Part shown: piece after piece, positions 1 through 64,000 of the stretch
Layout: each line of letters starts with the position of its first letter
Numbering within the stretch: the first letter of the stretch is position 1
Assembly: GCA_019459525.1 (NCBI GenBank)
Contig: JAIBEY010000060.1
Location: 62,001 to 126,000, forward strand
Direction: 5' to 3'
Length of the DNA stretch: 64,000 nucleotides
Origin: Prolixibacteraceae bacterium
GTDB lineage: Bacteria > Bacteroidota > Bacteroidia > Bacteroidales > Prolixibacteraceae
Program-made: the position numbers and the translations under genes
The notes under the pieces: generated by a model
Told to the model about the DNA's origin: nothing
Database searches by the model: none
What the model saw: only the letters and a program-made list of their open reading frames with translations

Positions 1-790
1 CAGCCTCCAAAATAAAATTTCCACTGGCGATGATTTTGTCGCAAGCTTCGATACATTTCGCCCATTCGGCCGACCCTTTATACACTTCAGCATTCAAATA
101 CATACGGGCAAGCAACTGCCATGCCACCCACTGCGTCATACGTCCATAAGTGCTCTTATCAACATTCGCAGGTAAATTAGGCATAACATCGGTCAACTCG
201 GCTATAATAAAATTATAAACTTCAACCCGTGTCTTTTGAGTTGGAATCTCATCGCTATAGGTAATTACCAATGGAATATTTCCGTGCGTATCACAAAGGA
301 TGGAATACCACAAAGCACGCAAGGCCCGCAATTCTGATTTGATGACCACGCCTTGTTCTTCGGTTACCGGAAGAGAACCTGCATCAACCTGCATCATAAC
401 CCGGTTGATATTGTTTATGGCCTCATAAGCAGTTATCCAGGTATTTCGGGGCTGCCATTGCTGGCTGTTCCAGGTGTGAAAATGCATTTGTTTGTAAGTA
501 CCGCCATCATCCCAACCATTGGGGCGCGTTGGAGTAATAATAATATCACCAGGTTCTTCCTGAACATCAAACAAACCCTGCCAGCCCATAATATAGCGGA
601 GAGGAGTATATCCGGACGCCATCAGGGCAACAATATCATCATCAGCCGGAATAAAAGATTCTTGCGTGACTTCAGAAAACACCTTTTCATTCAGATCAGT
701 ACACGCGCCTGATATTAAAACCAAACCTAAACTCAGTAAAGCGATACCTGACCTTATAATTGCTTTTGTTTTGATATATCTTCTTTTCAT
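1..790 (-). CDS. SusD/RagB-like outer-membrane lipoprotein, unit 1 (partial, C-terminus outside window)
   Basis: Surface glycan-binding lipoprotein that caps the SusC channel of the same unit. The reading frame opens with ATG at 790 and stays open to base 1 (263 codons seen), so only the N-terminal half is present. It begins MKRRYIKTK, has a hydrophobic signal segment and a relaxed lipobox ending at a Cys (ISGAC), then the SusD-type N-terminal TPR-like region, including a run around ALRALWYSILCDTHGNIPLV that is typical of the family. It starts 10 bp after the susC stop, so the two are co-transcribed. Substrate cannot be told from sequence. Confidence 0.88.
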   Translation of the reverse strand, partial: MKRRYIKTKAIIRSGIALLSLGLVLISGACTDLNEKVFSEVTQESFIPADDDIVALMASGYTPLRYIMGWQGLFDVQEEPGDIIITPTRPNGWDDGGTYKQMHFHTWNSQQWQPRNTWITAYEAINNINRVMMQVDAGSLPVTEEQGVVIKSELRALRALWYSILCDTHGNIPLVITYSDEIPTQKTRVEVYNFIIAELTDVMPNLPANVDKSTYGRMTQWVAWQLLARMYLNAEVYKGSAEWAKCIEACDKIIASGNFILEA

Positions 791-800
791 AATTGTTTCA

Positions 801-3800
801 TTAGAAAGTTACGTTAACACCAAATGTAAATGTCCTGGTTGTCGGATATTTATCGCGTTCATCGTTACCCGGATCAAGACCCGTTTGTCTGACTTCAGGA
901 TCGATACCTTTATAACCGGTAAGTGTAACCAGATTCATGCCTGAAGCATAAATACGCAGGTTCTTGAAGGTATTCTTGTTGTTTAACTTCACGGTGTAAC
1001 CCAAGGTCGCATTATCGATTTTCCAGTAGTCACCATCTTCAACATAATAGCTTACAAATCGCTGAACATCTGTCAGAACGGCCTTCCCATAAACCTTGTC
1101 GTAGGCAGAATTTAAAGTATTGTAACCTATCGTTGGATTCTCGTAGAACATCCGGGAGAAATTCAGAATCTGGTATCCGAAAGCGCCACGCATGTTGATG
1201 CTGAGATCGAAGTTTTTATATTTAAAATTATTATTCCAACTGGCGTAATATTTAGGGATACCATTACCCAGAACCTGACGATCGTCGGTTGATGATTCAG
1301 TTGCAGGAATGCGGGTTCCATCGGGTTTTTCAATAATCCAGATACCATCATCGGTAATATCAACACTTCTCAATCCATAAAAATCGCCAATCGGACCACC
1401 AATTTTTATGCGGTGTGTCTCAATCTGAATGGGCTCGCCGGTATAACCCGCATAAAAGAAATCACTGGTTGTCTGGAATTTTTCGTTCGACAATGACACC
1501 AATTCGTTTTTATTGGTTGAAAACGTAAATCCGGCATTCCAGGTGAAATCGTTGGTTCTAACCGGAATTACATTAATCAAAGCTTCGAATCCCTGGTTTT
1601 TAATCTCGCCTACGTTTGCCATGATGGTACCATACAAATACGGAGGTGTTGGGACGCTGTAATTCCATAAAGCATCTTTAGTCAGACGGTTATAAAAATC
1701 GAGCGCACCACTTAACCGACCACCAAACAAATCAAAATCGAGCCCCAGGTTTATTTCTTCTTTTTTCTCCCATCTCAGTTCCGGGTTGTCGTTTCTTACC
1801 GGAACTAATTTGCGGACCCATTGTCCGTCGTAGAAAAAATAATCACTATAATCGAGACTACTCAATGAATTGTATGAGTTTGCCACATTAATTCCGGTGA
1901 TACCAAACCCTGCCCTTAGTTTCAGATTATCAATCCATGTGGCACTTTTCATGAATGGTTCTTCTGTAATACGCCATCCGGCAGAAACTCCAGGGAAATT
2001 TCCCCATTTATGCTCTTTCCCAAATTTAGATGAACCTTCGTGCCGCAAACTTGCCATCAGCAAGTACTTGTTATTGAAACTATAGCTGATACGCGAGAAG
2101 AATGCAACCAACTTGTCGGTGTCTTTTGTACTTCCCATGCCGGCTTCACCTTTTGGCAAACCACTTCCAATTTCCAGGTTATTGTAGGTGTAACCATCGG
2201 TTGGGAAATATTTGTTGTTTGCCCAGAAGCCTTCATTCATATTGTCCTCGTAATTGTAACCGGCCAATACCGAAAAATTATGATTCCCGATTGCCTTTTT
2301 ATAATTGGCTGTTAACTCGGTATAATTACCTACATAATCGCTTGTTCCGCGCGAGGCATAACCATCGGCACCATATTTAGTGGTGGAGACATGATTTTTG
2401 GTTTGATAAAAGCCACGAATATTGGAATCGCCCTTGCGGGTTACTAATCCTTTAATCGATAAATCCTGAATCGGGGTAAAAGTTAAACTGGCGTTGAAAC
2501 GAACATTCCGGTAGCGATTTTCGCCGATCGATTCTTCCAGGTAAGCTACAGGATTATCATAGAAGTACACATCGCGTTCGAACCATGTTCCATTGGTATT
2601 TTTTACCGGTTCGGTAGGATTGCGGATAATCGCCTGACGATAAACGTAGTTGTTAAAACTGTATCCGTCACCACCAGTCCAGAATTTCTGTTCGCTGATG
2701 ATGGTACCAATATTTGCTACCAGCTTGCCGCCGAACATGCTGTGATTGACATCAATACGTCCGGTATATTTCTCGTTGTCTGACTGCAGGAAAATCCCCT
2801 GGTTGTCTTTGTAGTTTAACGATGCCGTCAGATTGGTATTTTTACTTCCTCCCCTGAAAATTACGTTGTGAACCTGGCTAATCGCAGTACGGGTTATTTC
2901 ATCCAGCCAATCGGTATCTGAACCAAAATCTTTTAAATTGGCTCCTGTAAACGAATATCCCTGGCTCCATTTTTCGCGCAATTGCGAGGCATTCATAAAA
3001 TCGAGTTTACGACTAACCGAAGCACTCGAAAGATATCCGGAATATTCAATGGTTGGTGCCATTTCGTTACCACTGGTTTTAGTTGTAATAATAATCACAC
3101 CATTGGTTCCGCGAGTTCCGTAAATGGCCGAAGCCGAACCGTCTTTTAGCACGTCAATCGATTCAATATCTTCAGGAGCAACAGATTCCAGACTCCCCGG
3201 AACACCATCGACCAATACCAACGGATCGGAATTTCCAAGGATAGAAGAATTTCCCCGGAGCATTATTACAGCACCCTCTGTCGGATTTCCTGAAGGCATG
3301 GAAATGGTTAACCCTGCTACTTTTCCCTGAATAAGCTGGGCTGCATCTTTTACCGCCCCTTTTACAAAATTTTCTGATTTTACTGAGGCTACAGAACTGG
3401 TCACATCACCTTTCTTTACACTTCCGTAACCAATAGCAACCACTTCATCAATTCCAATCGATTCTTCTTCAAGTGTAATATTTATTGTTGCTTTATTTCC
3501 AACTGCTATTTCCTGGGTCTTCATACCCACAAAAGAAAATACCAAAACCGATCCCGGGCTTACATTCGGAAGACTAAATCTCCCTTCCTCATCGGTTATT
3601 ACTCCTGTATTTGTTCCTTTAACCTGAACCGTAACCCCCGGAAGGGGATCGTTTGACTGGCTAACCACCTTCCCTGTTATCCCGTTCTGCTGATTGGAAA
3701 GAGAGGCGTGATAGGACGATTTTTCGGACAAGGCAATCAGCCTGTTATTTATTTCATAATTAATTGCTGTAGATTTAAATAAACGATCCAGAATATCAGT

Positions 3801-4088
3801 AATGAGACCGTTTTCGACAGAGAGACTAACTTTCTGATTAACGTTAATCCGGGTGGCATCGTACATAAAATAGAACTCCGATTTTTCTTCAATCTGAAGC
3901 AGGGCATCTTTAATACCTACATTCTCTAATTTCAAACTCAGCCGTACATTTTGCGAGTATGTATTTCCCGCAAAAATTTGAGTTACAGCCACAAAAAAGA
4001 TAAATAGTGTTATTCTCATGGTCATAAATAATTTCGACTTCCATATTTTCGAGAAACAGGAAATCCAAGGAAAATGATTTTTTTTCAT
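801..4088 (-). CDS. SusC-like TonB-dependent outer-membrane transporter with STN signalling domain, unit 1
   Basis: Imports oligosaccharides across the outer membrane and signals through its N-terminus to FecR. 1095 aa. Order: signal sequence (hydrophobic core starts after Met22/Met24), STN domain about 45-115, carboxypeptidase-regulatory-like beta-sandwich about 135-215 (GKVVSQSNDPLPGVTV), TonB plug about 225-340 (LVLVDGVPG, DIESIDVLKDGSASAIYG), then a 22-strand-type barrel ending in Phe (FTFGVNVTF). The STN domain is the family's mark for sigma/anti-sigma trans-envelope signalling, matching the adjacent fecR and sigma genes. I keep the first ATG because the same MKK-extension occurs in the other three SusCs here. 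A predicted antisense RNA promoter overlaps this start codon. Confidence 0.96.
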   Translation of the reverse strand: MKKNHFPWISCFSKIWKSKLFMTMRITLFIFFVAVTQIFAGNTYSQNVRLSLKLENVGIKDALLQIEEKSEFYFMYDATRINVNQKVSLSVENGLITDILDRLFKSTAINYEINNRLIALSEKSSYHASLSNQQNGITGKVVSQSNDPLPGVTVQVKGTNTGVITDEEGRFSLPNVSPGSVLVFSFVGMKTQEIAVGNKATINITLEEESIGIDEVVAIGYGSVKKGDVTSSVASVKSENFVKGAVKDAAQLIQGKVAGLTISMPSGNPTEGAVIMLRGNSSILGNSDPLVLVDGVPGSLESVAPEDIESIDVLKDGSASAIYGTRGTNGVIIITTKTSGNEMAPTIEYSGYLSSASVSRKLDFMNASQLREKWSQGYSFTGANLKDFGSDTDWLDEITRTAISQVHNVIFRGGSKNTNLTASLNYKDNQGIFLQSDNEKYTGRIDVNHSMFGGKLVANIGTIISEQKFWTGGDGYSFNNYVYRQAIIRNPTEPVKNTNGTWFERDVYFYDNPVAYLEESIGENRYRNVRFNASLTFTPIQDLSIKGLVTRKGDSNIRGFYQTKNHVSTTKYGADGYASRGTSDYVGNYTELTANYKKAIGNHNFSVLAGYNYEDNMNEGFWANNKYFPTDGYTYNNLEIGSGLPKGEAGMGSTKDTDKLVAFFSRISYSFNNKYLLMASLRHEGSSKFGKEHKWGNFPGVSAGWRITEEPFMKSATWIDNLKLRAGFGITGINVANSYNSLSSLDYSDYFFYDGQWVRKLVPVRNDNPELRWEKKEEINLGLDFDLFGGRLSGALDFYNRLTKDALWNYSVPTPPYLYGTIMANVGEIKNQGFEALINVIPVRTNDFTWNAGFTFSTNKNELVSLSNEKFQTTSDFFYAGYTGEPIQIETHRIKIGGPIGDFYGLRSVDITDDGIWIIEKPDGTRIPATESSTDDRQVLGNGIPKYYASWNNNFKYKNFDLSINMRGAFGYQILNFSRMFYENPTIGYNTLNSAYDKVYGKAVLTDVQRFVSYYVEDGDYWKIDNATLGYTVKLNNKNTFKNLRIYASGMNLVTLTGYKGIDPEVRQTGLDPGNDERDKYPTTRTFTFGVNVTF

Positions 4089-4101
4089 AGATTTGTCTTG
4101 T

Positions 4102-4196
4102 TTATTATTACACTTTTCTAATTGTTGTGCTTTAGCGAGCTTAATGCAATGCGAAAAGAAAATTGAAAGGGGATGTTACCAGCATCTCCTTTTTTC
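4102..4196 (+). ncRNA. Predicted antisense RNA over the susC1 leader (DonS-like)
   Basis: Seen: on the plus strand TAGATTTG (4088-4095), a perfect TAnnTTTG -7 box, overlaps the susC1 start codon. About 70 nt further is a 10-bp hairpin with one G-T pair (arms 4166-4175 and 4183-4192, loop TTACCAG) running straight into six T's (4190-4195). Inference: an RNA of roughly 95 nt, complementary to the susC1 5' leader. No convincing -33 TTTG was found. The hairpin could instead act in the susC mRNA. The same layout recurs at the three other susC starts. Confidence 0.45.
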
Positions 4197-4245
4197 TTCC
4201 ACACCCTTTTTTCAGTTTCTCATAGGCAAATTGTTTGTTTTAGGG

Positions 4246-5259
4246 TTATTGTTTTGAAAGGATTACTTTTATGGAAGAATCAGTCTCCGCTGAATTACGA
4301 ACTATTGTTGCTTTCAGCGAACACGAAAACTCCATCGATTTTAATATTTTATCCAAAGGCTCATTGCTGATGCGGGCCGTAAATACCGAGTTATAAATCC
4401 GGGTATCGTTCACCTCAATATCAATATTATACCTACGTTGCAATGCGGCTATAACTCCGGTCATTGGTTCGTCTCTGAAAATCAGTACTCCTTCTTTCCA
4501 CGACGAGAATAACTCTGGCTGTACTTTATTAATTACTAAGCTTTTATTAACTGGATTGAATATGGCCACTTCGCCTGGCGACAGCCTGTAGTTAAACTTT
4601 TTATCGGAGGCCTGATTCAGTTCAACCCTGCCCGACTCCAATACGACCCGAATATCCTTTTCTCCGGGATAGGCACAAACATCGAATTTAGTTCCCAACA
4701 CCTTTATCTTCAGATTATTGACACCAACAATAAGCGGCAATTTTTTATCCCTTGCCGCATGAAAAAAGGCTTGTCCAACCAATTCTATTTCCCGGTTATT
4801 TACACCGAACTTGTTGTTGTAGGCAATTTTACTTCCTGAATTAATCCAGACTACTGAACTGTCAGGCAAAATCACCTTTGAAATCTGGCCTTTGTCGGCA
4901 ACAACGGTATGGATTAAACTTTTATCGCTACCAAACCATCCGGAATTTCCGGACCAATACATCAACAGGGAGGTAATTAATACTCCCAATAGGAATATGG
5001 CTGCATATTTATACAACTCATTAAACCTAATTCTCAGCGGCGATGACTGAGCTGAAACTTGCTGCCTGAAACGAAGATACATGTTATCAATCTCCGATTC
5101 TGACATTGGTTTGGTTGACGATAAAATAGCCCAGGTATTTTTAAGTTCGTGATACGCATGAAGAGCTTCTTTATCCTTCTCAATATCAGCAAGAATAGAC
5201 TGTTTCTCAGTCTCATTGTTGTCGCCGGTAACTAATCTCCAAATTTTATTAATGTCCAT
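4246..5259 (-). CDS. FecR-family anti-sigma factor, unit 1
   Basis: Inner-membrane anti-sigma factor that holds the ECF sigma factor until the SusC STN domain signals. 337 aa: cytoplasmic N-terminal sigma-binding region (1-85), one transmembrane helix about 90-108 (YAAIFLLGVLITSLLMYW), periplasmic FecR domain about 125-230 (LPDSSVVWINSGSKI, KVLGTKFDV) and a C-terminal DUF4974-like domain about 255-335. It lies between sigma and susC, 113 bp after the sigma stop. Confidence 0.95.
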   Translation of the reverse strand: MDINKIWRLVTGDNNETEKQSILADIEKDKEALHAYHELKNTWAILSSTKPMSESEIDNMYLRFRQQVSAQSSPLRIRFNELYKYAAIFLLGVLITSLLMYWSGNSGWFGSDKSLIHTVVADKGQISKVILPDSSVVWINSGSKIAYNNKFGVNNREIELVGQAFFHAARDKKLPLIVGVNNLKIKVLGTKFDVCAYPGEKDIRVVLESGRVELNQASDKKFNYRLSPGEVAIFNPVNKSLVINKVQPELFSSWKEGVLIFRDEPMTGVIAALQRRYNIDIEVNDTRIYNSVFTARISNEPLDKILKSMEFSCSLKATIVRNSAETDSSIKVILSKQ

Positions 5260-5372
5260 TATACACTTATTACATACATATAAAGCATAAACCGGCTTTA
5301 ACCCTAGCTCCTGAAATCAATTTTATTCAAAAAAAAAACAGATTTTTTCGTGTACCTCCTTTTTTGAGGGTA

Positions 5373-5963
5373 TCAGGAAACAAAAATAAACGCCACAAAC
5401 GGCAGATAGTCTTTAAGTGCCACCCTGAAAACTTTAAGTGCCTTGGTAATGTGCCCTTCAACTGCTTTAACCGAAATATTCAGTTCTTCGGCAATTTCTT
5501 TATTCTTTTTCTCCTCAAAACGGCTCAGATTAAAAACGGCACGGCATTGGGGAGATAACTGGTCCATGGTTCGTTCAATAATCTGTTCTATTTCCTCCAT
5601 GATCAACTGCGAAGTATTCAATGTCTCCAGTGCTCCAGTATTCATTTTTATTTCCAGCCTACTGGTATCCGAAGAGATAAAGATTTTCTCCTGAAACCTG
5701 CGATTACGCAGTTTGTATAAGCAGTTATTTTTGGCAACCGTAAACAGGTAAGCCCCCAAATTGGTGTTTCCGGCTAATTCCTTCTTCTTGTTCCACAAAA
5801 CCATTAAAGTCTCCTGAACAATATTTTCAGCAATATCTTTTTGGGGGATATATTCATAAACGAGGTAATACAAACGAGAAGCATACATTTTATAGATGAC
5901 TTCAAATGTGGACTCGTCCCCATTTTGCAATCTCTCTATCAGATGTTCGTTCTGTACAACCAT
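5373..5963 (-). CDS. ECF RNA polymerase sigma-70 factor, unit 1
   Basis: Directs RNA polymerase to the SusC/SusD promoter of its unit when released by FecR. 196 aa from ATG at 5963: sigma region 2 (NIVQETLMVLWNKK) and region 4 helix-turn-helix (KNKEIAEELNISVKAVEGHITKALKVFR). An ATG at 5996 would add 11 residues, but a -7 box (5985-5992) lies between the two ATGs, so the first would not be in the transcript; I prefer 5963. First gene of the unit. Confidence 0.93.
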   Translation of the reverse strand: MVVQNEHLIERLQNGDESTFEVIYKMYASRLYYLVYEYIPQKDIAENIVQETLMVLWNKKKELAGNTNLGAYLFTVAKNNCLYKLRNRRFQEKIFISSDTSRLEIKMNTGALETLNTSQLIMEEIEQIIERTMDQLSPQCRAVFNLSRFEEKKNKEIAEELNISVKAVEGHITKALKVFRVALKDYLPFVAFIFVS

Positions 5964-5984
5964 TCGGCGCTGATTTATGGGAGA

Positions 5985-5992
5985 CAAAACTA
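5985..5992 (-). promoter_or_regulatory. -7 box (TAGTTTTG) of ECF sigma gene, unit 1
   Basis: Perfect match to Bacteroidetes TAnnTTTG on the minus strand, about 20 nt before the ATG at 5963. No exact -33 TTTG at the right distance. It fixes the preferred start of the sigma gene. The rest of the 5964-6285 gap holds only the terminator at 6125-6154. Confidence 0.45.
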
Positions 5993-6124
5993 TCAAAAAT
6001 TGAATACATTCAGTTTAAAAAAAACGAAACAATTTCCAGGGTGCGATTCGGTTTATAATGATAAAATCCGGAAGATATGTAATGTTTCGAGGGGGGGTCT
6101 GTATCTTTTTCAACTATTTAAAAC

Positions 6125-6154
6125 AAGAAGACCGCTCTGAATGGCGGTCTTCTT
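6125..6154 (-). terminator. Intrinsic terminator after GH78 gene
   Basis: Perfect 11-bp stem (AAGAAGACCGC / GCGGTCTTCTT) with an 8-nt loop. Read on the minus strand it is followed by CTTGTTTT. It closes unit 2 downstream of the rhamnosidase. Confidence 0.75.
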
Positions 6155-6285
6155 TACACTATTTACAGAAATATAAATTCAGAATGGCATTTTACAAATC
6201 AAAACAAAACTGAGTAAGGAAGAGTGATGCGAACCACCCATAAATAAATTGAATATCAAGCTATTACATAGCTATATGCGAATAT

Positions 6286-9042
6286 TTACAATTGCGAGTC
6301 AAACGAATATTTTCCGGAACCAAGGACAAATACGGCATACCCATTCTCCATCTTTTGAAAACTTATATCGTTGTTGCCGTTGATTTCCTTTCCGCTTTCG
6401 TGCACTTTTTTCGCATCTGATGCTGGTACAAAGACAGTTGCTGTACTTCCTACCGGTACACTAATGTCAAGCTTAAATAAATTGACGTTCTTTTTCCAGC
6501 TCACCGATGCGGTACCATAACGTGATTCATTGGAATAGGAAGCAAAAGTGACATCTCCGGCCGGCTGAGGTTTGAAAATGATATTTTTATAGCCCGGTTG
6601 TAAAGGATCTGTATTCAGGCCAGCAAGAACACGGTAAAACCACACGATACCACCTCCAAACATCGGGTGATTGCGCGAGTTCGTTCCATCCCAGGCTTCC
6701 CATGTGGTGGTGGCTCCTTGTTCTATCCACCAACCGAAGCTTGGTTGCGTTTTTTTATTCATCGCTTCAAATGCCAAATCGTGAAGGCCGTTTTCAGACA
6801 ACACCTCAAAAAAGAACTGGGTTCCGAATATTCCTGTATCCAGATTTCCGCCGTTTAAAAGAATATCTGATTTTAAGGCCGCTATCACCCGTTGATACTG
6901 ATCGGCAGGCACTCCCATTTTAAGGGCAAAGATGTTCCCTCCGTAAGGGCCATAACTTCCTTTTGCCTTGTCGTAGTATTTGTTTTGGAAAGCTGCCTTT
7001 GTTTTTTCAGCCAGTTTTTTGTACCGCGATGCTTCGTCAGTTTTCCCTAAAACCGAAGCCGTTTGAGCGGTAAAATCGGCACATCTCCAAAGATAAAACG
7101 TGTGAACCATCTCATCAGCAGGTAATTTTCCAGGAGCGCACCAGTCACCCAAATTCAACCATTGGTTTGGATTGGAGGGGTTAGGTGCCCGAGAGAACAT
7201 AATTCCATCGTCATTTGTCCAGGTGAGCATGTACTTGATGTACTCTTTCATGCCTTCGTAGTTATTCTTCAGCATATCAACATCGCCGTAATGAAGATAA
7301 AACTCCCATGGCATGATATTTATAGCAGCTCCCCACGCCACTCCTCCTCCACAACCGGGTTGCCACGGAGCTCCGTTTGGCACATAACCGGTCTCGGGAT
7401 TTTGGGCACCCAGAATATCCTGAATCCATTTGGTATAAAAAGCATGGGCATCAAGATGGTGCATAACAGTAACGCATGCTACCTGACCGTCGCCGGTATA
7501 AGGAGATCGTTCCCGATGTGGACAATCGCTGGCAATTCCACCATGCATGTTATCTTTCTGGCTGCGTAACCAGATTTGGTTAATGGTATTAAATAGAGGA
7601 TTTGAGGATTCGAATTTCCCGGTAGTTTCCACATTTGAATAAACAGCCTCAGCTCTTAACTGCTCAGGCTTAAGCTCTCCCGGCCAGTTGGATATCTCGA
7701 CTTCTCGGAATACAAACCAGGTAAATCGGGCAGCGTATGATTCGGGCGCACCTCCCTTTAAAGTATAGGTATTGCTGCCTACAGGCGATTCGCAAATGTA
7801 TTTGATATCAATTTTATGCCCCGCATCACCAGCTACATTCAGCAGATGCAGCCAGCCTGAAATCTCCTCGCCAAAATCGACCTTGTATTTCCCATTGCCT
7901 AACGATTCAATCGCTACGGGTTTAAGGCTCTCCATAACCCTATCTGTAGGCGACATGTGTGCTTTCATTTTTCCCTCCGGAGTTTTTCTGATGGCAACCT
8001 GTTCCCATTTTGAATCATCAAAGCCGGGGCTGCACCAACCCGGTTGTTCCAATCTGGCATCGTAATGTTCCCCATCGTACACCAGATCCATAACAATGGG
8101 ACTTTTGGATGCTTTCCAACTCTGATCGCTACGAATAATATCTTCCGTCCCATCGGTGTAAGTAATGTATATTTGCCCCAAAAATCTTGGTGAACCATAG
8201 GAATGAGTCCAGTTTCTCGGGGCGTTATAAAAGCCATTCCCGAGTATTGCTCCAACCACATTTTCCCCTTTTTTCAGCATCGAAGTGATGTCGTACGACA
8301 GGTACATTACCCGGTATTCCTTAAAATTGTCGGGTACTGAGATGTAGTTGTTTTCCAGCCCGGGACGTTTCCCGTAGGCGGTCAGGTTCGGAACTAAAAC
8401 ATCCAGACCTACTTTGCTTCCGTTCAGGTAAAATTCGAAAAAACCCAACCCCGTCACATAAGCACAGGCCGAAGCAATCTTCTTTTTGATCGTAAATGAT
8501 TTCCGCAGTAAAGGGGCCGGAGGCGGAGACTCTTGGGGTGCCGCAGCTACTCCAGGTTTCTGACGTACTGGTTTTGGCAATGCGTCCTCTCCTTGCCAGG
8601 GCGCCCCTATCCATTGGGCTTTCCACTCTTCAGGATTAAGTAGTCCCATACTCCAAAAAGCTGGTTGGCTCCATTCCGAAACCTTTCCTGTTTTATCCCA
8701 CGTACGGACCTGCCACCAGCAATCCTGACGCGACTGCAAGGGTTTCCCTTTATAATTGATATAATTTGACTTATCGGAAATGATTTTTCCGCTTTCCCAT
8801 AAATCAGCCTTCCCACTCAACAGTTTTTCTTTTGTTCCGGCAACTCTGATTTCCCACGCAGTTTGTATCTGCCCACGGTCTCCCGTATCGGCAATATTTA
8901 CCCATGATAGTCGGGGATTAAGAACATCAATAGGCTTTGGGTTTTCTAAATATTCGCATCTCAAACGGGTTGGAGAAATTTTGGCTTCCACCAGAGAAAT
9001 ACTTATTCCAAAACAAAGCAGTAGAAATAGGAGTTTTTTCAT
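6286..9042 (-). CDS. GH78 alpha-L-rhamnosidase, secreted
   Basis: Removes terminal alpha-L-rhamnose from glycans or glycosides. 918 aa with a cleavable signal peptide (MKKLLFLLLCFGISISLVEA), a Bac_rhamnosid N-terminal beta domain (RCEYLENPKPIDVLNPRLSW), a second beta domain with the ornament LNGSKVGLDVLVPNLTAYGKR, then the (alpha/alpha)6 catalytic barrel from about residue 480. The family's acidic catalytic segment is seen as DCPHRERSPYTGDGQ around 505, and the candidate base Glu in TTTWEAWDG. A C-terminal beta sandwich follows. It is the only clear glycoside hydrolase in the 32-kb SusCD region, placed after susD of unit 2. A terminator lies between it and susD, and a -7-like box (TATTTTTG, 9070-9077) just after that, so it may have its own promoter. 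Confidence 0.93.
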   Translation of the reverse strand: MKKLLFLLLCFGISISLVEAKISPTRLRCEYLENPKPIDVLNPRLSWVNIADTGDRGQIQTAWEIRVAGTKEKLLSGKADLWESGKIISDKSNYINYKGKPLQSRQDCWWQVRTWDKTGKVSEWSQPAFWSMGLLNPEEWKAQWIGAPWQGEDALPKPVRQKPGVAAAPQESPPPAPLLRKSFTIKKKIASACAYVTGLGFFEFYLNGSKVGLDVLVPNLTAYGKRPGLENNYISVPDNFKEYRVMYLSYDITSMLKKGENVVGAILGNGFYNAPRNWTHSYGSPRFLGQIYITYTDGTEDIIRSDQSWKASKSPIVMDLVYDGEHYDARLEQPGWCSPGFDDSKWEQVAIRKTPEGKMKAHMSPTDRVMESLKPVAIESLGNGKYKVDFGEEISGWLHLLNVAGDAGHKIDIKYICESPVGSNTYTLKGGAPESYAARFTWFVFREVEISNWPGELKPEQLRAEAVYSNVETTGKFESSNPLFNTINQIWLRSQKDNMHGGIASDCPHRERSPYTGDGQVACVTVMHHLDAHAFYTKWIQDILGAQNPETGYVPNGAPWQPGCGGGVAWGAAINIMPWEFYLHYGDVDMLKNNYEGMKEYIKYMLTWTNDDGIMFSRAPNPSNPNQWLNLGDWCAPGKLPADEMVHTFYLWRCADFTAQTASVLGKTDEASRYKKLAEKTKAAFQNKYYDKAKGSYGPYGGNIFALKMGVPADQYQRVIAALKSDILLNGGNLDTGIFGTQFFFEVLSENGLHDLAFEAMNKKTQPSFGWWIEQGATTTWEAWDGTNSRNHPMFGGGIVWFYRVLAGLNTDPLQPGYKNIIFKPQPAGDVTFASYSNESRYGTASVSWKKNVNLFKLDISVPVGSTATVFVPASDAKKVHESGKEINGNNDISFQKMENGYAVFVLGSGKYSFDSQL

Positions 9043-9073
9043 TTTAGTTGGATTTAGTTTCGTACACTACAAA

Positions 9074-9127
9074 AATAAGACTATCCGTTCAATTTCTTAT
9101 TAACTGAAATTTCCGGATAGTCTTATT
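9074..9127 (-). terminator. Intrinsic terminator between susD2 and GH78 gene
   Basis: Perfect 14-bp outer stem (AATAAGACTATCCG, 9074-9087, with its complement 9114-9127), a small internal loop, and a 6-bp inner stem (9091-9096 with 9106-9111). Minus-strand reading ends in CTTATTTTTG. It separates susD2 from the rhamnosidase and overlaps a -7-like box (9070-9077) for the latter. Confidence 0.72.
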
Positions 9128-9171
9128 ACTAACATCACATAGTCCCGGTAAATGTTATTGTTATGGATACA

Positions 9172-10704
9172 TTAATAACCAGGATTTTGTACAAGATTTT
9201 TATTTACATTCAATTCCCTAAAATGGAATGGATAAACCAATCTTTCCTTAGTTACATTGTATGCAGAGGGCAATATCCATGGATAAAGTTTTTTCATCTC
9301 AACGCCATGCTTATTCATTACTTCTATAGCCTTTCCCGTACGAATAAGATCTGTCCAACGGTGATTTTCGAAAGCCAATTCATGACGCATTTCATTCGCC
9401 ACATCTTCTTTTGTCACAGCCGACAAAGCTTTAAGTCCTGCTCTTTTTCTTACCAGATTAATATAAGGAAGAGCTTCTCCTGGTTTATTTTGTTCGACCA
9501 AACACTCTGCCAATAATAACAGAGCTCCGGAATAACGGTAGACAGGGAAGTTATCTCCGGTATTATACCCTTGACTGTATGGAGGATGGTAGTACTTCGT
9601 CACAAAGTAACGATACCCCTTTCCATCTGTCGGTTTATAATCAACAATACTTTTCACGGCCTCTACAGTGAATTGCTCTTCAACTAGGGTTCCTTCGGCA
9701 ACAGCAACAGATGCATTTAGTCTGTTATCACCACTTTCATACGAATCGATCATTTCCTGAGTTGGAACATTCCATCCGGCTGTTGTATAGTTGCTGGCGC
9801 TTACTCCCATAAGAAACTCGGTATTGCTGCATTTAGGGATCATATACCATGCAAAATCACTTTGCTGTCCTCCTTCACCTTCTTTATACTGAACTTCGAA
9901 AATTGATTCCTGATGGTTTTTGTTCGCGGGATCAAACACGCTGGCATAACTATCCAAAAGATTATAATTCATTTTAGTTATATCGAGCAATGCGGCTTGA
10001 GCTAGAGAATATTCTTTAGCAGGTTTCGTCATATAAGCGTAAGCCAATAGCATTTTGGCAGCCCCCATAGTTGCTCTGCCTGATTGAGGAAAAGTTTTAG
10101 CAACAGGTAATCCGATTTGAATAGCCTGGCTAACATCTTCGATTATTTGCTTATAAATTGCTTCAACTGTAGAATTCGGTTGAAAAGCATCTGCCTCATT
10201 AGTTACTTCTTTAAGCATTAAAGGGACGGGTCCCCAATGTTGAACCAGGTCGAAATAATAAAATGCTCTAAGAAACAATGCTTCTGCTAATACAGCATTT
10301 TTCTCATTTTCAGTCATTTCAGAACCGTCAATACGGGTTAAAATGGTATTTACTCTCGAAATGCCCGAATACACAGCACTATATCGGTTAGGTATCCTAC
10401 CTGTTGTTGTTTCATCATCCAAGAACTCAACGATACATTCAATTGGTAAATACGGTCCCCTATCGCCAGAGTACAAAGTAAAAAAAGTATTGTCCGACCG
10501 CATTTCATCGGTATATACGCCATTCAGGGCAATTGTCCGCATATTTTCATAGGCCCCAACAAGCGCCTGATCAAAGTGTGTTGCTGTTTTATAAAAAGAG
10601 GCGGAAGTAACGGCAGTCTTTGGCGACAAATTCAAGAAATCTTCCTTACAGGAACTTAAACCGATAAGCCCGAATAAAAAGATATATAATAATTTATTTT
10701 TCAT
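9172..10704 (-). CDS. SusD/RagB-like outer-membrane lipoprotein, unit 2
   Basis: Glycan-binding lid of the unit 2 transporter. 510 aa from ATG at 10704 (MKNKLLYIFLFGLIGLSSC), giving a compact signal peptide with a good lipobox (LSSC); a start 7 codons upstream would add a non-signal-like tail. SusD-type TPR helices (LAEALFLRAFYYFDLVQHWGPVPL) and C-terminal region (NEMRHELAFENHRWTDLIRTGKA) are clear. It starts 31 bp after the susC stop. Confidence 0.95.
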   Translation of the reverse strand: MKNKLLYIFLFGLIGLSSCKEDFLNLSPKTAVTSASFYKTATHFDQALVGAYENMRTIALNGVYTDEMRSDNTFFTLYSGDRGPYLPIECIVEFLDDETTTGRIPNRYSAVYSGISRVNTILTRIDGSEMTENEKNAVLAEALFLRAFYYFDLVQHWGPVPLMLKEVTNEADAFQPNSTVEAIYKQIIEDVSQAIQIGLPVAKTFPQSGRATMGAAKMLLAYAYMTKPAKEYSLAQAALLDITKMNYNLLDSYASVFDPANKNHQESIFEVQYKEGEGGQQSDFAWYMIPKCSNTEFLMGVSASNYTTAGWNVPTQEMIDSYESGDNRLNASVAVAEGTLVEEQFTVEAVKSIVDYKPTDGKGYRYFVTKYYHPPYSQGYNTGDNFPVYRYSGALLLLAECLVEQNKPGEALPYINLVRKRAGLKALSAVTKEDVANEMRHELAFENHRWTDLIRTGKAIEVMNKHGVEMKKLYPWILPSAYNVTKERLVYPFHFRELNVNKNLVQNPGY

Positions 10705-10735
10705 AACTATACATATTAATAGCAATTAATGATTG

Positions 10736-13700
10736 TTAAAATTTAATATTTATACCCAGTGTATAAATACTTGCAACAGGATAAGAACTTATATCAACAC
10801 CTTGATATAAACCGTTTGAGCCATTATTCCCAACTTCCGGATTCATCCCATGATAATTGGTGAGCATAAAGGCATTCTGTGCGCTAAAATAGAGCCGTGC
10901 GCTTTTGATATAAGCGTTTGTTCGTATAGGCAAGGTATAACCTAATGTTATGTTTTTAACGGCAAGGTATGATCCATCAGATACCCATCTGGTATTGTTA
11001 TATCTAAACAATTCGGTGGTACCAGATCTGGTACGTGGAATATTTCCTTTCCCAGGATTCTCCAGAGATCTCCATCTTTCAGCAACTTCTTTTGTTACAT
11101 TGAAAACACCATCAATATTCTCTGTTGACTCTAGCATGCCATCAATAATATCACCGCCCACAGCTCCGGCAATAACAACGCTTGCATCAAAATTCTTGTA
11201 ATAGAATTCGTTGGTCAGTCCGTAAAGGAAATCAGGATTGGGATCCCCGATAATAGTTCTATCCTTCATGTCAATTATTCCATCAGGAACTCCGTCAGGA
11301 CCGCTAATATCTTTCATTCTGGCAGTTCCGACCATTGAAGAAGCATGTTTGGGCTGTGAGTCAAGCTCTGCTTGAGTCATATAAACTCCGTCAAAAATAT
11401 AACCCATAAATTGTCCTAACGGCTGGCCTACCTGAGTTCTATTATAATCGCCCTGGTTGTTGTTTCCTCCGATAGGTGTATTGTTTGTCCCGAGTTTTAT
11501 CGCTTCGTTTCGGTTAAAAGTGATATTAAAATTAGTGTTCCATCTAAATTTCCCAACATAATTCTTCGTTTCTAATCCAAACTCATGTCCCCAGAATTTG
11601 AACTCTCCAATATTTGATTGAATACTCGAAAATCCGGTTTGCAGTGGAATGTCAATCGAATACAACAACCCATCTGTTCTTTTCCGGTAATAATCGTAGA
11701 TAAAGAAGATACGATCTTTAAATAAGCCTATATCAAGTCCAAGATCGTATTGCGCGGTTGTTTCCCATGTTAAGTCGTTATTCCCGATGGCATTAAGTGC
11801 TTTCCCTGATGTAATAGCACCATTAGTTACATAATTTTTAGTATCGAGGGATGCGATATAGCTATAATTACCAATATTATTATTTCCAACTTTACCATAA
11901 CTTCCCCTGACTTTCAAATAGCTAAGCTCATCTATGTTTTGCATAAAACTTTCCTCTGAAGCAATCCAACCTACAGAAACCGATGGGAAATTTCCCCATT
12001 TGGCATTGGATCCAAAACGAGAACAACCATCCCTACGAAAAGCCATTGATAGTAAATACTTTCCATCATAATTGTAGTTCAATCGTCCGATATAAGATAG
12101 CATTGACCATTCTGATTTACCTCCGGAGCCAGTTTTTACTGTTGCTACATTAAACCAGTTAACTGCATCATCAGGAAATTTTGAAGCACTTATTGAGGTG
12201 GATTCGTCACTTGTTTTTTGCGAAGTATATCCAACCAAAGCATCAAAATTATGCTTCTCCTTGTATGTTTTTGTGTAAGTTAATGTGTTTTCAACCAACC
12301 AGGTCATATAATTTCCAGTTCCATAACTGCCTGTCGCTGGTTGAGGTGGTGCCGAAAACATTCCTCCCTGAACCGATGACGGTGTAAACGATTCAGATAC
12401 TCTGTTCCCAAGATCTACATTGGCACTGAGTTTGTATTTCAATCCGTCAATCAATTCAACTTCAGTAAAAGCATTAACAATAGCACTCGTTTGTTTGGTT
12501 GGATTCTCTCTCCGCATCAACACCAAATAATAGTTTGAGTTTGCAAACATTCCCGGTGGATAAAACGAAATCGGGTAAGTGCCGTCGTCATTTTTATACT
12601 TTAGGGCCGGATCCATCAAAAAAGATGAATGGATTATGTTTCGTCCATTACCTAAACCAGGCGTTATTTGGCTGTTGCGATATGATCCGGCCAAATTCAA
12701 ACCAAAGGTTATTTTTTCCGATGCTTCAAATAAATTATTCGATCTCGCAGTAAATCTTTCGGCATAAGTATTTAATATAACACCTTCCTGCTTGTTGTAA
12801 TTGAGGTTGACTGAAGATTTAAATTTGGTTGTCCCTGTTGAAAGGGAAAGGTTATAATTTTGTGTCGCCGCATTTCGTAGCAGAATATCATACCAATTGG
12901 TGCCTTCTTTCACTTGCTCCGGATTTTGGTATTGAGCAGGTACTCCCCCTGTATAACCTTCGTATTGAGCCTTATCTTCGTAATACTCTTTTTTGAATTG
13001 AGCAAATTCCCTGGCATTCATTACATCCGGTTTGCCTCGATCTTGTACTCTTTCTGTACCATAATAGGCACTAAATTCAATATTGGTCACACCTGATTTT
13101 CCGGTTTTGGTATTGACAAGAATAACTCCATTCGCGGCGCGTGAACCATACAATGATGTAGCCGATGCATCCTTTAAAATAGATATTGATTCAATTTCAT
13201 CAGGACTCAATGTCTCTATACCACTTATCGAAGGAAATCCATCGATTACCACCAAGGGGCTGTTACCAGCGTTTATTGAAGCTTGTCCCCTGATACGGTA
13301 AGATAACCCACCGTTTGGTTCACCTGATGTTTGATAGATTTGTACACCTGCAAATTTGCCTTGCATTTTCTGGCCGATATTCGAAACTGGCAGATCCGCC
13401 AGTTCGTCTGTATTAATCTGGCTCATTGCACCTGTTACGTTCCTTTTTTTCTGAGTACCGTAACCAATCGCTACAACTTCCTCAATACCAATAGCATCTT
13501 CTGAAAGTGTCACGTTAACAGTTGTCTGATTTCCTACCTTTACTTCCTGCATTTTCATCCCTACAAAAGAAAATTGCAGAATTCCATTTTCCGGAATATT
13601 TGAAAGCGAATAAGCACCATCGGCATCTGTAATTGAACCATTGGTCGTTCCTTTCACCAAAACCGAAACCCCTGGAAGCGGACTTCCCGATGTATCGGAA

Positions 13701-14125
13701 ACCTTTCCGGTTACTTTTTTTGATGGCTGTTGGTTTTCCATCAAAAGAGCACTTTTTACACTCTCATCAGTGATGATAATGTACCGATCAACAATCTGGT
13801 ATTGAAAATTTGCTGATCCAATTATCCTATCCAAAATCGCATCAATTGACTGGTTATCTACCTTTATTGAAATTTTCTTCTCTACATCCAACTTGGTGCT
13901 GTTGTAGGCAAATTTAAATTCCGACAGCGATTCTATTTGCTTAAAAACACTCTCGATCGTTGCATTCTTCGACTCAAAAGTCAACCTGGTTGCCTGAGAG
14001 TAACTCACTGATGCAAAAGACATCAGGCCCAGTAAGATAAAAATAAAGGTTAGTTTCATAATGCGTAAATACTTTCGTATCGGGATAAATGATTCCCAAC
14101 ACAAACATGGTCTGTTTTTTTTCAT
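10736..14125 (-). CDS. SusC-like TonB-dependent transporter with STN domain, unit 2
   Basis: Outer-membrane importer and signal transducer of unit 2. 1129 aa: MKKN extension, signal core after Met23 (KLTFIFILLGLMSFASVSYS), STN domain about 47-120, carboxypeptidase-regulatory-like domain about 138-215, plug about 225-345 (LVVIDGFPSISG, DEIESISILKDASATSLYGSR) and barrel ending in Phe. Paired with SusD2 and downstream of its own sigma/FecR. The rhamnosidase in the same unit suggests a rhamnose-containing ligand (inference). Confidence 0.96.
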   Translation of the reverse strand: MKKNRPCLCWESFIPIRKYLRIMKLTFIFILLGLMSFASVSYSQATRLTFESKNATIESVFKQIESLSEFKFAYNSTKLDVEKKISIKVDNQSIDAILDRIIGSANFQYQIVDRYIIITDESVKSALLMENQQPSKKVTGKVSDTSGSPLPGVSVLVKGTTNGSITDADGAYSLSNIPENGILQFSFVGMKMQEVKVGNQTTVNVTLSEDAIGIEEVVAIGYGTQKKRNVTGAMSQINTDELADLPVSNIGQKMQGKFAGVQIYQTSGEPNGGLSYRIRGQASINAGNSPLVVIDGFPSISGIETLSPDEIESISILKDASATSLYGSRAANGVILVNTKTGKSGVTNIEFSAYYGTERVQDRGKPDVMNAREFAQFKKEYYEDKAQYEGYTGGVPAQYQNPEQVKEGTNWYDILLRNAATQNYNLSLSTGTTKFKSSVNLNYNKQEGVILNTYAERFTARSNNLFEASEKITFGLNLAGSYRNSQITPGLGNGRNIIHSSFLMDPALKYKNDDGTYPISFYPPGMFANSNYYLVLMRRENPTKQTSAIVNAFTEVELIDGLKYKLSANVDLGNRVSESFTPSSVQGGMFSAPPQPATGSYGTGNYMTWLVENTLTYTKTYKEKHNFDALVGYTSQKTSDESTSISASKFPDDAVNWFNVATVKTGSGGKSEWSMLSYIGRLNYNYDGKYLLSMAFRRDGCSRFGSNAKWGNFPSVSVGWIASEESFMQNIDELSYLKVRGSYGKVGNNNIGNYSYIASLDTKNYVTNGAITSGKALNAIGNNDLTWETTAQYDLGLDIGLFKDRIFFIYDYYRKRTDGLLYSIDIPLQTGFSSIQSNIGEFKFWGHEFGLETKNYVGKFRWNTNFNITFNRNEAIKLGTNNTPIGGNNNQGDYNRTQVGQPLGQFMGYIFDGVYMTQAELDSQPKHASSMVGTARMKDISGPDGVPDGIIDMKDRTIIGDPNPDFLYGLTNEFYYKNFDASVVIAGAVGGDIIDGMLESTENIDGVFNVTKEVAERWRSLENPGKGNIPRTRSGTTELFRYNNTRWVSDGSYLAVKNITLGYTLPIRTNAYIKSARLYFSAQNAFMLTNYHGMNPEVGNNGSNGLYQGVDISSYPVASIYTLGINIKF

Positions 14126-14138
14126 AAATTTGTTGCGT

Positions 14139-14211
14139 TAAGTGTTAAACTATGGTTTGACATGTGAAAGAGCGGTAATTCTTCGACCAATTATCGCTCT
14201 TTATTTTTTTT
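14139..14211 (+). ncRNA. Predicted antisense RNA over the susC2 leader (DonS-like)
   Basis: Seen on the plus strand: TAAATTTG (14125-14132) across the susC2 start codon; an 8-bp hairpin with one G-T pair (14143-14150 with 14155-14162, loop TATG); then a 14-bp hairpin with one G-T pair (14167-14180 with 14189-14202), followed by TTATTTTTTTT to 14211. That is a -7 box, two stem-loops and a T8 tail within about 85 nt. Inference: antisense RNA of about 72 nt against the susC2 leader. This is the clearest terminator of the four. Confidence 0.48.
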
Positions 14212-14218
14212 GCATAAA

Positions 14219-15229
14219 TTAGCGTTTAGGGGTTAATATAATTTTTCCTTTTTCGTATCTGTAATTAACCGACAGGGTCAGGCTGACCACTTCCATCAGA
14301 CGCTCAAGCCGTTCATCTTCATACAGTTCTACGGTAAGCCTACGGTCATAAAATTGTTTTTCATCGTAAATAACTTCCACATCGTACCAACGCTCCAGCT
14401 TCCGAACCAGATTACCGAAAGTATCATCTTTAAAAATAAGCCGGTTATTTTTCCATCCATCTATTTCGTCTTGAGGAAAACGATTTGCAGCCAATTGATG
14501 ATTCTTTTTTGAGTAAGCAAATGATTGCCCGGGTTTTACTTCCTTCACAACCGGTTGTTTACACGATAAATTATTAAGGATCAGGTTTACTTTACCTTCA
14601 AACAACGAGGTTTCTATCTGATTTTCATCGGCATAAGCTTTGACATTAAATTTGGTTCCCAGCACTTTCACATCCACTCCGGAAGTATGCACCACGAACG
14701 GCTGGCGTGCATTTGTGGCAACCTCGAAAAAAGCTTCACCGTCGAGGTAAACATCGCGTTGACCTTTACTGAAGTTACCCGGATATTTAATTTTGGTAGC
14801 TGAATTCAACCACACTTTGGTACCATCGGCCAATATAATTTGTGACTTCTGTCCTCGCGGGGCAATCGTTTCGGTATATTGATCGGTCGATTGGTTTAAC
14901 TGGCTTACCCCATATAAAATTCCAAGCCCAACAAGAGGAATCAGGAGAAACGCGGCCACTTTTTGGTAAACAGTCAAAATCCGCCTGAACGAAAACCCCG
15001 ATTGCAGGTGGTGTTCGTTTTGGTACTCCTGAATTTGTTTAAATACCGTTTCGATCAGTGTATTTGAGTCGATTTCCGGAGATAAGGTCCAATGCTCCGA
15101 CAACCATTTTTCGACCTCAAAATGTGTTGCGGGATTAGAAAGCCAGCTTTTGAAAGCAGTTAGTTCCTGAATGCTGCAATCCTGTTCAGCCAAAAACCGG
15201 TTGGCAATATCGATGATCTTTTCTGGCAT
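14219..15229 (-). CDS. FecR-family anti-sigma factor, unit 2
   Basis: 336 aa. N-terminal cytoplasmic region (1-85), one transmembrane helix about 92-112 (VAAFLLIPLVGLGILYGV), FecR domain about 125-230 (LADGTKVWLNSATKIKYPG, KVLGTKFNVKAY), DUF4974-like C-terminus (FKDDTFGNLVRKLERWYDVEV). Regulates the sigma factor encoded 173 bp upstream and receives the signal from SusC2. Confidence 0.95.
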   Translation of the reverse strand: MPEKIIDIANRFLAEQDCSIQELTAFKSWLSNPATHFEVEKWLSEHWTLSPEIDSNTLIETVFKQIQEYQNEHHLQSGFSFRRILTVYQKVAAFLLIPLVGLGILYGVSQLNQSTDQYTETIAPRGQKSQIILADGTKVWLNSATKIKYPGNFSKGQRDVYLDGEAFFEVATNARQPFVVHTSGVDVKVLGTKFNVKAYADENQIETSLFEGKVNLILNNLSCKQPVVKEVKPGQSFAYSKKNHQLAANRFPQDEIDGWKNNRLIFKDDTFGNLVRKLERWYDVEVIYDEKQFYDRRLTVELYEDERLERLMEVVSLTLSVNYRYEKGKIILTPKR

Positions 15230-15402
15230 ATTATCTGATTTGTAAGTAATACGACCAAAGGTGAGATTTCCGTGAAGGTATTTCGAAAAAAGTTTGCAGT
15301 TTCAGTATTCAGAAAAAAGGAAGCGATAGAATGAATGAAGAGAATATAAAAAAGTATCTGTGCTAATCTTGATTATCTGTGTTGAAAAACTCAAAACATT
15401 TA

Positions 15403-15978
15403 CTACGAGAAATATAAAAATGCCAACACAATAAATTTCCTGAATTCTTTACGGAGAAATGCCAGCGCATTACGAATCTGACTATCGACAGTATTTTCGG
15501 ATATATTCAGCCGTTCGGCTATTTGCTTGTAGCTTAACCCTTCAAAACGGCTTAAACGAAAAATTTCCCTGCGGCGCTCCGGAATTTCGTCAATGAGTCT
15601 CTGCAATTTTTCTTCAGCGTCTTCCTGTAGCATATTTTCCTGCCCTTCGTCAATCAATAAATCCTGCTGAAAATGTTCGCCAACAAAATATAGTTTTCGG
15701 TTTACAGCCGATTTCAGATGATCGAGCACCAAATGTTTGGCGATGGAGAAAAGATAGGATTGAAAATCCTTTCCGGGATCAACCGCTTCTTTTTTTAGCC
15801 ATAGCTTTACAAAAACTTCCTGAACAATTTCTTCGGGATCGACCTGAGCAGGAACTATTTTAACAGCAAAGCCCTTTACCTTATTCCGATATTTGTAAAA
15901 CAAAACTTCAAAGGCAAACGAGTCGCCTTCTTTGAGCTTCTTTACCAGTTCCTTTTCAGTATGCAGGAGTTTTTCCAA
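15403..15978 (-). CDS. ECF RNA polymerase sigma-70 factor, unit 2
   Basis: 191 aa. Region 2 (DPEEIVQEVFVKLWLKKE) and region 4 (RFEGLSYKQIAERLNISENTVDSQIRNALAFLRKEF) are intact. Partner of FecR2. A one-mismatch -7 box (TTACTTTG, 16015-16022) lies 36 nt upstream of the ATG on the minus strand. Confidence 0.94.
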   Translation of the reverse strand: MEKLLHTEKELVKKLKEGDSFAFEVLFYKYRNKVKGFAVKIVPAQVDPEEIVQEVFVKLWLKKEAVDPGKDFQSYLFSIAKHLVLDHLKSAVNRKLYFVGEHFQQDLLIDEGQENMLQEDAEEKLQRLIDEIPERRREIFRLSRFEGLSYKQIAERLNISENTVDSQIRNALAFLRKEFRKFIVLAFLYFS

Positions 15979-16117
15979 TGGTTGACTTTACTTTATGATT
16001 TCAGAAAACGCAAACAAAGTAAAGAAAATTAGTCCGGAAAAGAGATGAATTAATGTTTGAGTTTTGCGGATTGCACAAGGGGTGGGATAAAATAACGTGA
16101 GTTTAATTATCGAAAAT

Positions 16118-16172
16118 AAAGCGGCCAAATCGTCCATGACCCAATTAGGGCTTTGGATGCTTTGGCCGCTTT
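16118..16172 (-). terminator. Terminator-like hairpin after susD3
   Basis: Perfect 12-bp inverted repeat (AAAGCGGCCAAA 16118-16129 with 16161-16172), 31-nt loop, followed on the minus strand by ATTTTCG. A second perfect 8-bp hairpin (GCTATTTT 16201-16208 with 16221-16228) lies between it and the susD3 stop. Together they fill the 263-bp gap 15979-16241. Confidence 0.6.
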
Positions 16173-16241
16173 CAGATGGTCGTATCAGAGTGATTAATTG
16201 GCTATTTTATTCCTGAAAACAAAATAGCTAATCCGGGTTAT

Positions 16242-18014
16242 TTATTCGAGTGTAGGATTAAAAGTGCCATCCCAGTTGTTGTTTTGCTCTATTTTGCTGT
16301 TCAGGTCGATAACCGATTTTTTGATCGGGAAGAAGTAATATTTCTCAGGAACCGACATCACCTTAACTCCTGTTACCGGAATTTGCATGATGCTGTATTT
16401 AAAATCGGTTTCTGTTAATTCATTAGTTCCTGCCTTTGTTTTGGCCTCTGAGATAGGCATTTCTGTTCCATCAAGGTTTATGGCGATAGCTTCTACCCCA
16501 TGTTTGGTGGTGCCGTCTAACCTGTCTAGCATTCTCAAACGACGTAAATTCCAGAAAGAATGACCTTCAAAACAGAATTCAATATTCCGTTCGGCTAAAA
16601 TCGCTTCCCTGATCTCTTCCCTGCTTGTAGCAGTTATCCCGTATTTACCATCGGCACCAAGCTCAATACCTGCACGTTTTCTGATTTCCTTCAATATGGA
16701 TAAAGCGACTTCAGATTTGCCGGTTTCGTTGGCTGTTTCAGCATAATTGAGCATAACTTCGGCAAAACGCATAACAATGTAGTCGATATCGTATTGCTCT
16801 ACTTCCGACTGCAAAAGTGTTAAATCGCTGGCCTTGCGGATAAAAAATCCGCTATAGCTGTCCAGGTTCGTTGAGTTTGTCCCGGCTTTTGGATTCACCC
16901 CAAAGTCATCAAGAACATCAGCAACGCCCAAAGATGTATATTGCCGATTTCCTTTTTTGTTTGAGACTTCATATACCGATGCGTTCCAAACAACTGATTT
17001 ATCGAAACGGGGATCCCTGTTTTTCCAGTAGGCTTGTAAAAATTTATCGTCGGTAGAATAATATTTTCCGGTTGGGTCGTTATAAAGCTTGCCATCTTTC
17101 ATCGGAAATTCCTTAACAAACTCCCAGGTAGGAGAAGCCCAGGCATTCCCGCGGCTTTCGGAACCAGGGCGAACCCCATAATCCCAATTCGCTGTTTTAT
17201 TCGGATAAGTATTAATTACCGAGAAAACAACTTCAGGCCCTCTTTCAACGAGAAAAATGTCATCGTATTCAGCAGTAAGCGCGTAACCCAGATTCTTCAG
17301 TTTATTGTATGCCGTTTCGTTGGCCGAATAGGCTTCTTTCCAATAAGCGTTGTCCCATTTGTTGGTCGGATTGAACTGCGGCGATGCTTTGTACAACAAC
17401 ACTTTTGCCTTAAAAGCTGTAGCAAAACAACCATCAACCTTTCCAAAATTACTTGATGTTGAAGCAATTTTCTCAGGAAGAAGACTGATTGATTCATCCA
17501 AATCTTTAATAATCAGGTCAAAACATTCTTTTGTTGTATTTCTTTTCACGTATAAATCATCTTGGTCTTTATCCTGAGGTACTGTAATATACGGAACTCC
17601 GCCATGGTAAACGACCATCTTAAAATAGACATATGCCCTTAGAAACTTCGTTTGCCCGATAATTCCCGACTTCACATCGGCTGGCAATGTTCCGTTCGTT
17701 ACATTCTGAATGGCTTCGTTGATGAGCCTGATTTTAGAATAATCCCACTGCTTGTATTCATCGTTTGTAATGTTAATCCGGTCGGGATAAAAGACGATTC
17801 CGGATAACTGTTGGGTGGTCTGGTCTTGCGTTGGCGACCAGTTATCGAAAACATTCGCGTAAAGATTAGCCATGTACGCATTCACCAACGATTCGTCGTT
17901 CCAGACTAATTCGGCATTGTAGTCGTAGATATCCTCGATATCCAGGGTATTGCAACTATTCGCTGAGAATAGTGCAACAACTGCAATAATTATATATGTT
18001 AATTTATTTTTCAT
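16242..18014 (-). CDS. SusD/RagB-like outer-membrane lipoprotein, unit 3
   Basis: 590 aa from ATG at 18014 (MKNKLTYIIIAVVALFSANSC), which leaves a normal lipoprotein signal and a 13-bp gap to susC; the ATG at 18044 would overlap susC. SusD features: TPR-like N-terminal helices (GQTKFLRAYVYFKMVVYHGGVPYI), C-terminal REAILAERNIEFCFEGHSFW. Longer than SusD2, as is common for SusDs of larger ligands. No degradative enzyme accompanies it. Confidence 0.95.
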   Translation of the reverse strand: MKNKLTYIIIAVVALFSANSCNTLDIEDIYDYNAELVWNDESLVNAYMANLYANVFDNWSPTQDQTTQQLSGIVFYPDRINITNDEYKQWDYSKIRLINEAIQNVTNGTLPADVKSGIIGQTKFLRAYVYFKMVVYHGGVPYITVPQDKDQDDLYVKRNTTKECFDLIIKDLDESISLLPEKIASTSSNFGKVDGCFATAFKAKVLLYKASPQFNPTNKWDNAYWKEAYSANETAYNKLKNLGYALTAEYDDIFLVERGPEVVFSVINTYPNKTANWDYGVRPGSESRGNAWASPTWEFVKEFPMKDGKLYNDPTGKYYSTDDKFLQAYWKNRDPRFDKSVVWNASVYEVSNKKGNRQYTSLGVADVLDDFGVNPKAGTNSTNLDSYSGFFIRKASDLTLLQSEVEQYDIDYIVMRFAEVMLNYAETANETGKSEVALSILKEIRKRAGIELGADGKYGITATSREEIREAILAERNIEFCFEGHSFWNLRRLRMLDRLDGTTKHGVEAIAINLDGTEMPISEAKTKAGTNELTETDFKYSIMQIPVTGVKVMSVPEKYYFFPIKKSVIDLNSKIEQNNNWDGTFNPTLE

Positions 18015-18027
18015 TGTACCTGTTTTA

Positions 18028-21000
18028 TTAGAATTTAATGTCAAGACCGAAAGTAAATGATTTCATCAAAGGATAGGAGTCATAGCAATCCTGCTCAGGA
18101 TCATGAAATTCTGTCATTGCAGATAATACAAATAGATTAGTCCCATTAAAAAATACCTGAGCCGAGGAAATATTAAGAGGCAAAATCCAGCTTTTTGGGA
18201 TAGCGTACCCAATATTGAGGTTTTTCAAGCGCAAATAGGCTCCGTTCCGAATCCAGAAAGACTGGTTTCCGGTTCCTGATTCGTACCAGCTTTTGCCAAT
18301 TACGCGAGGATATTTGGCATCGGGATTTTCGGGAGTCCAAACATCACCGGTCCAGATTGGATAGTAGGGCCTTACGGTGCCTCCATACTGGCGGATACCA
18401 CCCATTCCTTCGCTGTAACCACCAAGGTTACTGATCATCCGATCGTACAGGCCTACGCCCTGAAAGTGCATGTCCAATGTAATTCCTTTCCATGTCAGGC
18501 TTGTTCCAAACCCATAGTTAATCCGGGGCGAAGCATTATCTGATAAAACCTGGATATCGTTACCATCAATTTTACCATCGGGGCCCGGGGCATATCCATC
18601 GCCACGAACGTCTTCAAAATAAAGGCCTCCTAAATACGGGTCGCGGCCATATTGTTTGAAACCTTTAGCCAGCAGGGCATCCAATTGTTCCTGGGTACGA
18701 ATAATTCCCAATGTTTTTAGTCCGGTCAAACGGTTGAGCGATTTTCCAATGGCAGAAAATTCTTCCAGGTTTCCGCCTGCCGAATACAGCGCTGTCTGAT
18801 CCAATACATCCCACTGGTCTTTTGAATAACCGATATTCCCATAAACAGAATAATCCAACTGGCCACCAAAAGCTTTATCCCTCCACATGGCATTAAACTC
18901 AAGTCCCCGCCATGACCGTTCAGCATAATTTTCAGGAGCCAAATCTTGTCCATAGGTATCAGGAATGGTAACAATACGCGACCCCAAAATGTCTTTCTCC
19001 GTTTTATAGAAAGCATCAAACGAACCTGACAAACGGTTATTCAACACACCAAAATCGAACCCTACATTGTAGGTTGTTGAGGTTGCCCACGTCAGATACG
19101 GATTCGGGGTTGCTCCCGGAGTAATTCCAAGATTCAGGTTATCGCCCCAGATGTAGGAACTGCCCGACTGATATACGTTCATGTATGAAAATGGGGTAAT
19201 CTCATTATTATTTACATCCAAATCGTTCCCTGTTGTTCCATACGATGCCCTGATTTTCAAATTATCCAGCCATCCGGAAAAGTCTTCCATGAAAGATTCG
19301 TTACTAATGCGCCATGCCCCGGAAACAGAAGGAAAAAATCCCCATCTTTTTTCCTGTGGGAAAAGTGTATTTCCATCGTACCGGAAAGAAAATTCAGCAA
19401 TGTATTTTTGGGCATAACTGTAATTTAAACGGCCGATCCACGATAAACGGCCACCGGTAACCTCCGATGCATCGCCCCATCTCTTTTCGGCATCGGTTGA
19501 ATACACAAACATTTGATCATAGTTGGTCAAAGGGCTTTCTCCTTTTGCATAAATAAGCTCGCCACCGTTTGACTGTTGCTCCCAAACAGCAGTCGCGGCA
19601 ATATCGTGTTTACCAAACGAATTCGCATAGTTTAAGAACCAGTTTAGCTGTTCGCTCCACAATGAATTGATGTTGTAACTCAAAAATTCCTGATTCTGCG
19701 AGAATGTGAATGTGTTCATTTTATTTGGATCGGGCGCTGCCGGGATAAACCGATTATCATCGGCGTTGGCGGCCGCCCAAACATAATTGTGTTGATAGGT
19801 CAGATATTTTTTCCGCATGTAATCGTTGCCAATGTAGTTGCCAACAATTTTAGTCGTCAGACCCGGGACAAAGGCGCCCAAATCAATATCAAAAGAGAGA
19901 ATCGCGTTAACTTCCCGTTTTCGTGTTTTAATGTACCTATCGCCAATTACCTGATCGACCACATTCCAGGCCTGCCAGCTACCCATTGGAGTTTGCACCG
20001 GATAATCGGTTACATTATTTGCAGGCGTTCCATCAGCATTCAGATAAAACGGGTAGGTTTTCGGCCAGTTAAATGTACAACGGTAAAGGTCGCCAATGGT
20101 CTGCTCGTCGTCGTCAGAGAATGGCCAGTAAAATCGTTGTTGATTCTGTTGGTTAGCCGACAGATTAAAATTCATTTTTATCCGGTCGGTAATTTTGGCG
20201 GTCACGTTCGACCGTAAGTTAAACTTGTCGTTTTCAAGATTTTTATACGACCCAGTTTCACCAATATAGCTACCTAAGGCATAATAAGTTACTTTATCAT
20301 TCCCTCCTGAAACACTAATCGAATGCTTCTGGGTAGAAGGGGTTTGCCAGATGTAGTCGTTTACATTGTAATTTTTGTCCTTGAAGTAGGCAAACTCTTT
20401 GTCGCCGTTTGGGGTAGCCAGGCCCTGAAATTGAGCGACCCTGTTCTGGTAGATCAATTCGTCGGTTGCCGTAAACATATCCGAAAAAAGTTCTTGTATG
20501 GGTTCCATAAACGTGTATGACCCTTGATAGTTAAATACGGGTTTCTGTTCAGTTCCAGCTTTGGTGGTAACCAAAACAACACCATTTCCAGCCTGCGAAC
20601 CATAAATGGAAGCTGTAGCCGCATCTTTCAGAAAACTCAACTGGTCAATTTCGTTTACTTCGAGTGCATCGAAGGCACCCTTATCCCTGACAATACCATC
20701 AATTACGAATAAAGGTTCACCAAAACCACCGCGGATACGGATCTCGGAAGAGGCTCCCATTAATCCTGAATTCCCGGTTATATTAACACCCGGGGCACGT
20801 CCGGCAAGCGTATTCGACAAATTTGAAGTAGAAATTGTACTCAATTCGGAAGCGTTAACCGCAGTAATGGAACCGGTTAAATTGACTTTCTTTTGAGTTC
20901 CATACCCAACAGCCACAACTTCTTCAAGGCCAATAGTTTCGTCTTCAAGCGTGGCATTAATGGTGGTTTGGGTACCAACCGTTGTTTCTTTAATTTTCAT

Positions 21001-21564
21001 TCCAACAAATGAAAACTGCAAAGTTGCACGTTCGGGTACGCTGCTAATTGAATAGTTACCGTCAGAATCGGTGACAGTTCCTTGCGAAGTGCCCTTTATT
21101 AAAACAGAAACCCCGGGTAGTGGCGCCCCTGAAGTATCAGTAACTTTACCGGAAACCGACTTTTGCTGCTGATTAAGTCCGGTGACTGATTGTTTCCCGA
21201 TATGGGGAGTAATTATTATTAAATTATCAGGTAACACTTTGTACAAAACACCCTGATTCCGAAACAATTCATCCAGAATGGTTTCTACGTTTCTTTCGGT
21301 CACCTTCAAATCAATTTTTCGGGTAACATCAACTTGTTCACGCTGATAAAAGAATCGGAAATTACTTTTATCCTCAATTTCTTTCAGCACATCAAGAACC
21401 TGTTTGTTCTGGATATTAAAAGAAAATTTTGTTGTCTGCGAATAAACGGAGGCCGAAACCTGCATCAGACAACCCATCAAAATAATAAATGTAAGCTTCA
21501 TCTTTAGCACTAGCTTATGCCCCTTGCCCGGATACCGGGCGGAAACAATTTGTTTTTTTTTCAT
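18028..21564 (-). CDS. SusC-like TonB-dependent transporter with STN domain, unit 3
   Basis: 1178 aa, the largest SusC here. MKKK extension, signal core after Met22 (KLTFIILMGCLMQVSASVYS), STN domain about 45-120, carboxypeptidase-regulatory-like domain about 140-215, plug about 225-335 (LFVIDGIVRDKG, LSFLKDAATASIYGSQAGNG), barrel ending in LDIKF. Plug residues differ strongly from units 1, 2 and 4, so this is not a recent copy. Confidence 0.96.
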   Translation of the reverse strand: MKKKQIVSARYPGKGHKLVLKMKLTFIILMGCLMQVSASVYSQTTKFSFNIQNKQVLDVLKEIEDKSNFRFFYQREQVDVTRKIDLKVTERNVETILDELFRNQGVLYKVLPDNLIIITPHIGKQSVTGLNQQQKSVSGKVTDTSGAPLPGVSVLIKGTSQGTVTDSDGNYSISSVPERATLQFSFVGMKIKETTVGTQTTINATLEDETIGLEEVVAVGYGTQKKVNLTGSITAVNASELSTISTSNLSNTLAGRAPGVNITGNSGLMGASSEIRIRGGFGEPLFVIDGIVRDKGAFDALEVNEIDQLSFLKDAATASIYGSQAGNGVVLVTTKAGTEQKPVFNYQGSYTFMEPIQELFSDMFTATDELIYQNRVAQFQGLATPNGDKEFAYFKDKNYNVNDYIWQTPSTQKHSISVSGGNDKVTYYALGSYIGETGSYKNLENDKFNLRSNVTAKITDRIKMNFNLSANQQNQQRFYWPFSDDDEQTIGDLYRCTFNWPKTYPFYLNADGTPANNVTDYPVQTPMGSWQAWNVVDQVIGDRYIKTRKREVNAILSFDIDLGAFVPGLTTKIVGNYIGNDYMRKKYLTYQHNYVWAAANADDNRFIPAAPDPNKMNTFTFSQNQEFLSYNINSLWSEQLNWFLNYANSFGKHDIAATAVWEQQSNGGELIYAKGESPLTNYDQMFVYSTDAEKRWGDASEVTGGRLSWIGRLNYSYAQKYIAEFSFRYDGNTLFPQEKRWGFFPSVSGAWRISNESFMEDFSGWLDNLKIRASYGTTGNDLDVNNNEITPFSYMNVYQSGSSYIWGDNLNLGITPGATPNPYLTWATSTTYNVGFDFGVLNNRLSGSFDAFYKTEKDILGSRIVTIPDTYGQDLAPENYAERSWRGLEFNAMWRDKAFGGQLDYSVYGNIGYSKDQWDVLDQTALYSAGGNLEEFSAIGKSLNRLTGLKTLGIIRTQEQLDALLAKGFKQYGRDPYLGGLYFEDVRGDGYAPGPDGKIDGNDIQVLSDNASPRINYGFGTSLTWKGITLDMHFQGVGLYDRMISNLGGYSEGMGGIRQYGGTVRPYYPIWTGDVWTPENPDAKYPRVIGKSWYESGTGNQSFWIRNGAYLRLKNLNIGYAIPKSWILPLNISSAQVFFNGTNLFVLSAMTEFHDPEQDCYDSYPLMKSFTFGLDIKF

Positions 21565-21577
21565 ACATTTGACGTGT

Positions 21578-21661
21578 TTGATTAATAATTAATTTGGTGT
21601 GACAGCACCGTTTTATTAATTGCATTGAGCCGGCTAGATGTGACAGCATCTCCGGCTTTTT
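21578..21661 (+). ncRNA. Predicted antisense RNA over the susC3 leader (DonS-like)
   Basis: Seen on the plus strand: TACATTTG (21564-21571) across the susC3 start codon; a hairpin GGTG-TGACAG-CACC (21596-21609); a second hairpin with the same TGACAG loop (21628-21657: 6 bp, 2-nt bulge, 5 bp), ending in five T's (21657-21661). Inference: antisense RNA of about 85 nt. The repeated loop sequence is unexplained and could be a protein or RNA recognition site. Confidence 0.45.
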
Positions 21662-21698
21662 CATTTCGATTGGGTTTATTTCATAGAAATCCTCTCTT

Positions 21699-22691
21699 CT
21701 ATTTCTTTTGAATAACTATTTTTTGATCAACTATCTGATACTGAATAGGCAATGTATGTTTTAGTATTTCCAGGACTTCCAGTATCGTTTCATCTTTTAT
21801 TGTTCCGTCATAGTGATACCCCAGAATGCTTTGATCGGCAATTTCGATCTCGATACCATATTTTCGCTCAAGCAAAATGGTCAGGTCTTTCAAGCTCATG
21901 TTAACAAAAACCAATTTATTATTCTTCCACGATGAGTACCATTTCGTATTAACCTCATGAATCTGAATCTTATTTAACTCTTTGTTATAAGTCAACTGCT
22001 CTCCGGGTTTTAATACAATTTCATCAGCCAGCTTCAGGTTTTCCGACGATTTTACTGCGATACGCCCTTCCTCCAGCGTGGTCGTCACCTCAGCTTCTTC
22101 AGGATATGCTTTTATATTAAAAGAAGTACCAATAACCTGGACATCATAAAACGAAGTGTGAACCAGAAATGGTTTTTCCTTCATCTTTGCCACTTCAAAC
22201 CAAGCTTCCCCGGTCAGAAAAATCTCCCGCATGTGGTCGTTACCGTCAACGGTATATTTTATTTCCGATCCTGAATTCAAAAAAATGTGAGTGCCATCGG
22301 GTAAAAGCATTTCGGAAACAGATCCTTTGGGCGCCACCGAAGTGTAATAAACCGGAGATGATTCCTTTTTGACTGAACTGAGGTAATAACCCAGGAATAA
22401 ACCGATAATCAAAATGGCAGCCCATTGCCCAAACCGAACTGAAATTTGCCTGGTAGGATAATAACTTTTTACATCGATTTTTCTTTTGCTCCATAGTTTC
22501 TCAAATATGGCATCAAAAAACTGTTTGTTTTTTAATGGATTATCGGTTCGGTTTAAATCCTCAAGCAGATTCTCCTTCAATTTAAATTCGACATTTGATT
22601 GGTGGAACAATGACAAGAACTCCTGCCTTTGCTCGTTGGTCGGGTGATTTGATTTTGCGTCCTGAAGAAAGTCTTGAATGGGCCTGTCCAT
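21699..22691 (-). CDS. FecR-family anti-sigma factor, unit 3
   Basis: 330 aa. Cytoplasmic N-terminus (1-85), transmembrane helix about 90-106 (WAAILIIGLFLGYYLS), FecR domain about 122-225 (LLPDGTHIFLNSGSEIKY, VIGTSFNIKAYP), DUF4974-like C-terminus (MSLKDLTILLERKYGIEIEI). Lies 233 bp after the sigma stop and 134 bp before susC3. Confidence 0.95.
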   Translation of the reverse strand: MDRPIQDFLQDAKSNHPTNEQRQEFLSLFHQSNVEFKLKENLLEDLNRTDNPLKNKQFFDAIFEKLWSKRKIDVKSYYPTRQISVRFGQWAAILIIGLFLGYYLSSVKKESSPVYYTSVAPKGSVSEMLLPDGTHIFLNSGSEIKYTVDGNDHMREIFLTGEAWFEVAKMKEKPFLVHTSFYDVQVIGTSFNIKAYPEEAEVTTTLEEGRIAVKSSENLKLADEIVLKPGEQLTYNKELNKIQIHEVNTKWYSSWKNNKLVFVNMSLKDLTILLERKYGIEIEIADQSILGYHYDGTIKDETILEVLEILKHTLPIQYQIVDQKIVIQKK

Positions 22692-22924
22692 TTTTAATAT
22701 AAATTTAATCGTAATACGAATAGCTATTTCAAAATACTCATCCTGTTTTTAATTTTTATTGCACACCCCCATCTTTTTAACACAACAATCAACCAAAAGA
22801 TACACCACACAAATAAACACCCCTAAAAAATCAAACATCTAAGTCTGAAAATAACATGATATAACCAGCTTATGGGTCAAGAGGAGGTGCAACAATTTTT
22901 ATATTCCTGAAAAATACGTCCGGA

Positions 22925-23515
22925 TTAGTTGCAATGAAGGAAGAAGAACAATAACGCAGGGATGGAGCCCCTGTTAATTTTGTCTTTTAAAAAGGAAACC
23001 GCTCGGTAAAGTTGATTTTCAACGGTTCGGCGTGACAGATTAAGTTTTTGGGCAATTTCTTCGTTCGACAACCCATCTTCTTTGCTCAGCCTAAAAATAC
23101 GCTGGCGCTGTTCGGGCATTGTTGCTATGAGTTGCTGTAAGTTGCTGAACATATCGTTATAAATAACTTCATGCCAGGTATTATTACCAATCGATGGATT
23201 ATTTCTGCCCGAATAATCCAGGTAAGCCTGTTCAATATTCTTGCGGCGTATAAAATCGTAAATCAGATTAATACAAATTTTAAACAGAAACGATTTTAAA
23301 TTCTTCGAACTATCGAGACTTTCCCTGACTTCCCATAGTTTTAAAAAAACATCCTGTAGTAATTCTTCAGCGTCTGATTCATTCTTCAGATAGGACAAAG
23401 CGAAAGCGTGGATCTTTGGGCCAAATTCATCAAACAACAAATGGAAAGCTTCTTTAGACCCTTCCTTTATTTGTTCAACAACCTGTTTATCCTGATCTTT
23501 TAGTGCATTGCCCAT
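22925..23515 (-). CDS. ECF RNA polymerase sigma-70 factor, unit 3
   Basis: 196 aa from ATG at 23515 (MGNALKDQDK). Region 2 (DAEELLQDVFLKLWEVRE) and region 4 (KEDGLSNEEIAQKLNLSRRTVENQLYRAVSFLK) are complete. An ATG at 23536 would add 7 residues but sits next to a -7 box (23538-23545), so it would lie at or before the transcript start. Confidence 0.93.
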   Translation of the reverse strand: MGNALKDQDKQVVEQIKEGSKEAFHLLFDEFGPKIHAFALSYLKNESDAEELLQDVFLKLWEVRESLDSSKNLKSFLFKICINLIYDFIRRKNIEQAYLDYSGRNNPSIGNNTWHEVIYNDMFSNLQQLIATMPEQRQRIFRLSKEDGLSNEEIAQKLNLSRRTVENQLYRAVSFLKDKINRGSIPALLFFFLHCN

Positions 23516-23537
23516 AAGTGAACCATGATGGTTCACG

Positions 23538-23545
23538 CAAAGATA
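23538..23545 (-). promoter_or_regulatory. -7 box (TATCTTTG) of ECF sigma gene, unit 3
   Basis: Perfect TAnnTTTG on the minus strand, 22 nt before the ATG at 23515. A 7-bp hairpin (TGAACCA-TGA-TGGTTCA, 23519-23535) lies at the predicted 5' end of the transcript. No exact -33 was found. Confidence 0.45.
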
Positions 23546-23796
23546 GATTTATATAGGAAACAGCATTGTTATCCCCTTCATTTTTATCAAAAGGATAACT
23601 TATAACGTATGATATCCCAGTCAAATTCAATCCATTCGTCGCAGCTCTTGCCTTTTCCATGCCGCATCGCCATTCTACCCACGAAATGACCTGATCCCGT
23701 GACCTGCTCCTGATTGTGCAAACAGAACTCTGATGCACTCATAGAATGGCGATGATTACCCGTGTACCTTTCCAAATTCAACTCAGCCTTTCAGGT
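23546..23796. other. Gene-free stretch with a 13-bp inverted repeat
   Basis: No convincing gene. A perfect inverted repeat CATCGCCATTCTA (23665-23677) / complement (23742-23754) encloses 64 nt. A 64-codon minus-strand frame (23587-23781) crosses it, but resembles no family I know. It may be a structured 3' end of the GntP transcript, a non-coding RNA, or the remnant of a small mobile element. Confidence 0.35.
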
Positions 23797-25218
23797 CTAA
23801 ATAAACAAACTCATTGCCAATACCGTGATTATGCCTACGACACCAACCAATGATTCCATAACCGTCCAGGTTTGAAAAGTTTGCTTCACGCTTAGCCCGA
23901 AATACTCTTTAAACATCCAGAACCCTGAATCGTTGAAATGCGACCACATCACACTTCCGGCACCGGTAGCCAACACCATCAGTTCAGGCGAAGTGCCTGT
24001 TTGTTGGGCAATGGGAAGCATAATGGGAGCTGTAGTTAATGTTGAAACTGTAGCTGAACCTACTGCAAGCCTGAAAACAGAGGCTATAATAAAAGCCATC
24101 AATAACGGATTCATCTGAATGGAATCGGAGATGGAACGAATGTATTCAATCACATAGCTGTCCTTCAGAACCTGCGAAAAAGCACCTCCACCGGCAATAA
24201 TCAGCACGATCATAGAAATGGCACCAATAGATTTGGCAGAACTGTTCATTACATCATCCATGCTTCTTCCTTTGCGCAAGCCCAGTGTAAAAACAGCGAC
24301 AATCACAGCCATAAAAAGGGCAATATTGGCATCGCTCATAAACTTGAAGAACGTAAGTACTCCTGAATACAGATTTGCCGTTTCAGGGCTAAAACCTTTT
24401 TCAGTAAAAATATACTGGTAAAAACCGGTGATGTTTTCAATGCCAAGCCTGGTAAGTTCGGCCTTTGCCGGTGGCGGACCAAATAACAGATCCGCCAAAG
24501 CACCCAAAAGCATCAGGATGATTGGAGTCACTGCACAAAGAATGCTGATTCCTAGTCCGGGAAGCTCTCCTTTTTCGAACTGGCGCTCCGTAAAAAGCTC
24601 CTTGGGTGGACTGACATCAATCTTTTTAGTGAATCGTGACAACCAAACACCGCCAATTAAACAAGCCGGAATCATTGGAATCAGTCCATACAGCAGCACT
24701 TTGTTAACATCAGCTTCGTAAATAAACGAAACGTAAGTAGGTGCCGGGTGCGGCGGCAAAAAACAATGTGCCACCGATAAGGCCGAACACAAAGGCAAAG
24801 CCAGCCAGATTGTTGGTAATTTTGTGGTAGTGGCAAAAGTGAAAATCAAAGGGATCAGTACCAAAAAACTGGCGTTATACATCATTGGTAAACCAACCAA
24901 AAATCCAGTTATCAGCAAAGCATACTGAATATTTTTCAACCCCATAAATTCAGTCATCCGGTAAGTGATGGTATGGGCTGCACCGCTTTCCTCCAGAATT
25001 TTCCCGAGCATGGCGCCAAATGCCAGAATCAGTACAATTTTACCCATGGTATCACCAATTCCTTTCAGAATGGAATCCAGAATATCCATGAGGTTCATGC
25101 TGCTGAACAGCCCCACTGCAAAAGAAGTAATAAGCAGCGCCAAAAAGGCATTAATCTTAAATTTGCTAATAAGGAGGAGAAGAATCAGGATTCCGATTCC
25201 GACAATGAGTAGCGGCAT
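23797..25218 (-). CDS. GntP-family gluconate/sugar-acid:proton symporter
   Basis: Inner-membrane permease for gluconate or a related sugar acid. 473 aa from ATG at 25218 (MPLLIVGIGILILLLLISKF); an upstream in-frame start would add 23 polar residues. Hydrophobic throughout with 12-14 predicted helices and GntP signatures (AFGAMLGKILEESGAAHTI, FLPPHPAP, VMWSHFNDSGFW). It follows susD4 by 215 bp, with a terminator between; a near-consensus -7 (TATCTTTA, 25243-25250) suggests its own promoter. The link to unit 4 implies that a sugar-acid-containing ligand is possible (inference). Confidence 0.9.
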   Translation of the reverse strand: MPLLIVGIGILILLLLISKFKINAFLALLITSFAVGLFSSMNLMDILDSILKGIGDTMGKIVLILAFGAMLGKILEESGAAHTITYRMTEFMGLKNIQYALLITGFLVGLPMMYNASFLVLIPLIFTFATTTKLPTIWLALPLCSALSVAHCFLPPHPAPTYVSFIYEADVNKVLLYGLIPMIPACLIGGVWLSRFTKKIDVSPPKELFTERQFEKGELPGLGISILCAVTPIILMLLGALADLLFGPPPAKAELTRLGIENITGFYQYIFTEKGFSPETANLYSGVLTFFKFMSDANIALFMAVIVAVFTLGLRKGRSMDDVMNSSAKSIGAISMIVLIIAGGGAFSQVLKDSYVIEYIRSISDSIQMNPLLMAFIIASVFRLAVGSATVSTLTTAPIMLPIAQQTGTSPELMVLATGAGSVMWSHFNDSGFWMFKEYFGLSVKQTFQTWTVMESLVGVVGIITVLAMSLFI

Positions 25219-25357
25219 GATCGTAGGTTTAATTCGTTTGCCTAAAGATAGAAATTTGCAGAAAAGATGCAATCGTACGATCAGCATTAAAGCAATGATG
25301 ACAAGACCCCAAATCTTGGATCTATTTTATTCTGCCCCACACTTCAGGCTTTGTTAT

Positions 25358-25412
25358 AAAAAAAGTGTGGGTTGTTAAGGATCATTATTCAATTCTCCAA
25401 ATCAACCCACAC
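25358..25412 (-). terminator. Intrinsic terminator between susD4 and gntP-like gene, with a third complementary arm
   Basis: On the minus strand GTGTGGGTTG pairs perfectly with CAACCCACAC (plus 25403-25412 with 25365-25374), followed by T7. A further arm at 25336-25344 (CCCACACTT on plus) can also pair with 25363-25371 (9 bp), so two exclusive hairpins are possible in any read-through transcript. Confidence 0.72.
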
Positions 25413-25433
25413 CTGTAAAAAAATAACCTCTAT

Positions 25434-26960
25434 CTATTTTAACAACCACATCAGTTTATTGATTTCATCGTATCCTTCGTACTGACGATTCAATGCCTCT
25501 GTTAAGTTTTCGCGATTGTAGTTGGTTTCCGAACCCGGATACAAATAGCGCATCGGAATTCCGTTTTTGTTGTTCTCGTTCAGGCTTGTTGCCGGATTGA
25601 TGGGGAAAACCGGATATGTGTTTCTTCTATATTCAAAATAACTCGACTCGGCATCCTGCATGAAATTTAGAATATACCGCTGCATCCAGATTTGCTTCAA
25701 CTGTTCGTCCTGAGTTGCTTTAAATGCTGCTTCGCCAGTAAAATAGCCATTGATGTAGGCCTGATCAATTGCTTTCCCGTGGGCATAACTGGCTTTGGTT
25801 GCCATTATATCAGCCAAAGCTGATTTAACGCCATCTTCATAATAGGTTTGGGCTGTTCCGGTAACTATCCATCCCCTCACTCTTGCTTCGGCAATTATAA
25901 ATTGTTGTTCACCATAAGTCAGCATCATTCGGGGTTCACAGGCATCTTCAGTAACATATCGTTTATTCAGCAACGAGTATTTATTGGCATTGTAATCAGC
26001 ATTCATCGTTGAATAATCCATCGAAACATCAACACCAACGTATGCTTCCATATCTGATGGTGTTTTACCTGCGGCAATCTGTGCACCAGCAGGTTCTGCA
26101 TAATAATATAAACGATAGTCGTTCAGGCTTTTTAAATTATCCATGAGTAACGAGCTGATTACAGTCTTGGTTGTAAACATGTCGTTGGTGCTGTTCAACG
26201 GATGTTTATTCAGGGTTGAATAATTGAGCCCTAAAAAACCGGTTGATTTTTCCATTAAATTACCGGCAGTTACAATTTCAGCAAACCGGGTTTTAACATT
26301 TAACGATGCAACACCCTCTTTTTTGCTTAAAGTCATCAGCACTTTTAGAGCAAATGCGTTGGTCGCTTTTCTCCATTTTGCAGGATCGCCATTGTAAGGT
26401 GTTGGATCACCGGTGAATGTAATGCCCTTTGCAAAATAGGCATCAGCAGCTTTCAGCTCATCCAGTATGCCTTTGAAAATTTCCTCCTGAGTATCGTATT
26501 TCGGACGATAAAGTCCCTCAAGTCCCTTGTTTGCTTCGCTGTATGGAATATCGCCCATAGCCATAGTCAGTTTAAAAAAGGTATAGGCTTTTGCAAAACT
26601 GGCCACTCCTTTATAAGAATCTTCCATTACATTACCCTGTGCATATTCCAGCATTTTATCGATGTTGGGTAAGATAGTCAGTGCCCCAAAATCGCCACTT
26701 CCAATTTTATTATACTGGGCATCATTTTGAGCCATGATGGCGTAGCCCACATATTTGGGTAATGCATTCCCGGAAATGTAAGCCATAGCATCGCTGCCAT
26801 ATTTAAACATGCGTAATACAATATTTGTACATTCCATTGATGGGCTCACCTGGGTAGTTGTATCCGGGTCGGTGTTTATTTCATCAAATTTGTCGCAACC
26901 GGCAAGCAAAGAAAAGATGAGGATAAACGCCACACTGATATATTTATTTATTTTTTTCAT
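25434..26960 (-). CDS. SusD-like outer-membrane lipoprotein (SusD-like_2 type), unit 4
   Basis: 508 aa. Lipoprotein signal MKKINKYISVAFILIFSLLAGC, then DEINTDPD, the hallmark of the second SusD/RagB nutrient-binding subfamily rather than the classical SusD of units 1-3. The C-terminal MRYLYPGSETNYN also fits. It pairs with the divergent SusC4 upstream (60-bp gap). Confidence 0.94.
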   Translation of the reverse strand: MKKINKYISVAFILIFSLLAGCDKFDEINTDPDTTTQVSPSMECTNIVLRMFKYGSDAMAYISGNALPKYVGYAIMAQNDAQYNKIGSGDFGALTILPNIDKMLEYAQGNVMEDSYKGVASFAKAYTFFKLTMAMGDIPYSEANKGLEGLYRPKYDTQEEIFKGILDELKAADAYFAKGITFTGDPTPYNGDPAKWRKATNAFALKVLMTLSKKEGVASLNVKTRFAEIVTAGNLMEKSTGFLGLNYSTLNKHPLNSTNDMFTTKTVISSLLMDNLKSLNDYRLYYYAEPAGAQIAAGKTPSDMEAYVGVDVSMDYSTMNADYNANKYSLLNKRYVTEDACEPRMMLTYGEQQFIIAEARVRGWIVTGTAQTYYEDGVKSALADIMATKASYAHGKAIDQAYINGYFTGEAAFKATQDEQLKQIWMQRYILNFMQDAESSYFEYRRNTYPVFPINPATSLNENNKNGIPMRYLYPGSETNYNRENLTEALNRQYEGYDEINKLMWLLK

Positions 26961-27020
26961 CTGTCTATAATTTGTTTTTTAATTTTTGCTTAACTCAAAC
27001 GAACTTCTTCTTCAGGTTTT

Positions 27021-30000
27021 CTAGAAAATAAGTTTCAGATTAAACCCAAGATAACGAAGTGACGGATCGCTAAAGTTTTCGCTACCACCATCCGGATCGG
27101 AATACTTAAACTGTTTGGCCCAGAGGAACACATTTTGTCCAACAGCAGAAATAGAAGCTCCCTTGGAGTAGAATTTAGTGCATATGCTTTTAGGCAAATC
27201 GTAAGTAAACGACATCTCCCTGATTTTAAAATATGTGGTGCTGTAGGCATCAACAATAGATGGTGCACCACCCCAGGCTGTTCCTTTGTGCAAATTTTCC
27301 AGATACGTTTTATAGGTCACCGCTACATCGTTTGGTGCATAAACTCTGGTATCGCTGGTAATATTTCCATAAGTATCGTAGGTTGCAGAACCCGATACGA
27401 CTTTCACCCCACTCCCGACGTAATTCTTTGTTCCTGGCTGTGTAGCATCCAGATATCTCTCCGGAACAACTGATTTCGGGTGCGAACCTGCACGCCACAT
27501 ATACATTTCGGTAGTGGTTTGAGCCAATCCGCCTACGCGGCCATCAAGCGAAACATAAAATGACCAGTTTTTATACTTAACGGTTGTATTTGCACCCCAG
27601 ATCCAATTTGGATCGGCATTGCCAAATTTAGAGTCGTAAGCCGAATACAGTGGCTGACCGTTATTATGGATAATGTTGCCGTCAGGATCACGCTGATAAT
27701 CACGAAGGATATAGTGGTCGGCCCTTTCGCCTACCTTTACCCAAGGCTTATCGGCTGAATAAACCGGATCTAATTTGGTATAATACCTGGCATACGTTGA
27801 CCAGTTGAGCGAAAGATCCCATTGCCAGTCATTTGTTTTGATCGGAGTTACATTGGCTGAAACTTCAACTCCTTTTCGGGTAATTTCCTCGTCAATATTG
27901 ATATAATTGTTGTAATATCCTGAAGCAGGACTTATTCCTGTTGATTTCAGGAAGTCGTACATTCTTTTGTTGTAATAGGATACATCAACAGAAGCCCTGT
28001 TTTTATAAAGGTTTACTGCGGTACCAATCTCGAAGGTAGAGGCTGACTCCGGATGAACATCGACGCCATAAATAGTACCAGGCAACGATGCCGAACTTAA
28101 ACTTCCCCAGGCGTTATTGGTAATGGTATAAACCTGATTGATGCTATAGACTCCGGCAGGAGTTTTCGAAGAAGTCCACGAGGCACGCAATTTCCACATC
28201 GAAAGCCAGTCCATTTTAGGAAGTAATTCAGACGCGACAAAACTTCCTGACAAAGATGGATATAGATACGAACGGGTCGATTCGGGCAAAGTAGAACTCC
28301 AGTCGTTGCGTAAAGTTCCCTCAGCATACACCAGACTTTTCCACGAGAAAGCAAGGCGTCCGTACAGACTGTTCACTTGCTGTTTAGTTAAGCTGGAAGC
28401 CACATAGGCCGGAGTTACCGAAGCTTTAAGTGAGTAGAAAGCCGGAATAGAAAGTCCACCTTGCGTTCTTGAATCAATGCCTTCATCCTCGCGGTAATAA
28501 ATCGTTCCACCAACAAAACCATCTACGTTGAAATCTCCGATTGATTTGTTCCCCGAAAGCAGGAAATCGGTATTGAGGCTGTAACCCCGGCCAATTCCCA
28601 TGTTGTACGATCCTTTCATCGATTCACCCCAAACCTGACCGCCATTGTCGATTATGGTAGCAGTACCTGCACTTACAAATGAACCTTTAGAAATCTGGAT
28701 CTCCTGTTTGTTGCTATAGGAGTCAAAACCGGTACGGAAAGTAGCTTTAAGCCAGGAGGTCATGTCATAATTCAATGCCAGTGTGCCATTTAAAACATCT
28801 TTATTTATACTGTGTGTCCTTTCGTACCTGTCGAAATAGGGATTGTTGTTGGTACCTGTATAACTGCTGTTCTGAATTTCGTTTGGTACTACCCAGTAAT
28901 CTTTATAGTCGCGGATGTCCCAATCAGGACCCGACCAGATTAACATGGAATACATGGGGTCGTATCCGGTATAACCACCAAAACCTATGTTTGGGGAAAT
29001 TTGCTTGTTAAACGACAGATTTGACGACAACGTGAACTTGTTCACTTTCATATCACCGCCAATGCTGTAAGTAATTTTGTCGAACATTGAATTGGGATAC
29101 TGCCCCTTATTTTTCACCCAGGTTACCGAAGAGCGGAAGCTCCCGAATTCACCTTGCTGAACTACGTTAACGTTGTTATTTAAAACATACCCCTGTTCCA
29201 GAAAATTCTGAAAATTATCTTTTCCTATAGGCAGGTAAGGCATCGCCTTCATGGTTTTTTTTATCGGATCCCATTGAATAACTTCCTGTCCTTCCAAAGG
29301 AGGCCCCCAGGGACCATCTCCTGAACGGACATAGGTATTGGTTGCCGTGTTCACAACACGTCCGTAAGTTGATTGCAATTCAGGAATAGCCAGATAACCA
29401 GCAGTCAACATGGTTCCGCTGTTAACTGAAACCGACAGGCCCTTGTTCTTATTCCCCTTTATTGTTGTAACCATTATTGCTCCACTCGCCCCGCGATAAC
29501 CATAAAGGGCTGATGCGGTTGCACCTTTCAGCACACTGATATCCTCAATATCGTCTGACGGTAAATCACGCAGGCTCATATTGCCATAAGGTACTCCGTC
29601 GATTACCAAAAGTGGTTTTTCACCACGAAGCAAAATGTCTGGTTCTGCCGCAAATTCGGTACTGTTTTTCACCATCAAACCTGCAACTTTTCCGGTTAAT
29701 GAGGTACTCAAATCAAGTCCTTTAACCGTTTGCAAACCCTCTCCGGAAACTTTCTGTACGGCATAACCCAGCGCTTTTTCCATTCGTTTGATTCCGAGAG
29801 CTGTAACAACAACTTCATCAACGCCAAAAGTCTCTTCCTCCATCACAATATTGATCGAGCTTTTACCCTCAACGGAGATGTCCTGTGTTTTCATTCCAAC
29901 AAATGTGAATTGCAGAATCGCATTTGTAGCAACAGCTGGAAGTGAATAGTTTCCATTCCCATCAGTGATTGTTCCATTGGTTGTACCCTTTATCACTACC

Positions 30001-30446
30001 GAAACACCTGGCAGAGCCAATCCCGCATTGTCGGTTACTTTCCCTGAAACTGTTTTCTGCTGCTGAACTACCGATACTCCTTCGCCAGGGGTAAGGATGA
30101 TGTGCCGGTCGCGAATCAGGATATTCACACTGCCATCGTCAAAAAGTTTCGACAGAATAAAATCTATTTTCTCATTTGTCACGTCAACATTAACTTTCCG
30201 CTCAACATCAATAAGTTGATTGTTATACAGAAAATAAAAATCACTTTTGTCCTCAATCGTACCCAACACTTCCCTCACCGTTGAATTTTTCATACTCAAC
30301 GACAAACGTGTTGATTGAGAATAACTTGCTCCTGCAATTACCTGTAATGCACTGATCAGGATTAAAAATAGTGAAACCCGCATAATTAGAAAGGTTTTTC
30401 GCTGTCCGGTAAAAACCGAACAACACAATTTCATCTTTTTTTTCAT
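27021..30446 (-). CDS. SusC-like TonB-dependent transporter with STN domain, unit 4
   Basis: 1141 aa. MKKK extension, signal core after Met22 (RVSLFLILISALQVIAGASYS), STN domain about 45-115, carboxypeptidase-regulatory-like domain about 133-210, plug about 215-330. The plug starts VVVTALGIKRMEKALGYAVQ, a different SusC subgroup from units 1-3 (which have GYGxxKK), matching the different SusD class. Barrel ends in LKLIF. Confidence 0.95.
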   Translation of the reverse strand: MKKKMKLCCSVFTGQRKTFLIMRVSLFLILISALQVIAGASYSQSTRLSLSMKNSTVREVLGTIEDKSDFYFLYNNQLIDVERKVNVDVTNEKIDFILSKLFDDGSVNILIRDRHIILTPGEGVSVVQQQKTVSGKVTDNAGLALPGVSVVIKGTTNGTITDGNGNYSLPAVATNAILQFTFVGMKTQDISVEGKSSINIVMEEETFGVDEVVVTALGIKRMEKALGYAVQKVSGEGLQTVKGLDLSTSLTGKVAGLMVKNSTEFAAEPDILLRGEKPLLVIDGVPYGNMSLRDLPSDDIEDISVLKGATASALYGYRGASGAIMVTTIKGNKNKGLSVSVNSGTMLTAGYLAIPELQSTYGRVVNTATNTYVRSGDGPWGPPLEGQEVIQWDPIKKTMKAMPYLPIGKDNFQNFLEQGYVLNNNVNVVQQGEFGSFRSSVTWVKNKGQYPNSMFDKITYSIGGDMKVNKFTLSSNLSFNKQISPNIGFGGYTGYDPMYSMLIWSGPDWDIRDYKDYWVVPNEIQNSSYTGTNNNPYFDRYERTHSINKDVLNGTLALNYDMTSWLKATFRTGFDSYSNKQEIQISKGSFVSAGTATIIDNGGQVWGESMKGSYNMGIGRGYSLNTDFLLSGNKSIGDFNVDGFVGGTIYYREDEGIDSRTQGGLSIPAFYSLKASVTPAYVASSLTKQQVNSLYGRLAFSWKSLVYAEGTLRNDWSSTLPESTRSYLYPSLSGSFVASELLPKMDWLSMWKLRASWTSSKTPAGVYSINQVYTITNNAWGSLSSASLPGTIYGVDVHPESASTFEIGTAVNLYKNRASVDVSYYNKRMYDFLKSTGISPASGYYNNYINIDEEITRKGVEVSANVTPIKTNDWQWDLSLNWSTYARYYTKLDPVYSADKPWVKVGERADHYILRDYQRDPDGNIIHNNGQPLYSAYDSKFGNADPNWIWGANTTVKYKNWSFYVSLDGRVGGLAQTTTEMYMWRAGSHPKSVVPERYLDATQPGTKNYVGSGVKVVSGSATYDTYGNITSDTRVYAPNDVAVTYKTYLENLHKGTAWGGAPSIVDAYSTTYFKIREMSFTYDLPKSICTKFYSKGASISAVGQNVFLWAKQFKYSDPDGGSENFSDPSLRYLGFNLKLIF

Positions 30447-30459
30447 AGATTTGAATGAT

Positions 30460-30532
30460 TAAATTTAATAACGTTATTTGATCTGCCCGTTAAGGGTAAC
30501 CCGAGAGGAGGTGTTGGTAGCACTTCCTCTCT
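30460..30532 (+). ncRNA. Possible antisense RNA over the susC4 leader
   Basis: Seen on the plus strand: TAGATTTG (30446-30453) across the susC4 start codon and an 11-bp hairpin with one G-T pair (30503-30513 with 30521-30531, loop TTGGTAG). There is no T-run after the hairpin, so termination is less certain than at the other three junctions. A perfect palindrome AATAACGTTATT lies within the region. Inference by analogy with the other three. Confidence 0.3.
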
Positions 30533-30572
30533 TCGTTATAAGAGATTTATAATGTCATAGGCAATCTGGTTT

Positions 30573-31550
30573 TTATTTTTTAGTTATAATAATTTGTGAT
30601 CTGGTTTTCGACTTATTGTCTTTTCCAAGTGTTGCCTGAACATACCGGATACGAATGGGCGACGACAATCCAAGTAGTTCGATGACCTGAAAAAGTGATT
30701 CATTTTCGAAAGTGGTGGTAAACCGATAGTTCATGATTTCCTGATCGCGCACAACCACGTCGATGCCATACCAGCGTTCGAGCATTTGTGCCACTTCGCT
30801 CATTGGCGAATTACTGAACACCAGTTTCCCGGTGTGCCATGCAATATATTTATCGATTTCTTCGCTGGTTATGGTAGCCTGAAGGTTTGATTTACCAACC
30901 ACAGCAAATTCTCCCGGATGCAATATTTTTTCCGATGATCCTGAACTGCCTGCTATATTTAGTGCTATTTTACCTTCCTCCAGCGCAACTTGTACGTTTT
31001 CATCTTCGGCGTACGATTTACAGTTGAAACGTGTTCCAAGCACCTTTATTTTCACCTTGCCCGTTTGCACCACAAAAGGTTTTCCTTGATCTTTTACTAC
31101 GTCAAAAAAAGCTTCGCCCTGCAAATCTACATTCCGGTTTTCTCCCTGAAACGGAACCTGAAACTTCAGGGTACTTTCGGCATTCAGCCAAACCTTTGTT
31201 CCATCGGGCAAAAGTACCTGTGACCGAATACCTGACGGGCTGGTAATTTCCTGCAAAGCATAGTGTTGTGAAGAATTGGAGTCTAATTGTCGGCTCAGGA
31301 TCCAGATGGAGGCCATAAGCAAGGGAATAAAAAGGATAGCAGCAACCCGGCTCAAAGTATTCAGCAGTTGTCGATAGCTGTTTTTTTCCTGAATCCGGTT
31401 TTGTACCAGCGCAAATGCAGCACGACTGTTTATGGTTTCTATTTCAGAAATGATTTGCCTGGCCGAAATGATTTGGCTTTCCTCTGTTTGATTGCCAAGA
31501 TTGGACAATCGATCTTTAATTTTTTGCCGGATAGTTGTATCGTCTGCCAT
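30573..31550 (-). CDS. FecR-family anti-sigma factor, unit 4
   Basis: 325 aa. Cytoplasmic N-terminus (1-75), transmembrane helix about 70-88 (VAAILFIPLLMASIWIL), FecR domain about 110-215 (LLPDGTKVWLNAESTLKF, KVLGTRFNCKSYAEDENV), DUF4974-like C-terminus (MSEVAQMLERWYGIDVVV). Lies 90 bp after the sigma stop. Confidence 0.95.
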   Translation of the reverse strand: MADDTTIRQKIKDRLSNLGNQTEESQIISARQIISEIETINSRAAFALVQNRIQEKNSYRQLLNTLSRVAAILFIPLLMASIWILSRQLDSNSSQHYALQEITSPSGIRSQVLLPDGTKVWLNAESTLKFQVPFQGENRNVDLQGEAFFDVVKDQGKPFVVQTGKVKIKVLGTRFNCKSYAEDENVQVALEEGKIALNIAGSSGSSEKILHPGEFAVVGKSNLQATITSEEIDKYIAWHTGKLVFSNSPMSEVAQMLERWYGIDVVVRDQEIMNYRFTTTFENESLFQVIELLGLSSPIRIRYVQATLGKDNKSKTRSQIIITKK

Positions 31551-31639
31551 TTTAAACTGTTGATGAATCTGTTTTCATCTAAAACAACTGAAACGAAAAA
31601 CACACGTATCCGAAAACTGACAAATGAGAAGAATAAATT

Positions 31640-32218
31640 TTATATCCCCAATAGCATCAGCAAACCAGCATAATCTTTCAATTCAACCTTCATCACTTTC
31701 AGTGCTTTACTTATCTGAGTTTCAACCGTTCGTTTCGAGAGATGTAATTCCTCCGCAATTTCTTCGTTCTTCATTCCACGGAAACGACTCATAATAAATA
31801 TCTCACGGCACTTTTCGGGAAGCAGGTCAACTGCTTCCTTTACTTTTTCCTGAAGTTCGGAAGCAACATACAAATCCGGATCGAAAACCAAATGGTGATT
31901 AGCTAACTCAATCATATCTTTAATGTACCGCTCCTCTATCTTTTTGTGCTTCAGGAAATTCAGGCTGCCATTTTTTACCGATAAAAACAAATAGCTTTTA
32001 AGACTGTCGGCTGGAATAAACTGTTGTCGTTTTTGCCAGAACCTGACGAAGAAATCCTGAACAATTTCTTCGGCTTCAACCCTGTCGGTGGTAAATTGTG
32101 TGGAATACATAACCAGTCCGGGATAATAAAAGTGAAACAACAACTCGAAAGCTGTTTGATCTCCACTTTTGAAGCGGGTTATCAAATCTTTTTCACTTAT
32201 TCCCTGAATGGTTTGCAT
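31640..32218 (-). CDS. ECF RNA polymerase sigma-70 factor, unit 4
   Basis: 192 aa. Region 2 (RVEAEEIVQDFFVRFWQKRQ) and region 4 (RFRGMKNEEIAEELHLSKRTVETQISKALKVMK) are intact. The -7 box ends only 5 nt before this ATG, so the mRNA may be leaderless, or translation may start inside. It is divergent from the xylose regulator. Confidence 0.93.
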   Translation of the reverse strand: MQTIQGISEKDLITRFKSGDQTAFELLFHFYYPGLVMYSTQFTTDRVEAEEIVQDFFVRFWQKRQQFIPADSLKSYLFLSVKNGSLNFLKHKKIEERYIKDMIELANHHLVFDPDLYVASELQEKVKEAVDLLPEKCREIFIMSRFRGMKNEEIAEELHLSKRTVETQISKALKVMKVELKDYAGLLMLLGI

Positions 32219-32223
32219 ACTGA

Positions 32224-32231
32224 CAAAAGTA
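32224..32231 (-). promoter_or_regulatory. -7 box (TACTTTTG) of ECF sigma gene, unit 4
   Basis: Perfect TAnnTTTG on the minus strand directly before the sigma start codon. It shares the 252-bp divergent region with the gntR-type promoter at 32406-32451; the rest of that region shows nothing I recognise. Confidence 0.4.
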
Positions 32232-32405
32232 AAAAAAATGTTTGCTTCTCCGGATTCGTAATTGTTTAAGTTTAATTAAATAATCCGACCAGCATGTGAC
32301 ACACAACATAATAGATCTACCTCAAAAACAAATTGTACTGAAGTTGCATAAACCCACTCTTTCCTCCATTTGACGAAAAAAGAGAACGGCAGATTAAAAA
32401 AATTA

Positions 32406-32451
32406 CTTGGCCTTTTCGGGTCTAATGCGTATGTTTGCATACCAGAACAGA
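32406..32451 (+). promoter_or_regulatory. Promoter and operator of the GntR-type xylose regulator
   Basis: CTTG (32406-32409, one off TTTG), 20-nt spacer, perfect -7 TATGTTTG (32430-32437), then the 15-nt motif GCATACCAGAACAGA (32437-32451). The identical 15-mer occurs at the xylB promoter. GTATG-TTTG-CATAC (32429-32442) is also an inverted repeat. Position across -7/+1 implies autorepression by the downstream GntR protein (inference). Confidence 0.6.
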
Positions 32452-32470
32452 CCACCACATTGCATATCTT

Positions 32471-33469
32471 ATGGAAAGCAAATTTCATTTTACGGTAAAT
32501 CCGCAGTCCAACCTACTGAAATTCCAACAGTTAATAGACTCAGTAAACGAAGCTGTCAGTAAAAACTTACTCCAGGTTGGCGATATGCTACCATCGGTAA
32601 ATCAGTTGTGTAAAGAAAGTGCCTTGTCGCGTGATACCGTTTTTAAAGCGTATGCCGAGCTGAAAAATCGGGGGGTGATTGAATCGGTTCCCAACCGGGG
32701 CTATTTTGTAGCCAAAGCCGTTACCAAAGTCTTTTTGTTTCTCGATACATTCAAGGCTTACAAGGAAGTTTTGTACGGCTCTTTTCTGGATAACCTGCCC
32801 GAAACCATTGCCATCGACCTGCATTTTCACCATTACAACATTGATGATTTTGAGAAGATCATCAAGGAAAGCCTGGGCAAATACACGAAGTACATCATCA
32901 TGAATTTCGACCATGACCGTGTTCCCGAAATAACCCGCCAGATACCCGCCAGTAAACTGCTGGTCATCGACTGGAATGTGAATGCACAGGAAGGGGCTTC
33001 GAGTATCTATCAGGATTTTGGTCAGGCATTGTACGATTCGCTTGAAAGTGGTCTTGAACTCATCCGGAAATACGAAAAATTCATATACCTCTATCCTTCA
33101 TTCACTTATCACCCAAAAATATCAGTCGAGTATTTTGATAAATTTTGTACCGATTATAAAATCAATTACAAAATCTTATACGATTTTAAGAAATTTGACT
33201 TGCAGAAAGGTGAACTTTATTTGCTGGTGAGCGACCGTACTTTGGCCAAATTTCTGGATCAGTGTCACCAAAAGAATCTGGGTTTGGGGCAGGATGTGGG
33301 CGTTATTTCGTACAACGAAACACCAATGAAAAAGTATGTCAAAGATGGGATTACAGTTATTTCGACTGACTTTGAACTGATGGGTAAAAAAATTGCTGAC
33401 TTTGTAAATACCGGAGAAAGAATAAACACAGTTATTCCCAGCAAATTGACTATCAGGAAATCTCTTTAA
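32471..33469 (+). CDS. GntR-family regulator with LacI-type sugar-binding domain (likely xylose repressor)
   Basis: 332 aa from ATG at 32471; a TTG 12 codons upstream would fall inside the operator. N-terminal winged helix, residues about 8-78 (VGDMLPSVNQLCKESALSRDTVF, YAELKNRGVIESVPNRGYFV). From about 80 to the end it has a periplasmic-binding-protein-like fold as in LacI proteins (GLGQDVGVISYNETPMKKYV, GITVISTDFELMGKKIADFV). First gene of the xylose locus and shares an operator repeat with xylB, so probably a xylose-responsive repressor (inference). Confidence 0.88.
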   Translation: MESKFHFTVNPQSNLLKFQQLIDSVNEAVSKNLLQVGDMLPSVNQLCKESALSRDTVFKAYAELKNRGVIESVPNRGYFVAKAVTKVFLFLDTFKAYKEVLYGSFLDNLPETIAIDLHFHHYNIDDFEKIIKESLGKYTKYIIMNFDHDRVPEITRQIPASKLLVIDWNVNAQEGASSIYQDFGQALYDSLESGLELIRKYEKFIYLYPSFTYHPKISVEYFDKFCTDYKINYKILYDFKKFDLQKGELYLLVSDRTLAKFLDQCHQKNLGLGQDVGVISYNETPMKKYVKDGITVISTDFELMGKKIADFVNTGERINTVIPSKLTIRKSL

Positions 33470-33496
33470 ACAATGTTTTAAAACAGCATTGCTAAT

Positions 33497-33546
33497 TTTG
33501 ATAATGGGATTGCATCGTCTAGTTTTGCAGAGCATACCAGAACAGA
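33497..33546 (+). promoter_or_regulatory. xylB promoter with operator repeat
   Basis: -33 TTTG (33497-33500), 19-nt spacer, -7 TAGTTTTG (33520-33527): a full Bacteroidetes promoter. The 15-mer GCATACCAGAACAGA at 33532-33546 covers the expected start site. The leader to the xylB ATG is about 50 nt. Confidence 0.68.
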
Positions 33547-33586
33547 ACGGATACACCAACTATTAAAACCTATAAAACTAAAATAT

Positions 33587-35071
33587 ATGTACTTATTAGG
33601 ATTCGACATTGGCAGTTCATCGATAAAAGCATCGTTAATCGATGGTCAATCAGGAAATTGCCTGGCCTCGGCATTTTACCCCAAGCAGGAAATGAAAATT
33701 ACCGCTGTAAAACCCGGATGGGCCGAACAAGAACCGGAACAATGGTGGGCAAACCTTAAACTGGCGCTTGCCGATGTGATGGGCCAGTCAAAAGTTGATC
33801 CGAAAGCTATTGATTCGATTGGCATCTCCTACCAGATGCACGGATTAGTTGCAGTGGATAAAAACCAGCAGGTACTGCGTCCGTCAATCATCTGGTGCGA
33901 CAGCCGTGCTGCTGAAATTGGCAATAAAGCTTTCACCGAAATCGGCGAAGAAAAATGCCTTTCCAATTTGCTTAATTCACCCGGAAACTTTACCGCGTCC
34001 AAATTAAAATGGGTGAAAGATAATGAGCCGGAATTGTATGCAAAAATCGACAAGATCATGCTGCCTGGCGACTACATTGCGATGAAACTTTCAGGAGAAA
34101 TAAAAACCACTGCCGGAAACTTATCGGAAGGAATCCTCTGGAATTTTAAAGAAAATGCTGTAGCCGATATGCTGCTCGATTATTACGGATTCGAAAAATC
34201 GTTTATCCCCGAAATCGTTCCGACTTTCTCTGTTCAGAGTGTGGTTAACGCCAAAGCGGCTGCTGAATTGGGATTGGCCGAAGGAATAAAAATCAGTTAT
34301 CGCGCAGGCGATCAACCAAACAATGCCCTATCGCTGAACGTGCTGAATCCGGGTGAGATTGCCACCACTGCCGGAACTTCCGGAGTTGTTTACGGTGTAA
34401 GTGGCGAAGTTAAATACGATCCGTATTCACGGGTAAACACCTTCGCTCACGTTAACCATTCGGCTGAAGCCAATCGTTTGGGCGTTCTGCTTTGCATCAA
34501 CGGAACCGGAATCCTGAATTCGTGGCTGAATAAGCATGTCGGGAACAAAGCTTTCTCGTACGAAGAAATGAACCGGAAAGCATCCGAAGTGGCCATTGGG
34601 TCAGACGGGTTGAGCATTCTGCCTTTTGGAAATGGTGCCGAACGTGTTCTCCGCAACAAAAACATTGGCGCACAAATTTCAGGATTAGGTTTCAACACGC
34701 ACACCGAAGCCCATTTGTTCCGTGCCGCGCAGGAAGGGATTGTCTTTTCATTCAAATACGGAATGGAAATTATGGAACAAATCGGAATCAAAGCACAGGT
34801 TATTCGCGCCGGAAAAGCCAACATGTTCCTGAGCCCGATTTTCCGCGAAACACTCGCCGGAATTTCCGGGGCTACCATCGAGCTGTATAACACCGACGGA
34901 TCAGTTGGTGCAGCCCGCGGTGCCGGAATTGGTTCAGGCTATTATGCTTCAGCAAAAGAAGCATTTGCCAGCCTGAAAAAATTAGATACCGTTTCGCCTG
35001 ACCTGAGCAAAAAAACACAGTACGAAGAAGCGTATCAAAACTGGAAACAGCAATTGGAGAAAGCGTTATAG
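33587..35071 (+). CDS. xylB: Xylulokinase
   Basis: Phosphorylates D-xylulose to xylulose 5-phosphate in the cytoplasm. 494 aa, FGGY kinase. N-terminal phosphate-binding loop LGFDIGSSSIKASLID (3-18), substrate region SYQMHGLVAVD and IIWCDSRAAEIG, C-terminal ATP domain with GGTxG-like TTAGTSGVVYG and DGSVGAARGAGIGSGYY. Length is normal. Followed by xylA after 123 bp. Confidence 0.96.
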   Translation: MYLLGFDIGSSSIKASLIDGQSGNCLASAFYPKQEMKITAVKPGWAEQEPEQWWANLKLALADVMGQSKVDPKAIDSIGISYQMHGLVAVDKNQQVLRPSIIWCDSRAAEIGNKAFTEIGEEKCLSNLLNSPGNFTASKLKWVKDNEPELYAKIDKIMLPGDYIAMKLSGEIKTTAGNLSEGILWNFKENAVADMLLDYYGFEKSFIPEIVPTFSVQSVVNAKAAAELGLAEGIKISYRAGDQPNNALSLNVLNPGEIATTAGTSGVVYGVSGEVKYDPYSRVNTFAHVNHSAEANRLGVLLCINGTGILNSWLNKHVGNKAFSYEEMNRKASEVAIGSDGLSILPFGNGAERVLRNKNIGAQISGLGFNTHTEAHLFRAAQEGIVFSFKYGMEIMEQIGIKAQVIRAGKANMFLSPIFRETLAGISGATIELYNTDGSVGAARGAGIGSGYYASAKEAFASLKKLDTVSPDLSKKTQYEEAYQNWKQQLEKAL

Positions 35072-35194
35072 TTAATAGAAATCACCGAAGTAGAAATAAG
35101 AAGCATCGAGCTAATCCGTTCTACATTCCTTATTTGATATTTAAAATTATATTTATTACTAATTCCTTCTGTGGAAGGACAAATACAAAACACA

Positions 35195-36520
35195 ATGACA
35201 GCTTTTAAAGGAAACAAAGAGTATTTCCCAGGTATCGATCAAATTGAGTTCGAGGGACCACAGTCGAAAAATCCGATGGCATTTAAATACTACAATGCCA
35301 ACCAAGTCGTTTTAGGCAAAACAATGAAAGAATATCTTCGTTTTGCAGTTGCATACTGGCATACCTTCTGTGGCGATGGTGGCGATCCATTCGGCCCGGG
35401 AACACAGATTTTCCCTTGGGTAGGCGCTGCTGACCCAATGACTGCAGCTAAAGAAAAAATGGATGCGGCTTTCGAATTCATCAGCAAAATTGGTGCCCCT
35501 TTCTATTGTTTCCACGATACTGACGTGGTTGGTGGCGGTTCTGTTTTCGAAATCGAAAAACGTTTGGCTAACATGATCGACTTTGCTAAAGAACGTCAGG
35601 AAGCTACCGGAATCAAATTGCTTTGGGGTACTGCCAACGTATTCAGCGATCCCCGTTATATGAATGGAGCCTCAACCAACCCCGATTTCAATGTATTGGC
35701 CAATGCAGCCGTTCAGGTTAAAAATGCGATGGAAGCAACTATCGCTTTAGGCGGTGTCAATTATGTATTCTGGGGAGGACGCGAAGGATACATGAGTTTG
35801 CACAATACCGACACCAAACGCGAATTGGACCACATGGGTAAATTCCTGACTGCAGCCCGCGATCACGCCCGTGCTAAAGGATTTAAAGGCTCTTTCCTGA
35901 TTGAGCCAAAACCAATGGAACCCATGAAACACCAGTATGATTTCGATACCCAGACTGTTGTTGGATTCCTGAAAGCACATGGTTTGGAAAACGATTTCAA
36001 GATGAACATTGAAGTGAACCATGCTACGTTGGCCGGCCACACTTTTGCTCACGAGTTGCGTGTTGCCCGCGATACCGGCATGTTCGGTTCGATTGATGCC
36101 AACAAAGGTGACTACCAAAACGGATGGGACACTGATGAATTCCCAACCAACATTTACGAAGTTACTGAAGCCATGATCGAAATTATTCAGGCTGGCGGAT
36201 TTACCACCGGCGGTATCAACTTCGATGCAAAAACACGTCGTAACTCAACAGACCTGGAAGACATTTTCATCGCACACATCTCGGGTATGGACGTATTTGC
36301 ACGCTCACTCGTAATAGCCGACAAATTGCTGAAAGATTCAGACTACCTGAAATTGAAAGCTAACCGTTATGCTTCATTCGACTCTGGCAAAGGCGCCGAG
36401 TACGAAGCTGGCAAACTGAGCCTGACCGACCTGTACAATGTGGCCAAAGAAGTTGGTGAACCCAAACAAATCAGCGGGAAACAGGAAATGTTGGAACAGT
36501 TGATCAATTGTTACATTTAA
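35195..36520 (+). CDS. xylA: Xylose isomerase
   Basis: Converts D-xylose to D-xylulose, metal-dependent TIM barrel. 441 aa from ATG at 35195 ([20 protein letters not shown]), matching the usual start in Bacteroidetes; an upstream GTG-type start would add 8 residues. Catalytic and metal-binding segments seen: [86 protein letters not shown]. Group II (long) isomerase type. Confidence 0.97.
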
Positions 36521-36523
36521 CCA

Positions 36524-37903
36524 ATGAAAGATCGTAACACGATTTATATTTTAGGGATCACCCTTGTGGCAACACTGGGTGGTCTTTTGTTTGGATACGA
36601 TACTGCCGTAATTTCGGGTGCAGAGAAGTCTGTTCAGGCGTTTCTGATTACCAGTTTAGGACTTGGATCGTTGGCGCATGGAGCTACCATCTCAAGCGCA
36701 TTGATCGGCTGTATCATTGGAGGAATGATTTCGGGATTACTGGCGTCGAAAATGGGACGTAAAAAATCACTGATGCTTGCAGCCGTATTATTCTTTATTT
36801 CTGCGCTGGGTTCTGGTTATCCTGAATTTTTATTCTTCAAACACGGCGAACCAAGTATGGGACTTTTGTACATGTTCAACTTCTACCGCATCATTGGCGG
36901 TATCGGGGTTGGTTTGGCGTCAGCCATTTGCCCGATGTATATTGGCGAAGTTGCCCCTGCCGACATCCGTGGCCGTCTGGTTTCCATCAACCAGTTTGCA
37001 ATTATTTTTGGGATGTTGGTTGTGTATTTTGTAAACTACTTTATAGCACAGGGAAAAACCATTGAATTCATCAATGAAACCGGATGGCGGTGGATGTTTG
37101 TATCCGAATCCATACCTGCTGCCCTCTTTGGTATTTTGCTGTTTCTGGTTCCCGAAACACCTCGTTACCTGGCACTGACCAATCAGGATACCAAAGCACT
37201 TCAGATTTTAACCAAGATCAACGGCGCCCAACAGGCCAGGCTTATTATGACTGATATTAAAAAATCGGTCGAAGCAGCTTCTGAAAAGCTGTTTGCCTAC
37301 GGCAGGATCGTAATAATTATCGGAATACTTCTTTCTGTATTTCAGCAGTTTGTAGGAATAAATGTAGCCTTATATTATGCGCCCCGAATTTTTGAAAGCA
37401 TGGGGGCTGCCAAAGATGCTTCGATGCTCCAAACTGTAGTAATGGGACTCGTAAACGTTATTTTTACAGTTATTGCCATTGCAACTGTTGATAAATACGG
37501 ACGCAAGATCCTGTTGATGATTGGGTCAATCGGGATGGCCATCGGAATGTTTGCCATTGGTGCACTGGCATTTATGAAGGTTATTGGCATCAGCACCCTG
37601 GTATTCATCATTATTTATACAGCTTCGTTTATGATGTCATGGGGCCCAATTTGCTGGGTATTGATTTCAGAAATATTCCCCAATAAAATCAGGGGAAGAG
37701 CTATTGCCATTGCAGTTGCAGCGCAATGGGCTGCCAACTATTTCATTTCATCAACCTATCCGGCCATGATGGAATTTAGCGGTGGTATGACCTACAGCTT
37801 TTATGGCCTGATGAGCCTTCTTTCGTTTGTTTTTGTTTGGAAAATGGTTCCTGAAACCAAAGGAAAAACTCTCGAAGAAATGGAAAAATTGTGGAAGAAA
37901 TAA
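36524..37903 (+). CDS. xylE: D-xylose:proton symporter (MFS sugar porter)
   Basis: 459 aa, 12 transmembrane helices. Sugar porter signatures: GYDTAVISGAEKSVQAF in TM1, SKMGRKKSLM, RIIGGIGVGLASAICPMYIG, EVAPADIRGRLVS, VPETPRYLALT, FPNKIRGRAIAIAVAAQWAANY, and PETKGKTLEEME at the end. The RIIGGIGVGLAS/NQFAIIFG stretch is close to E. coli XylE. It starts 3 bp after the xylA stop, so it is translationally linked, and is the last gene of the xylose operon. Confidence 0.95.
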   Translation: MKDRNTIYILGITLVATLGGLLFGYDTAVISGAEKSVQAFLITSLGLGSLAHGATISSALIGCIIGGMISGLLASKMGRKKSLMLAAVLFFISALGSGYPEFLFFKHGEPSMGLLYMFNFYRIIGGIGVGLASAICPMYIGEVAPADIRGRLVSINQFAIIFGMLVVYFVNYFIAQGKTIEFINETGWRWMFVSESIPAALFGILLFLVPETPRYLALTNQDTKALQILTKINGAQQARLIMTDIKKSVEAASEKLFAYGRIVIIIGILLSVFQQFVGINVALYYAPRIFESMGAAKDASMLQTVVMGLVNVIFTVIAIATVDKYGRKILLMIGSIGMAIGMFAIGALAFMKVIGISTLVFIIIYTASFMMSWGPICWVLISEIFPNKIRGRAIAIAVAAQWAANYFISSTYPAMMEFSGGMTYSFYGLMSLLSFVFVWKMVPETKGKTLEEMEKLWKK

Positions 37904-37926
37904 GCCTTTCGCATAGGTTTTAATTG

Positions 37927-37959
37927 AGCCGTTCCTCCTTCGGGAGGGCGGCTTTTTTT
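37927..37959 (+). terminator. Intrinsic terminator of the xylose operon
   Basis: AGCCG-TT-CCTCC, TTCG tetraloop, GGAGG-G-CGGCT, then T7. Lies 23 bp after the xylE stop. Confidence 0.85.
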
Positions 37960-38167
37960 ATTCTCCGCATAAAGCCAGATAGCCGTTGTCATGAACCTTT
38001 TTCTTCGCCCGAGTAAACCAATAAAAGCCATTCAAATTTCTTTTGAAATCTTCGAAATTTTGTATTACTTTATTCGTTGCCCTTAACAGAAATAATTCAT
38101 TTTATTTTTCAGTAAAAAAAAAGAAATTGCAGCATAGCAACATCGTGAATACTCAAAAATTAAAGCG

Positions 38168-39982
38168 ATGAGGAACTTACTAAAAACCTTATCGATCAAG
38201 GAAGTACTGATCTTCCTTATCATTCTTATCGTTGGGTCGCTGTTTATAACCTATATCGGTGTCGAAACTTCCAATCAGGAAATTGACAAAGTTTTGCTGA
38301 ATGCACGTTCAATTGTAGCTAGCTTGCCAAAAGAAGAACTGGAAAAACTCGAAACAAACCCTGAAAATCTAAAAAATCACAGTTACCAGAAATTAAAAAA
38401 TGCACTCCAGGGGGTTATTCAGGTAAACCCAAATGCCAGGTTTGCTTATCTTTATATTGAACGCAATGATAAACTCTATTTTATTGTTGATTCAGAACCA
38501 GTCACTTCTGCCGATTATTCTCCTCCAGGCCAGGAATTTACCGAAGCAGCCCCGATTGACAAGCAGCCGTTTAAAGATGGAAAAGCATTGGTGACCAAAC
38601 CCACAACCGACCGCTGGGGTACATGGATAAGTGCTGAAGTGCCTATAATCGATGAAGAAACAGGCCAGGTAGTTGCTGTTTTCGGGATGGATTACAGCGC
38701 CAAAGCATGGAAAAACCATATCCTGGTTGAAGTTTTCGAATCTGGTTTAATTGTCATTATTATTTTGATCTTGGTATTGGTGTCAAGACGAAGCATTCGC
38801 AAAAACGCTATTCTTAAGCAAGAAATTGAACAAAGGGTAAAAGCAGAGAAAGAGTTAAAGGAAAATGAATTAACCCTATCGAACCTGATTACCAATCTGC
38901 CTGGAATGGTTTACCGTTGTGCCTTGGACAAAAATTACACCATGAAATTTATCAGCGAAGCATGCTTCCGTATTACAGGTTACCTGCCTGATGATTATAT
39001 TAAAAATAAATCGATATCGTTTAATGACCTTATTTTTCCGGAATACAGACAACCGATCTGGGAAAAATGGCAGGAAGTCATTAAAGAAAATTCTTTTTTT
39101 GAAGCAGAATATCCAATCAGAACCGCTTCAGGAGAGATTAAATGGATTTGGGAACGTGGATTGTGCATATTTGATCAGAATCATGAACTTCAATATCTGG
39201 AAGGATACCTCGAAGACATGACTGAAAAAAAGAAAAATGAAGCCGAACTAATCAGTGCAAAAGAAAAAGCGGAAGAAAGCGATCGGTTAAAGTCGGCCTT
39301 TCTGGCCAATATCAGTCACGAGATACGAACGCCTATGAATGGCATTCTCGGGTTTGCCGAATTGTTAAAAGAACCAGATCTATCGGCCGAGAATCAGTAT
39401 GAATTTATCGAAATCATCGTAAAAAGTGGCCAGCGAATGCTTAACATCATCAACGATTTGATTGATATTTCGAAGATTGAAGCTGGTGAAACGACCATTC
39501 GGATCAAAAAAACAAATGTAAACACCATGCTTCAGGAATTGTATTCGTTCTTTATGCCTGAAGCCAACCAGAAAAACCTCCAGATTAATTACCATTGTGG
39601 CCTTGACGAGGAACAATGTATAATTGAAACAGACAGTACCAAACTGAACCAGATCCTGATGAATTTGATCAAAAATTCGATAAAGTTTACTGAAAATGGA
39701 TCAATCATTTTTGGCTACAACCTGCACAATTCGACGATTCAATTCTTTGTGACTGATACGGGCCCGGGAATTCCGAAGGAACACTTAACCCTGATTTTCG
39801 AACGTTTCAGGCAAGGAACGTTTAGTCTCACCCGAAAGCATGAAGGAGCCGGATTAGGGCTGGCTATCTCCAAAGCTTACATCGAATTGCTGGGTGGTTC
39901 AATCAGCGTTACTTCCGAAGAAGGAAAAGGATCCACATTTACATTTGAGCTACCTTATTTCCCCGAACAGCAAAACAATTAA
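38168..39982 (+). CDS. Membrane sensor histidine kinase with PAS domain
   Basis: 604 aa. TM1 about 12-32, periplasmic sensor region about 33-190 (contains FAYLYIERNDKLYFIVDSEP and VVAVFGMDYSAKAW, dCache-like), TM2 about 194-212, short coiled coil, PAS about 235-365 with PAC-type end (GYLEDMTEKKK), HisKA with phospho-His384 in SHEIRTPMNG, and HATPase_c (LIKNSIKFTENG, DTGPGIP, EGAGLGLAISKAYIELLGG). No receiver domain and no response regulator next to it, so an orphan kinase. Signal unknown. Confidence 0.93.
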   Translation: MRNLLKTLSIKEVLIFLIILIVGSLFITYIGVETSNQEIDKVLLNARSIVASLPKEELEKLETNPENLKNHSYQKLKNALQGVIQVNPNARFAYLYIERNDKLYFIVDSEPVTSADYSPPGQEFTEAAPIDKQPFKDGKALVTKPTTDRWGTWISAEVPIIDEETGQVVAVFGMDYSAKAWKNHILVEVFESGLIVIIILILVLVSRRSIRKNAILKQEIEQRVKAEKELKENELTLSNLITNLPGMVYRCALDKNYTMKFISEACFRITGYLPDDYIKNKSISFNDLIFPEYRQPIWEKWQEVIKENSFFEAEYPIRTASGEIKWIWERGLCIFDQNHELQYLEGYLEDMTEKKKNEAELISAKEKAEESDRLKSAFLANISHEIRTPMNGILGFAELLKEPDLSAENQYEFIEIIVKSGQRMLNIINDLIDISKIEAGETTIRIKKTNVNTMLQELYSFFMPEANQKNLQINYHCGLDEEQCIIETDSTKLNQILMNLIKNSIKFTENGSIIFGYNLHNSTIQFFVTDTGPGIPKEHLTLIFERFRQGTFSLTRKHEGAGLGLAISKAYIELLGGSISVTSEEGKGSTFTFELPYFPEQQNN

Positions 39983-40052
39983 TCTTTTCAGGAGCCTCCA
40001 ATAAAAAAATCTGCACTACTACGAAGAAATTCAGTCGCTCTAAAAAACAAAA

Positions 40053-40076
40053 AAGGCTGCCTTTTCAGACAGCCTT
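40053..40076 (-). terminator. Intrinsic terminator after TPR protein gene
   Basis: 7-bp stem AAGGCTG / CAGCCTT, followed on the minus strand by a T-rich run (CTTTTTTGTTTTTT). It lies in the convergent gap between the sensor kinase and the TPR gene. Confidence 0.7.
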
Positions 40077-40098
40077 AACGTATTTCAGGTTCTAATTC

Positions 40099-40755
40099 TT
40101 AACCTTTTATCATTTGTTCGCAGGCAGCTTTTAATTGTTTTGCCGTTGCATTTTCCGGATCGTATCCCAAAGCCTTTTCAATAATTGGTAAAGCTTTAGT
40201 GAATTCAGCTTTTGCTTTTTCTTCTGCTTCTTTATACTGAGGATCAGTAGTTTTATACTTGGCAGCAGCGACATCGGCAGCGGCTTTTTTCAAAATAGTG
40301 GCACCCGAGGTATAAAAAACATTGGCTTCTTTGGCATAAACAGTAGCCAGCATACCTTTAATTTTATCATCAGAAGGGGAAGCGACCAATGCTTCTTCAA
40401 GCGTTTTCACATATTCGTCATCTTTCTTCATGACTTTGTAAGCATTTGCTTTATAAAGAAACGCAGTTTCTTTTTTATAGTTTAAAGCAATCGATTCATC
40501 CAACAACTTAATGGCTTTATCAAACGACTTAGTCTGATAAGCACAAACAGCCATGTTATACACCATGGCAGTATCTTTTGGCTCATCGCCCCATTTACTC
40601 AATGCCTGTTCGTATAGATGTAGCGCTTTAGGATAATCTTTGGCTCTAAGAGCATCATTTCCATCATTCTTAAGATCAATTGCTGTTTTTTCATCTTGCG
40701 CAAATCCTACAGCAACACCAAAACATAACACAATAGCTAAAAAAAATCGTTTCAT
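40099..40755 (-). CDS. Secreted tetratricopeptide-repeat protein
   Basis: 218 aa, signal peptide MKKRFFLAIVLCFGVAVGFAQ (cut before DEK). At least three TPR units follow (GNDALRAKDYPKALHLYEQAL about 33-52; YNMAVCAYQTKSFDKAIKLLDESI; LYKANAYKVMKKDDEYVKTLEEAL), then an Ala/Lys-rich helical region and a final TPR-like unit. Periplasmic scaffold of unknown partner. Single-gene unit on the minus strand. Confidence 0.85.
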   Translation of the reverse strand: MKRFFLAIVLCFGVAVGFAQDEKTAIDLKNDGNDALRAKDYPKALHLYEQALSKWGDEPKDTAMVYNMAVCAYQTKSFDKAIKLLDESIALNYKKETAFLYKANAYKVMKKDDEYVKTLEEALVASPSDDKIKGMLATVYAKEANVFYTSGATILKKAAADVAAAKYKTTDPQYKEAEEKAKAEFTKALPIIEKALGYDPENATAKQLKAACEQMIKG

Positions 40756-41001
40756 ACAGTTATCATTTTTATAAGGGTTTCAATACTATTTTATTTCATT
40801 CAAATTTTACAGGAGTCCAAAAATAATAATTAAGAACAAGAAAACTAAGAAATAGTTAACACAAAAATTACTTTTTTCATCCGAATATAATTTGTTTTTT
40901 AATTGCCGGATGGAACTCGCATGTGAGATATTCATACTTGTTTGTGTTCAGCAAACATGCTCGTTTCATTCCAAAAACAGTGCCGAAGTACTTTTAGCGG
41001 T

Positions 41002-41274
41002 TCAGGGATTAAACATATCGGGGTTAAAATAACCCAAAATATTTCTGGTCATTTCCCAACCAGCCTTTGCCTCCTGGTTATGCGGGTCGATTTCAAGCAC
41101 AGTTGCATAATCATTCATGGCATCGCCCCATTTTTGCATTTTATAATAAATCCGTCCCCGGAGATTTAACGCCTGAACATTATCATTATCCTTTAAAATC
41201 AGGCCATTCAGCGCCTCTAGAGCATTCCCCAGTTCATGTTGTTCAAACAATTCTAAAACTTCATTTATTCCCAT
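41002..41274 (-). CDS. Small TPR protein downstream of relA
   Basis: 90 aa from ATG at 41274 (MGINEVLELFEQHELGNALE); the frame is open further but would overlap relA. Two TPR motifs (ALEALNGLILKDNDNVQALNLRGRIYYKMQ and MNDYATVLEIDP), no signal peptide, so cytoplasmic. Starts 31 bp after the relA stop and is probably co-transcribed. Function unknown. Confidence 0.8.
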   Translation of the reverse strand: MGINEVLELFEQHELGNALEALNGLILKDNDNVQALNLRGRIYYKMQKWGDAMNDYATVLEIDPHNQEAKAGWEMTRNILGYFNPDMFNP

Positions 41275-41305
41275 TGCACGTTGAATTAAAGAGAAACCGC
41301 ACCCA

Positions 41306-43474
41306 TTAATCTGCTCTCGAAACAGCAATCACTCCATTGATACTCTTTAGCTTATTCATTAAAAAATCGAGGTGGTCGAGACCATTCACAAAAACACGCA
41401 GGGTACCATCAAATGCGCCATTATTGGTGTCGATGTTGATTGAACGCATTTGCACACCAATATCTTTCGAGAGAACATAGGAGATTTGACCAACAATTCC
41501 AAGCTCATCGGTTCCCGAGATCCGGATGGTAGCCTGAAAGGAGTTCTTTTTACGGGTATCCTGCCATCTGGCTTTTATAATACGGTACGGATACCGTTCT
41601 ACCATTTGCGGGGCATTCGGACAACTGGTACGATGTATTTTGATTCCTTCGTTAATAGTTACAAAACCAAAGATCTGGTCACCAAAAATAGGATTACAGC
41701 AAGGCGCCAGCTTATAAATAACATTCTTCAGGTTGTTATCAATCACCAGATAGTCGTCGCCACCCGAAAATTCCAGTTCCTGAACTTTATCTTTGGGCAA
41801 CATTTCAGTTATCAATTGCCTGGCCGATTCTTCCTTTTTCTCAACCAGCAAATCTTTAATTTCAAGCGTGTCAATCTTTCCTGTCGAGATGTTATAGTAC
41901 AAATCCTGGGCAAGCTTAAACTTATAATGTTTCAGCAGTTTCCGGATACTGTCGTCGTTATATTCAATTTTCCAGTTTTTTATTTTCCTGAGAAGAATTT
42001 CTTTTCCATTTTCGGCTTCGCGCTTTACCTCTTCATTTAAACTGGCTTTGATGCGGTTTTTTGCTTTGCTGGTCACCACAAAATCGAGCCAATCCATTTT
42101 AGGGCGCTGATGATTTGCCGTGTCAACCGAAATCTGATCGCCGTTTTGTAATTTATGCCTGAGCGTTACATTTTTCCCGTTAACCTTTCCTCCAACACAG
42201 CGATCGCCAACACCGGAATGAACTTCATAGGCAAAATCGAGTAAAGTAGCGCCTGCCGACAGTTTTTTCAGGTCACCTTTGGGCGTAAACACAAAAATTT
42301 CATCGGCATATATATTCATTTTGAAATCATCGATGAAATCAACCATATTTAACTCCGGATTTTCCAGAATTTCGCGCACGTTAGCCAGCCACTTCTCCAT
42401 TTCCGAAGTGCCCGATCCGCCTTTATATTTCCAATGGGCTGCCAACCCTTTTTCTGCAATTTCGTCCATCCGTTTGGTCCTGATCTGAACTTCGACCCAT
42501 TTACCATGTGGACCCAGCACAGTGGCATGCAGCGATTCATACCCATTCGATTTCGGAATGGTTATCCAGTCGCGCATACGTTTAGGATTCGATTGATATT
42601 CTTCTGTCACAATCGAATACACCTGCCAGCAATCGGATTTTTCAACCGGGAGCTCCGAATTCAGGATAACACGAATGGCAAATAAATCCATCACCTCATC
42701 AAACTCCACTTTCTGAGCCTGCATTTTTCGCCAGATGGAATTGATCGATTTGGTGCGCGCTTTCATATCGAACGAAAAGCCTCGTGCATTCAGCTTTTCT
42801 TCAATCGGCTTTACAAATTCGGCCACAAAATTTGCCCGTTCACGGTCGGTTTCTTTCAACCGCATCGAAACCGCATGGTATGCTTCCGGATTTTGATATT
42901 TCAGGCACAAATCGAGCAATTCGGAATTGATGTAATACAAACCAAGGCGGTGAGCCAAAGGGGCATATAAAAATGACGTTTCAACCGATATTTTTGTCCG
43001 GATAGATTCGGGTTGGGCATCCAGATTCCTCATTACCTGCAACCGATCGGCAATTTTCACGAGAATTACCCGCACATCACCAGCCATGGCCAGCATCAGT
43101 TTGCGGTAGTTTTCCGAATGCAGCTCAACCGTATCCGTACCCATCGAGTTGATTTTGGCCATTCCCTCCAGTATTGAAGTTACAGACCGCCCAAAACGGG
43201 GTTCAATCAATTTGGTGGTGGATGCCTGGTAATACACATTATGCAACAGGGCTGCAATCACCGAATCAACACCCAGTCCAACTTCCTGAACAACAACTTT
43301 GGCCACATCAATGGAGTGTACAACAATGTTCTCTCCAGAGTCCCAGCATTGTTCTCCAAAAACGTCACAAACCAGAGCATAAGCATCCTGTATTTTAGGA
43401 TGTTCCTTCTCTGGGATATTTACTTTGCAGATCTCAAGAAAACCTGCAAATGCCTTTTCAATACCTGTGATCAT
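41306..43474 (-). CDS. relA: RelA/SpoT-family (p)ppGpp synthetase, HD domain degenerate
   Basis: Stringent-response alarmone enzyme, 722 aa. HD-fold N-terminus about 25-155, synthetase about 230-350 (DLFAIRVI, ITIPKSNGYESLHATVLGPHGKWVEVQIRT), TGS about 390-455 (IFVFTPKGDLKKLSAGATLLDFAYEVHS), linker, ACT about 645-722 (DELGIVGQISYVLSKD). The hydrolase HD motif normally read as LLHDxxED is LLHNVYYQAS here, so the metal-binding Asp and the ED pair are missing. I infer synthetase-only activity; a separate SpoT would then be needed elsewhere. Confidence 0.93.
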   Translation of the reverse strand: MITGIEKAFAGFLEICKVNIPEKEHPKIQDAYALVCDVFGEQCWDSGENIVVHSIDVAKVVVQEVGLGVDSVIAALLHNVYYQASTTKLIEPRFGRSVTSILEGMAKINSMGTDTVELHSENYRKLMLAMAGDVRVILVKIADRLQVMRNLDAQPESIRTKISVETSFLYAPLAHRLGLYYINSELLDLCLKYQNPEAYHAVSMRLKETDRERANFVAEFVKPIEEKLNARGFSFDMKARTKSINSIWRKMQAQKVEFDEVMDLFAIRVILNSELPVEKSDCWQVYSIVTEEYQSNPKRMRDWITIPKSNGYESLHATVLGPHGKWVEVQIRTKRMDEIAEKGLAAHWKYKGGSGTSEMEKWLANVREILENPELNMVDFIDDFKMNIYADEIFVFTPKGDLKKLSAGATLLDFAYEVHSGVGDRCVGGKVNGKNVTLRHKLQNGDQISVDTANHQRPKMDWLDFVVTSKAKNRIKASLNEEVKREAENGKEILLRKIKNWKIEYNDDSIRKLLKHYKFKLAQDLYYNISTGKIDTLEIKDLLVEKKEESARQLITEMLPKDKVQELEFSGGDDYLVIDNNLKNVIYKLAPCCNPIFGDQIFGFVTINEGIKIHRTSCPNAPQMVERYPYRIIKARWQDTRKKNSFQATIRISGTDELGIVGQISYVLSKDIGVQMRSINIDTNNGAFDGTLRVFVNGLDHLDFLMNKLKSINGVIAVSRAD

Positions 43475-43491
43475 GATCCGATTTTTGATTT

Positions 43492-43499
43492 CAAAATTA
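43492..43499 (-). promoter_or_regulatory. -7 box (TAATTTTG) of relA
   Basis: Perfect TAnnTTTG on the minus strand, 17 nt before the relA ATG. No exact -33 TTTG. Confidence 0.4.
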
Positions 43500-43552
43500 A
43501 AATTTGTAAAAATAGCTGATGGTCTGGCATAGCTTTACATTTCCATAATACG

Positions 43553-43963
43553 CTAGAGGGTATAATCGCCGGCAGCTTCGGGCTGGTAAATAATCCGGTC
43601 TATTCTGATTTTGGTCATCCCTCCCGGAAGCATCCATTCAATCAGATCGCCAACCCTGAAACCCAATAACGCTGTTGCAACGGGCGAAAAAATAGAAACC
43701 TTTTTCTCTTTGAAATTAGCTTCATCCGGATAGACAATTTTAAACTCCTGTTGTTTCCCGATTTCAGCAAAAGAAATTGTGACCACCGAATTCATTGTAA
43801 CCACATCGTTGGGGATTTCATGTGGCTCAACAATGGTTGCAGAATTTAACTCATTCATCAGTTTTTCAGCTTCCGAAGCATCGATAGTCTTTTTCTGAAT
43901 TGCTTCATTTATTCGCTTCTGAATTCGCAAATAATCTAATTTGTTTACAATAATGTTACTCAT
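43553..43963 (-). CDS. GreA/GreB-type C-terminal domain protein (Rnk-like)
   Basis: 136 aa from ATG at 43963 (MSNIIVNKLDYLRIQKRI); the longer frame adds 29 unlikely residues. Short helical N-terminus (RIQKRINEAIQKKTIDASEAEKLMNELN), then the FKBP-like GreA_GreB domain about 55-130 (VVTISFAEIGKQQEFKIVYP, SIFSPVATALLGFRVGDLIEW). Lacks the long coiled coil with acidic tip of true GreA, so it probably binds RNA polymerase like Rnk rather than stimulating cleavage. Confidence 0.82.
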   Translation of the reverse strand: MSNIIVNKLDYLRIQKRINEAIQKKTIDASEAEKLMNELNSATIVEPHEIPNDVVTMNSVVTISFAEIGKQQEFKIVYPDEANFKEKKVSIFSPVATALLGFRVGDLIEWMLPGGMTKIRIDRIIYQPEAAGDYTL

Positions 43964-44054
43964 AGCTTCAAATTTAAAAGTAATTAATAAAAAAAATATA
44001 CCATTCTCTTTTACTGCCGATACGTGTAAAAGGGTTTGGAAAAACACCAAATAA

Positions 44055-44080
44055 AAAAGGCTACCTGTTGGCAGCCTTTT
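44055..44080 (-). terminator. Intrinsic terminator of the ferritin gene
   Basis: Perfect 8-bp stem AAAAGGCT / AGCCTTTT with 10-nt loop, 25 bp after the ferritin stop; T-run on the minus strand. Confidence 0.78.
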
Positions 44081-44104
44081 CTCAAAATATAATTTGAAAA
44101 TCAG

Positions 44105-44617
44105 TTAAGCTGCTGCATTGGGATCAACAAAAACCCGTTGGCCTAATTCGCGATCCATCATAAAAATACCATTACCCTGGCCGTTGATGAGTTTAAGTGT
44201 CTGAAGAATCTTTTCCACGTTGGCTTCTTCTTCAACTTGCTCGTCGATGAACCATTTCAGGAAACTTTGCGAAGCATGGTCGTTGGCTTTAATGGCCACC
44301 TCAATCAGGTTATTAATTAGCGAGGTTACATGAATTTCGTGAACGAGTGTTTTTTCAAAAACATCAACAATTCCGTCAAAATCAACCGGAACCTGACTAA
44401 CTGCTTTCAAGGTAACTCTTCCGCCTCGTTCAGTTAAATAGTTAAAAAATTTGATTGCGTGCGCAGATTCTTCCTGGTATTGCACTTTCATCCAATTGGC
44501 GAACCCGGAAAGTCCCATATCCTCAAAATAAGCAGACATAGACAGGTACATATAAGCCGAATAGGTTTCAGCGTTAATCTGCTCGTTGATTGCTTCTAAT
44601 ACTTCTTTCTTTATCAT
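44105..44617 (-). CDS. ftnA: Non-haem ferritin
   Basis: Iron storage. 170 aa four-helix bundle with ferroxidase ligands Glu17, Glu50 and His53 (NAETYSAYMYLS, YQEESAHA) at the same numbers as E. coli FtnA, and later acidic ligands in the third and fourth helices (DEQVEEEANVEKIL). Single gene between its own terminator and dnaX. Confidence 0.95.
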   Translation of the reverse strand: MIKKEVLEAINEQINAETYSAYMYLSMSAYFEDMGLSGFANWMKVQYQEESAHAIKFFNYLTERGGRVTLKAVSQVPVDFDGIVDVFEKTLVHEIHVTSLINNLIEVAIKANDHASQSFLKWFIDEQVEEEANVEKILQTLKLINGQGNGIFMMDRELGQRVFVDPNAAA

Positions 44618-44730
44618 AGCCGTTAGTTTTTCAATTTTTAATAAAAATACAAAATTTTATGCTCGAAGAAACTTTGTTTCATAAAATGAACTGCGAGCGC
44701 CACCAAAATAGCCGAACAACTCACTAATTA

Positions 44731-45339
44731 TCAATCCTTAAAGTCAAGATTAAATTTTTGTTTGAGTTCGAACAATTCCGGATTTTTCTGCATCATCATT
44801 TGTAGTTTTTCCGAATCAGAATAAAACATCCGTTCAGATTCTATCTTTTCGAGCTGTGTACTTAGTTCTATCGCCGAATTTCGAAGCTCCCGACGCAGAA
44901 AAGACATCAGCTCCGGTTTTATCAGCCTGACATCTTCTTCCTGTACCGAATTCCCAATTTTCAGGACCAGCTTATTCCCTTCCTTCAATTCAGGGACATT
45001 CGCAAGGGTCGAACACAAATTGGGACGGTCGGCAATCTGATCCAGAAATTCTTTCCACTTAACGGCCACTTGTTCGGCAGTAAAAGGTTCCGAAAAGTTT
45101 TCGTATTCGTTATAGGTTGTGCTTTTAACTTCAACCTCTTCCTTTTTTTCCTGAAAGTTACCAGCCAGAGCATCTTTTATGGAAGGAGTAAAAGAGCTTC
45201 CCAGTTTACGGATCACTTTTACGCTGGATGGCCTCTCTACCGGTTCGAGCTTCGGCTGAGCAGGAATTTCTGCCTGTTTCTCGGGTATAGAAGGACTTCC
45301 TGAAGTTGCTGTTGTTGGTTGTTCCGACAAATTAAACAT
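44731..45339 (-). CDS. dnaX: tau-specific C-terminal part of dnaX, in the -1 frame
   Basis: 202 codons counted from the first internal ATG. The frame is open further upstream, through 12 sense codons, to the A10 run at 45375-45384. Low-complexity Pro/Glu linker (residues 1-45), then a compact helical region (VKWKEFLDQIADRPNLCSTL, EEDVRLIKPELMSFLRREL, MQKNPELFELKQKFNLDF), as in the C-terminal region of Bacteroidetes DnaX. It is read only if the ribosome or polymerase slips on the A run; joined length would be 581 aa. Independent translation from ATG 45339 is the alternative. Confidence 0.8.
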   Translation of the reverse strand: MFNLSEQPTTATSGSPSIPEKQAEIPAQPKLEPVERPSSVKVIRKLGSSFTPSIKDALAGNFQEKKEEVEVKSTTYNEYENFSEPFTAEQVAVKWKEFLDQIADRPNLCSTLANVPELKEGNKLVLKIGNSVQEEDVRLIKPELMSFLRRELRNSAIELSTQLEKIESERMFYSDSEKLQMMMQKNPELFELKQKFNLDFKD

Positions 45340-45371
45340 GGGAAGAAAAGCTTGATCTTCCGGTTCGTCAG

Positions 45372-46475
45372 CTATTTTTTTTTTAAGGTAAGCTGCGCTA
45401 TTTTAATCACAGCCAATTCAACCAGCAACCTTTTGTTTTGGCTGGCTTTGTACTGTAAATCGCATTCGTTGGCTATCTGCAATGCACCGATCAGGAAATC
45501 GCTTTCGCAGCGGGCTGCCTGAATTTTGTATTTTTCTTTGATCTCGCCGCCAACCTCCAGCAATTGAATAGTAACCGGATCTTTGCAAACCATCACATCG
45601 CGAAAATGCGAACTCAGCCCGGTAATAAAATGGTGACCATCAAAACCATGATCCAAAATTTCGTTGAAAAGCAACAAGCTACCTGAAATATCGTTTTTCA
45701 GGAACAAATCGACACAACGAAAATAATAATCGTAATCGAGTACATTCAGGTTCGAAATAACATCTTTATAAGTAATGTTCCTTCCCGAAAAACTGACAAT
45801 CTGGTCGAAAATCGACAAAGCATCGCGCATGGCGCCGTCAGCCTTTTGTGCAATTACATTCAGCGCTTCATTTTCTACCACAACACTTTCGCTCGTTGCA
45901 ACATGCAGCAAATGGCTGGATATATCACTGATTTTGATCCGGTTGAAATCAAAAATCTGGCAACGCGACAGAATAGTCGGGATAATTTTATGCTTTTCGG
46001 TAGTCGCCAAAATAAAAATAGCATGGCGGGGAGGTTCTTCCAATGTTTTCAGGAAGGCATTAAATGCAGCCTGAGATAACATGTGAACCTCATCGATGAT
46101 ATAAATGCTGTAATGCCCAATCTGCGGCGGAATACGAACCTGATCTGTCAGGTTACGAATATCGTCAACCGAGTTGTTCGAGGCTGCATCCAACTCATGG
46201 ATGTTGTAAGAACGACTTCCGTTGAATGCCTTGCACGATTCACACTCGTTACAGGGTTCAATTTCAGCGGTCAGGTTCTGGCAATTGATGGTCTTCGCAA
46301 AAATACGGGCACAGGTCGTTTTGCCCACTCCGCGGGGACCGCAGAACAAATACGCATGGGCAAGCTGGCTATTTTTAATCGCATTTTTTAGTGTCGAAGT
46401 AATCGATGCCTGCCCCACAACGGTCTGAAACGTATCGGGTCTGTATTTTCGTGCCGAAACAATAAAATTCTCCAT
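45372..46475 (-). CDS. dnaX: DNA polymerase III subunit gamma (zero-frame product of dnaX)
   Basis: Clamp-loader ATPase of the replisome. 367 aa from ATG at 46475 (MENFIVSARKYRPDTFQ); the longer frame crosses the promoter. Walker A GPRGVGKTTCARIF, four zinc-binding cysteines (CNECESC region), Walker B IYIIDEVHMLS, sensor 1 ILATTEKHKI. It ends LTLKKK-TAG directly after ten A's. The family normally continues for about 200 residues more; these are found in the -1 frame, as in E. coli and Thermus dnaX, where slippage makes gamma and tau. Confidence 0.92.
   Translation of the reverse strand: MENFIVSARKYRPDTFQTVVGQASITSTLKNAIKNSQLAHAYLFCGPRGVGKTTCARIFAKTINCQNLTAEIEPCNECESCKAFNGSRSYNIHELDAASNNSVDDIRNLTDQVRIPPQIGHYSIYIIDEVHMLSQAAFNAFLKTLEEPPRHAIFILATTEKHKIIPTILSRCQIFDFNRIKISDISSHLLHVATSESVVVENEALNVIAQKADGAMRDALSIFDQIVSFSGRNITYKDVISNLNVLDYDYYFRCVDLFLKNDISGSLLLFNEILDHGFDGHHFITGLSSHFRDVMVCKDPVTIQLLEVGGEIKEKYKIQAARCESDFLIGALQIANECDLQYKASQNKRLLVELAVIKIAQLTLKKK
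45375..45384 (-). other. A10 slippery run in dnaX (predicted -1 frameshift or transcript slippage)
   Basis: Coding strand TTA followed by nine A's and TAG: a run of ten A's immediately before the zero-frame stop. Moving back one base, or adding one A to the transcript, joins the tau frame. A weak 6-bp stem (GGAAGA / TCTTCC, 45341-45346 with 45356-45361) begins 13 nt downstream. A one-base homopolymer sequencing error is the main alternative. Confidence 0.65.
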
Positions 46476-46497
46476 AAAACGTGCTGAATTGAACGAC

Positions 46498-46527
46498 CAA
46501 ATATACAAATTCTGGCCTAACCACAAA
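46498..46527 (-). promoter_or_regulatory. dnaX promoter
   Basis: Minus strand: TTTG (46524-46527), 18-nt spacer, TATATTTG (46498-46505). Both elements of the Bacteroidetes housekeeping promoter are exact; the ATG at 46475 is 22 nt downstream. Confidence 0.62.
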
Positions 46528-46609
46528 TTGAAACTTATTAACAGAACCAGGATAAAACTTTTGTCATCCTGAATTGTTTCATTTTCAGTTCATACAAAAA
46601 CAGAAACGC

Positions 46610-47146
46610 ATGAAAAAATTCACAATCATTTTTAGCCTCATTTTAATTTCATCCATCGCTTTTAGTCAGAAATCGTTTTATGATTTTAAAGTAAAAGATA
46701 TTGAAGGGGGTGACTTTAACCTTTCGAGCCTGAAAGGGAAAAAGGTACTGGTTGTTAATACCGCATCCAAATGTGGGTTGACACCGCAATACAAACAATT
46801 GCAGGCCCTATTTGAAACGTATGGTGGCGACAAGTTTACCATTATTGGTTTTCCGGCCAACAATTTTATGAAACAGGAGCCCGGAACCGATACCGAAATT
46901 GCCGAGTTCTGTGAGAAAAATTACGGAGTTACTTTCCAGATGATGTCGAAGATTTCGGTAAAAGGAGACGACGTTCATCCCCTTTACCAATGGCTGACAC
47001 AAAAAAGCCAGAATGGCGTGTTGGATTCTGAAGTAAAATGGAACTTTCAGAAATACCTGATCGACGAAAACGGGAAACTGGTTGACATGGTTGAACCCAA
47101 AGTAAAACCCGATGATGAGAAAATCGTTAGCTGGATCAAAAAATGA
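46610..47146 (+). CDS. Glutathione peroxidase-family thiol peroxidase, exported
   Basis: Reduces hydroperoxides. 178 aa from ATG at 46610 with signal peptide MKKFTIIFSLILISSIAFSQ. GPx motifs: NTASKCGLTPQY with peroxidatic Cys55, GFPANNF, and EVKWNFQKYLID (Trp/Asn of the catalytic tetrad). Cysteine rather than selenocysteine type; likely thioredoxin-dependent and periplasmic. Confidence 0.93.
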   Translation: MKKFTIIFSLILISSIAFSQKSFYDFKVKDIEGGDFNLSSLKGKKVLVVNTASKCGLTPQYKQLQALFETYGGDKFTIIGFPANNFMKQEPGTDTEIAEFCEKNYGVTFQMMSKISVKGDDVHPLYQWLTQKSQNGVLDSEVKWNFQKYLIDENGKLVDMVEPKVKPDDEKIVSWIKK

Positions 47147-47193
47147 ACTTTTGGGATTTAAGTTATCATAGCAGAGTTTAAGGTTTCTAAAGT

Positions 47194-47223
47194 GCGGCAT
47201 TCGAAAGTTTGCCGCGCTTTTTT
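47194..47223 (+). terminator. Intrinsic terminator of the peroxidase gene
   Basis: GCGGCA / TGCCGC stem with 10-nt loop, then GCTTTTTT. Lies in the convergent gap with the photolyase gene, whose stop sits in the T-run. Confidence 0.75.
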
Positions 47224-48520
47224 ATTTCAGAGCCATTTTGTACGTTTCAATAGCACGATTACGCGCCATAGAGTGATCGACAATGGGCTTTGGATAAGTA
47301 AATGTGTCGAATTCGGGAACCCATTTCCGAATGTATTTCAGTTGCGGGTCGAACTTTTTGGTCTGCAAATCGGGACTAAAAATACGAAAATATGGTGCAG
47401 CATCGCAGCCCGAACCACTCGCCCACTGCCAGCCGCCATTGTTGGAGGCCAACTCATAATCGAGCAACCTGGATGCAAAATAGGCTTCGCCCCAGCGCCA
47501 GTCGATGAGCAGATGCTTAGTTAAGAAACTGGCAACCACCATACGAACGCGGTTGTGCATATAACCGGTTTCGTTCAGTTCGCGCATTCCGGCATCAACC
47601 AGCGGATAGCCGGTTTGCCCGTTGCTCCAGCGTTTAAACTCCGATTCGTTGTTTCGCCAGGGTATAAAATCGTAAGCGGGTTTAAACGATTTTTCAGCAG
47701 CATGTGGAAAATGCCATAAAATATCCATGTAGAAATTCCGCCAAATTAATTCATTCAGAAAAACTTCGGAATGAATCCGTGCAAATTGAGTCAGTTTCCG
47801 GATTGAAACAGTACCAAAACGCAGATGAATTCCCAATCGGCTGGTACCGTCCTCGGCCGGAAAGTCGCGCATCCGGGCGTAATTTTCAACCAATAACTGA
47901 TCGAAAGTTTTATCGGGAAAACTGACATTCTGAACATTATAGCCAATCTCCTTCAATTCAGGAAAATAATCGGAAGACAGGTGTTTGAGATTGGACAGAA
48001 GTTTTTCACTTTCAAAAACGGGAAGCTTCTGATCTGCCAGTTTTTCCTTCCATTTGCGGCTGTAGGGGGTAAAAACCGTGTAGGGCGAGCCATCTGCTTT
48101 CACAACCTCATCCTGATGAAATACAACCTGATCCTTAAAACTATGGAATTCAATCCCTTTTGCCTGAAGCATTTCCGCAACTTTCTTATCGCGCGAGATT
48201 GCTGTAGGTTCATAATCAGTATTTGCAAAAACACCATGAATGGAATACCTGGCCGATAACTGACCAAAAACCACTTCAGGAGAAGAAAAATAAACCTGCA
48301 ACCTGCTGTTGTATTTTCGGAATTCGCGATCTAATTCGACCAGATTTTGATGGATAAACGTGAGCCGCGCATCGTTCGGATTCGGGAACTGTGAAAGGAT
48401 TGCCGGATCGAAAATAAACACCGGCACAACCGGCAACCCGCCATTCAATGCCTGAAACAAACCGTGGTTGTCATCCACGCGCAAATCGCGACGAAACCAG
48501 AATATATTTACGTTTTCCAT
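47222..48520 (-). CDS. phrB: Deoxyribodipyrimidine photolyase (cryptochrome/photolyase family)
   Basis: Light-driven repair of pyrimidine dimers. 432 aa from ATG at 48520 (MENVNIFWFRRDLRVDDNHGLF). N-terminal Rossmann antenna domain (1-130), C-terminal FAD-binding helical domain with RLGIHLRFGTVSIR, LIWRNFYMDILWHFP, GQTGYPLVDAGMRELNETGYMHNRVRMV, LLDYELASNNGGWQWASGSGCD, the last being the classic FAD/DNA-lesion segment. Class I-type CPD photolyase. Confidence 0.95.
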   Translation of the reverse strand: MENVNIFWFRRDLRVDDNHGLFQALNGGLPVVPVFIFDPAILSQFPNPNDARLTFIHQNLVELDREFRKYNSRLQVYFSSPEVVFGQLSARYSIHGVFANTDYEPTAISRDKKVAEMLQAKGIEFHSFKDQVVFHQDEVVKADGSPYTVFTPYSRKWKEKLADQKLPVFESEKLLSNLKHLSSDYFPELKEIGYNVQNVSFPDKTFDQLLVENYARMRDFPAEDGTSRLGIHLRFGTVSIRKLTQFARIHSEVFLNELIWRNFYMDILWHFPHAAEKSFKPAYDFIPWRNNESEFKRWSNGQTGYPLVDAGMRELNETGYMHNRVRMVVASFLTKHLLIDWRWGEAYFASRLLDYELASNNGGWQWASGSGCDAAPYFRIFSPDLQTKKFDPQLKYIRKWVPEFDTFTYPKPIVDHSMARNRAIETYKMALK

Positions 48521-48616
48521 AGAAATATGAATGTTTGTGAAACCTACAACAAACAACTTTTGCTGTACGGCGCATACCCAATTTTCTTTTCAAATTGCTC
48601 GACACTTTCCCCATTT

Positions 48617-49264
48617 TCAGGAAATAGCGGCATAAACTGATGCCTGCATCATCAGTATCGCTTCCTGGATCGCTTTTGAGACCTCTGTTTCAGGAAGTTT
48701 TTTCAGGTTTCGGGCAGCTTCTTTGCGACGGGCCCGATCAGGAAAAATCCGGGATAACAAATTGGTTTTAGCCACCATTACCGATAAAATAATTGATTCG
48801 TCAGACGAACCCGCCAGGCTTAGCAGCGTAATCTCCATATCTTTCCTGATGTTTTCAACCAACTCGCGATCCATCAAATACACCTTTTCGTAAGGAATAA
48901 AAAGTATTCGCTTTTCTTCGGTCCGCAACACATTTTTACGCATCAAACTACGAATGAATAACTTCTGAATTTTTCGTCCCCTGATATTAAAATAAGAAAT
49001 CCAGTTTCTTAATTTTCTGTCCTTTCCCCTTGTTCGAATACGGTTCAGGAAAAACTCATGAATTTCGTCGTTCTGAATCGCTGAATTTTCCAAATGAACC
49101 ACACCTTTTTCAATCGAAATCAACTCTTTTTTCAGCAACTCAACAAACACAGAACCGGTCAAGGTCATGCCTAAAGCAGACGAAGCGCCCAGCAAAATAC
49201 CACCATTCTTGGGGTTCACGGCCAGGCAGAACAACTTCTCGCTCAATTTTAATGACTTATCCAT
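48617..49264 (-). CDS. GPP34 (GOLPH3/Vps74)-family protein
   Basis: 215 aa. N-terminus LSEKLFCLAVNPKNGGILLGASSALGMTLTGSVFVELLKKELISIEKGVVHL matches the GPP34 fold, which binds phosphatidylinositol 4-phosphate in eukaryotic Golgi. The bacterial relatives have no settled role. Helical C-terminus (MEITLLSLAGSSDESIILSVMVAKTNLLSRIF). Divergent from the threonine aldolase gene across 59 bp. Confidence 0.85.
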   Translation of the reverse strand: MDKSLKLSEKLFCLAVNPKNGGILLGASSALGMTLTGSVFVELLKKELISIEKGVVHLENSAIQNDEIHEFFLNRIRTRGKDRKLRNWISYFNIRGRKIQKLFIRSLMRKNVLRTEEKRILFIPYEKVYLMDRELVENIRKDMEITLLSLAGSSDESIILSVMVAKTNLLSRIFPDRARRKEAARNLKKLPETEVSKAIQEAILMMQASVYAAIS

Positions 49265-49323
49265 TTTGTTTGATTTGATTTTTTTGAGTTCATTTACACC
49301 TTAGTAAAATTACAATAATTCAG

Positions 49324-50346
49324 ATGAAACGAGGTTTTGCAAGCGATAATAATTCAGGCATTCATCCTGAAATTTTAAGTGCCATTTCAATGGCCAACGA
49401 AGGACATGCCGTTGGCTACGGCGGCGACGAACTGACTGCAATGGCCATCAACCGCTTTAAGCAGGAATTTGGCGAACAGACCGATGTGTATTTTGTGTTT
49501 AACGGAACCGGCGCCAACGTGCTGAGCCTTTCAACGCTAACGCGTTCGTTTCATTCGGTAATTTGCGCCGACACGGCTCACATTCAGGTTGACGAATGCG
49601 GCGCCCCCGAAAAATTCACCGGGTCGAAATTGCTTCCGGTTGCCAGCCTGAAAGGCAAAATATCGCCGGAAGGAATCGCTAACTATTTGCACGGATTCGA
49701 TTTTGAGCATCACTCGCAACCCGGCATCATTTCCATTTCGCAAGTTACCGAACTTGGAACCGTTTACTCGGTTGAAGAAATCAAGGCAATTACATCGCTG
49801 GCGCACCAATATGGGCTATTTGTGCACATGGACGGCGCACGTATTGCCAATGCCGCAGTGGCACTCAACCTTCCGTTCCACACATTTACGGTTGATGCAG
49901 GCATTGATGTACTCTCGTTTGGTGGCACAAAAAATGGGATGATGATGGGCGAAGCCGTTTTGTTTTTTAATCCTGAATTATCGAAACACACCAAATATAT
50001 CCGCAAACAAAGCATGCAGTTGTATTCGAAAATGCGCTTTGTAAGTGCTCAGTTTCTGGCCTATTTTAACGGTGAGCTTTGGAAAAAGAATGCCACACAT
50101 GCCAATAAAATGGCCAAACTGCTCGAAAAACAAGTTCGCGAAATACCTGCTATCCAGCTTACTCAGGAGGTGGAAGCCAACGGCGTTTTTGCCATTGTTC
50201 CCCGCGAAATAATTCCGCAACTTCAGGAGAAATATTTCTTTTACATGTGGGATGAACACCGTTCCGAAGTTCGATGGATGACTTCGTTCGATACCGAAGA
50301 AGAAGATATTGCCAACTTTACAGCCTTGATAAAATCATTGGTTTAA
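49324..50346 (+). CDS. ltaE: Low-specificity L-threonine aldolase
   Basis: PLP enzyme splitting L-threonine/allo-threonine to glycine and acetaldehyde. 340 aa, fold-type I. Start FASDNNSGIHPEILSAI, active-site His region, FVHMDGARIANA (PLP-Asp), SFGGTKNGMMMGEAVLFF with PLP-binding Lys203. The stop overlaps the next start (TAATG), so it is coupled to the rhomboid gene. Confidence 0.94.
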   Translation: MKRGFASDNNSGIHPEILSAISMANEGHAVGYGGDELTAMAINRFKQEFGEQTDVYFVFNGTGANVLSLSTLTRSFHSVICADTAHIQVDECGAPEKFTGSKLLPVASLKGKISPEGIANYLHGFDFEHHSQPGIISISQVTELGTVYSVEEIKAITSLAHQYGLFVHMDGARIANAAVALNLPFHTFTVDAGIDVLSFGGTKNGMMMGEAVLFFNPELSKHTKYIRKQSMQLYSKMRFVSAQFLAYFNGELWKKNATHANKMAKLLEKQVREIPAIQLTQEVEANGVFAIVPREIIPQLQEKYFFYMWDEHRSEVRWMTSFDTEEEDIANFTALIKSLV

Positions 50347-51077
50347 TGCCGTTATTCAATTATTACCCCAGAAACAACGATCTTGTTGACAAGGATTTAG
50401 ACAAGAAAATATTCAAGTATAGCTTGCTGATTCCGCTGACAGTTGTAATTGTTTTCTGGTTGGTGAAACTGGTCGAAAATTTATATCAACTCGATTTTTC
50501 AACTTTCGGAATTTTGCCACTTCACCTGAAAGGATTGCCTGGCATATTCCTGTCGCCATTTATTCATGCCAGTTACAGCCATTTGCTCTCCAATTCCGTT
50601 CCTTTTTTAATCCTGACATTTACCTTATTGTATTTTTACCGGAACCTGGCTTACCTCATTTTCTTCCTGATTTACATTTTATCCGGAATTTGTGTGTGGC
50701 TTGGCGGACGCGAATCGTGGCACATTGGAGCAAGCGGCATTGTATATGGGCTGGCTTCGTTCCTGTTTTTCAGCGGTGTTTTTCGCAAAGATGCCAACCT
50801 GCTCACCATCAGCATTATTGTGGTTTTTCTTTACGGAAGTATGTTTTGGGGAATTTTCCCGATTAAGCCCGAAATCTCATGGGAAAGCCATTTGTGGGGG
50901 GCGGCCAGCGGACTCATGCTCGCTTTTTATTACCGCCACCAGGGACCGGTTCGTCCGGTAGCCAGTTGGGAAAACGAACCGGAAGAAGAAGATTCTGATT
51001 CTGACGAAGAAGAATTTAACGAAGAAATAACCCCGGAATGTGATCCGGAAAAACTGAAGAATACCCCTGACAATTAG
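50346..51077 (+). CDS. Rhomboid-family intramembrane serine protease
   Basis: 243 aa from ATG at 50346. Six helices; catalytic Ser130 in GASGIVYG (GxSG) and His182 in SHLWGAASG; HASYSHLLSNSVPFLIL carries the rhomboid HxxxN loop. C-terminal tail about 205-243 is strongly acidic (EEEDSDSDEEEFNEE), cytoplasmic, and unusual for the family. Starts inside the stop codon of the aldolase gene. Confidence 0.92.
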   Translation: MPLFNYYPRNNDLVDKDLDKKIFKYSLLIPLTVVIVFWLVKLVENLYQLDFSTFGILPLHLKGLPGIFLSPFIHASYSHLLSNSVPFLILTFTLLYFYRNLAYLIFFLIYILSGICVWLGGRESWHIGASGIVYGLASFLFFSGVFRKDANLLTISIIVVFLYGSMFWGIFPIKPEISWESHLWGAASGLMLAFYYRHQGPVRPVASWENEPEEEDSDSDEEEFNEEITPECDPEKLKNTPDN

Positions 51078-51204
51078 GATATAAACAGCAACCCAAATAA
51101 CAAACACGACCGTTTATAAATGAATAATTTGAAGATTTCCGAATGATAAACCAACAGGAAACCAATAAATTATTTGCCCGAATAACGGATATGAGAAAAA
51201 ATCC

Positions 51205-51212
51205 TAACTTTG
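51205..51212 (+). promoter_or_regulatory. -7 box (TAACTTTG) of the nusB operon
   Basis: Perfect TAnnTTTG, 30 nt before nusB. The nearest TTTG upstream (51173-51176) is 28 nt away, too far for a standard -33. Confidence 0.5.
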
Positions 51213-51242
51213 CCCTCCCATATTTAAACAGGTTCTAAGACA

Positions 51243-52199
51243 ATGATTAGCAGAAGAATAATCCGGATCAAGGTATTGCAAATATTGTACGCGTTCTTTA
51301 CTTCACCTGAAACATCGATCAACAACACTGAGAAAGAACTCTTTTTCAGTTTGCAGAAAACATACGATTTGTACCATTACCTCATGGCTTTGGTTCTTGA
51401 GATCGAAAAGTTTGCTCAGGATCGAATTGATCTGGGTCTTAAAAAACACCGCCCTACGAGCGCCGAGCTTGCGCCAAACACCCGCTTTGTTAAAAATCAG
51501 CTCATTTACCAGTTAAAAACCAACATTTCGCTTGCCAAATACCTCGAGACTTCCAAGCTAAGTTGGAACGACCAGGAAGACCTTATTCGTAAACTTTACC
51601 TGTCGCTTATCGATCAGGATTTTTACAAAGAATATATGGCGGCTGACCAAAGTTCCTATGCCGACGACCGTAAGCTGGTTGAAGACATCTTTAAATACCT
51701 GATTCTGGATAACGACGACATCGAATCGTTGCTCGAAGAACAAAGTATTTACTGGAACGATGACCTCGACTTTGTGGTAAGTATGATCCTGAAAACCTTC
51801 AAGAAATTTAAAGAATTCAGCGACGAACGCCAGGCTTTGTTACCTATGTACAAAGACGACGAAGACCGCCAGTTTGCCAAAGATTTATACCGGAAAGTGG
51901 TATTGAACCACAGTGATAATGTGGTATTGATTAAACAGCACACCGTGAATTGGGACATCGAGCGCATTGCGTTTATCGACAACCTGATCCTGGAACTCGC
52001 ATTGAGCGAATTCCTTTATTTTCCTTCAATTCCGACGAAAGTAACCATGAACGAATACATCGAACTTTCGAAATACTACAGCACCGAAAAAAGCCGGAAC
52101 TTCATTAACGGAATTTTGGATAAAGCCCTGAAAGACCTGAAAAAAGCAGATAAAATCCTGAAGGCTGGCCGTGGATTAATTGGCGAAGAGGAAGAATGA
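51243..52199 (+). CDS. nusB: Transcription antitermination factor NusB
   Basis: 318 aa, the long Bacteroidetes form (E. coli NusB is 139). N-terminus MISRRIIRIKVLQILYAFFTSPE fits the NusB helical start; the conserved NusB core is at the C-terminus (VNWDIERIAFIDNLILELALSEFLYFPSIPTKVTMNEYIELSKYYSTEKSRNFINGILDK), with a central insertion of about 170 residues. Overlaps the next gene by 4 bp. Confidence 0.94.
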   Translation: MISRRIIRIKVLQILYAFFTSPETSINNTEKELFFSLQKTYDLYHYLMALVLEIEKFAQDRIDLGLKKHRPTSAELAPNTRFVKNQLIYQLKTNISLAKYLETSKLSWNDQEDLIRKLYLSLIDQDFYKEYMAADQSSYADDRKLVEDIFKYLILDNDDIESLLEEQSIYWNDDLDFVVSMILKTFKKFKEFSDERQALLPMYKDDEDRQFAKDLYRKVVLNHSDNVVLIKQHTVNWDIERIAFIDNLILELALSEFLYFPSIPTKVTMNEYIELSKYYSTEKSRNFINGILDKALKDLKKADKILKAGRGLIGEEEE

Positions 52200-52663
52200 A
52201 AACGAGTTTCAGGTTTCAAGTTTCAAGTTTCAAGTTAAAACTTGTTGCATTGATATTCGGGTTGATGCTTGTTTCATGCCATTCAGGAACAAAAAAAACA
52301 GAGCCTGCCACGAATTCTGACGAATCGGGAGTTGCCAAATTTGTCTTTTCCGAAGAAATCCATAATTTTGGTTCGCTTAAAGCCGGAGAGTTGGTATCTT
52401 TCACCTTTGTTTTCAAAAACGAAGGAACGAAAACACTGACGATTACCGAAGTTGATTCAGGCTGTGGCTGTACCGAAGTGATCATTCCCGACAAAACAAT
52501 CGATCCGGGACAAGAGGGACAAATTCAGGTGATTTACAATTCGGCCGGGGAGGTTGGGCGCCAATTAAAAACAATTACGCTCACATCGAATGCCGAAACA
52601 CCTAAAAAACAGTTGATGATCAGGGCAAATGTAACCAATGAAATTATTGAAATTAACAGTTAA
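52196..52663 (+). CDS. DUF1573 lipoprotein
   Basis: 155 aa. Lipoprotein signal with LMLVSC box, then one DUF1573 Ig-like domain about 48-140 (HNFGSLKAGELVSFTFVFKNEGTKTL, VDSGCGCTEVIIP, IQVIYNSAGEVGRQ). Function unknown; the same neighbour set (nusB, yajC) is common in the phylum. The N-terminal codons FRFQVSSFK are written by four tandem copies of a 7-nt repeat (52206-52233). Confidence 0.9.
   Translation: MKTSFRFQVSSFKLKLVALIFGLMLVSCHSGTKKTEPATNSDESGVAKFVFSEEIHNFGSLKAGELVSFTFVFKNEGTKTLTITEVDSGCGCTEVIIPDKTIDPGQEGQIQVIYNSAGEVGRQLKTITLTSNAETPKKQLMIRANVTNEIIEINS
52206..52233 (+). repeat. Heptanucleotide tandem repeat GTTTCAA inside a start region
   Basis: Four units (first GTTTCAG, then three GTTTCAA), 10 nt after the DUF1573 ATG. 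Seven is not a multiple of three, so unit gain or loss would shift the frame. It is followed by a CAAGT-TAAA-ACTTG hairpin (52231-52244). Confidence 0.7.
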
Positions 52664-52681
52664 ACTTAATACACTTTCAAG

Positions 52682-52999
52682 ATGAATTATTTATTAATGG
52701 GTGCACCGGCAAATGGCGCTGAGCCAAATCCAATCATGACATTCCTTCCGATGGTTTTGATTATTGTAGTATTCTACTTTTTCATGATCAGACCACAAAT
52801 GAAAAGGCAGAAAGAACTGGCAAACTTCCGCAACAGCCTCGAAAAAGGCGATAAAGTAGTAACTACTGGCGGTATCTACGGAAAAATTCTGGAACTGAAA
52901 GACAACACTGTCCTGCTCCAGGTTGACGACAATGTAAAAATCAGGGTTGACAAAGCCGCTATCGTAAAAGACATGTCTGATGTTCAGGCTCAAAAATAA
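52682..52999 (+). CDS. yajC: Sec translocon accessory subunit YajC
   Basis: 105 aa, one transmembrane helix about 22-40 (FLPMVLIIVVFYFFMIRPQMKRQK), then the small cytoplasmic domain (GDKVVTTGGIYGKILELKDNTVLLQVDDNVKIRVDKAAIV). Partner of SecD/F. Lies 18 bp after the DUF1573 gene. Confidence 0.95.
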   Translation: MNYLLMGAPANGAEPNPIMTFLPMVLIIVVFYFFMIRPQMKRQKELANFRNSLEKGDKVVTTGGIYGKILELKDNTVLLQVDDNVKIRVDKAAIVKDMSDVQAQK

Positions 53000-53020
53000 T
53001 AAACCCTGCAAACGAAATAG

Positions 53021-53053
53021 AAAAGGGCCGGCAACATGTCGGCCCTTTTTTTT
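53021..53053 (+). terminator. Intrinsic terminator after yajC, overlapping the ybbR start
   Basis: Perfect 10-bp stem AAAAGGGCCG / CGGCCCTTTT, 9-nt loop, T8. The ATG at 53036 lies in its loop and a -7 box (TATCTTTG, 53053-53060) starts at the last T. Confidence 0.85.
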
Positions 53054-54073
53054 ATCTTTGAAACCGTGAAAACGAACTGGGTATATAAAACTGTTAAATA
53101 TCTCAAAAAGGTATATTTCCGAAACGACAAGCGTGTTGCTGCCTATTTTATTTGTGTGGTTATAGCTACGTTTTTTTGGTTCCTGAATGCTTTAAGCAAA
53201 ACTTATACGGTTGACCTTATTGCACCTGTCCATTACGCTAATTTTCCCGATAACAAAACGCTTGCAAATACACTGCCCGAACAGTTCGAGATGAAAATCA
53301 AAGCTCATGGGTTTACCATCCTCAGGCACCGTTTAAGCTTTTTCTTTATGCCTTTGGAATTTAATGTGAACGACATGACCGGAAACCGGATGAAAGAAAG
53401 CCGCAGGAGCAGTTTTGCGTTTCCATCCAGACAGTTCCTTACCGAATTATCGTACATGATGTCAAACGACATCGAGATTTTGAGTATGAACCCGGATACT
53501 CTGTTTTTTAAGTTCGACCAGATGGGGCAAAAGCGGGTAAAAGTAAAACCCGTTTTAAACGTCAACCTGAGAAAACAATACCAAATTTCGGGTGACACCA
53601 AAAGCACGCCCGATTCGGTTACAGTAAACGGTCCACAATCAGCAATCGACACCCTTCAGTTTGCCTACACGGAAACAATGCGGTTCAACGAGGTAGATCA
53701 ACCGATACAATCCGAAGCCAAAATCAGGACATTAAAAGAAATATATTTCGATCCCAAAACCGTTGATCTGAGTTTTCCTGTTGAAGAATACACCGAGGCA
53801 CACCAACTGGTTCCGGTAACGCTCACCGGCACCCCCGACGGACAGATCATCAAACTATTTCCGGCCAAGGTAAAAGTTACCTTTCAGGTTGGATTAAGCC
53901 GTTTTTCTGAAATCACCCCCAACGATTTTATATTGACAGTTTCCTACACCGACATTCAGGAAGGAAAACAACGGCTGAAAATAGCTGTTGAATCGGCACC
54001 TGCCTATATCTATTCGCTGAAAATTTCGCCTGAAGAACTTGAATACCTGATTGAAAACGAACGCCATGATTAA
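53036..54073 (+). CDS. YbbR-domain membrane protein (CdaR-like)
   Basis: 345 aa if started at the only early ATG (53036), which sits in the yajC terminator loop; GTG at 53066 (335 aa) is an equal or better start because the -7 box at 53053-53060 would place the transcript start beside it. One transmembrane helix (VAAYFICVVIATFFWFLNAL), then YbbR-like beta domains outside the membrane (VKPVLNVNLRKQYQISGD, PDSVTVNGPQSAIDTLQ). Family members modulate diadenylate cyclase in Firmicutes; role here unknown. Overlaps coaE by 8 bp. Confidence 0.87.
   Translation: MSALFFIFETVKTNWVYKTVKYLKKVYFRNDKRVAAYFICVVIATFFWFLNALSKTYTVDLIAPVHYANFPDNKTLANTLPEQFEMKIKAHGFTILRHRLSFFFMPLEFNVNDMTGNRMKESRRSSFAFPSRQFLTELSYMMSNDIEILSMNPDTLFFKFDQMGQKRVKVKPVLNVNLRKQYQISGDTKSTPDSVTVNGPQSAIDTLQFAYTETMRFNEVDQPIQSEAKIRTLKEIYFDPKTVDLSFPVEEYTEAHQLVPVTLTGTPDGQIIKLFPAKVKVTFQVGLSRFSEITPNDFILTVSYTDIQEGKQRLKIAVESAPAYIYSLKISPEELEYLIENERHD
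53053..53060 (+). promoter_or_regulatory. -7 box (TATCTTTG) before ybbR-coaE-djlA
   Basis: Perfect TAnnTTTG starting at the end of the yajC terminator T-run, implying that the second half of the operon has its own promoter. Confidence 0.45.
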
Positions 54074-54653
54074 AGTCGGAATTACAGGAGGAATAGGAAG
54101 CGGCAAAACTACCGTTTGCAAAGTATTCAGGGTTCTGGGCATTCCAGTTTTTGAAGCCGACACCACTGCCAAACAACTGATGAATACCGATGCTGAACTC
54201 CGGAAAAATTTGATTGGCTTGTTCGGAACTGCCGTTTACCAGCCAGATCAGACAATCGACCGAAAATACCTCGCCGGAATTGTATTTACCAACCCATCTT
54301 TGCTCGCTCAGTTAAATGAGCTGGTGCATCCTGTTGTGCGGAAAGCGTTCGAAGAATGGTGTCTCATACAGCATTCGCCCTACGTGTTGCACGAAGCTGC
54401 CATTTTGTTCGAGAGCGGGTTTTACCGCATGATGGACAAAACCATTACAGTTGTTACCAGTGAGAAGCAGCGAATTGAAAGAGTTGTAAAACGCGATAGC
54501 TTAACCGTTGAACTGGTTAAGCAGCGAATGAGAAACCAATGGAGTGATGACGAAAAAATTAAACTGGCCGATTTTGTAATCGGCAACAACGATCGAGAAC
54601 TTATCATACCACAAATTGTTGAAATTGACAAAAAAATAAGAGCACATGGCTAA
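54066..54653 (+). CDS. coaE: Dephospho-CoA kinase
   Basis: Last step of coenzyme A synthesis. 195 aa from ATG at 54066 (MIKVGITGGIGSGKTTV). P-loop residues 8-15, VFEADTTAKQLM (substrate Asp), HPVVRKAFEEW, ILFESGFYRMMDKTITV, QRMRNQWSDDEKIKLADFVIGNN. Length typical. Overlaps both neighbours by 8 bp. Confidence 0.95.
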   Translation: MIKVGITGGIGSGKTTVCKVFRVLGIPVFEADTTAKQLMNTDAELRKNLIGLFGTAVYQPDQTIDRKYLAGIVFTNPSLLAQLNELVHPVVRKAFEEWCLIQHSPYVLHEAAILFESGFYRMMDKTITVVTSEKQRIERVVKRDSLTVELVKQRMRNQWSDDEKIKLADFVIGNNDRELIIPQIVEIDKKIRAHG

Positions 54654-55380
54654 ATTTGGAAAATGGTTAACCGGTGGTTTGGGATGGGCATTCTTCGGAC
54701 CAATCGGCGGAATTGTAGGATTTGTAGTCGGTTCGTTAATTGACGGAACCGAACAGCAGCCACGAATGATTGGAAGTGAATACCCACCGCAGCAAACCAC
54801 CCAGAGTGGTTACATCATGAGTTTATTGGTACTGGTGGCTGCCGTAATGAAAGCCGACGGAAAAATACTGAAATCGGAGCTCGAATATACCAAACAATTT
54901 TTTGTCCGTTCGTTTGGCACTGCCGCTGCCGGCGAAGCTGTTAAGATACTGCGCGACCTGCTGAATCAGAACATTCCGGTTACCGAAGTCTGCCAGCAAA
55001 TCCGCAAAAACATGGATCATCCGTCGCGGCTGCAGTTGGTGCATTTCCTCTTCGGAATTGCTGATGCCGACGGGCAAGTACACGACACCGAACACAAACT
55101 GATCAAGCACATCGCGCAACAGATGGGCATCAGCCAGAAAGACTACGAATCGATTGAATCGATGTTTGTAGCCAATACCGATGCTGCTTATAAAATTCTG
55201 GAAGTTGAACCAACTGCCACCGAAGAAGAATTAAAAAAAGCCTACCGCAGAATGGCCGTAAAATATCATCCGGATAAAGTTCATTATCTGGGGGAAGACA
55301 TACAAAAAGCTGCACATGAGAAATTTCAGAAGGTTAACGAAGCTTGGGAAACGATCAAAAAACAGCGTGGAATCGTTTAA
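54646..55380 (+). CDS. TerB/DnaJ-domain co-chaperone (DjlA-like)
   Basis: 244 aa. Short glycine-rich membrane helix near the N-terminus (GGLGWAFFGPIGGIVGFVVGSLID), TerB/DjlA central helical domain about 60-170 (VLVAAVMKADGKILKSELEYTKQFF), C-terminal J domain about 178-244 with HPD motif (YRRMAVKYHPDKVHYLG). Stimulates DnaK at the inner membrane by analogy with E. coli DjlA. Confidence 0.92.
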   Translation: MAKFGKWLTGGLGWAFFGPIGGIVGFVVGSLIDGTEQQPRMIGSEYPPQQTTQSGYIMSLLVLVAAVMKADGKILKSELEYTKQFFVRSFGTAAAGEAVKILRDLLNQNIPVTEVCQQIRKNMDHPSRLQLVHFLFGIADADGQVHDTEHKLIKHIAQQMGISQKDYESIESMFVANTDAAYKILEVEPTATEEELKKAYRRMAVKYHPDKVHYLGEDIQKAAHEKFQKVNEAWETIKKQRGIV

Positions 55381-55438
55381 TGAGTCTCGCCATCCCTCTT
55401 ATGAAAAAACACAACTGATGGTTTGGGTAAAATATTGA

Positions 55439-55472
55439 AAAAAGCCTGTGGAGCAAATCTGCAGGCTTTTTC
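55439..55472 (+). terminator. Intrinsic terminator of the nusB-djlA region
   Basis: Perfect 10-bp stem AAAAAGCCTG / CAGGCTTTTT, 13-nt loop, T-run. Confidence 0.82.
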
Positions 55473-55689
55473 GTTTGAAAGCGTATCGCCAGAAAAAAAA
55501 ATGTGTCACTCAAATTACATGCTCACCATCCGGCTGAAAGTAAATGAACAAGCTTCATTTGAAACAAAGGTCAAGTCTTAAAAAAGTTCTAATTTCGTTA
55601 TTTAAAAAGATATTCTATCTTTATGGTTTTCAAACCTATAACTACAATCAAATAGCAAGGAAATTAGAAAACGCTTAAAACCAACCGCA
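55473..55689. other. Upstream region of the PKD/T9SS gene
   Basis: No gene. Holds a 7-bp hairpin (AAATGAA / TTCATTT, 55542-55560) and a one-mismatch -7 box TATCTTTA (55616-55623), 66 nt before the ATG. Confidence 0.35.
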
Positions 55690-58482
55690 ATGAAAACAAT
55701 TTTAGCTTTTCTCCTGGTTCTTTTTTCCATTTCAGGATTGGTTGCTATGGATTGCACTGTAGCTATTGTGTTTTCGATCAATAAAAGTTTACCCACAAGC
55801 TATACCTTTAAAATTGACCAACAAACCGAAGGTGCCAAATATTACTGGTCGTTTGGCGATAATAGGAATTCGGAGATGGCATCGCCCACACACACATTCA
55901 AGACCCCGGGCTCCTACTCGGTGCTGGTTAAAGTTACAAGAGCTGACGGCACCATCTGTAACGGCGAATTAAAAGCATCATTCGAAGGTGGAACCAGCAC
56001 CAATACTGAAGCAATTTTAACGGGCAAGGGTAAAGTGAAGAAATCGGCTACTTCTGATGGGTGCGCATTGCTGATCACCATGGAAAACAATACCATCCTG
56101 GCTCCTGCTGAAGTCATTCCGGCATTCGAGTTTAAAGATGGTCAATATGTTGAACTGAAATACGAATTGTTTAAAGATATTCCTTCGGCCTGCGAAGTAG
56201 GTACTCCTGCTAAAATTTATACCATTACAGAAATTAGCCAAACGACAGAATGCAAACTCCCTGTTACATTTACAAAAAGCACAATCTCGCCAATTACTTA
56301 TACTTTCAGGACCGAAACTCAGCCTGAAGGATCGACCTATTTCTGGACATTTGGCGACGATGCCAAATCAGAATCTGCAACGCCCAGGCATATTTACCAG
56401 AATACTGGAAATTATACGGTTAGCCTGAAAGTTATTGATGCGGCAGGAAAAATCTGCACCGGAGAAATAAAAGGAACTTTTGATGGAGGTATTTCTGCTG
56501 ATCCGGCAATTTTCTCAGGTAAAGGGAAAGTGATTAGTAAGGCATCTATAAGCGGCTGCGGATTAGCCATTTCCATGGAGAATGGTAATATTTTAATCCC
56601 GGTTGAATGGGCTTCCGCTTTTCAGCTCAAAGAAGGGCAAAATCTGGAATTGGCCTATGAGTTTTTAAAAGACCGGGTTATTGAATGTTCCGTTGGTGCT
56701 GCTGTCAAAATTCACAAAATAGCAGTGCTCGCCCAACCCGTTGTTTGCAATATTCCTATTACATATACCCCAAGCTCTACCAGCCCCGTCTCCTATACTT
56801 TTAACACCGTAGCTCAATCTGAAGGTTCTGTTTACTTCTGGTATTTTGGCGATGAGGGAAAATCCAACCAGGAATCACCCAGCTACACCTACAAAAAGAC
56901 AGGAACCTATGTAGTAAATTTAAAGGTTATTGATAAGGCTGGAAATTCGTGTTACGGTGAAATTAAAGCTGCATTCGAAGGAATTGAGGCTCCGGTTCTG
57001 GCAGCCAGAGGGAAAGTAAAGAAACTTACAACTGCAGGCTGCGATCTGGCCATCGTACTCGAAAACGGCGACACATTTATTGCAGCACAAATGGCTACTT
57101 ATTTTATATTCAATGAGGGTCAATATGTAGAGTTTACCTACGAAAAACTCGATCCCAAAGTCTCTGCCTGTAAGGAAGGAACTGATATAAAAATACATAC
57201 CATTAAAGAAATATCGACTCTGGACGGATGTAAAGCTTATTTTACTGCCACCAATAAAACAGGATCTGATCTGGCAATGCAAAAAAAAGTTGCATTTACC
57301 AATTTATCTGAAGGCAACCTGGTTGAATGTACCTGGGATTTTGGCGATGGTAAGATAAGTAAAGAGCTGAAGCCCACACACGAATATGCGACTTTTGGTG
57401 AATATCGGGTTTGTTTAACGACAATCACTGCTTCGGGTTGCAGCAGCGAGTATTGCACCACTGTGAAAGTAGAAAATACAACAAATACACCCTGCTCTTT
57501 CGATCTGGTTATTAAACCCAAAGAGAATGCTTCAAATACCTATCTTTTCTATGCCAATTCTACCGCTGAGATTAAGAACTGGACATGGATTTTTGGCGAC
57601 GGTAAAGCCAGCAGCCTGAAAAACCCGGAACATGCCTACGATAAAGCAGGTGTTTACGAAGTTTCCTGTTTTATAGCTACAGCAGCCGGATGTACCGAAA
57701 CCCGCACCACTAAAATCACAGTTTTAGGCGCTTCTGCGGTTACCTGTAAAGGCGCCATCAGCTTATTGCTGTTCGACCCCACCGACAATAAATGCAACGG
57801 AAAAGCAACCGTAAAGCTGCTCGACGAAACAGGTAAGGCTATTTCAAACGTAAAATACGTTTGGTCCGATGGCCGAACCGGAAGCACATTAGAAAATCTT
57901 TGCCCGGACAAACCCTATACCGTTCAGGCAATTATCGAAGGTATGTGTCAGAAAAACACTTCGTTTACCATGCTGTCGAAACCAATTTGGAAGGCCACAA
58001 CCATAAACGGGCAAAATAACTTTTCTGTTGTTTCGCCAGTTGACGGGGTAGAATACGAATGGAATTTTGGCAATGGTGTGGTTATGAAAGGCGCCGAAGT
58101 AAACTTCGATTTTGAAGCAGATGGCATTTATAATGTGAATTTAAAAGCCGTTGCCGGAGGCGATTTTGCTGAATTCTCGCAGCAGGTTGTGGTAGAAAAG
58201 AGCATTGCCGGAACCGATATCATCACTAAATCTGAGCCGGAAGTTTATCCAAATCCGGTAAAAGAAATGATGAAAATTAATTTCGCCAGTCCGGTAGAAG
58301 GAAATCTACTCATCGAAATCGTGAATATCGGCGGCATAAAAGAATACGCGCAACAATTGAATACCGAAGGCTTCAGCCAGGTATCGGTGAACCTGCAGTT
58401 CCTCAATCCGGGTATTTATTTCCTGCGTATCACCAACGGTCGGCAGCTCATTGCCGATAGAAAATTCATTAAAGTAAACTGA
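55690..58482 (+). CDS. Large secreted PKD-repeat protein with T9SS sorting domain
   Basis: 930 aa, signal peptide MKTILAFLLVLFSISGLVA. Three tandem modules start at Cys22, Cys188 and Cys353, each about 165 aa: a PKD domain (YYWSFGDN, YFWTFGDD, YFWYFGDE) plus a second piece starting GKGKV or RGKVKK with GC-x-L-x-I-x-x-ENG. Two plain PKD domains follow (from Cys514 and Cys602: CTWDFGDG, WTWIFGDG), a SprB-like repeat from Cys686, a further PKD-like domain, and a type A sorting domain about 850-930 (PEVYPNPVKEMMKIN to RKFIKVN). Exported by the type IX system and probably anchored on the cell surface; likely an adhesin or binding protein (inference). Single gene. Confidence 0.9.
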   Translation: MKTILAFLLVLFSISGLVAMDCTVAIVFSINKSLPTSYTFKIDQQTEGAKYYWSFGDNRNSEMASPTHTFKTPGSYSVLVKVTRADGTICNGELKASFEGGTSTNTEAILTGKGKVKKSATSDGCALLITMENNTILAPAEVIPAFEFKDGQYVELKYELFKDIPSACEVGTPAKIYTITEISQTTECKLPVTFTKSTISPITYTFRTETQPEGSTYFWTFGDDAKSESATPRHIYQNTGNYTVSLKVIDAAGKICTGEIKGTFDGGISADPAIFSGKGKVISKASISGCGLAISMENGNILIPVEWASAFQLKEGQNLELAYEFLKDRVIECSVGAAVKIHKIAVLAQPVVCNIPITYTPSSTSPVSYTFNTVAQSEGSVYFWYFGDEGKSNQESPSYTYKKTGTYVVNLKVIDKAGNSCYGEIKAAFEGIEAPVLAARGKVKKLTTAGCDLAIVLENGDTFIAAQMATYFIFNEGQYVEFTYEKLDPKVSACKEGTDIKIHTIKEISTLDGCKAYFTATNKTGSDLAMQKKVAFTNLSEGNLVECTWDFGDGKISKELKPTHEYATFGEYRVCLTTITASGCSSEYCTTVKVENTTNTPCSFDLVIKPKENASNTYLFYANSTAEIKNWTWIFGDGKASSLKNPEHAYDKAGVYEVSCFIATAAGCTETRTTKITVLGASAVTCKGAISLLLFDPTDNKCNGKATVKLLDETGKAISNVKYVWSDGRTGSTLENLCPDKPYTVQAIIEGMCQKNTSFTMLSKPIWKATTINGQNNFSVVSPVDGVEYEWNFGNGVVMKGAEVNFDFEADGIYNVNLKAVAGGDFAEFSQQVVVEKSIAGTDIITKSEPEVYPNPVKEMMKINFASPVEGNLLIEIVNIGGIKEYAQQLNTEGFSQVSVNLQFLNPGIYFLRITNGRQLIADRKFIKVN

Positions 58483-58519
58483 TTTTATATCCCGACAATC
58501 GACTTTTGGAAAGCCATTT

Positions 58520-58542
58520 TTTCCTGAATTAATTTCAGGAAA
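58520..58542 (+). terminator. Weak terminator-like hairpin after the PKD gene
   Basis: Perfect 9-bp stem TTTCCTGAA / TTCAGGAAA, 5-nt loop, no long T-run. Confidence 0.4.
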
Positions 58543-58579
58543 TTTACTACTCCAGAATAGCAGAAGAATAAAAAAACCA

Positions 58580-58605
58580 TATCTTTGTTCGTAATTTCAC
58601 GAACA
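58580..58605 (+). promoter_or_regulatory. -7 box and ArsR-type operator of the thiol/permease operon
   Basis: TATCTTTG (58580-58587) overlaps the inverted repeat TGTTCG-N8-CGAACA (58586-58605), 7 nt before the arsR-type ATG. A bound repressor would block RNA polymerase. The same repeat is at 60320-60339. Confidence 0.7.
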
Positions 58606-58612
58606 CCGAACA

Positions 58613-58939
58613 ATGGCAAAAGAAATAATCACCGAAGAACAGCAAAAAGCAGCACGCTATGCCAAAGCGATGGGTCACCCGATACGGATGTACGTACTCG
58701 AACTGCTGTCGAAACAATCGTGCTGTTACAGCGGCGACTTAACTGAAGAGTTACCGATCGTCAAGTCCACCCTTTCGCAGCACCTCAAAGAATTAAAAGA
58801 AGCCGGATTAATTCAGGGCGAAATTGAAGCTCCACGGATTAAATATTGCCTGAACAGGGAAAACTGGAAAGAAGCGCAAGATTTGTTCCGGAAATTTCTG
58901 CGAATGGATATGGAAGAACCAATTCAAACATGCAAATAA
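58613..58939 (+). CDS. ArsR/SmtB-family transcriptional repressor
   Basis: 108 aa winged helix. Recognition region LPIVKSTLSQHLKELKEAGLIQGEIEAPRIKYCLN; the segment KQSCCYSGDL carries two adjacent cysteines at the edge of the helix where ArsR proteins bind metalloids or sense thiols. It sits behind a matching operator and heads the operon, so autoregulation is likely. Confidence 0.92.
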   Translation: MAKEIITEEQQKAARYAKAMGHPIRMYVLELLSKQSCCYSGDLTEELPIVKSTLSQHLKELKEAGLIQGEIEAPRIKYCLNRENWKEAQDLFRKFLRMDMEEPIQTCK

Positions 58940-58949
58940 CACGAATAAT

Positions 58950-59189
58950 ATGGAAATTAAAATTTTAGGCACAGGTTGCCCCAAATGCAAAACATTGGAA
59001 AAACTTACCCGCGAAGTGGTTGAACAAAACGGAATTGATGCCACAGTTACCAAAGTGGAAGATATTTACCAAATTATGAAATACGGGGTAATGACTACGC
59101 CTGCCCTGGTGGTAAATGAAAAAGTAGAAATTAAAGGAAGAATTCCTTCGGCCAACGAAATTAAACAAGTACTAACCAAAACAATTTGA
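58950..59189 (+). CDS. Small thioredoxin-fold protein (MTH895/thioredoxin_3 type)
   Basis: 79 aa with redox motif CPKC (residues 10-13) in ILGTGCPKCKTLEKL and the cis-Pro segment YGVMTTPALVVNEKV. No signal peptide, so cytoplasmic. Commonly encoded beside DUF318/ArsP-type permeases, as here. Confidence 0.92.
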   Translation: MEIKILGTGCPKCKTLEKLTREVVEQNGIDATVTKVEDIYQIMKYGVMTTPALVVNEKVEIKGRIPSANEIKQVLTKTI

Positions 59190-59197
59190 AAATACGT

Positions 59198-59602
59198 ATG
59201 AAAAAGATTCAATTATTCAGTATTTCGTTCTTATTGTTGATGAGTAGCTTTATTTGCAACGCCCAAACACAAAAAAAGGAAGTTGCTGCTACCAATCAGG
59301 TGGAAGCCTATTATTTTCATAATACAGCACGTTGCGTAACCTGCAAAACCGTAGAATCGGAAACAAAAGCCAATTTGGAAAACCTTTACGGAATTCAGGT
59401 TACGTTTAAAGCTTTGAATCTTGAAGACAATGCAACAAAAGCCATCGCCAAAAAATTAAAAGTTTCGGGACAAACATTATTGTTGGTTAAAGGCGATAAA
59501 AAAATTAACATCACCAACGAAGGATTTATGTATGCCCGCACCAACCCGGCAAAATTTAAAGCCGTTATCAAAGAAAAAGTTGATGGACTGCTAGATCAGT
59601 AA
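59198..59602 (+). CDS. Exported thioredoxin-like protein (ArsF-like)
   Basis: 134 aa from ATG at 59198 with signal peptide (MKKIQLFSISFLLLMSSFICNAQ). Core YYFHNTARCVTCKTVE with a CVTC redox pair, then LEDNATKAIAKKLKVSGQTLLLVKG. It resembles proteins annotated as ArsF-family in arsenical clusters. A periplasmic thiol carrier working with the next gene is plausible (inference). Confidence 0.82.
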   Translation: MKKIQLFSISFLLLMSSFICNAQTQKKEVAATNQVEAYYFHNTARCVTCKTVESETKANLENLYGIQVTFKALNLEDNATKAIAKKLKVSGQTLLLVKGDKKINITNEGFMYARTNPAKFKAVIKEKVDGLLDQ

Positions 59603-59605
59603 TTG

Positions 59606-60304
59606 ATGGAATTTTTAACCAATCTCCTCGAAAACAGCACCATGCCCTGGCTCTCGGCACTGGTACTGGGATTAATGACAGCCATAAGCCCTTGCCCATT
59701 GGCTACCAACATCACAGCAGTGGGCTTTATCAGCAAAGATATTGAGAACCGCAACCGCGTTTTCGTCAACGGATTGCTTTATACACTGGGCCGCGCCATT
59801 TCGTACACCGCACTGGCTCTCATCATTTATTTCGGAGCCGACCAGTTTAAATTTTCAGGCTTCTTTCAGCTTTACGGTGAAAAAATTTTAGGCCCTTTAC
59901 TGATTGTTATCGGCTTGTTTATGCTCGATGTAATAAATATCAAGTTTCCCGGCATGAATGGACTGACTTCACGAATGGAAACCAAGACCAAATGGAGCTA
60001 TTTTGATGCGATTTTGCTGGGAATGATTTTCGCGTTGGCTTTCTGTCCGTACAGCGGGGTTCTTTATTTTGGCATGCTTGTTCCGATGACAGTCGCCAGC
60101 GCTTCAGGCTTATATCTTCCCATTGTTTTTGCACTGGCGACCGGAATCCCGGTCATCATTTTTGCATGGATACTGGCCTTTTCGGTTAGTTCAATCGGAG
60201 GCGTTTACAACAAAATGAAGCATTTCGAAATTTGGTTCCGGCGTGTGGTTGCCGTCTTATTCATCCTTGTTGGTATCTATTACATTATCCGGGTTTTCTT
60301 CTAA
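59606..60304 (+). CDS. DsbD/CcdA-like membrane protein (ArsG-like)
   Basis: 232 aa from ATG at 59606, immediately after the previous stop; six predicted helices. Cysteine-containing segments MTAISPCPLATNITAVGF and ALAFCPYSGVLYFGML lie in two helices, as in CcdA/DsbD electron carriers. Resembles proteins annotated as ArsG-family permeases. Thiol-electron transfer across the membrane to the preceding CVTC protein is an equally good reading. Confidence 0.85.
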   Translation: MEFLTNLLENSTMPWLSALVLGLMTAISPCPLATNITAVGFISKDIENRNRVFVNGLLYTLGRAISYTALALIIYFGADQFKFSGFFQLYGEKILGPLLIVIGLFMLDVINIKFPGMNGLTSRMETKTKWSYFDAILLGMIFALAFCPYSGVLYFGMLVPMTVASASGLYLPIVFALATGIPVIIFAWILAFSVSSIGGVYNKMKHFEIWFRRVVAVLFILVGIYYIIRVFF

Positions 60305-60319
60305 AAAATTTGAAATTAT

Positions 60320-60339
60320 TGTTCGTCATTTTGCGAACA
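60320..60339 (+). promoter_or_regulatory. Second ArsR-type operator, before the permease gene
   Basis: TGTTCG-N8-CGAACA, with arms and spacer length identical to the site at 58586-58605, 17 nt before the permease ATG. Implies an internal, co-regulated promoter. I found no exact -7 box here. Confidence 0.65.
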
Positions 60340-60355
60340 ACATTGAACATTACAG

Positions 60356-61399
60356 ATGGAAAAAAGAAACAAAATAAAGCTCCTTGCCTCTATAGCCATA
60401 CTATTACCTGCGTTACTTGTGCTGTATTACTTTCTCCAGCCTTTGGTCGATTACCTAACTTATGGCCTGATCGGATTACATACCGAAACTCACCTCGGGG
60501 CATCGGTTAATTTTTTCATTTACGATACCATTAAAATCCTGATTCTGCTGTTTCTCATCAGTTCGCTGATGGGTTTGGTAAATGCCTATTTCCCGGTTGA
60601 CAGGCTTCGCATTTACCTGACTACAAAAAAACTATACGGATTTCAGTACTTTTTTGCAGCATTGTTTGGCGCCATCACTCCTTTTTGTTCCTGCTCATCC
60701 ATTCCACTTTTTATTGGGTTCGTAAAAGGCGGCATTCCACTTGGGGTAACCTTCGCTTTCCTGATCACCTCTCCGTTGGTAAACGAAGTTGCCGTGGCTA
60801 TGTTTCTGGGGTTATTCGGTATAAAAGCCACGCTTGTGTATGCCATAAGTGGCATATTCATGGGGACTATTGGCGGATTTATACTGGGAAAATTTAAGTT
60901 AGATAGACATCTGTCGGACTGGGTAAAAGAAATACAGGCAAACTCGGAACAGGAATCGGAACAATGGGAAACTGATCAGACTCCGTTTATCGACCGGCTG
61001 CCCATCATTATTCGCGAGGGCTGGGGAATTGTAAAAAGTGTATTGCTGTATGTTATTATCGGGATTGCCATAGGCGCTGCCATGCACGGGTATGTGCCCG
61101 AAAATTTCTTTACCGCATATCTATCAGCCGATAAATGGTATGCAGTACCCCTTGCAGTAATACTTGCCGTTCCGATGTATGCCAATGCCGCCGGTATCGT
61201 TCCGGTCATTCAGGTCTTTGTGGCAAAAGGTGTTCCACTCGGAACTGCACTGGCTTTTATGATGGCTGTGGTTGGCTTATCCCTTCCTGAAGCTACCTTG
61301 CTCAAAAAAGTAATGAAATGGAAACTCATCGGAATTTTCTTCGGAACAATAACCGTATTTATTATCCTTTTGGGATACCTGTTTAACCGGATAATCTGA
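60356..61399 (+). CDS. ArsP/DUF318-family permease
   Basis: 347 aa, about 8-10 helices in two halves with a cytoplasmic loop (about 190-215). Signature FCSCSSIPLFIGFVKGGIPLG in the first half and MYANAAGIVPVIQVFVAKGVPLGTALAFMMAVVGLSLPE in the second. Family members export methylated arsenicals (ArsP) or other small solutes; the cysteine triplet FCSCSS is typical. Own operator upstream. Confidence 0.9.
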   Translation: MEKRNKIKLLASIAILLPALLVLYYFLQPLVDYLTYGLIGLHTETHLGASVNFFIYDTIKILILLFLISSLMGLVNAYFPVDRLRIYLTTKKLYGFQYFFAALFGAITPFCSCSSIPLFIGFVKGGIPLGVTFAFLITSPLVNEVAVAMFLGLFGIKATLVYAISGIFMGTIGGFILGKFKLDRHLSDWVKEIQANSEQESEQWETDQTPFIDRLPIIIREGWGIVKSVLLYVIIGIAIGAAMHGYVPENFFTAYLSADKWYAVPLAVILAVPMYANAAGIVPVIQVFVAKGVPLGTALAFMMAVVGLSLPEATLLKKVMKWKLIGIFFGTITVFIILLGYLFNRII

Positions 61400-61522
61400 A
61401 ACGGAAACCACCTCTGATTTAAGCTTTTATTCGTATATGTTTTGAAATAATTAAGTACAGCATATCTTTTAATTACGCCATGTAATTGCTATATTTAGAC
61501 TAACGATTAAAAATCAATCCAT

Positions 61523-62296
61523 ATGAAAACAAAATCACTCGGGTTTATAGGCGGAGGCAGGATTACCACAATATTTCTGCAAGCCTTTGTAAATAAAAAA
61601 GCCATTTTCGATTCGATCTCAGTTTTCGACACCAATCCGCAAATCCTTCAGACCCTGAAGCTAAAATTCCCTTTCATCCAGGTTCTAAACTCAGCATCCG
61701 AAGTAGCCCGAAAAGACATTGTTTTTCTGGCCCTTCATCCTCCGGTAATTATGGCAACACTGGAAGAAATTAAGGCTGACGTAACCGAGCAAACCATTTT
61801 TATTTCACTGGCGCCTAAAATAACCCTTGCCAAAATGGCTTCTGTCTTGCCAATCAGCCAGCTTGTGCGATTGATTCCCAATGCCACTTCGGTCATTAAT
61901 CACGGGTATAATCCGGTAAGTTTTGCACCCGGAATGTCGGAAATTCAGAAATGGTACATTCTGGAAATGCTGAATCTGTTGGGGCATACTTTTGAAACTG
62001 CCGAAGAAAAACTGGAAGGCTATGCCTTACTTTCGGCCATGTTGCCCACTTACTTTTGGTTTCAATGGAATGAGCTGGAAACCATTGGCACCCAGTTTGG
62101 GCTGAGTGATGCCGAATGCCGCGAAAGCATCTACGAAACCCTGAATGCAGCACTAAATACCATGTACCGCTCCGGAATGTGTCCCAACGAAGTAATAGAT
62201 TTAGTCCCAGTAAAACCTATTGGAGAAAGTGAAGAGCAGATAAAAGCCATTTATCAGGAAAAACTAATGGGTCTGTTTGAGAGGATTAAGCCTTAA
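61523..62296 (+). CDS. Pyrroline-5-carboxylate reductase-like NAD(P)-binding protein
   Basis: 257 aa. N-terminal Rossmann fold with GFIGGGRITTIFLQAF, then VFLALHPPVI and LVRLIPNATSVINHGYNPVSF, which parallel ProC. The C-terminal dimer domain lacks the usual ProC signature with its catalytic Thr/Ser pair, and substitutes an aromatic-rich LLSAMLPTYFWFQWNEL, so the substrate may differ. A one-mismatch -7 box TATATTTA lies about 30 nt upstream. Confidence 0.8.
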   Translation: MKTKSLGFIGGGRITTIFLQAFVNKKAIFDSISVFDTNPQILQTLKLKFPFIQVLNSASEVARKDIVFLALHPPVIMATLEEIKADVTEQTIFISLAPKITLAKMASVLPISQLVRLIPNATSVINHGYNPVSFAPGMSEIQKWYILEMLNLLGHTFETAEEKLEGYALLSAMLPTYFWFQWNELETIGTQFGLSDAECRESIYETLNAALNTMYRSGMCPNEVIDLVPVKPIGESEEQIKAIYQEKLMGLFERIKP

Positions 62297-62318
62297 AAAG
62301 ATAATTACAAAATAAGAA

Positions 62319-62350
62319 CAAGCCCCGTCAGAGAAATTCGGCGGGGCTTG
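62319..62350. terminator. Shared terminator hairpin between convergent genes
   Basis: Perfect 9-bp GC-rich stem CAAGCCCCG / CGGGGCTTG, 14-nt loop, between the ProC-like gene and the convergent hypothetical gene. No strong T-run on either side. Confidence 0.6.
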
Positions 62351-62355
62351 TGGTT

Positions 62356-63027
62356 CTAAGCAGCATCCCAATACCTGATGATCTCTTCACAAAGACCATC
62401 GATTGTTTCATTATAATCCTTGAGATTTGTAGGAACTGGGACAATCCGATCACCAAAAACATCTATTGTAAAACAATACCTTGGATCAACTCTTTCGTCT
62501 GGGCCAACAACCGATTTAAGAAATTCATACAAAACCGATGATGCTAACTCCGCCGTTTGTAATGAGAATGGTTTGCTTTTACAGATGTGTATATTCATCG
62601 CACCAACAATGGAATCTCCATTTGGCTTTTTTAGCCGAAAAACAAGTTCTGGAGACAGTGATATATCCAATCCTTTTATTTCTATGGACTTTCTGTCAAG
62701 CTTTACAACTTCAAATTTATCTTCTGAAATGAAGTTTGGTAATTCCATCGCAGCAAATTTTTCTAAAGCAGAAATTGAGGCTTTTTTATCATCAAGTTGT
62801 CTTTTATTGGCTGGTACTTTATTCATGAGAATTTCAATACCCTCGTAGATTGGGGATAAATCACCTCCATTGCGTAAACTTTTCCTAATACTTGATTTTG
62901 CCCGTTGATACCAAGGAATTAAAAAAGGATTAGGTATTATTTGTTGCCTGACTATTCGCATTTTGGCCTTTTCGCTTTTTGCATTGCCAAATTCTACAAA
63001 CTGATTAACAGATATTCTTTTATCCAT
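62356..63027 (-). CDS. Hypothetical protein
   Basis: 223 aa, not recognised. Basic helical N-terminus (KAKMRIVRQQIIPNPFLIPWYQRAKSSIRKSL), a middle region ending in beta strands (IEIKGLDISLSPELVFRLKKP) and a mixed C-terminus (YCFTIDVFGDRIVPVPTNLKDYNETIDGLCEEI). No signal peptide or membrane segment. 10 bp after the DUF2188 gene, so one operon. Confidence 0.75.
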   Translation of the reverse strand: MDKRISVNQFVEFGNAKSEKAKMRIVRQQIIPNPFLIPWYQRAKSSIRKSLRNGGDLSPIYEGIEILMNKVPANKRQLDDKKASISALEKFAAMELPNFISEDKFEVVKLDRKSIEIKGLDISLSPELVFRLKKPNGDSIVGAMNIHICKSKPFSLQTAELASSVLYEFLKSVVGPDERVDPRYCFTIDVFGDRIVPVPTNLKDYNETIDGLCEEIIRYWDAA

Positions 63028-63037
63028 CCTTGTAAAT

Positions 63038-63259
63038 TTATCCTTCAGGTGGAAAAGGATCAGAACCGTAGCTGTTCTTTTCCCTAATCCTTCCGTCAGG
63101 TCGGTGAATAACTAGCTCAGAATTATTATTCTTTGCAATTCCTTTTGCAACAATAATGGCTTCCTTTTGAGTTAGAGTAACCTTTGTTGCTTTACTATTT
63201 CCTTCGCCTTTTACAGCCCATTTATCGTTACGTGGAACGACATGTTGATTCTTACCCAT
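63038..63259 (-). CDS. DUF2188-domain protein
   Basis: 73 aa. HVVPRNDKWAVKGEGNSKATKVTLTQKEAIIVAKGIAKNNNSELVIHRPDGRIREKNSYG is the whole DUF2188 fold. Function unknown; often found in accessory regions. First gene of a two-gene unit. Confidence 0.85.
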   Translation of the reverse strand: MGKNQHVVPRNDKWAVKGEGNSKATKVTLTQKEAIIVAKGIAKNNNSELVIHRPDGRIREKNSYGSDPFPPEG

Positions 63260-63273
63260 GTTTTAAAGTTTTA

Positions 63274-63465
63274 ATGGATAGTAACAAGCTATTTGGGTTA
63301 CTCGGTAAGCTTTTTAACCGAGACCACATGAACAAAAGTTGGAAGGTATTTGTAGTATTATTTGAAAATGCTACTTTTGGCATCCAACAAAAGAAGAACC
63401 GGAATTCGAACAGAGATGAGTCAGTCTCTGATTTTGCCGCCAAGCACTCGATTCCGAAAATTTAA
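63274..63465 (+). CDS. Possible small protein
   Basis: 63 codons starting MDSNKLFGLLGKLFNRDH. No known family and no clear promoter. Its only support is that the stop codon is directly followed by a strong plus-strand terminator, which implies a transcript ending here. If it is not a gene, the 63260-63644 gap holds only that terminator and AT-rich sequence. Confidence 0.35.
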   Translation: MDSNKLFGLLGKLFNRDHMNKSWKVFVVLFENATFGIQQKKNRNSNRDESVSDFAAKHSIPKI

Positions 63466-63504
63466 AAAAAGCTAGTCGTTTGTGGTAGAATGACTGGCTT
63501 TTTT
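63465..63504 (+). terminator. Strong intrinsic terminator
   Basis: 13-bp stem with one G-T pair (AAAAAAGCTAGTC / GACTGGCTTTTTT, 63465-63477 with 63492-63504). It follows the small plus-strand frame at once. Confidence 0.72.
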
Positions 63505-63644
63505 GTTTCAATTCCGACTCAATCTATATTTTAAGAATTATTTACAATTTTTAACATTCAGCAATTATTCCATTTTTTCTTTTTGTTAATTCATTCAGCA
63601 AAAAGTTTTCAACACTAACATATTTACCTAATAATCATCCCTTC

Positions 63645-64000
63645 TCATTTGCTTTTCCTATCAAACCATCCAATTCCAACCCCAATTTTGGTATAAGGAA
63701 AATATTCCCCGACATGTTCCTGCTCTTTTTCGGCCAGAATTTCGCTGGAGCGTGCCAAAGCAGTTGCCAATTTGTCATCTTGACATAAATTTTCAACCCA
63801 TTTGACGTTTTCGAGAAATGAGCGTTCTTTGAAGAAGTCAGGCATATACCGCTTCAAAGCAATCAATACTTCGTCAGCTGACTGAAAATTCCGGGTTGTT
63901 TTAGTATAATGCAGCAAAAACCAGAACTCAATGGATGGGGAACTATCACACAAAATAACGTTTGGGTTGCTGGCGTACTTCCTACGGAATTTCTTTAGGT
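63645..64000 (-). CDS. RloB-like protein, C-terminal part (N-terminus outside window)
   Basis: The frame is open from base 64000 to the stop at 63645 (about 118 codons). The stretch NPNVILCDSSPSIEFWFLLHYTKTTRNF corresponds to the RloB motif SNPxxExWLLLHF. RloB proteins, often paired with the ATPase RloA, are linked to restriction and phage-defence loci; the upstream neighbour is not visible. A TTG at 63953 is not the real start because coding similarity continues upstream of it. Confidence 0.72.
   Translation of the reverse strand, partial: LKKFRRKYASNPNVILCDSSPSIEFWFLLHYTKTTRNFQSADEVLIALKRYMPDFFKERSFLENVKWVENLCQDDKLATALARSSEILAEKEQEHVGEYFPYTKIGVGIGWFDRKSK

Follow-up and report, generated by a model that had tools for sequence, protein, structure and literature searches.

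Candidate DonS-type antisense RNAs with predicted promoters over the start codons of FecR-linked susC genes in a Prolixibacteraceae bacterium

What does the shared sequence around the start codons of four neighbouring susC genes do, and on which strand is it read? The question is raised by the 64,000-nt stretch of DNA analysed here (the window), in which four PULs lie on the minus strand, each with the gene order ECF sigma factor, FecR anti-sigma factor and susC. At all four susC starts, the plus strand carries a T-tract, CA and TAnnTTTG, whose first T faces the A of the ATG, and at each a hairpin with a T-run stands farther along in the fecR-susC gap. The preliminary description had placed such a box over the susC1 ATG, ahead of a hairpin and T6, and had claimed the same arrangement for all four genes; both observations hold, as the following features illustrate (predicted RNA ends are set at the terminator plus 6 nt).

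801..4088, minus strand: susC1, with CarboxypepD_reg-like, Plug and TonB barrel domains and an STN match below the curated cut-off
4078..4085, plus strand: T8 tract opposite susC1 codons 2-4, at -15 to -22 of the putative antisense promoter
4088..4095, plus strand: TAGATTTG, putative -7 element of antisense promoter 1, over the susC1 ATG, its first T pairing with the A of the ATG at 4088
4100..4198, plus strand: predicted antisense RNA 1, ~97-99 nt, start G4100, with the box at -12..-5, a purine at +1 and a terminator
4166..4195, plus strand: intrinsic terminator of RNA 1, a 12-pair hairpin (4166-4192) with T6 (4190-4195)
4246..5259, minus strand: fecR anti-sigma gene upstream of susC1, with FecR and FecR_C domains
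5373..5996, minus strand: ECF sigma factor gene of PUL 1 (domain match)
10736..14125, minus strand: susC2
14125..14132, plus strand: TAAATTTG, putative -7 element over the susC2 ATG
14137..14208, plus strand: predicted antisense RNA 2, ~72 nt, start G14137
14167..14211, plus strand: terminator of RNA 2, a hairpin (14167-14202), then a T-run
14219..15229, minus strand: fecR upstream of susC2 (domain match)
18028..21564, minus strand: susC3
21564..21571, plus strand: TACATTTG, putative -7 element over the susC3 ATG
21576..21664, plus strand: predicted antisense RNA 3, ~89 nt, start G21576
21627..21664, plus strand: terminator of RNA 3, a hairpin (21627-21658), then a T-run
21699..22691, minus strand: fecR upstream of susC3 (domain match)
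27021..30446, minus strand: susC4
30446..30453, plus strand: TAGATTTG, putative -7 element over the susC4 ATG
30458..30535, plus strand: predicted antisense RNA 4, ~78 nt, start A30458
30505..30535, plus strand: terminator of RNA 4, a hairpin (30505-30529) with a weak T-run
30573..31550, minus strand: fecR upstream of susC4 (domain match)
15403-15978, 22925-23536 and 31640-32218: ECF sigma factor genes of PULs 2-4 (domain matches)

The T-run is strong at the first two susC genes, moderate at susC3 and weak (TCTTCG) at susC4, and Rfam covariance models gave no match at gathering score within the window. The best reading of these features is that they specify DonS-type cis-antisense RNAs of ~70-120 nt, which would be transcribed from housekeeping-type promoters lying within the susC start.

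The genome contains 90 Plug matches; the upstream regions of 80 were fetched first, the other nine genes were read later, and two genes cut by contig ends (L018 and L019) were left out of the class counts, leaving 78. Start codons were picked by a script that preferred Lys-rich ATGs, and genes starting at least ~500 nt before the Plug match formed class I ('long' or 'STN-length', n = 34), the others class II (n = 44), the STN domain itself having been tested for in susC1 only, where it fell below the cut-off. CAAAnnT stands directly before the ATG in 29 of the 34 long genes and in 1 of the 44 other TonB-receptor genes, while elsewhere in class I leaders CAAAnnTA occupies 3 of 4828 positions; the box at susC starts exceeds chance. 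Within the class I start context, C, A, A, A and T hardly vary and more variation is seen at the two middle positions, a profile that fits TAnnTTTG rather than a general A-rich leader. Genome-wide, the pattern CAAANNTATGAAAAAA has 31 matches (reversed pattern 0, permuted pattern 1), 30 of them at SusC-type starts and 29 in the fetched receptor set. One match, cut by a contig end (L322), appears by eye to be a further susC of this type, preceded by a FecR-like frame, and together with the 31 members it brings the family to about 32 in this genome, where the preliminary description had counted four. Antisense terminators of -10 kcal/mol or below accompany 29/34 long genes and 2/44 others, sense-oriented ones of the same strength 0/34 and 5/44, and dinucleotide-shuffled member leaders yielded an antisense terminator in 11 of 150 cases; the filter overlooks hairpins with a gap before the T-run. 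Box and terminator co-occur (p = 6e-18). Because the members are paralogues, part of this conservation could be descent.

The arrangement is, moreover, tied to FecR. With a profile made from the four FecR proteins of the window, FecR was located directly upstream of 35 of the 78 receptor genes. By script, 29 of these 35 have the exact box and a terminator, one the box only, one the terminator only and four neither. By eye, L032, the box-only gene, does have a hairpin, with AC before the T-run, which the filter overlooked, and the terminator-only gene (L055) differs by one mismatch, T for C in the box; with both counted, the pair is present at 31/35 FecR-linked genes. Among receptor genes without FecR, the box occurs in 0/43 and the terminator in 1/43, and the nine remaining Plug genes have no box (0/9), no FecR by the same profile (0/9) and a single antisense terminator (1/9), at a gene (L314) that also has a sense terminator. 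One FecR-linked gene (L044, G000:C9:63661-66632) is below STN length, yet has the box, the terminator and the N-terminal extension described below; the antisense RNA thus seems to follow FecR, not receptor length.

In the available text of PMC6847099 and PMC9723704, TAnnTTTG sits at -12 to -5 in F. johnsoniae and F. psychrophilum. With this spacing, +1 falls 12 nt upstream of the susC ATG, and the likeliest start of RNA 1 is 4100, where about 4102 had been proposed; the window bases at the expected +1 are G4100, G14137, G21576 and A30458. On the antisense strand, this position holds a purine in 24/30 members and in 15/48 other genes (p = 5e-5). Codons 2-4 supply a run of As whose antisense reading is a T-tract spanning -15 to -22, in agreement with the AT-rich element that F. 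johnsoniae promoters are reported to have, centred on -18 (PMC6847099). Compared with the sigma-ABfr/sigma-A promoters of Bacteroidota as described in the same two sources, the candidates are alike in the -7 element, in being AT-rich near -18 and in that a -33 element is not evident (TTG at the expected distance in 2/30 members and 7/48 others, no enrichment). They differ in tolerating G at antisense -10, found in 12/34 long genes and given as 'virtually zero' in F. johnsoniae promoters (PMC6847099), and in that the element doubles as start-codon context. The Bacteroides promoter consensus is reported to have Y after TTTG (PMC12632263); here Y follows in 13/30 members and is not enriched. At the RNase P RNA promoter, the intended positive control, TTTG stands just before the RNA and the box, CATCTTTG, is one base off. 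An ECF -35-like AAC in the sense hairpin loop (15/30) was dropped as a candidate, having no conserved -10 motif downstream.

A short antisense RNA is quite probably made from the box promoter and ended by the terminator. Across the members, its predicted length is 69-122 nt (median 79; 13/30 at 69-76 nt), covering the susC leader from -12 to an end between about -80 and -133. The start codon would be covered by the promoter and not by the RNA, which would begin upstream of the ATG. The box, its spacing, the initiator, the orientation of the terminator, the FecR linkage and the conservation are properties of the DNA, from which we infer the making of the RNA, the repression and its route. At most ECF sigma/FecR-linked susC genes, an opposite-strand housekeeping-type promoter, its -7 TAnnTTTG built over the start codon, would send the RNA away from susC through the fecR-susC gap, as far as an intrinsic terminator close to the stop codon of fecR. 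Running through this gap, the RNA would be complementary to the leader of the susC mRNA at its own locus, acting in cis. Targeting in trans was considered and rejected, as the RNA pairs with its own leader far more strongly than with others: mean pairing energies were -145.8 kcal/mol for the cognate leader and -31.1 kcal/mol for non-cognate leaders, the strongest non-cognate value being -64.9 kcal/mol. On balance, we lean towards repression of susC by the RNA; most likely it would lower basal receptor expression while the glycan signal is absent, through leader pairing, through transcriptional interference by RNA polymerase firing over the start codon, or both, and it would be overridden by strong ECF-driven sense transcription once the ECF sigma factor is released. 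Since a sense terminator between fecR and susC was found at none of the 34 long genes, it may be speculated that the RNA also blunts read-through from the sigma-fecR operon.

Within the member hairpins, 55 of 364 pairs are G.U on the antisense strand, and that strand, on which the hairpins were chosen, folds more stably than the sense strand in 28/30. An alignment of 12 rows (susC1 and ten like loci from among the 30 most like susC1, plus one paralogue), selected for similar layout, pairs in 120/120 cells with 3/10 pairs changed on both sides, and its covariation score was reached by 2/500 shuffles, a control that ignores relatedness. The YUNR loop motif is present in 14/30 member loops. Selection on the RNA end is suggested by the compensatory changes and wobble pairs, which count against the alternative that survives best, namely that the RNA is made without itself being regulatory, and that transcription from the embedded promoter matters (by interference) or is neutral. 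We consider this unlikely, though a serious contender; it takes a share of the probability granted above to the RNA being made. In its favour, both positive and negative correlations are reported for antisense/PUL pairs (PMC10994844), and DonS of B. fragilis is stated to repress its PUL 'through an unknown mechanism' (PMC11697453), so that the repression 'by covering the leader' invoked in the preliminary description is not established. Termination alone could also explain the compensatory changes, but the coupling to FecR modules argues against neutrality.

The next alternative takes the shared CAAATnTATGAAAAAA to be a sense translation-initiation context of highly made receptors, with no antisense promoter at all. 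A-rich starts are reported to aid initiation in Bacteroidetes (PMC6847099), and where codons 2-3 of the long genes encode Lys, they use AAA without exception (62 AAA, 0 AAG). However, within its own genome the context is confined to FecR-linked genes, and it is a poor one by the rules given in PMC6847099, with T at -3 in 23/34 genes and A at -12 in 4/30 members versus 28/44 class II genes, so translation does not explain it. The antisense-oriented hairpin would likewise be left unexplained, as would three Bacteroides loci in which the box is off the first ATG yet beside a terminator. In L190 and L279, it lies a few codons inside the gene, counting from the first ATG (the annotated start in L190), and the antisense terminator adjoins; in L275, it lies 61 nt before the first ATG, and the antisense terminator is present. 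From background density, a chance box is expected in such a window at about 1 locus in 8, and L190 and L279, which look alike, may be one event. We regard the translation context as improbable. That the antisense -7 box accounts for the shared start context, as initially proposed, is supported, and it appears to give a better account than translation would: the invariant bases coincide with the -7 element, nn vary, and in this genome the box is linked to FecR and the terminator.

It is also conceivable, though highly improbable, that the terminator merely halts long antisense transcripts coming from susC and thereby shields fecR, no short RNA arising from the box; the terminator alone would suffice for this and possibly spurious antisense transcription is described as common (PMC7366714), but the fixed place of the box, the purine at +1 and the co-occurrence of box and terminator speak against it. 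Least credible of all is a sense (or bidirectional) terminator of the sigma-fecR operon with an incidental box, which fits the position of the hairpin shortly after the fecR stop codon but neither the terminator orientation (sense 0/34, antisense 29/34 long genes) nor the G.U pairs on the antisense strand.

If an antisense promoter is indeed built over the start codon, its upstream half must lie in the coding stretch of an N-terminal extension. Members mostly have such an extension of ~20 codons before the signal peptide (e.g. window 4020-4088), diverged in sequence and near-fixed in length. The hydrophobic core of the signal peptide begins at residue 18 or beyond in 28/31 members (median 21; the other three at 11, 17 and 17), and an in-frame Met falls at 21-24 in 30/31. 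In the four FecR-linked non-members, the core never begins that late (0/4; one starts at 17 and another lacks a core), and among the 38 genes with a core but no FecR it does so in 5. Among the named loci from other genomes considered below, for which the ATG with a box was preferred as the start in this analysis and in naming carriers, the median core position is 22 in those with box and terminator (6/21 at 16 or less) and 7 in those with neither (8/44 at 18 or more). The extension may house the antisense promoter; it could also reflect shared descent.

The preliminary description held that homologous loci without box and hairpin would speak against it; at the DNA level, many related loci keep both. 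Relatives were scored for [CT]AAAnnT at any of the first four ATGs, with the terminator window set by the first ATG. The close relatives were the 30 loci most like susC1 (genus and family) less the window's own L081 and L086, giving 28; L086, outside the 28, has box and terminator, L160, L213 and L220 were left out of the relatives counts, and L171-L180 were outside the analysis. Box and terminator occur together in 26/28 close relatives, none of which lacks both, hence there is no contrast (p = 1). In other families of the order (eight genomes), 15/29 loci have both, five the terminator only and nine neither, and the 78 usable named loci comprise 21 with both, 47 with neither, five with just the box and five with just the terminator (p = 5e-10). 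The permuted control box was found in 0/28 close relatives, 1/29 loci of the order and 6/78 named loci, compared with 26 named loci with the real box. Named carriers include Bacteroides faecis, B. xylanisolvens, Pedobacter caeni, Dyadobacter, B. finegoldii and P. distasonis. Within B. faecis, 40 of 108 Plug matches were sampled (12 long, 28 shorter): five of the 12 long genes have a terminator, all five with a box nearby and three of these exactly at the ATG, and seven have no terminator, whereas the shorter genes have a terminator in 4/28 and a box in 1/28, never together. In other genomes of the phylum, CAAANNTATGAAAAAA occurs 0-6 times per genome, at least once in 68/247 versus 45/247 for the permuted control; it is thus no phylum-wide marker, though box plus terminator recurs in other families. 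A tentative extrapolation, which we hold possible without favouring it, is that Bacteroidales and several other Bacteroidota have an ECF sigma-FecR-SusC module with a built-in fourth part, a housekeeping antisense promoter at the start codon with a terminator at the fecR end, and that the N-terminal extension at least partly makes room for the promoter.

PUL-associated antisense RNAs are known from B. thetaiotaomicron, where RNA-seq is reported to have revealed 10 (PMC7366714) and later 32 (PMC10994844), some confirmed by northern blot. Both these and the RNAs predicted here are antisense to susC homologues and similar in number per genome (~32 here); theirs are sequenced transcripts and ours are predictions. 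According to PMC7366714, PMC9723704 and PMC11697453, as far as their available text goes, DonS family RNAs measure 78-128 nt and are divergently encoded and antisense at the susC homologue of a PUL. The window RNAs are likewise short, divergent and opposite a PUL susC homologue, with a predicted 3' end of their own and predicted member lengths partly (13/30) just under 78 nt; as for a housekeeping-type promoter, the -7 element and initiator are present and the -33 TTG is found in 2/30. In Bacteroides and Parabacteroides, too, a like layout of box and terminator is found beside susC genes linked to FecR. Unlike DonS, the RNAs described here belong to another organism and are predicted from sequence; the members found in this genome have the box at the ATG, its position varying in B. 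faecis. A literature search, which mostly fell short of full texts and had the DonS study of Cao et al. 2016 outside it, returned no published statement that the antisense promoter is placed at the start codon. A DNA rule requiring CAAAnnT directly ahead of a FecR-linked susC ATG, together with an opposite-strand hairpin and T-run, could predict PUL-silencing antisense RNAs in many Bacteroidota, replacing species-by-species RNA-seq. One and the same sequence would be start-codon context on one strand and probably promoter on the other, and the mechanism of DonS-type repression becomes testable by small, well-placed changes.

Ten of 149 matching records from a plasmid collection were also read. 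Bacteroidales loci with annotated FecR have the terminator in 5/5 cases and the box at the ATG in 4/5; Spirosoma and Persicobacter (Cytophagales), with FecR annotated, have neither, and three loci without annotated FecR are without the pair. Over its first 262 residues, susC1 is 38.5% identical to B. finegoldii, the top-ranked match among the best 40 of the 149, and all 149 records are below 60% identity. Plasmid-labelled records of this collection (e.g. NZ_OY725958.1; Bacteroides finegoldii, Parabacteroides distasonis, Phocaeicola massiliensis) carry PUL genes and give the impression of being chromosomal pieces.

The hairpin apex in several members (e.g. 4166-4192) is TGTTGnnGCA or close to it, also in other families, and may be a conserved loop or a protein site. 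Finally, one genome-wide match to CAAANNTATGAAAAAA (L321, G000:C71:62300-64000) is at a 31-codon ORF other than susC, with a CAAAnnTATGAAAAAA box and an antisense terminator in the same hairpin arrangement; this might be a locus that has decayed or an antisense RNA standing on its own.
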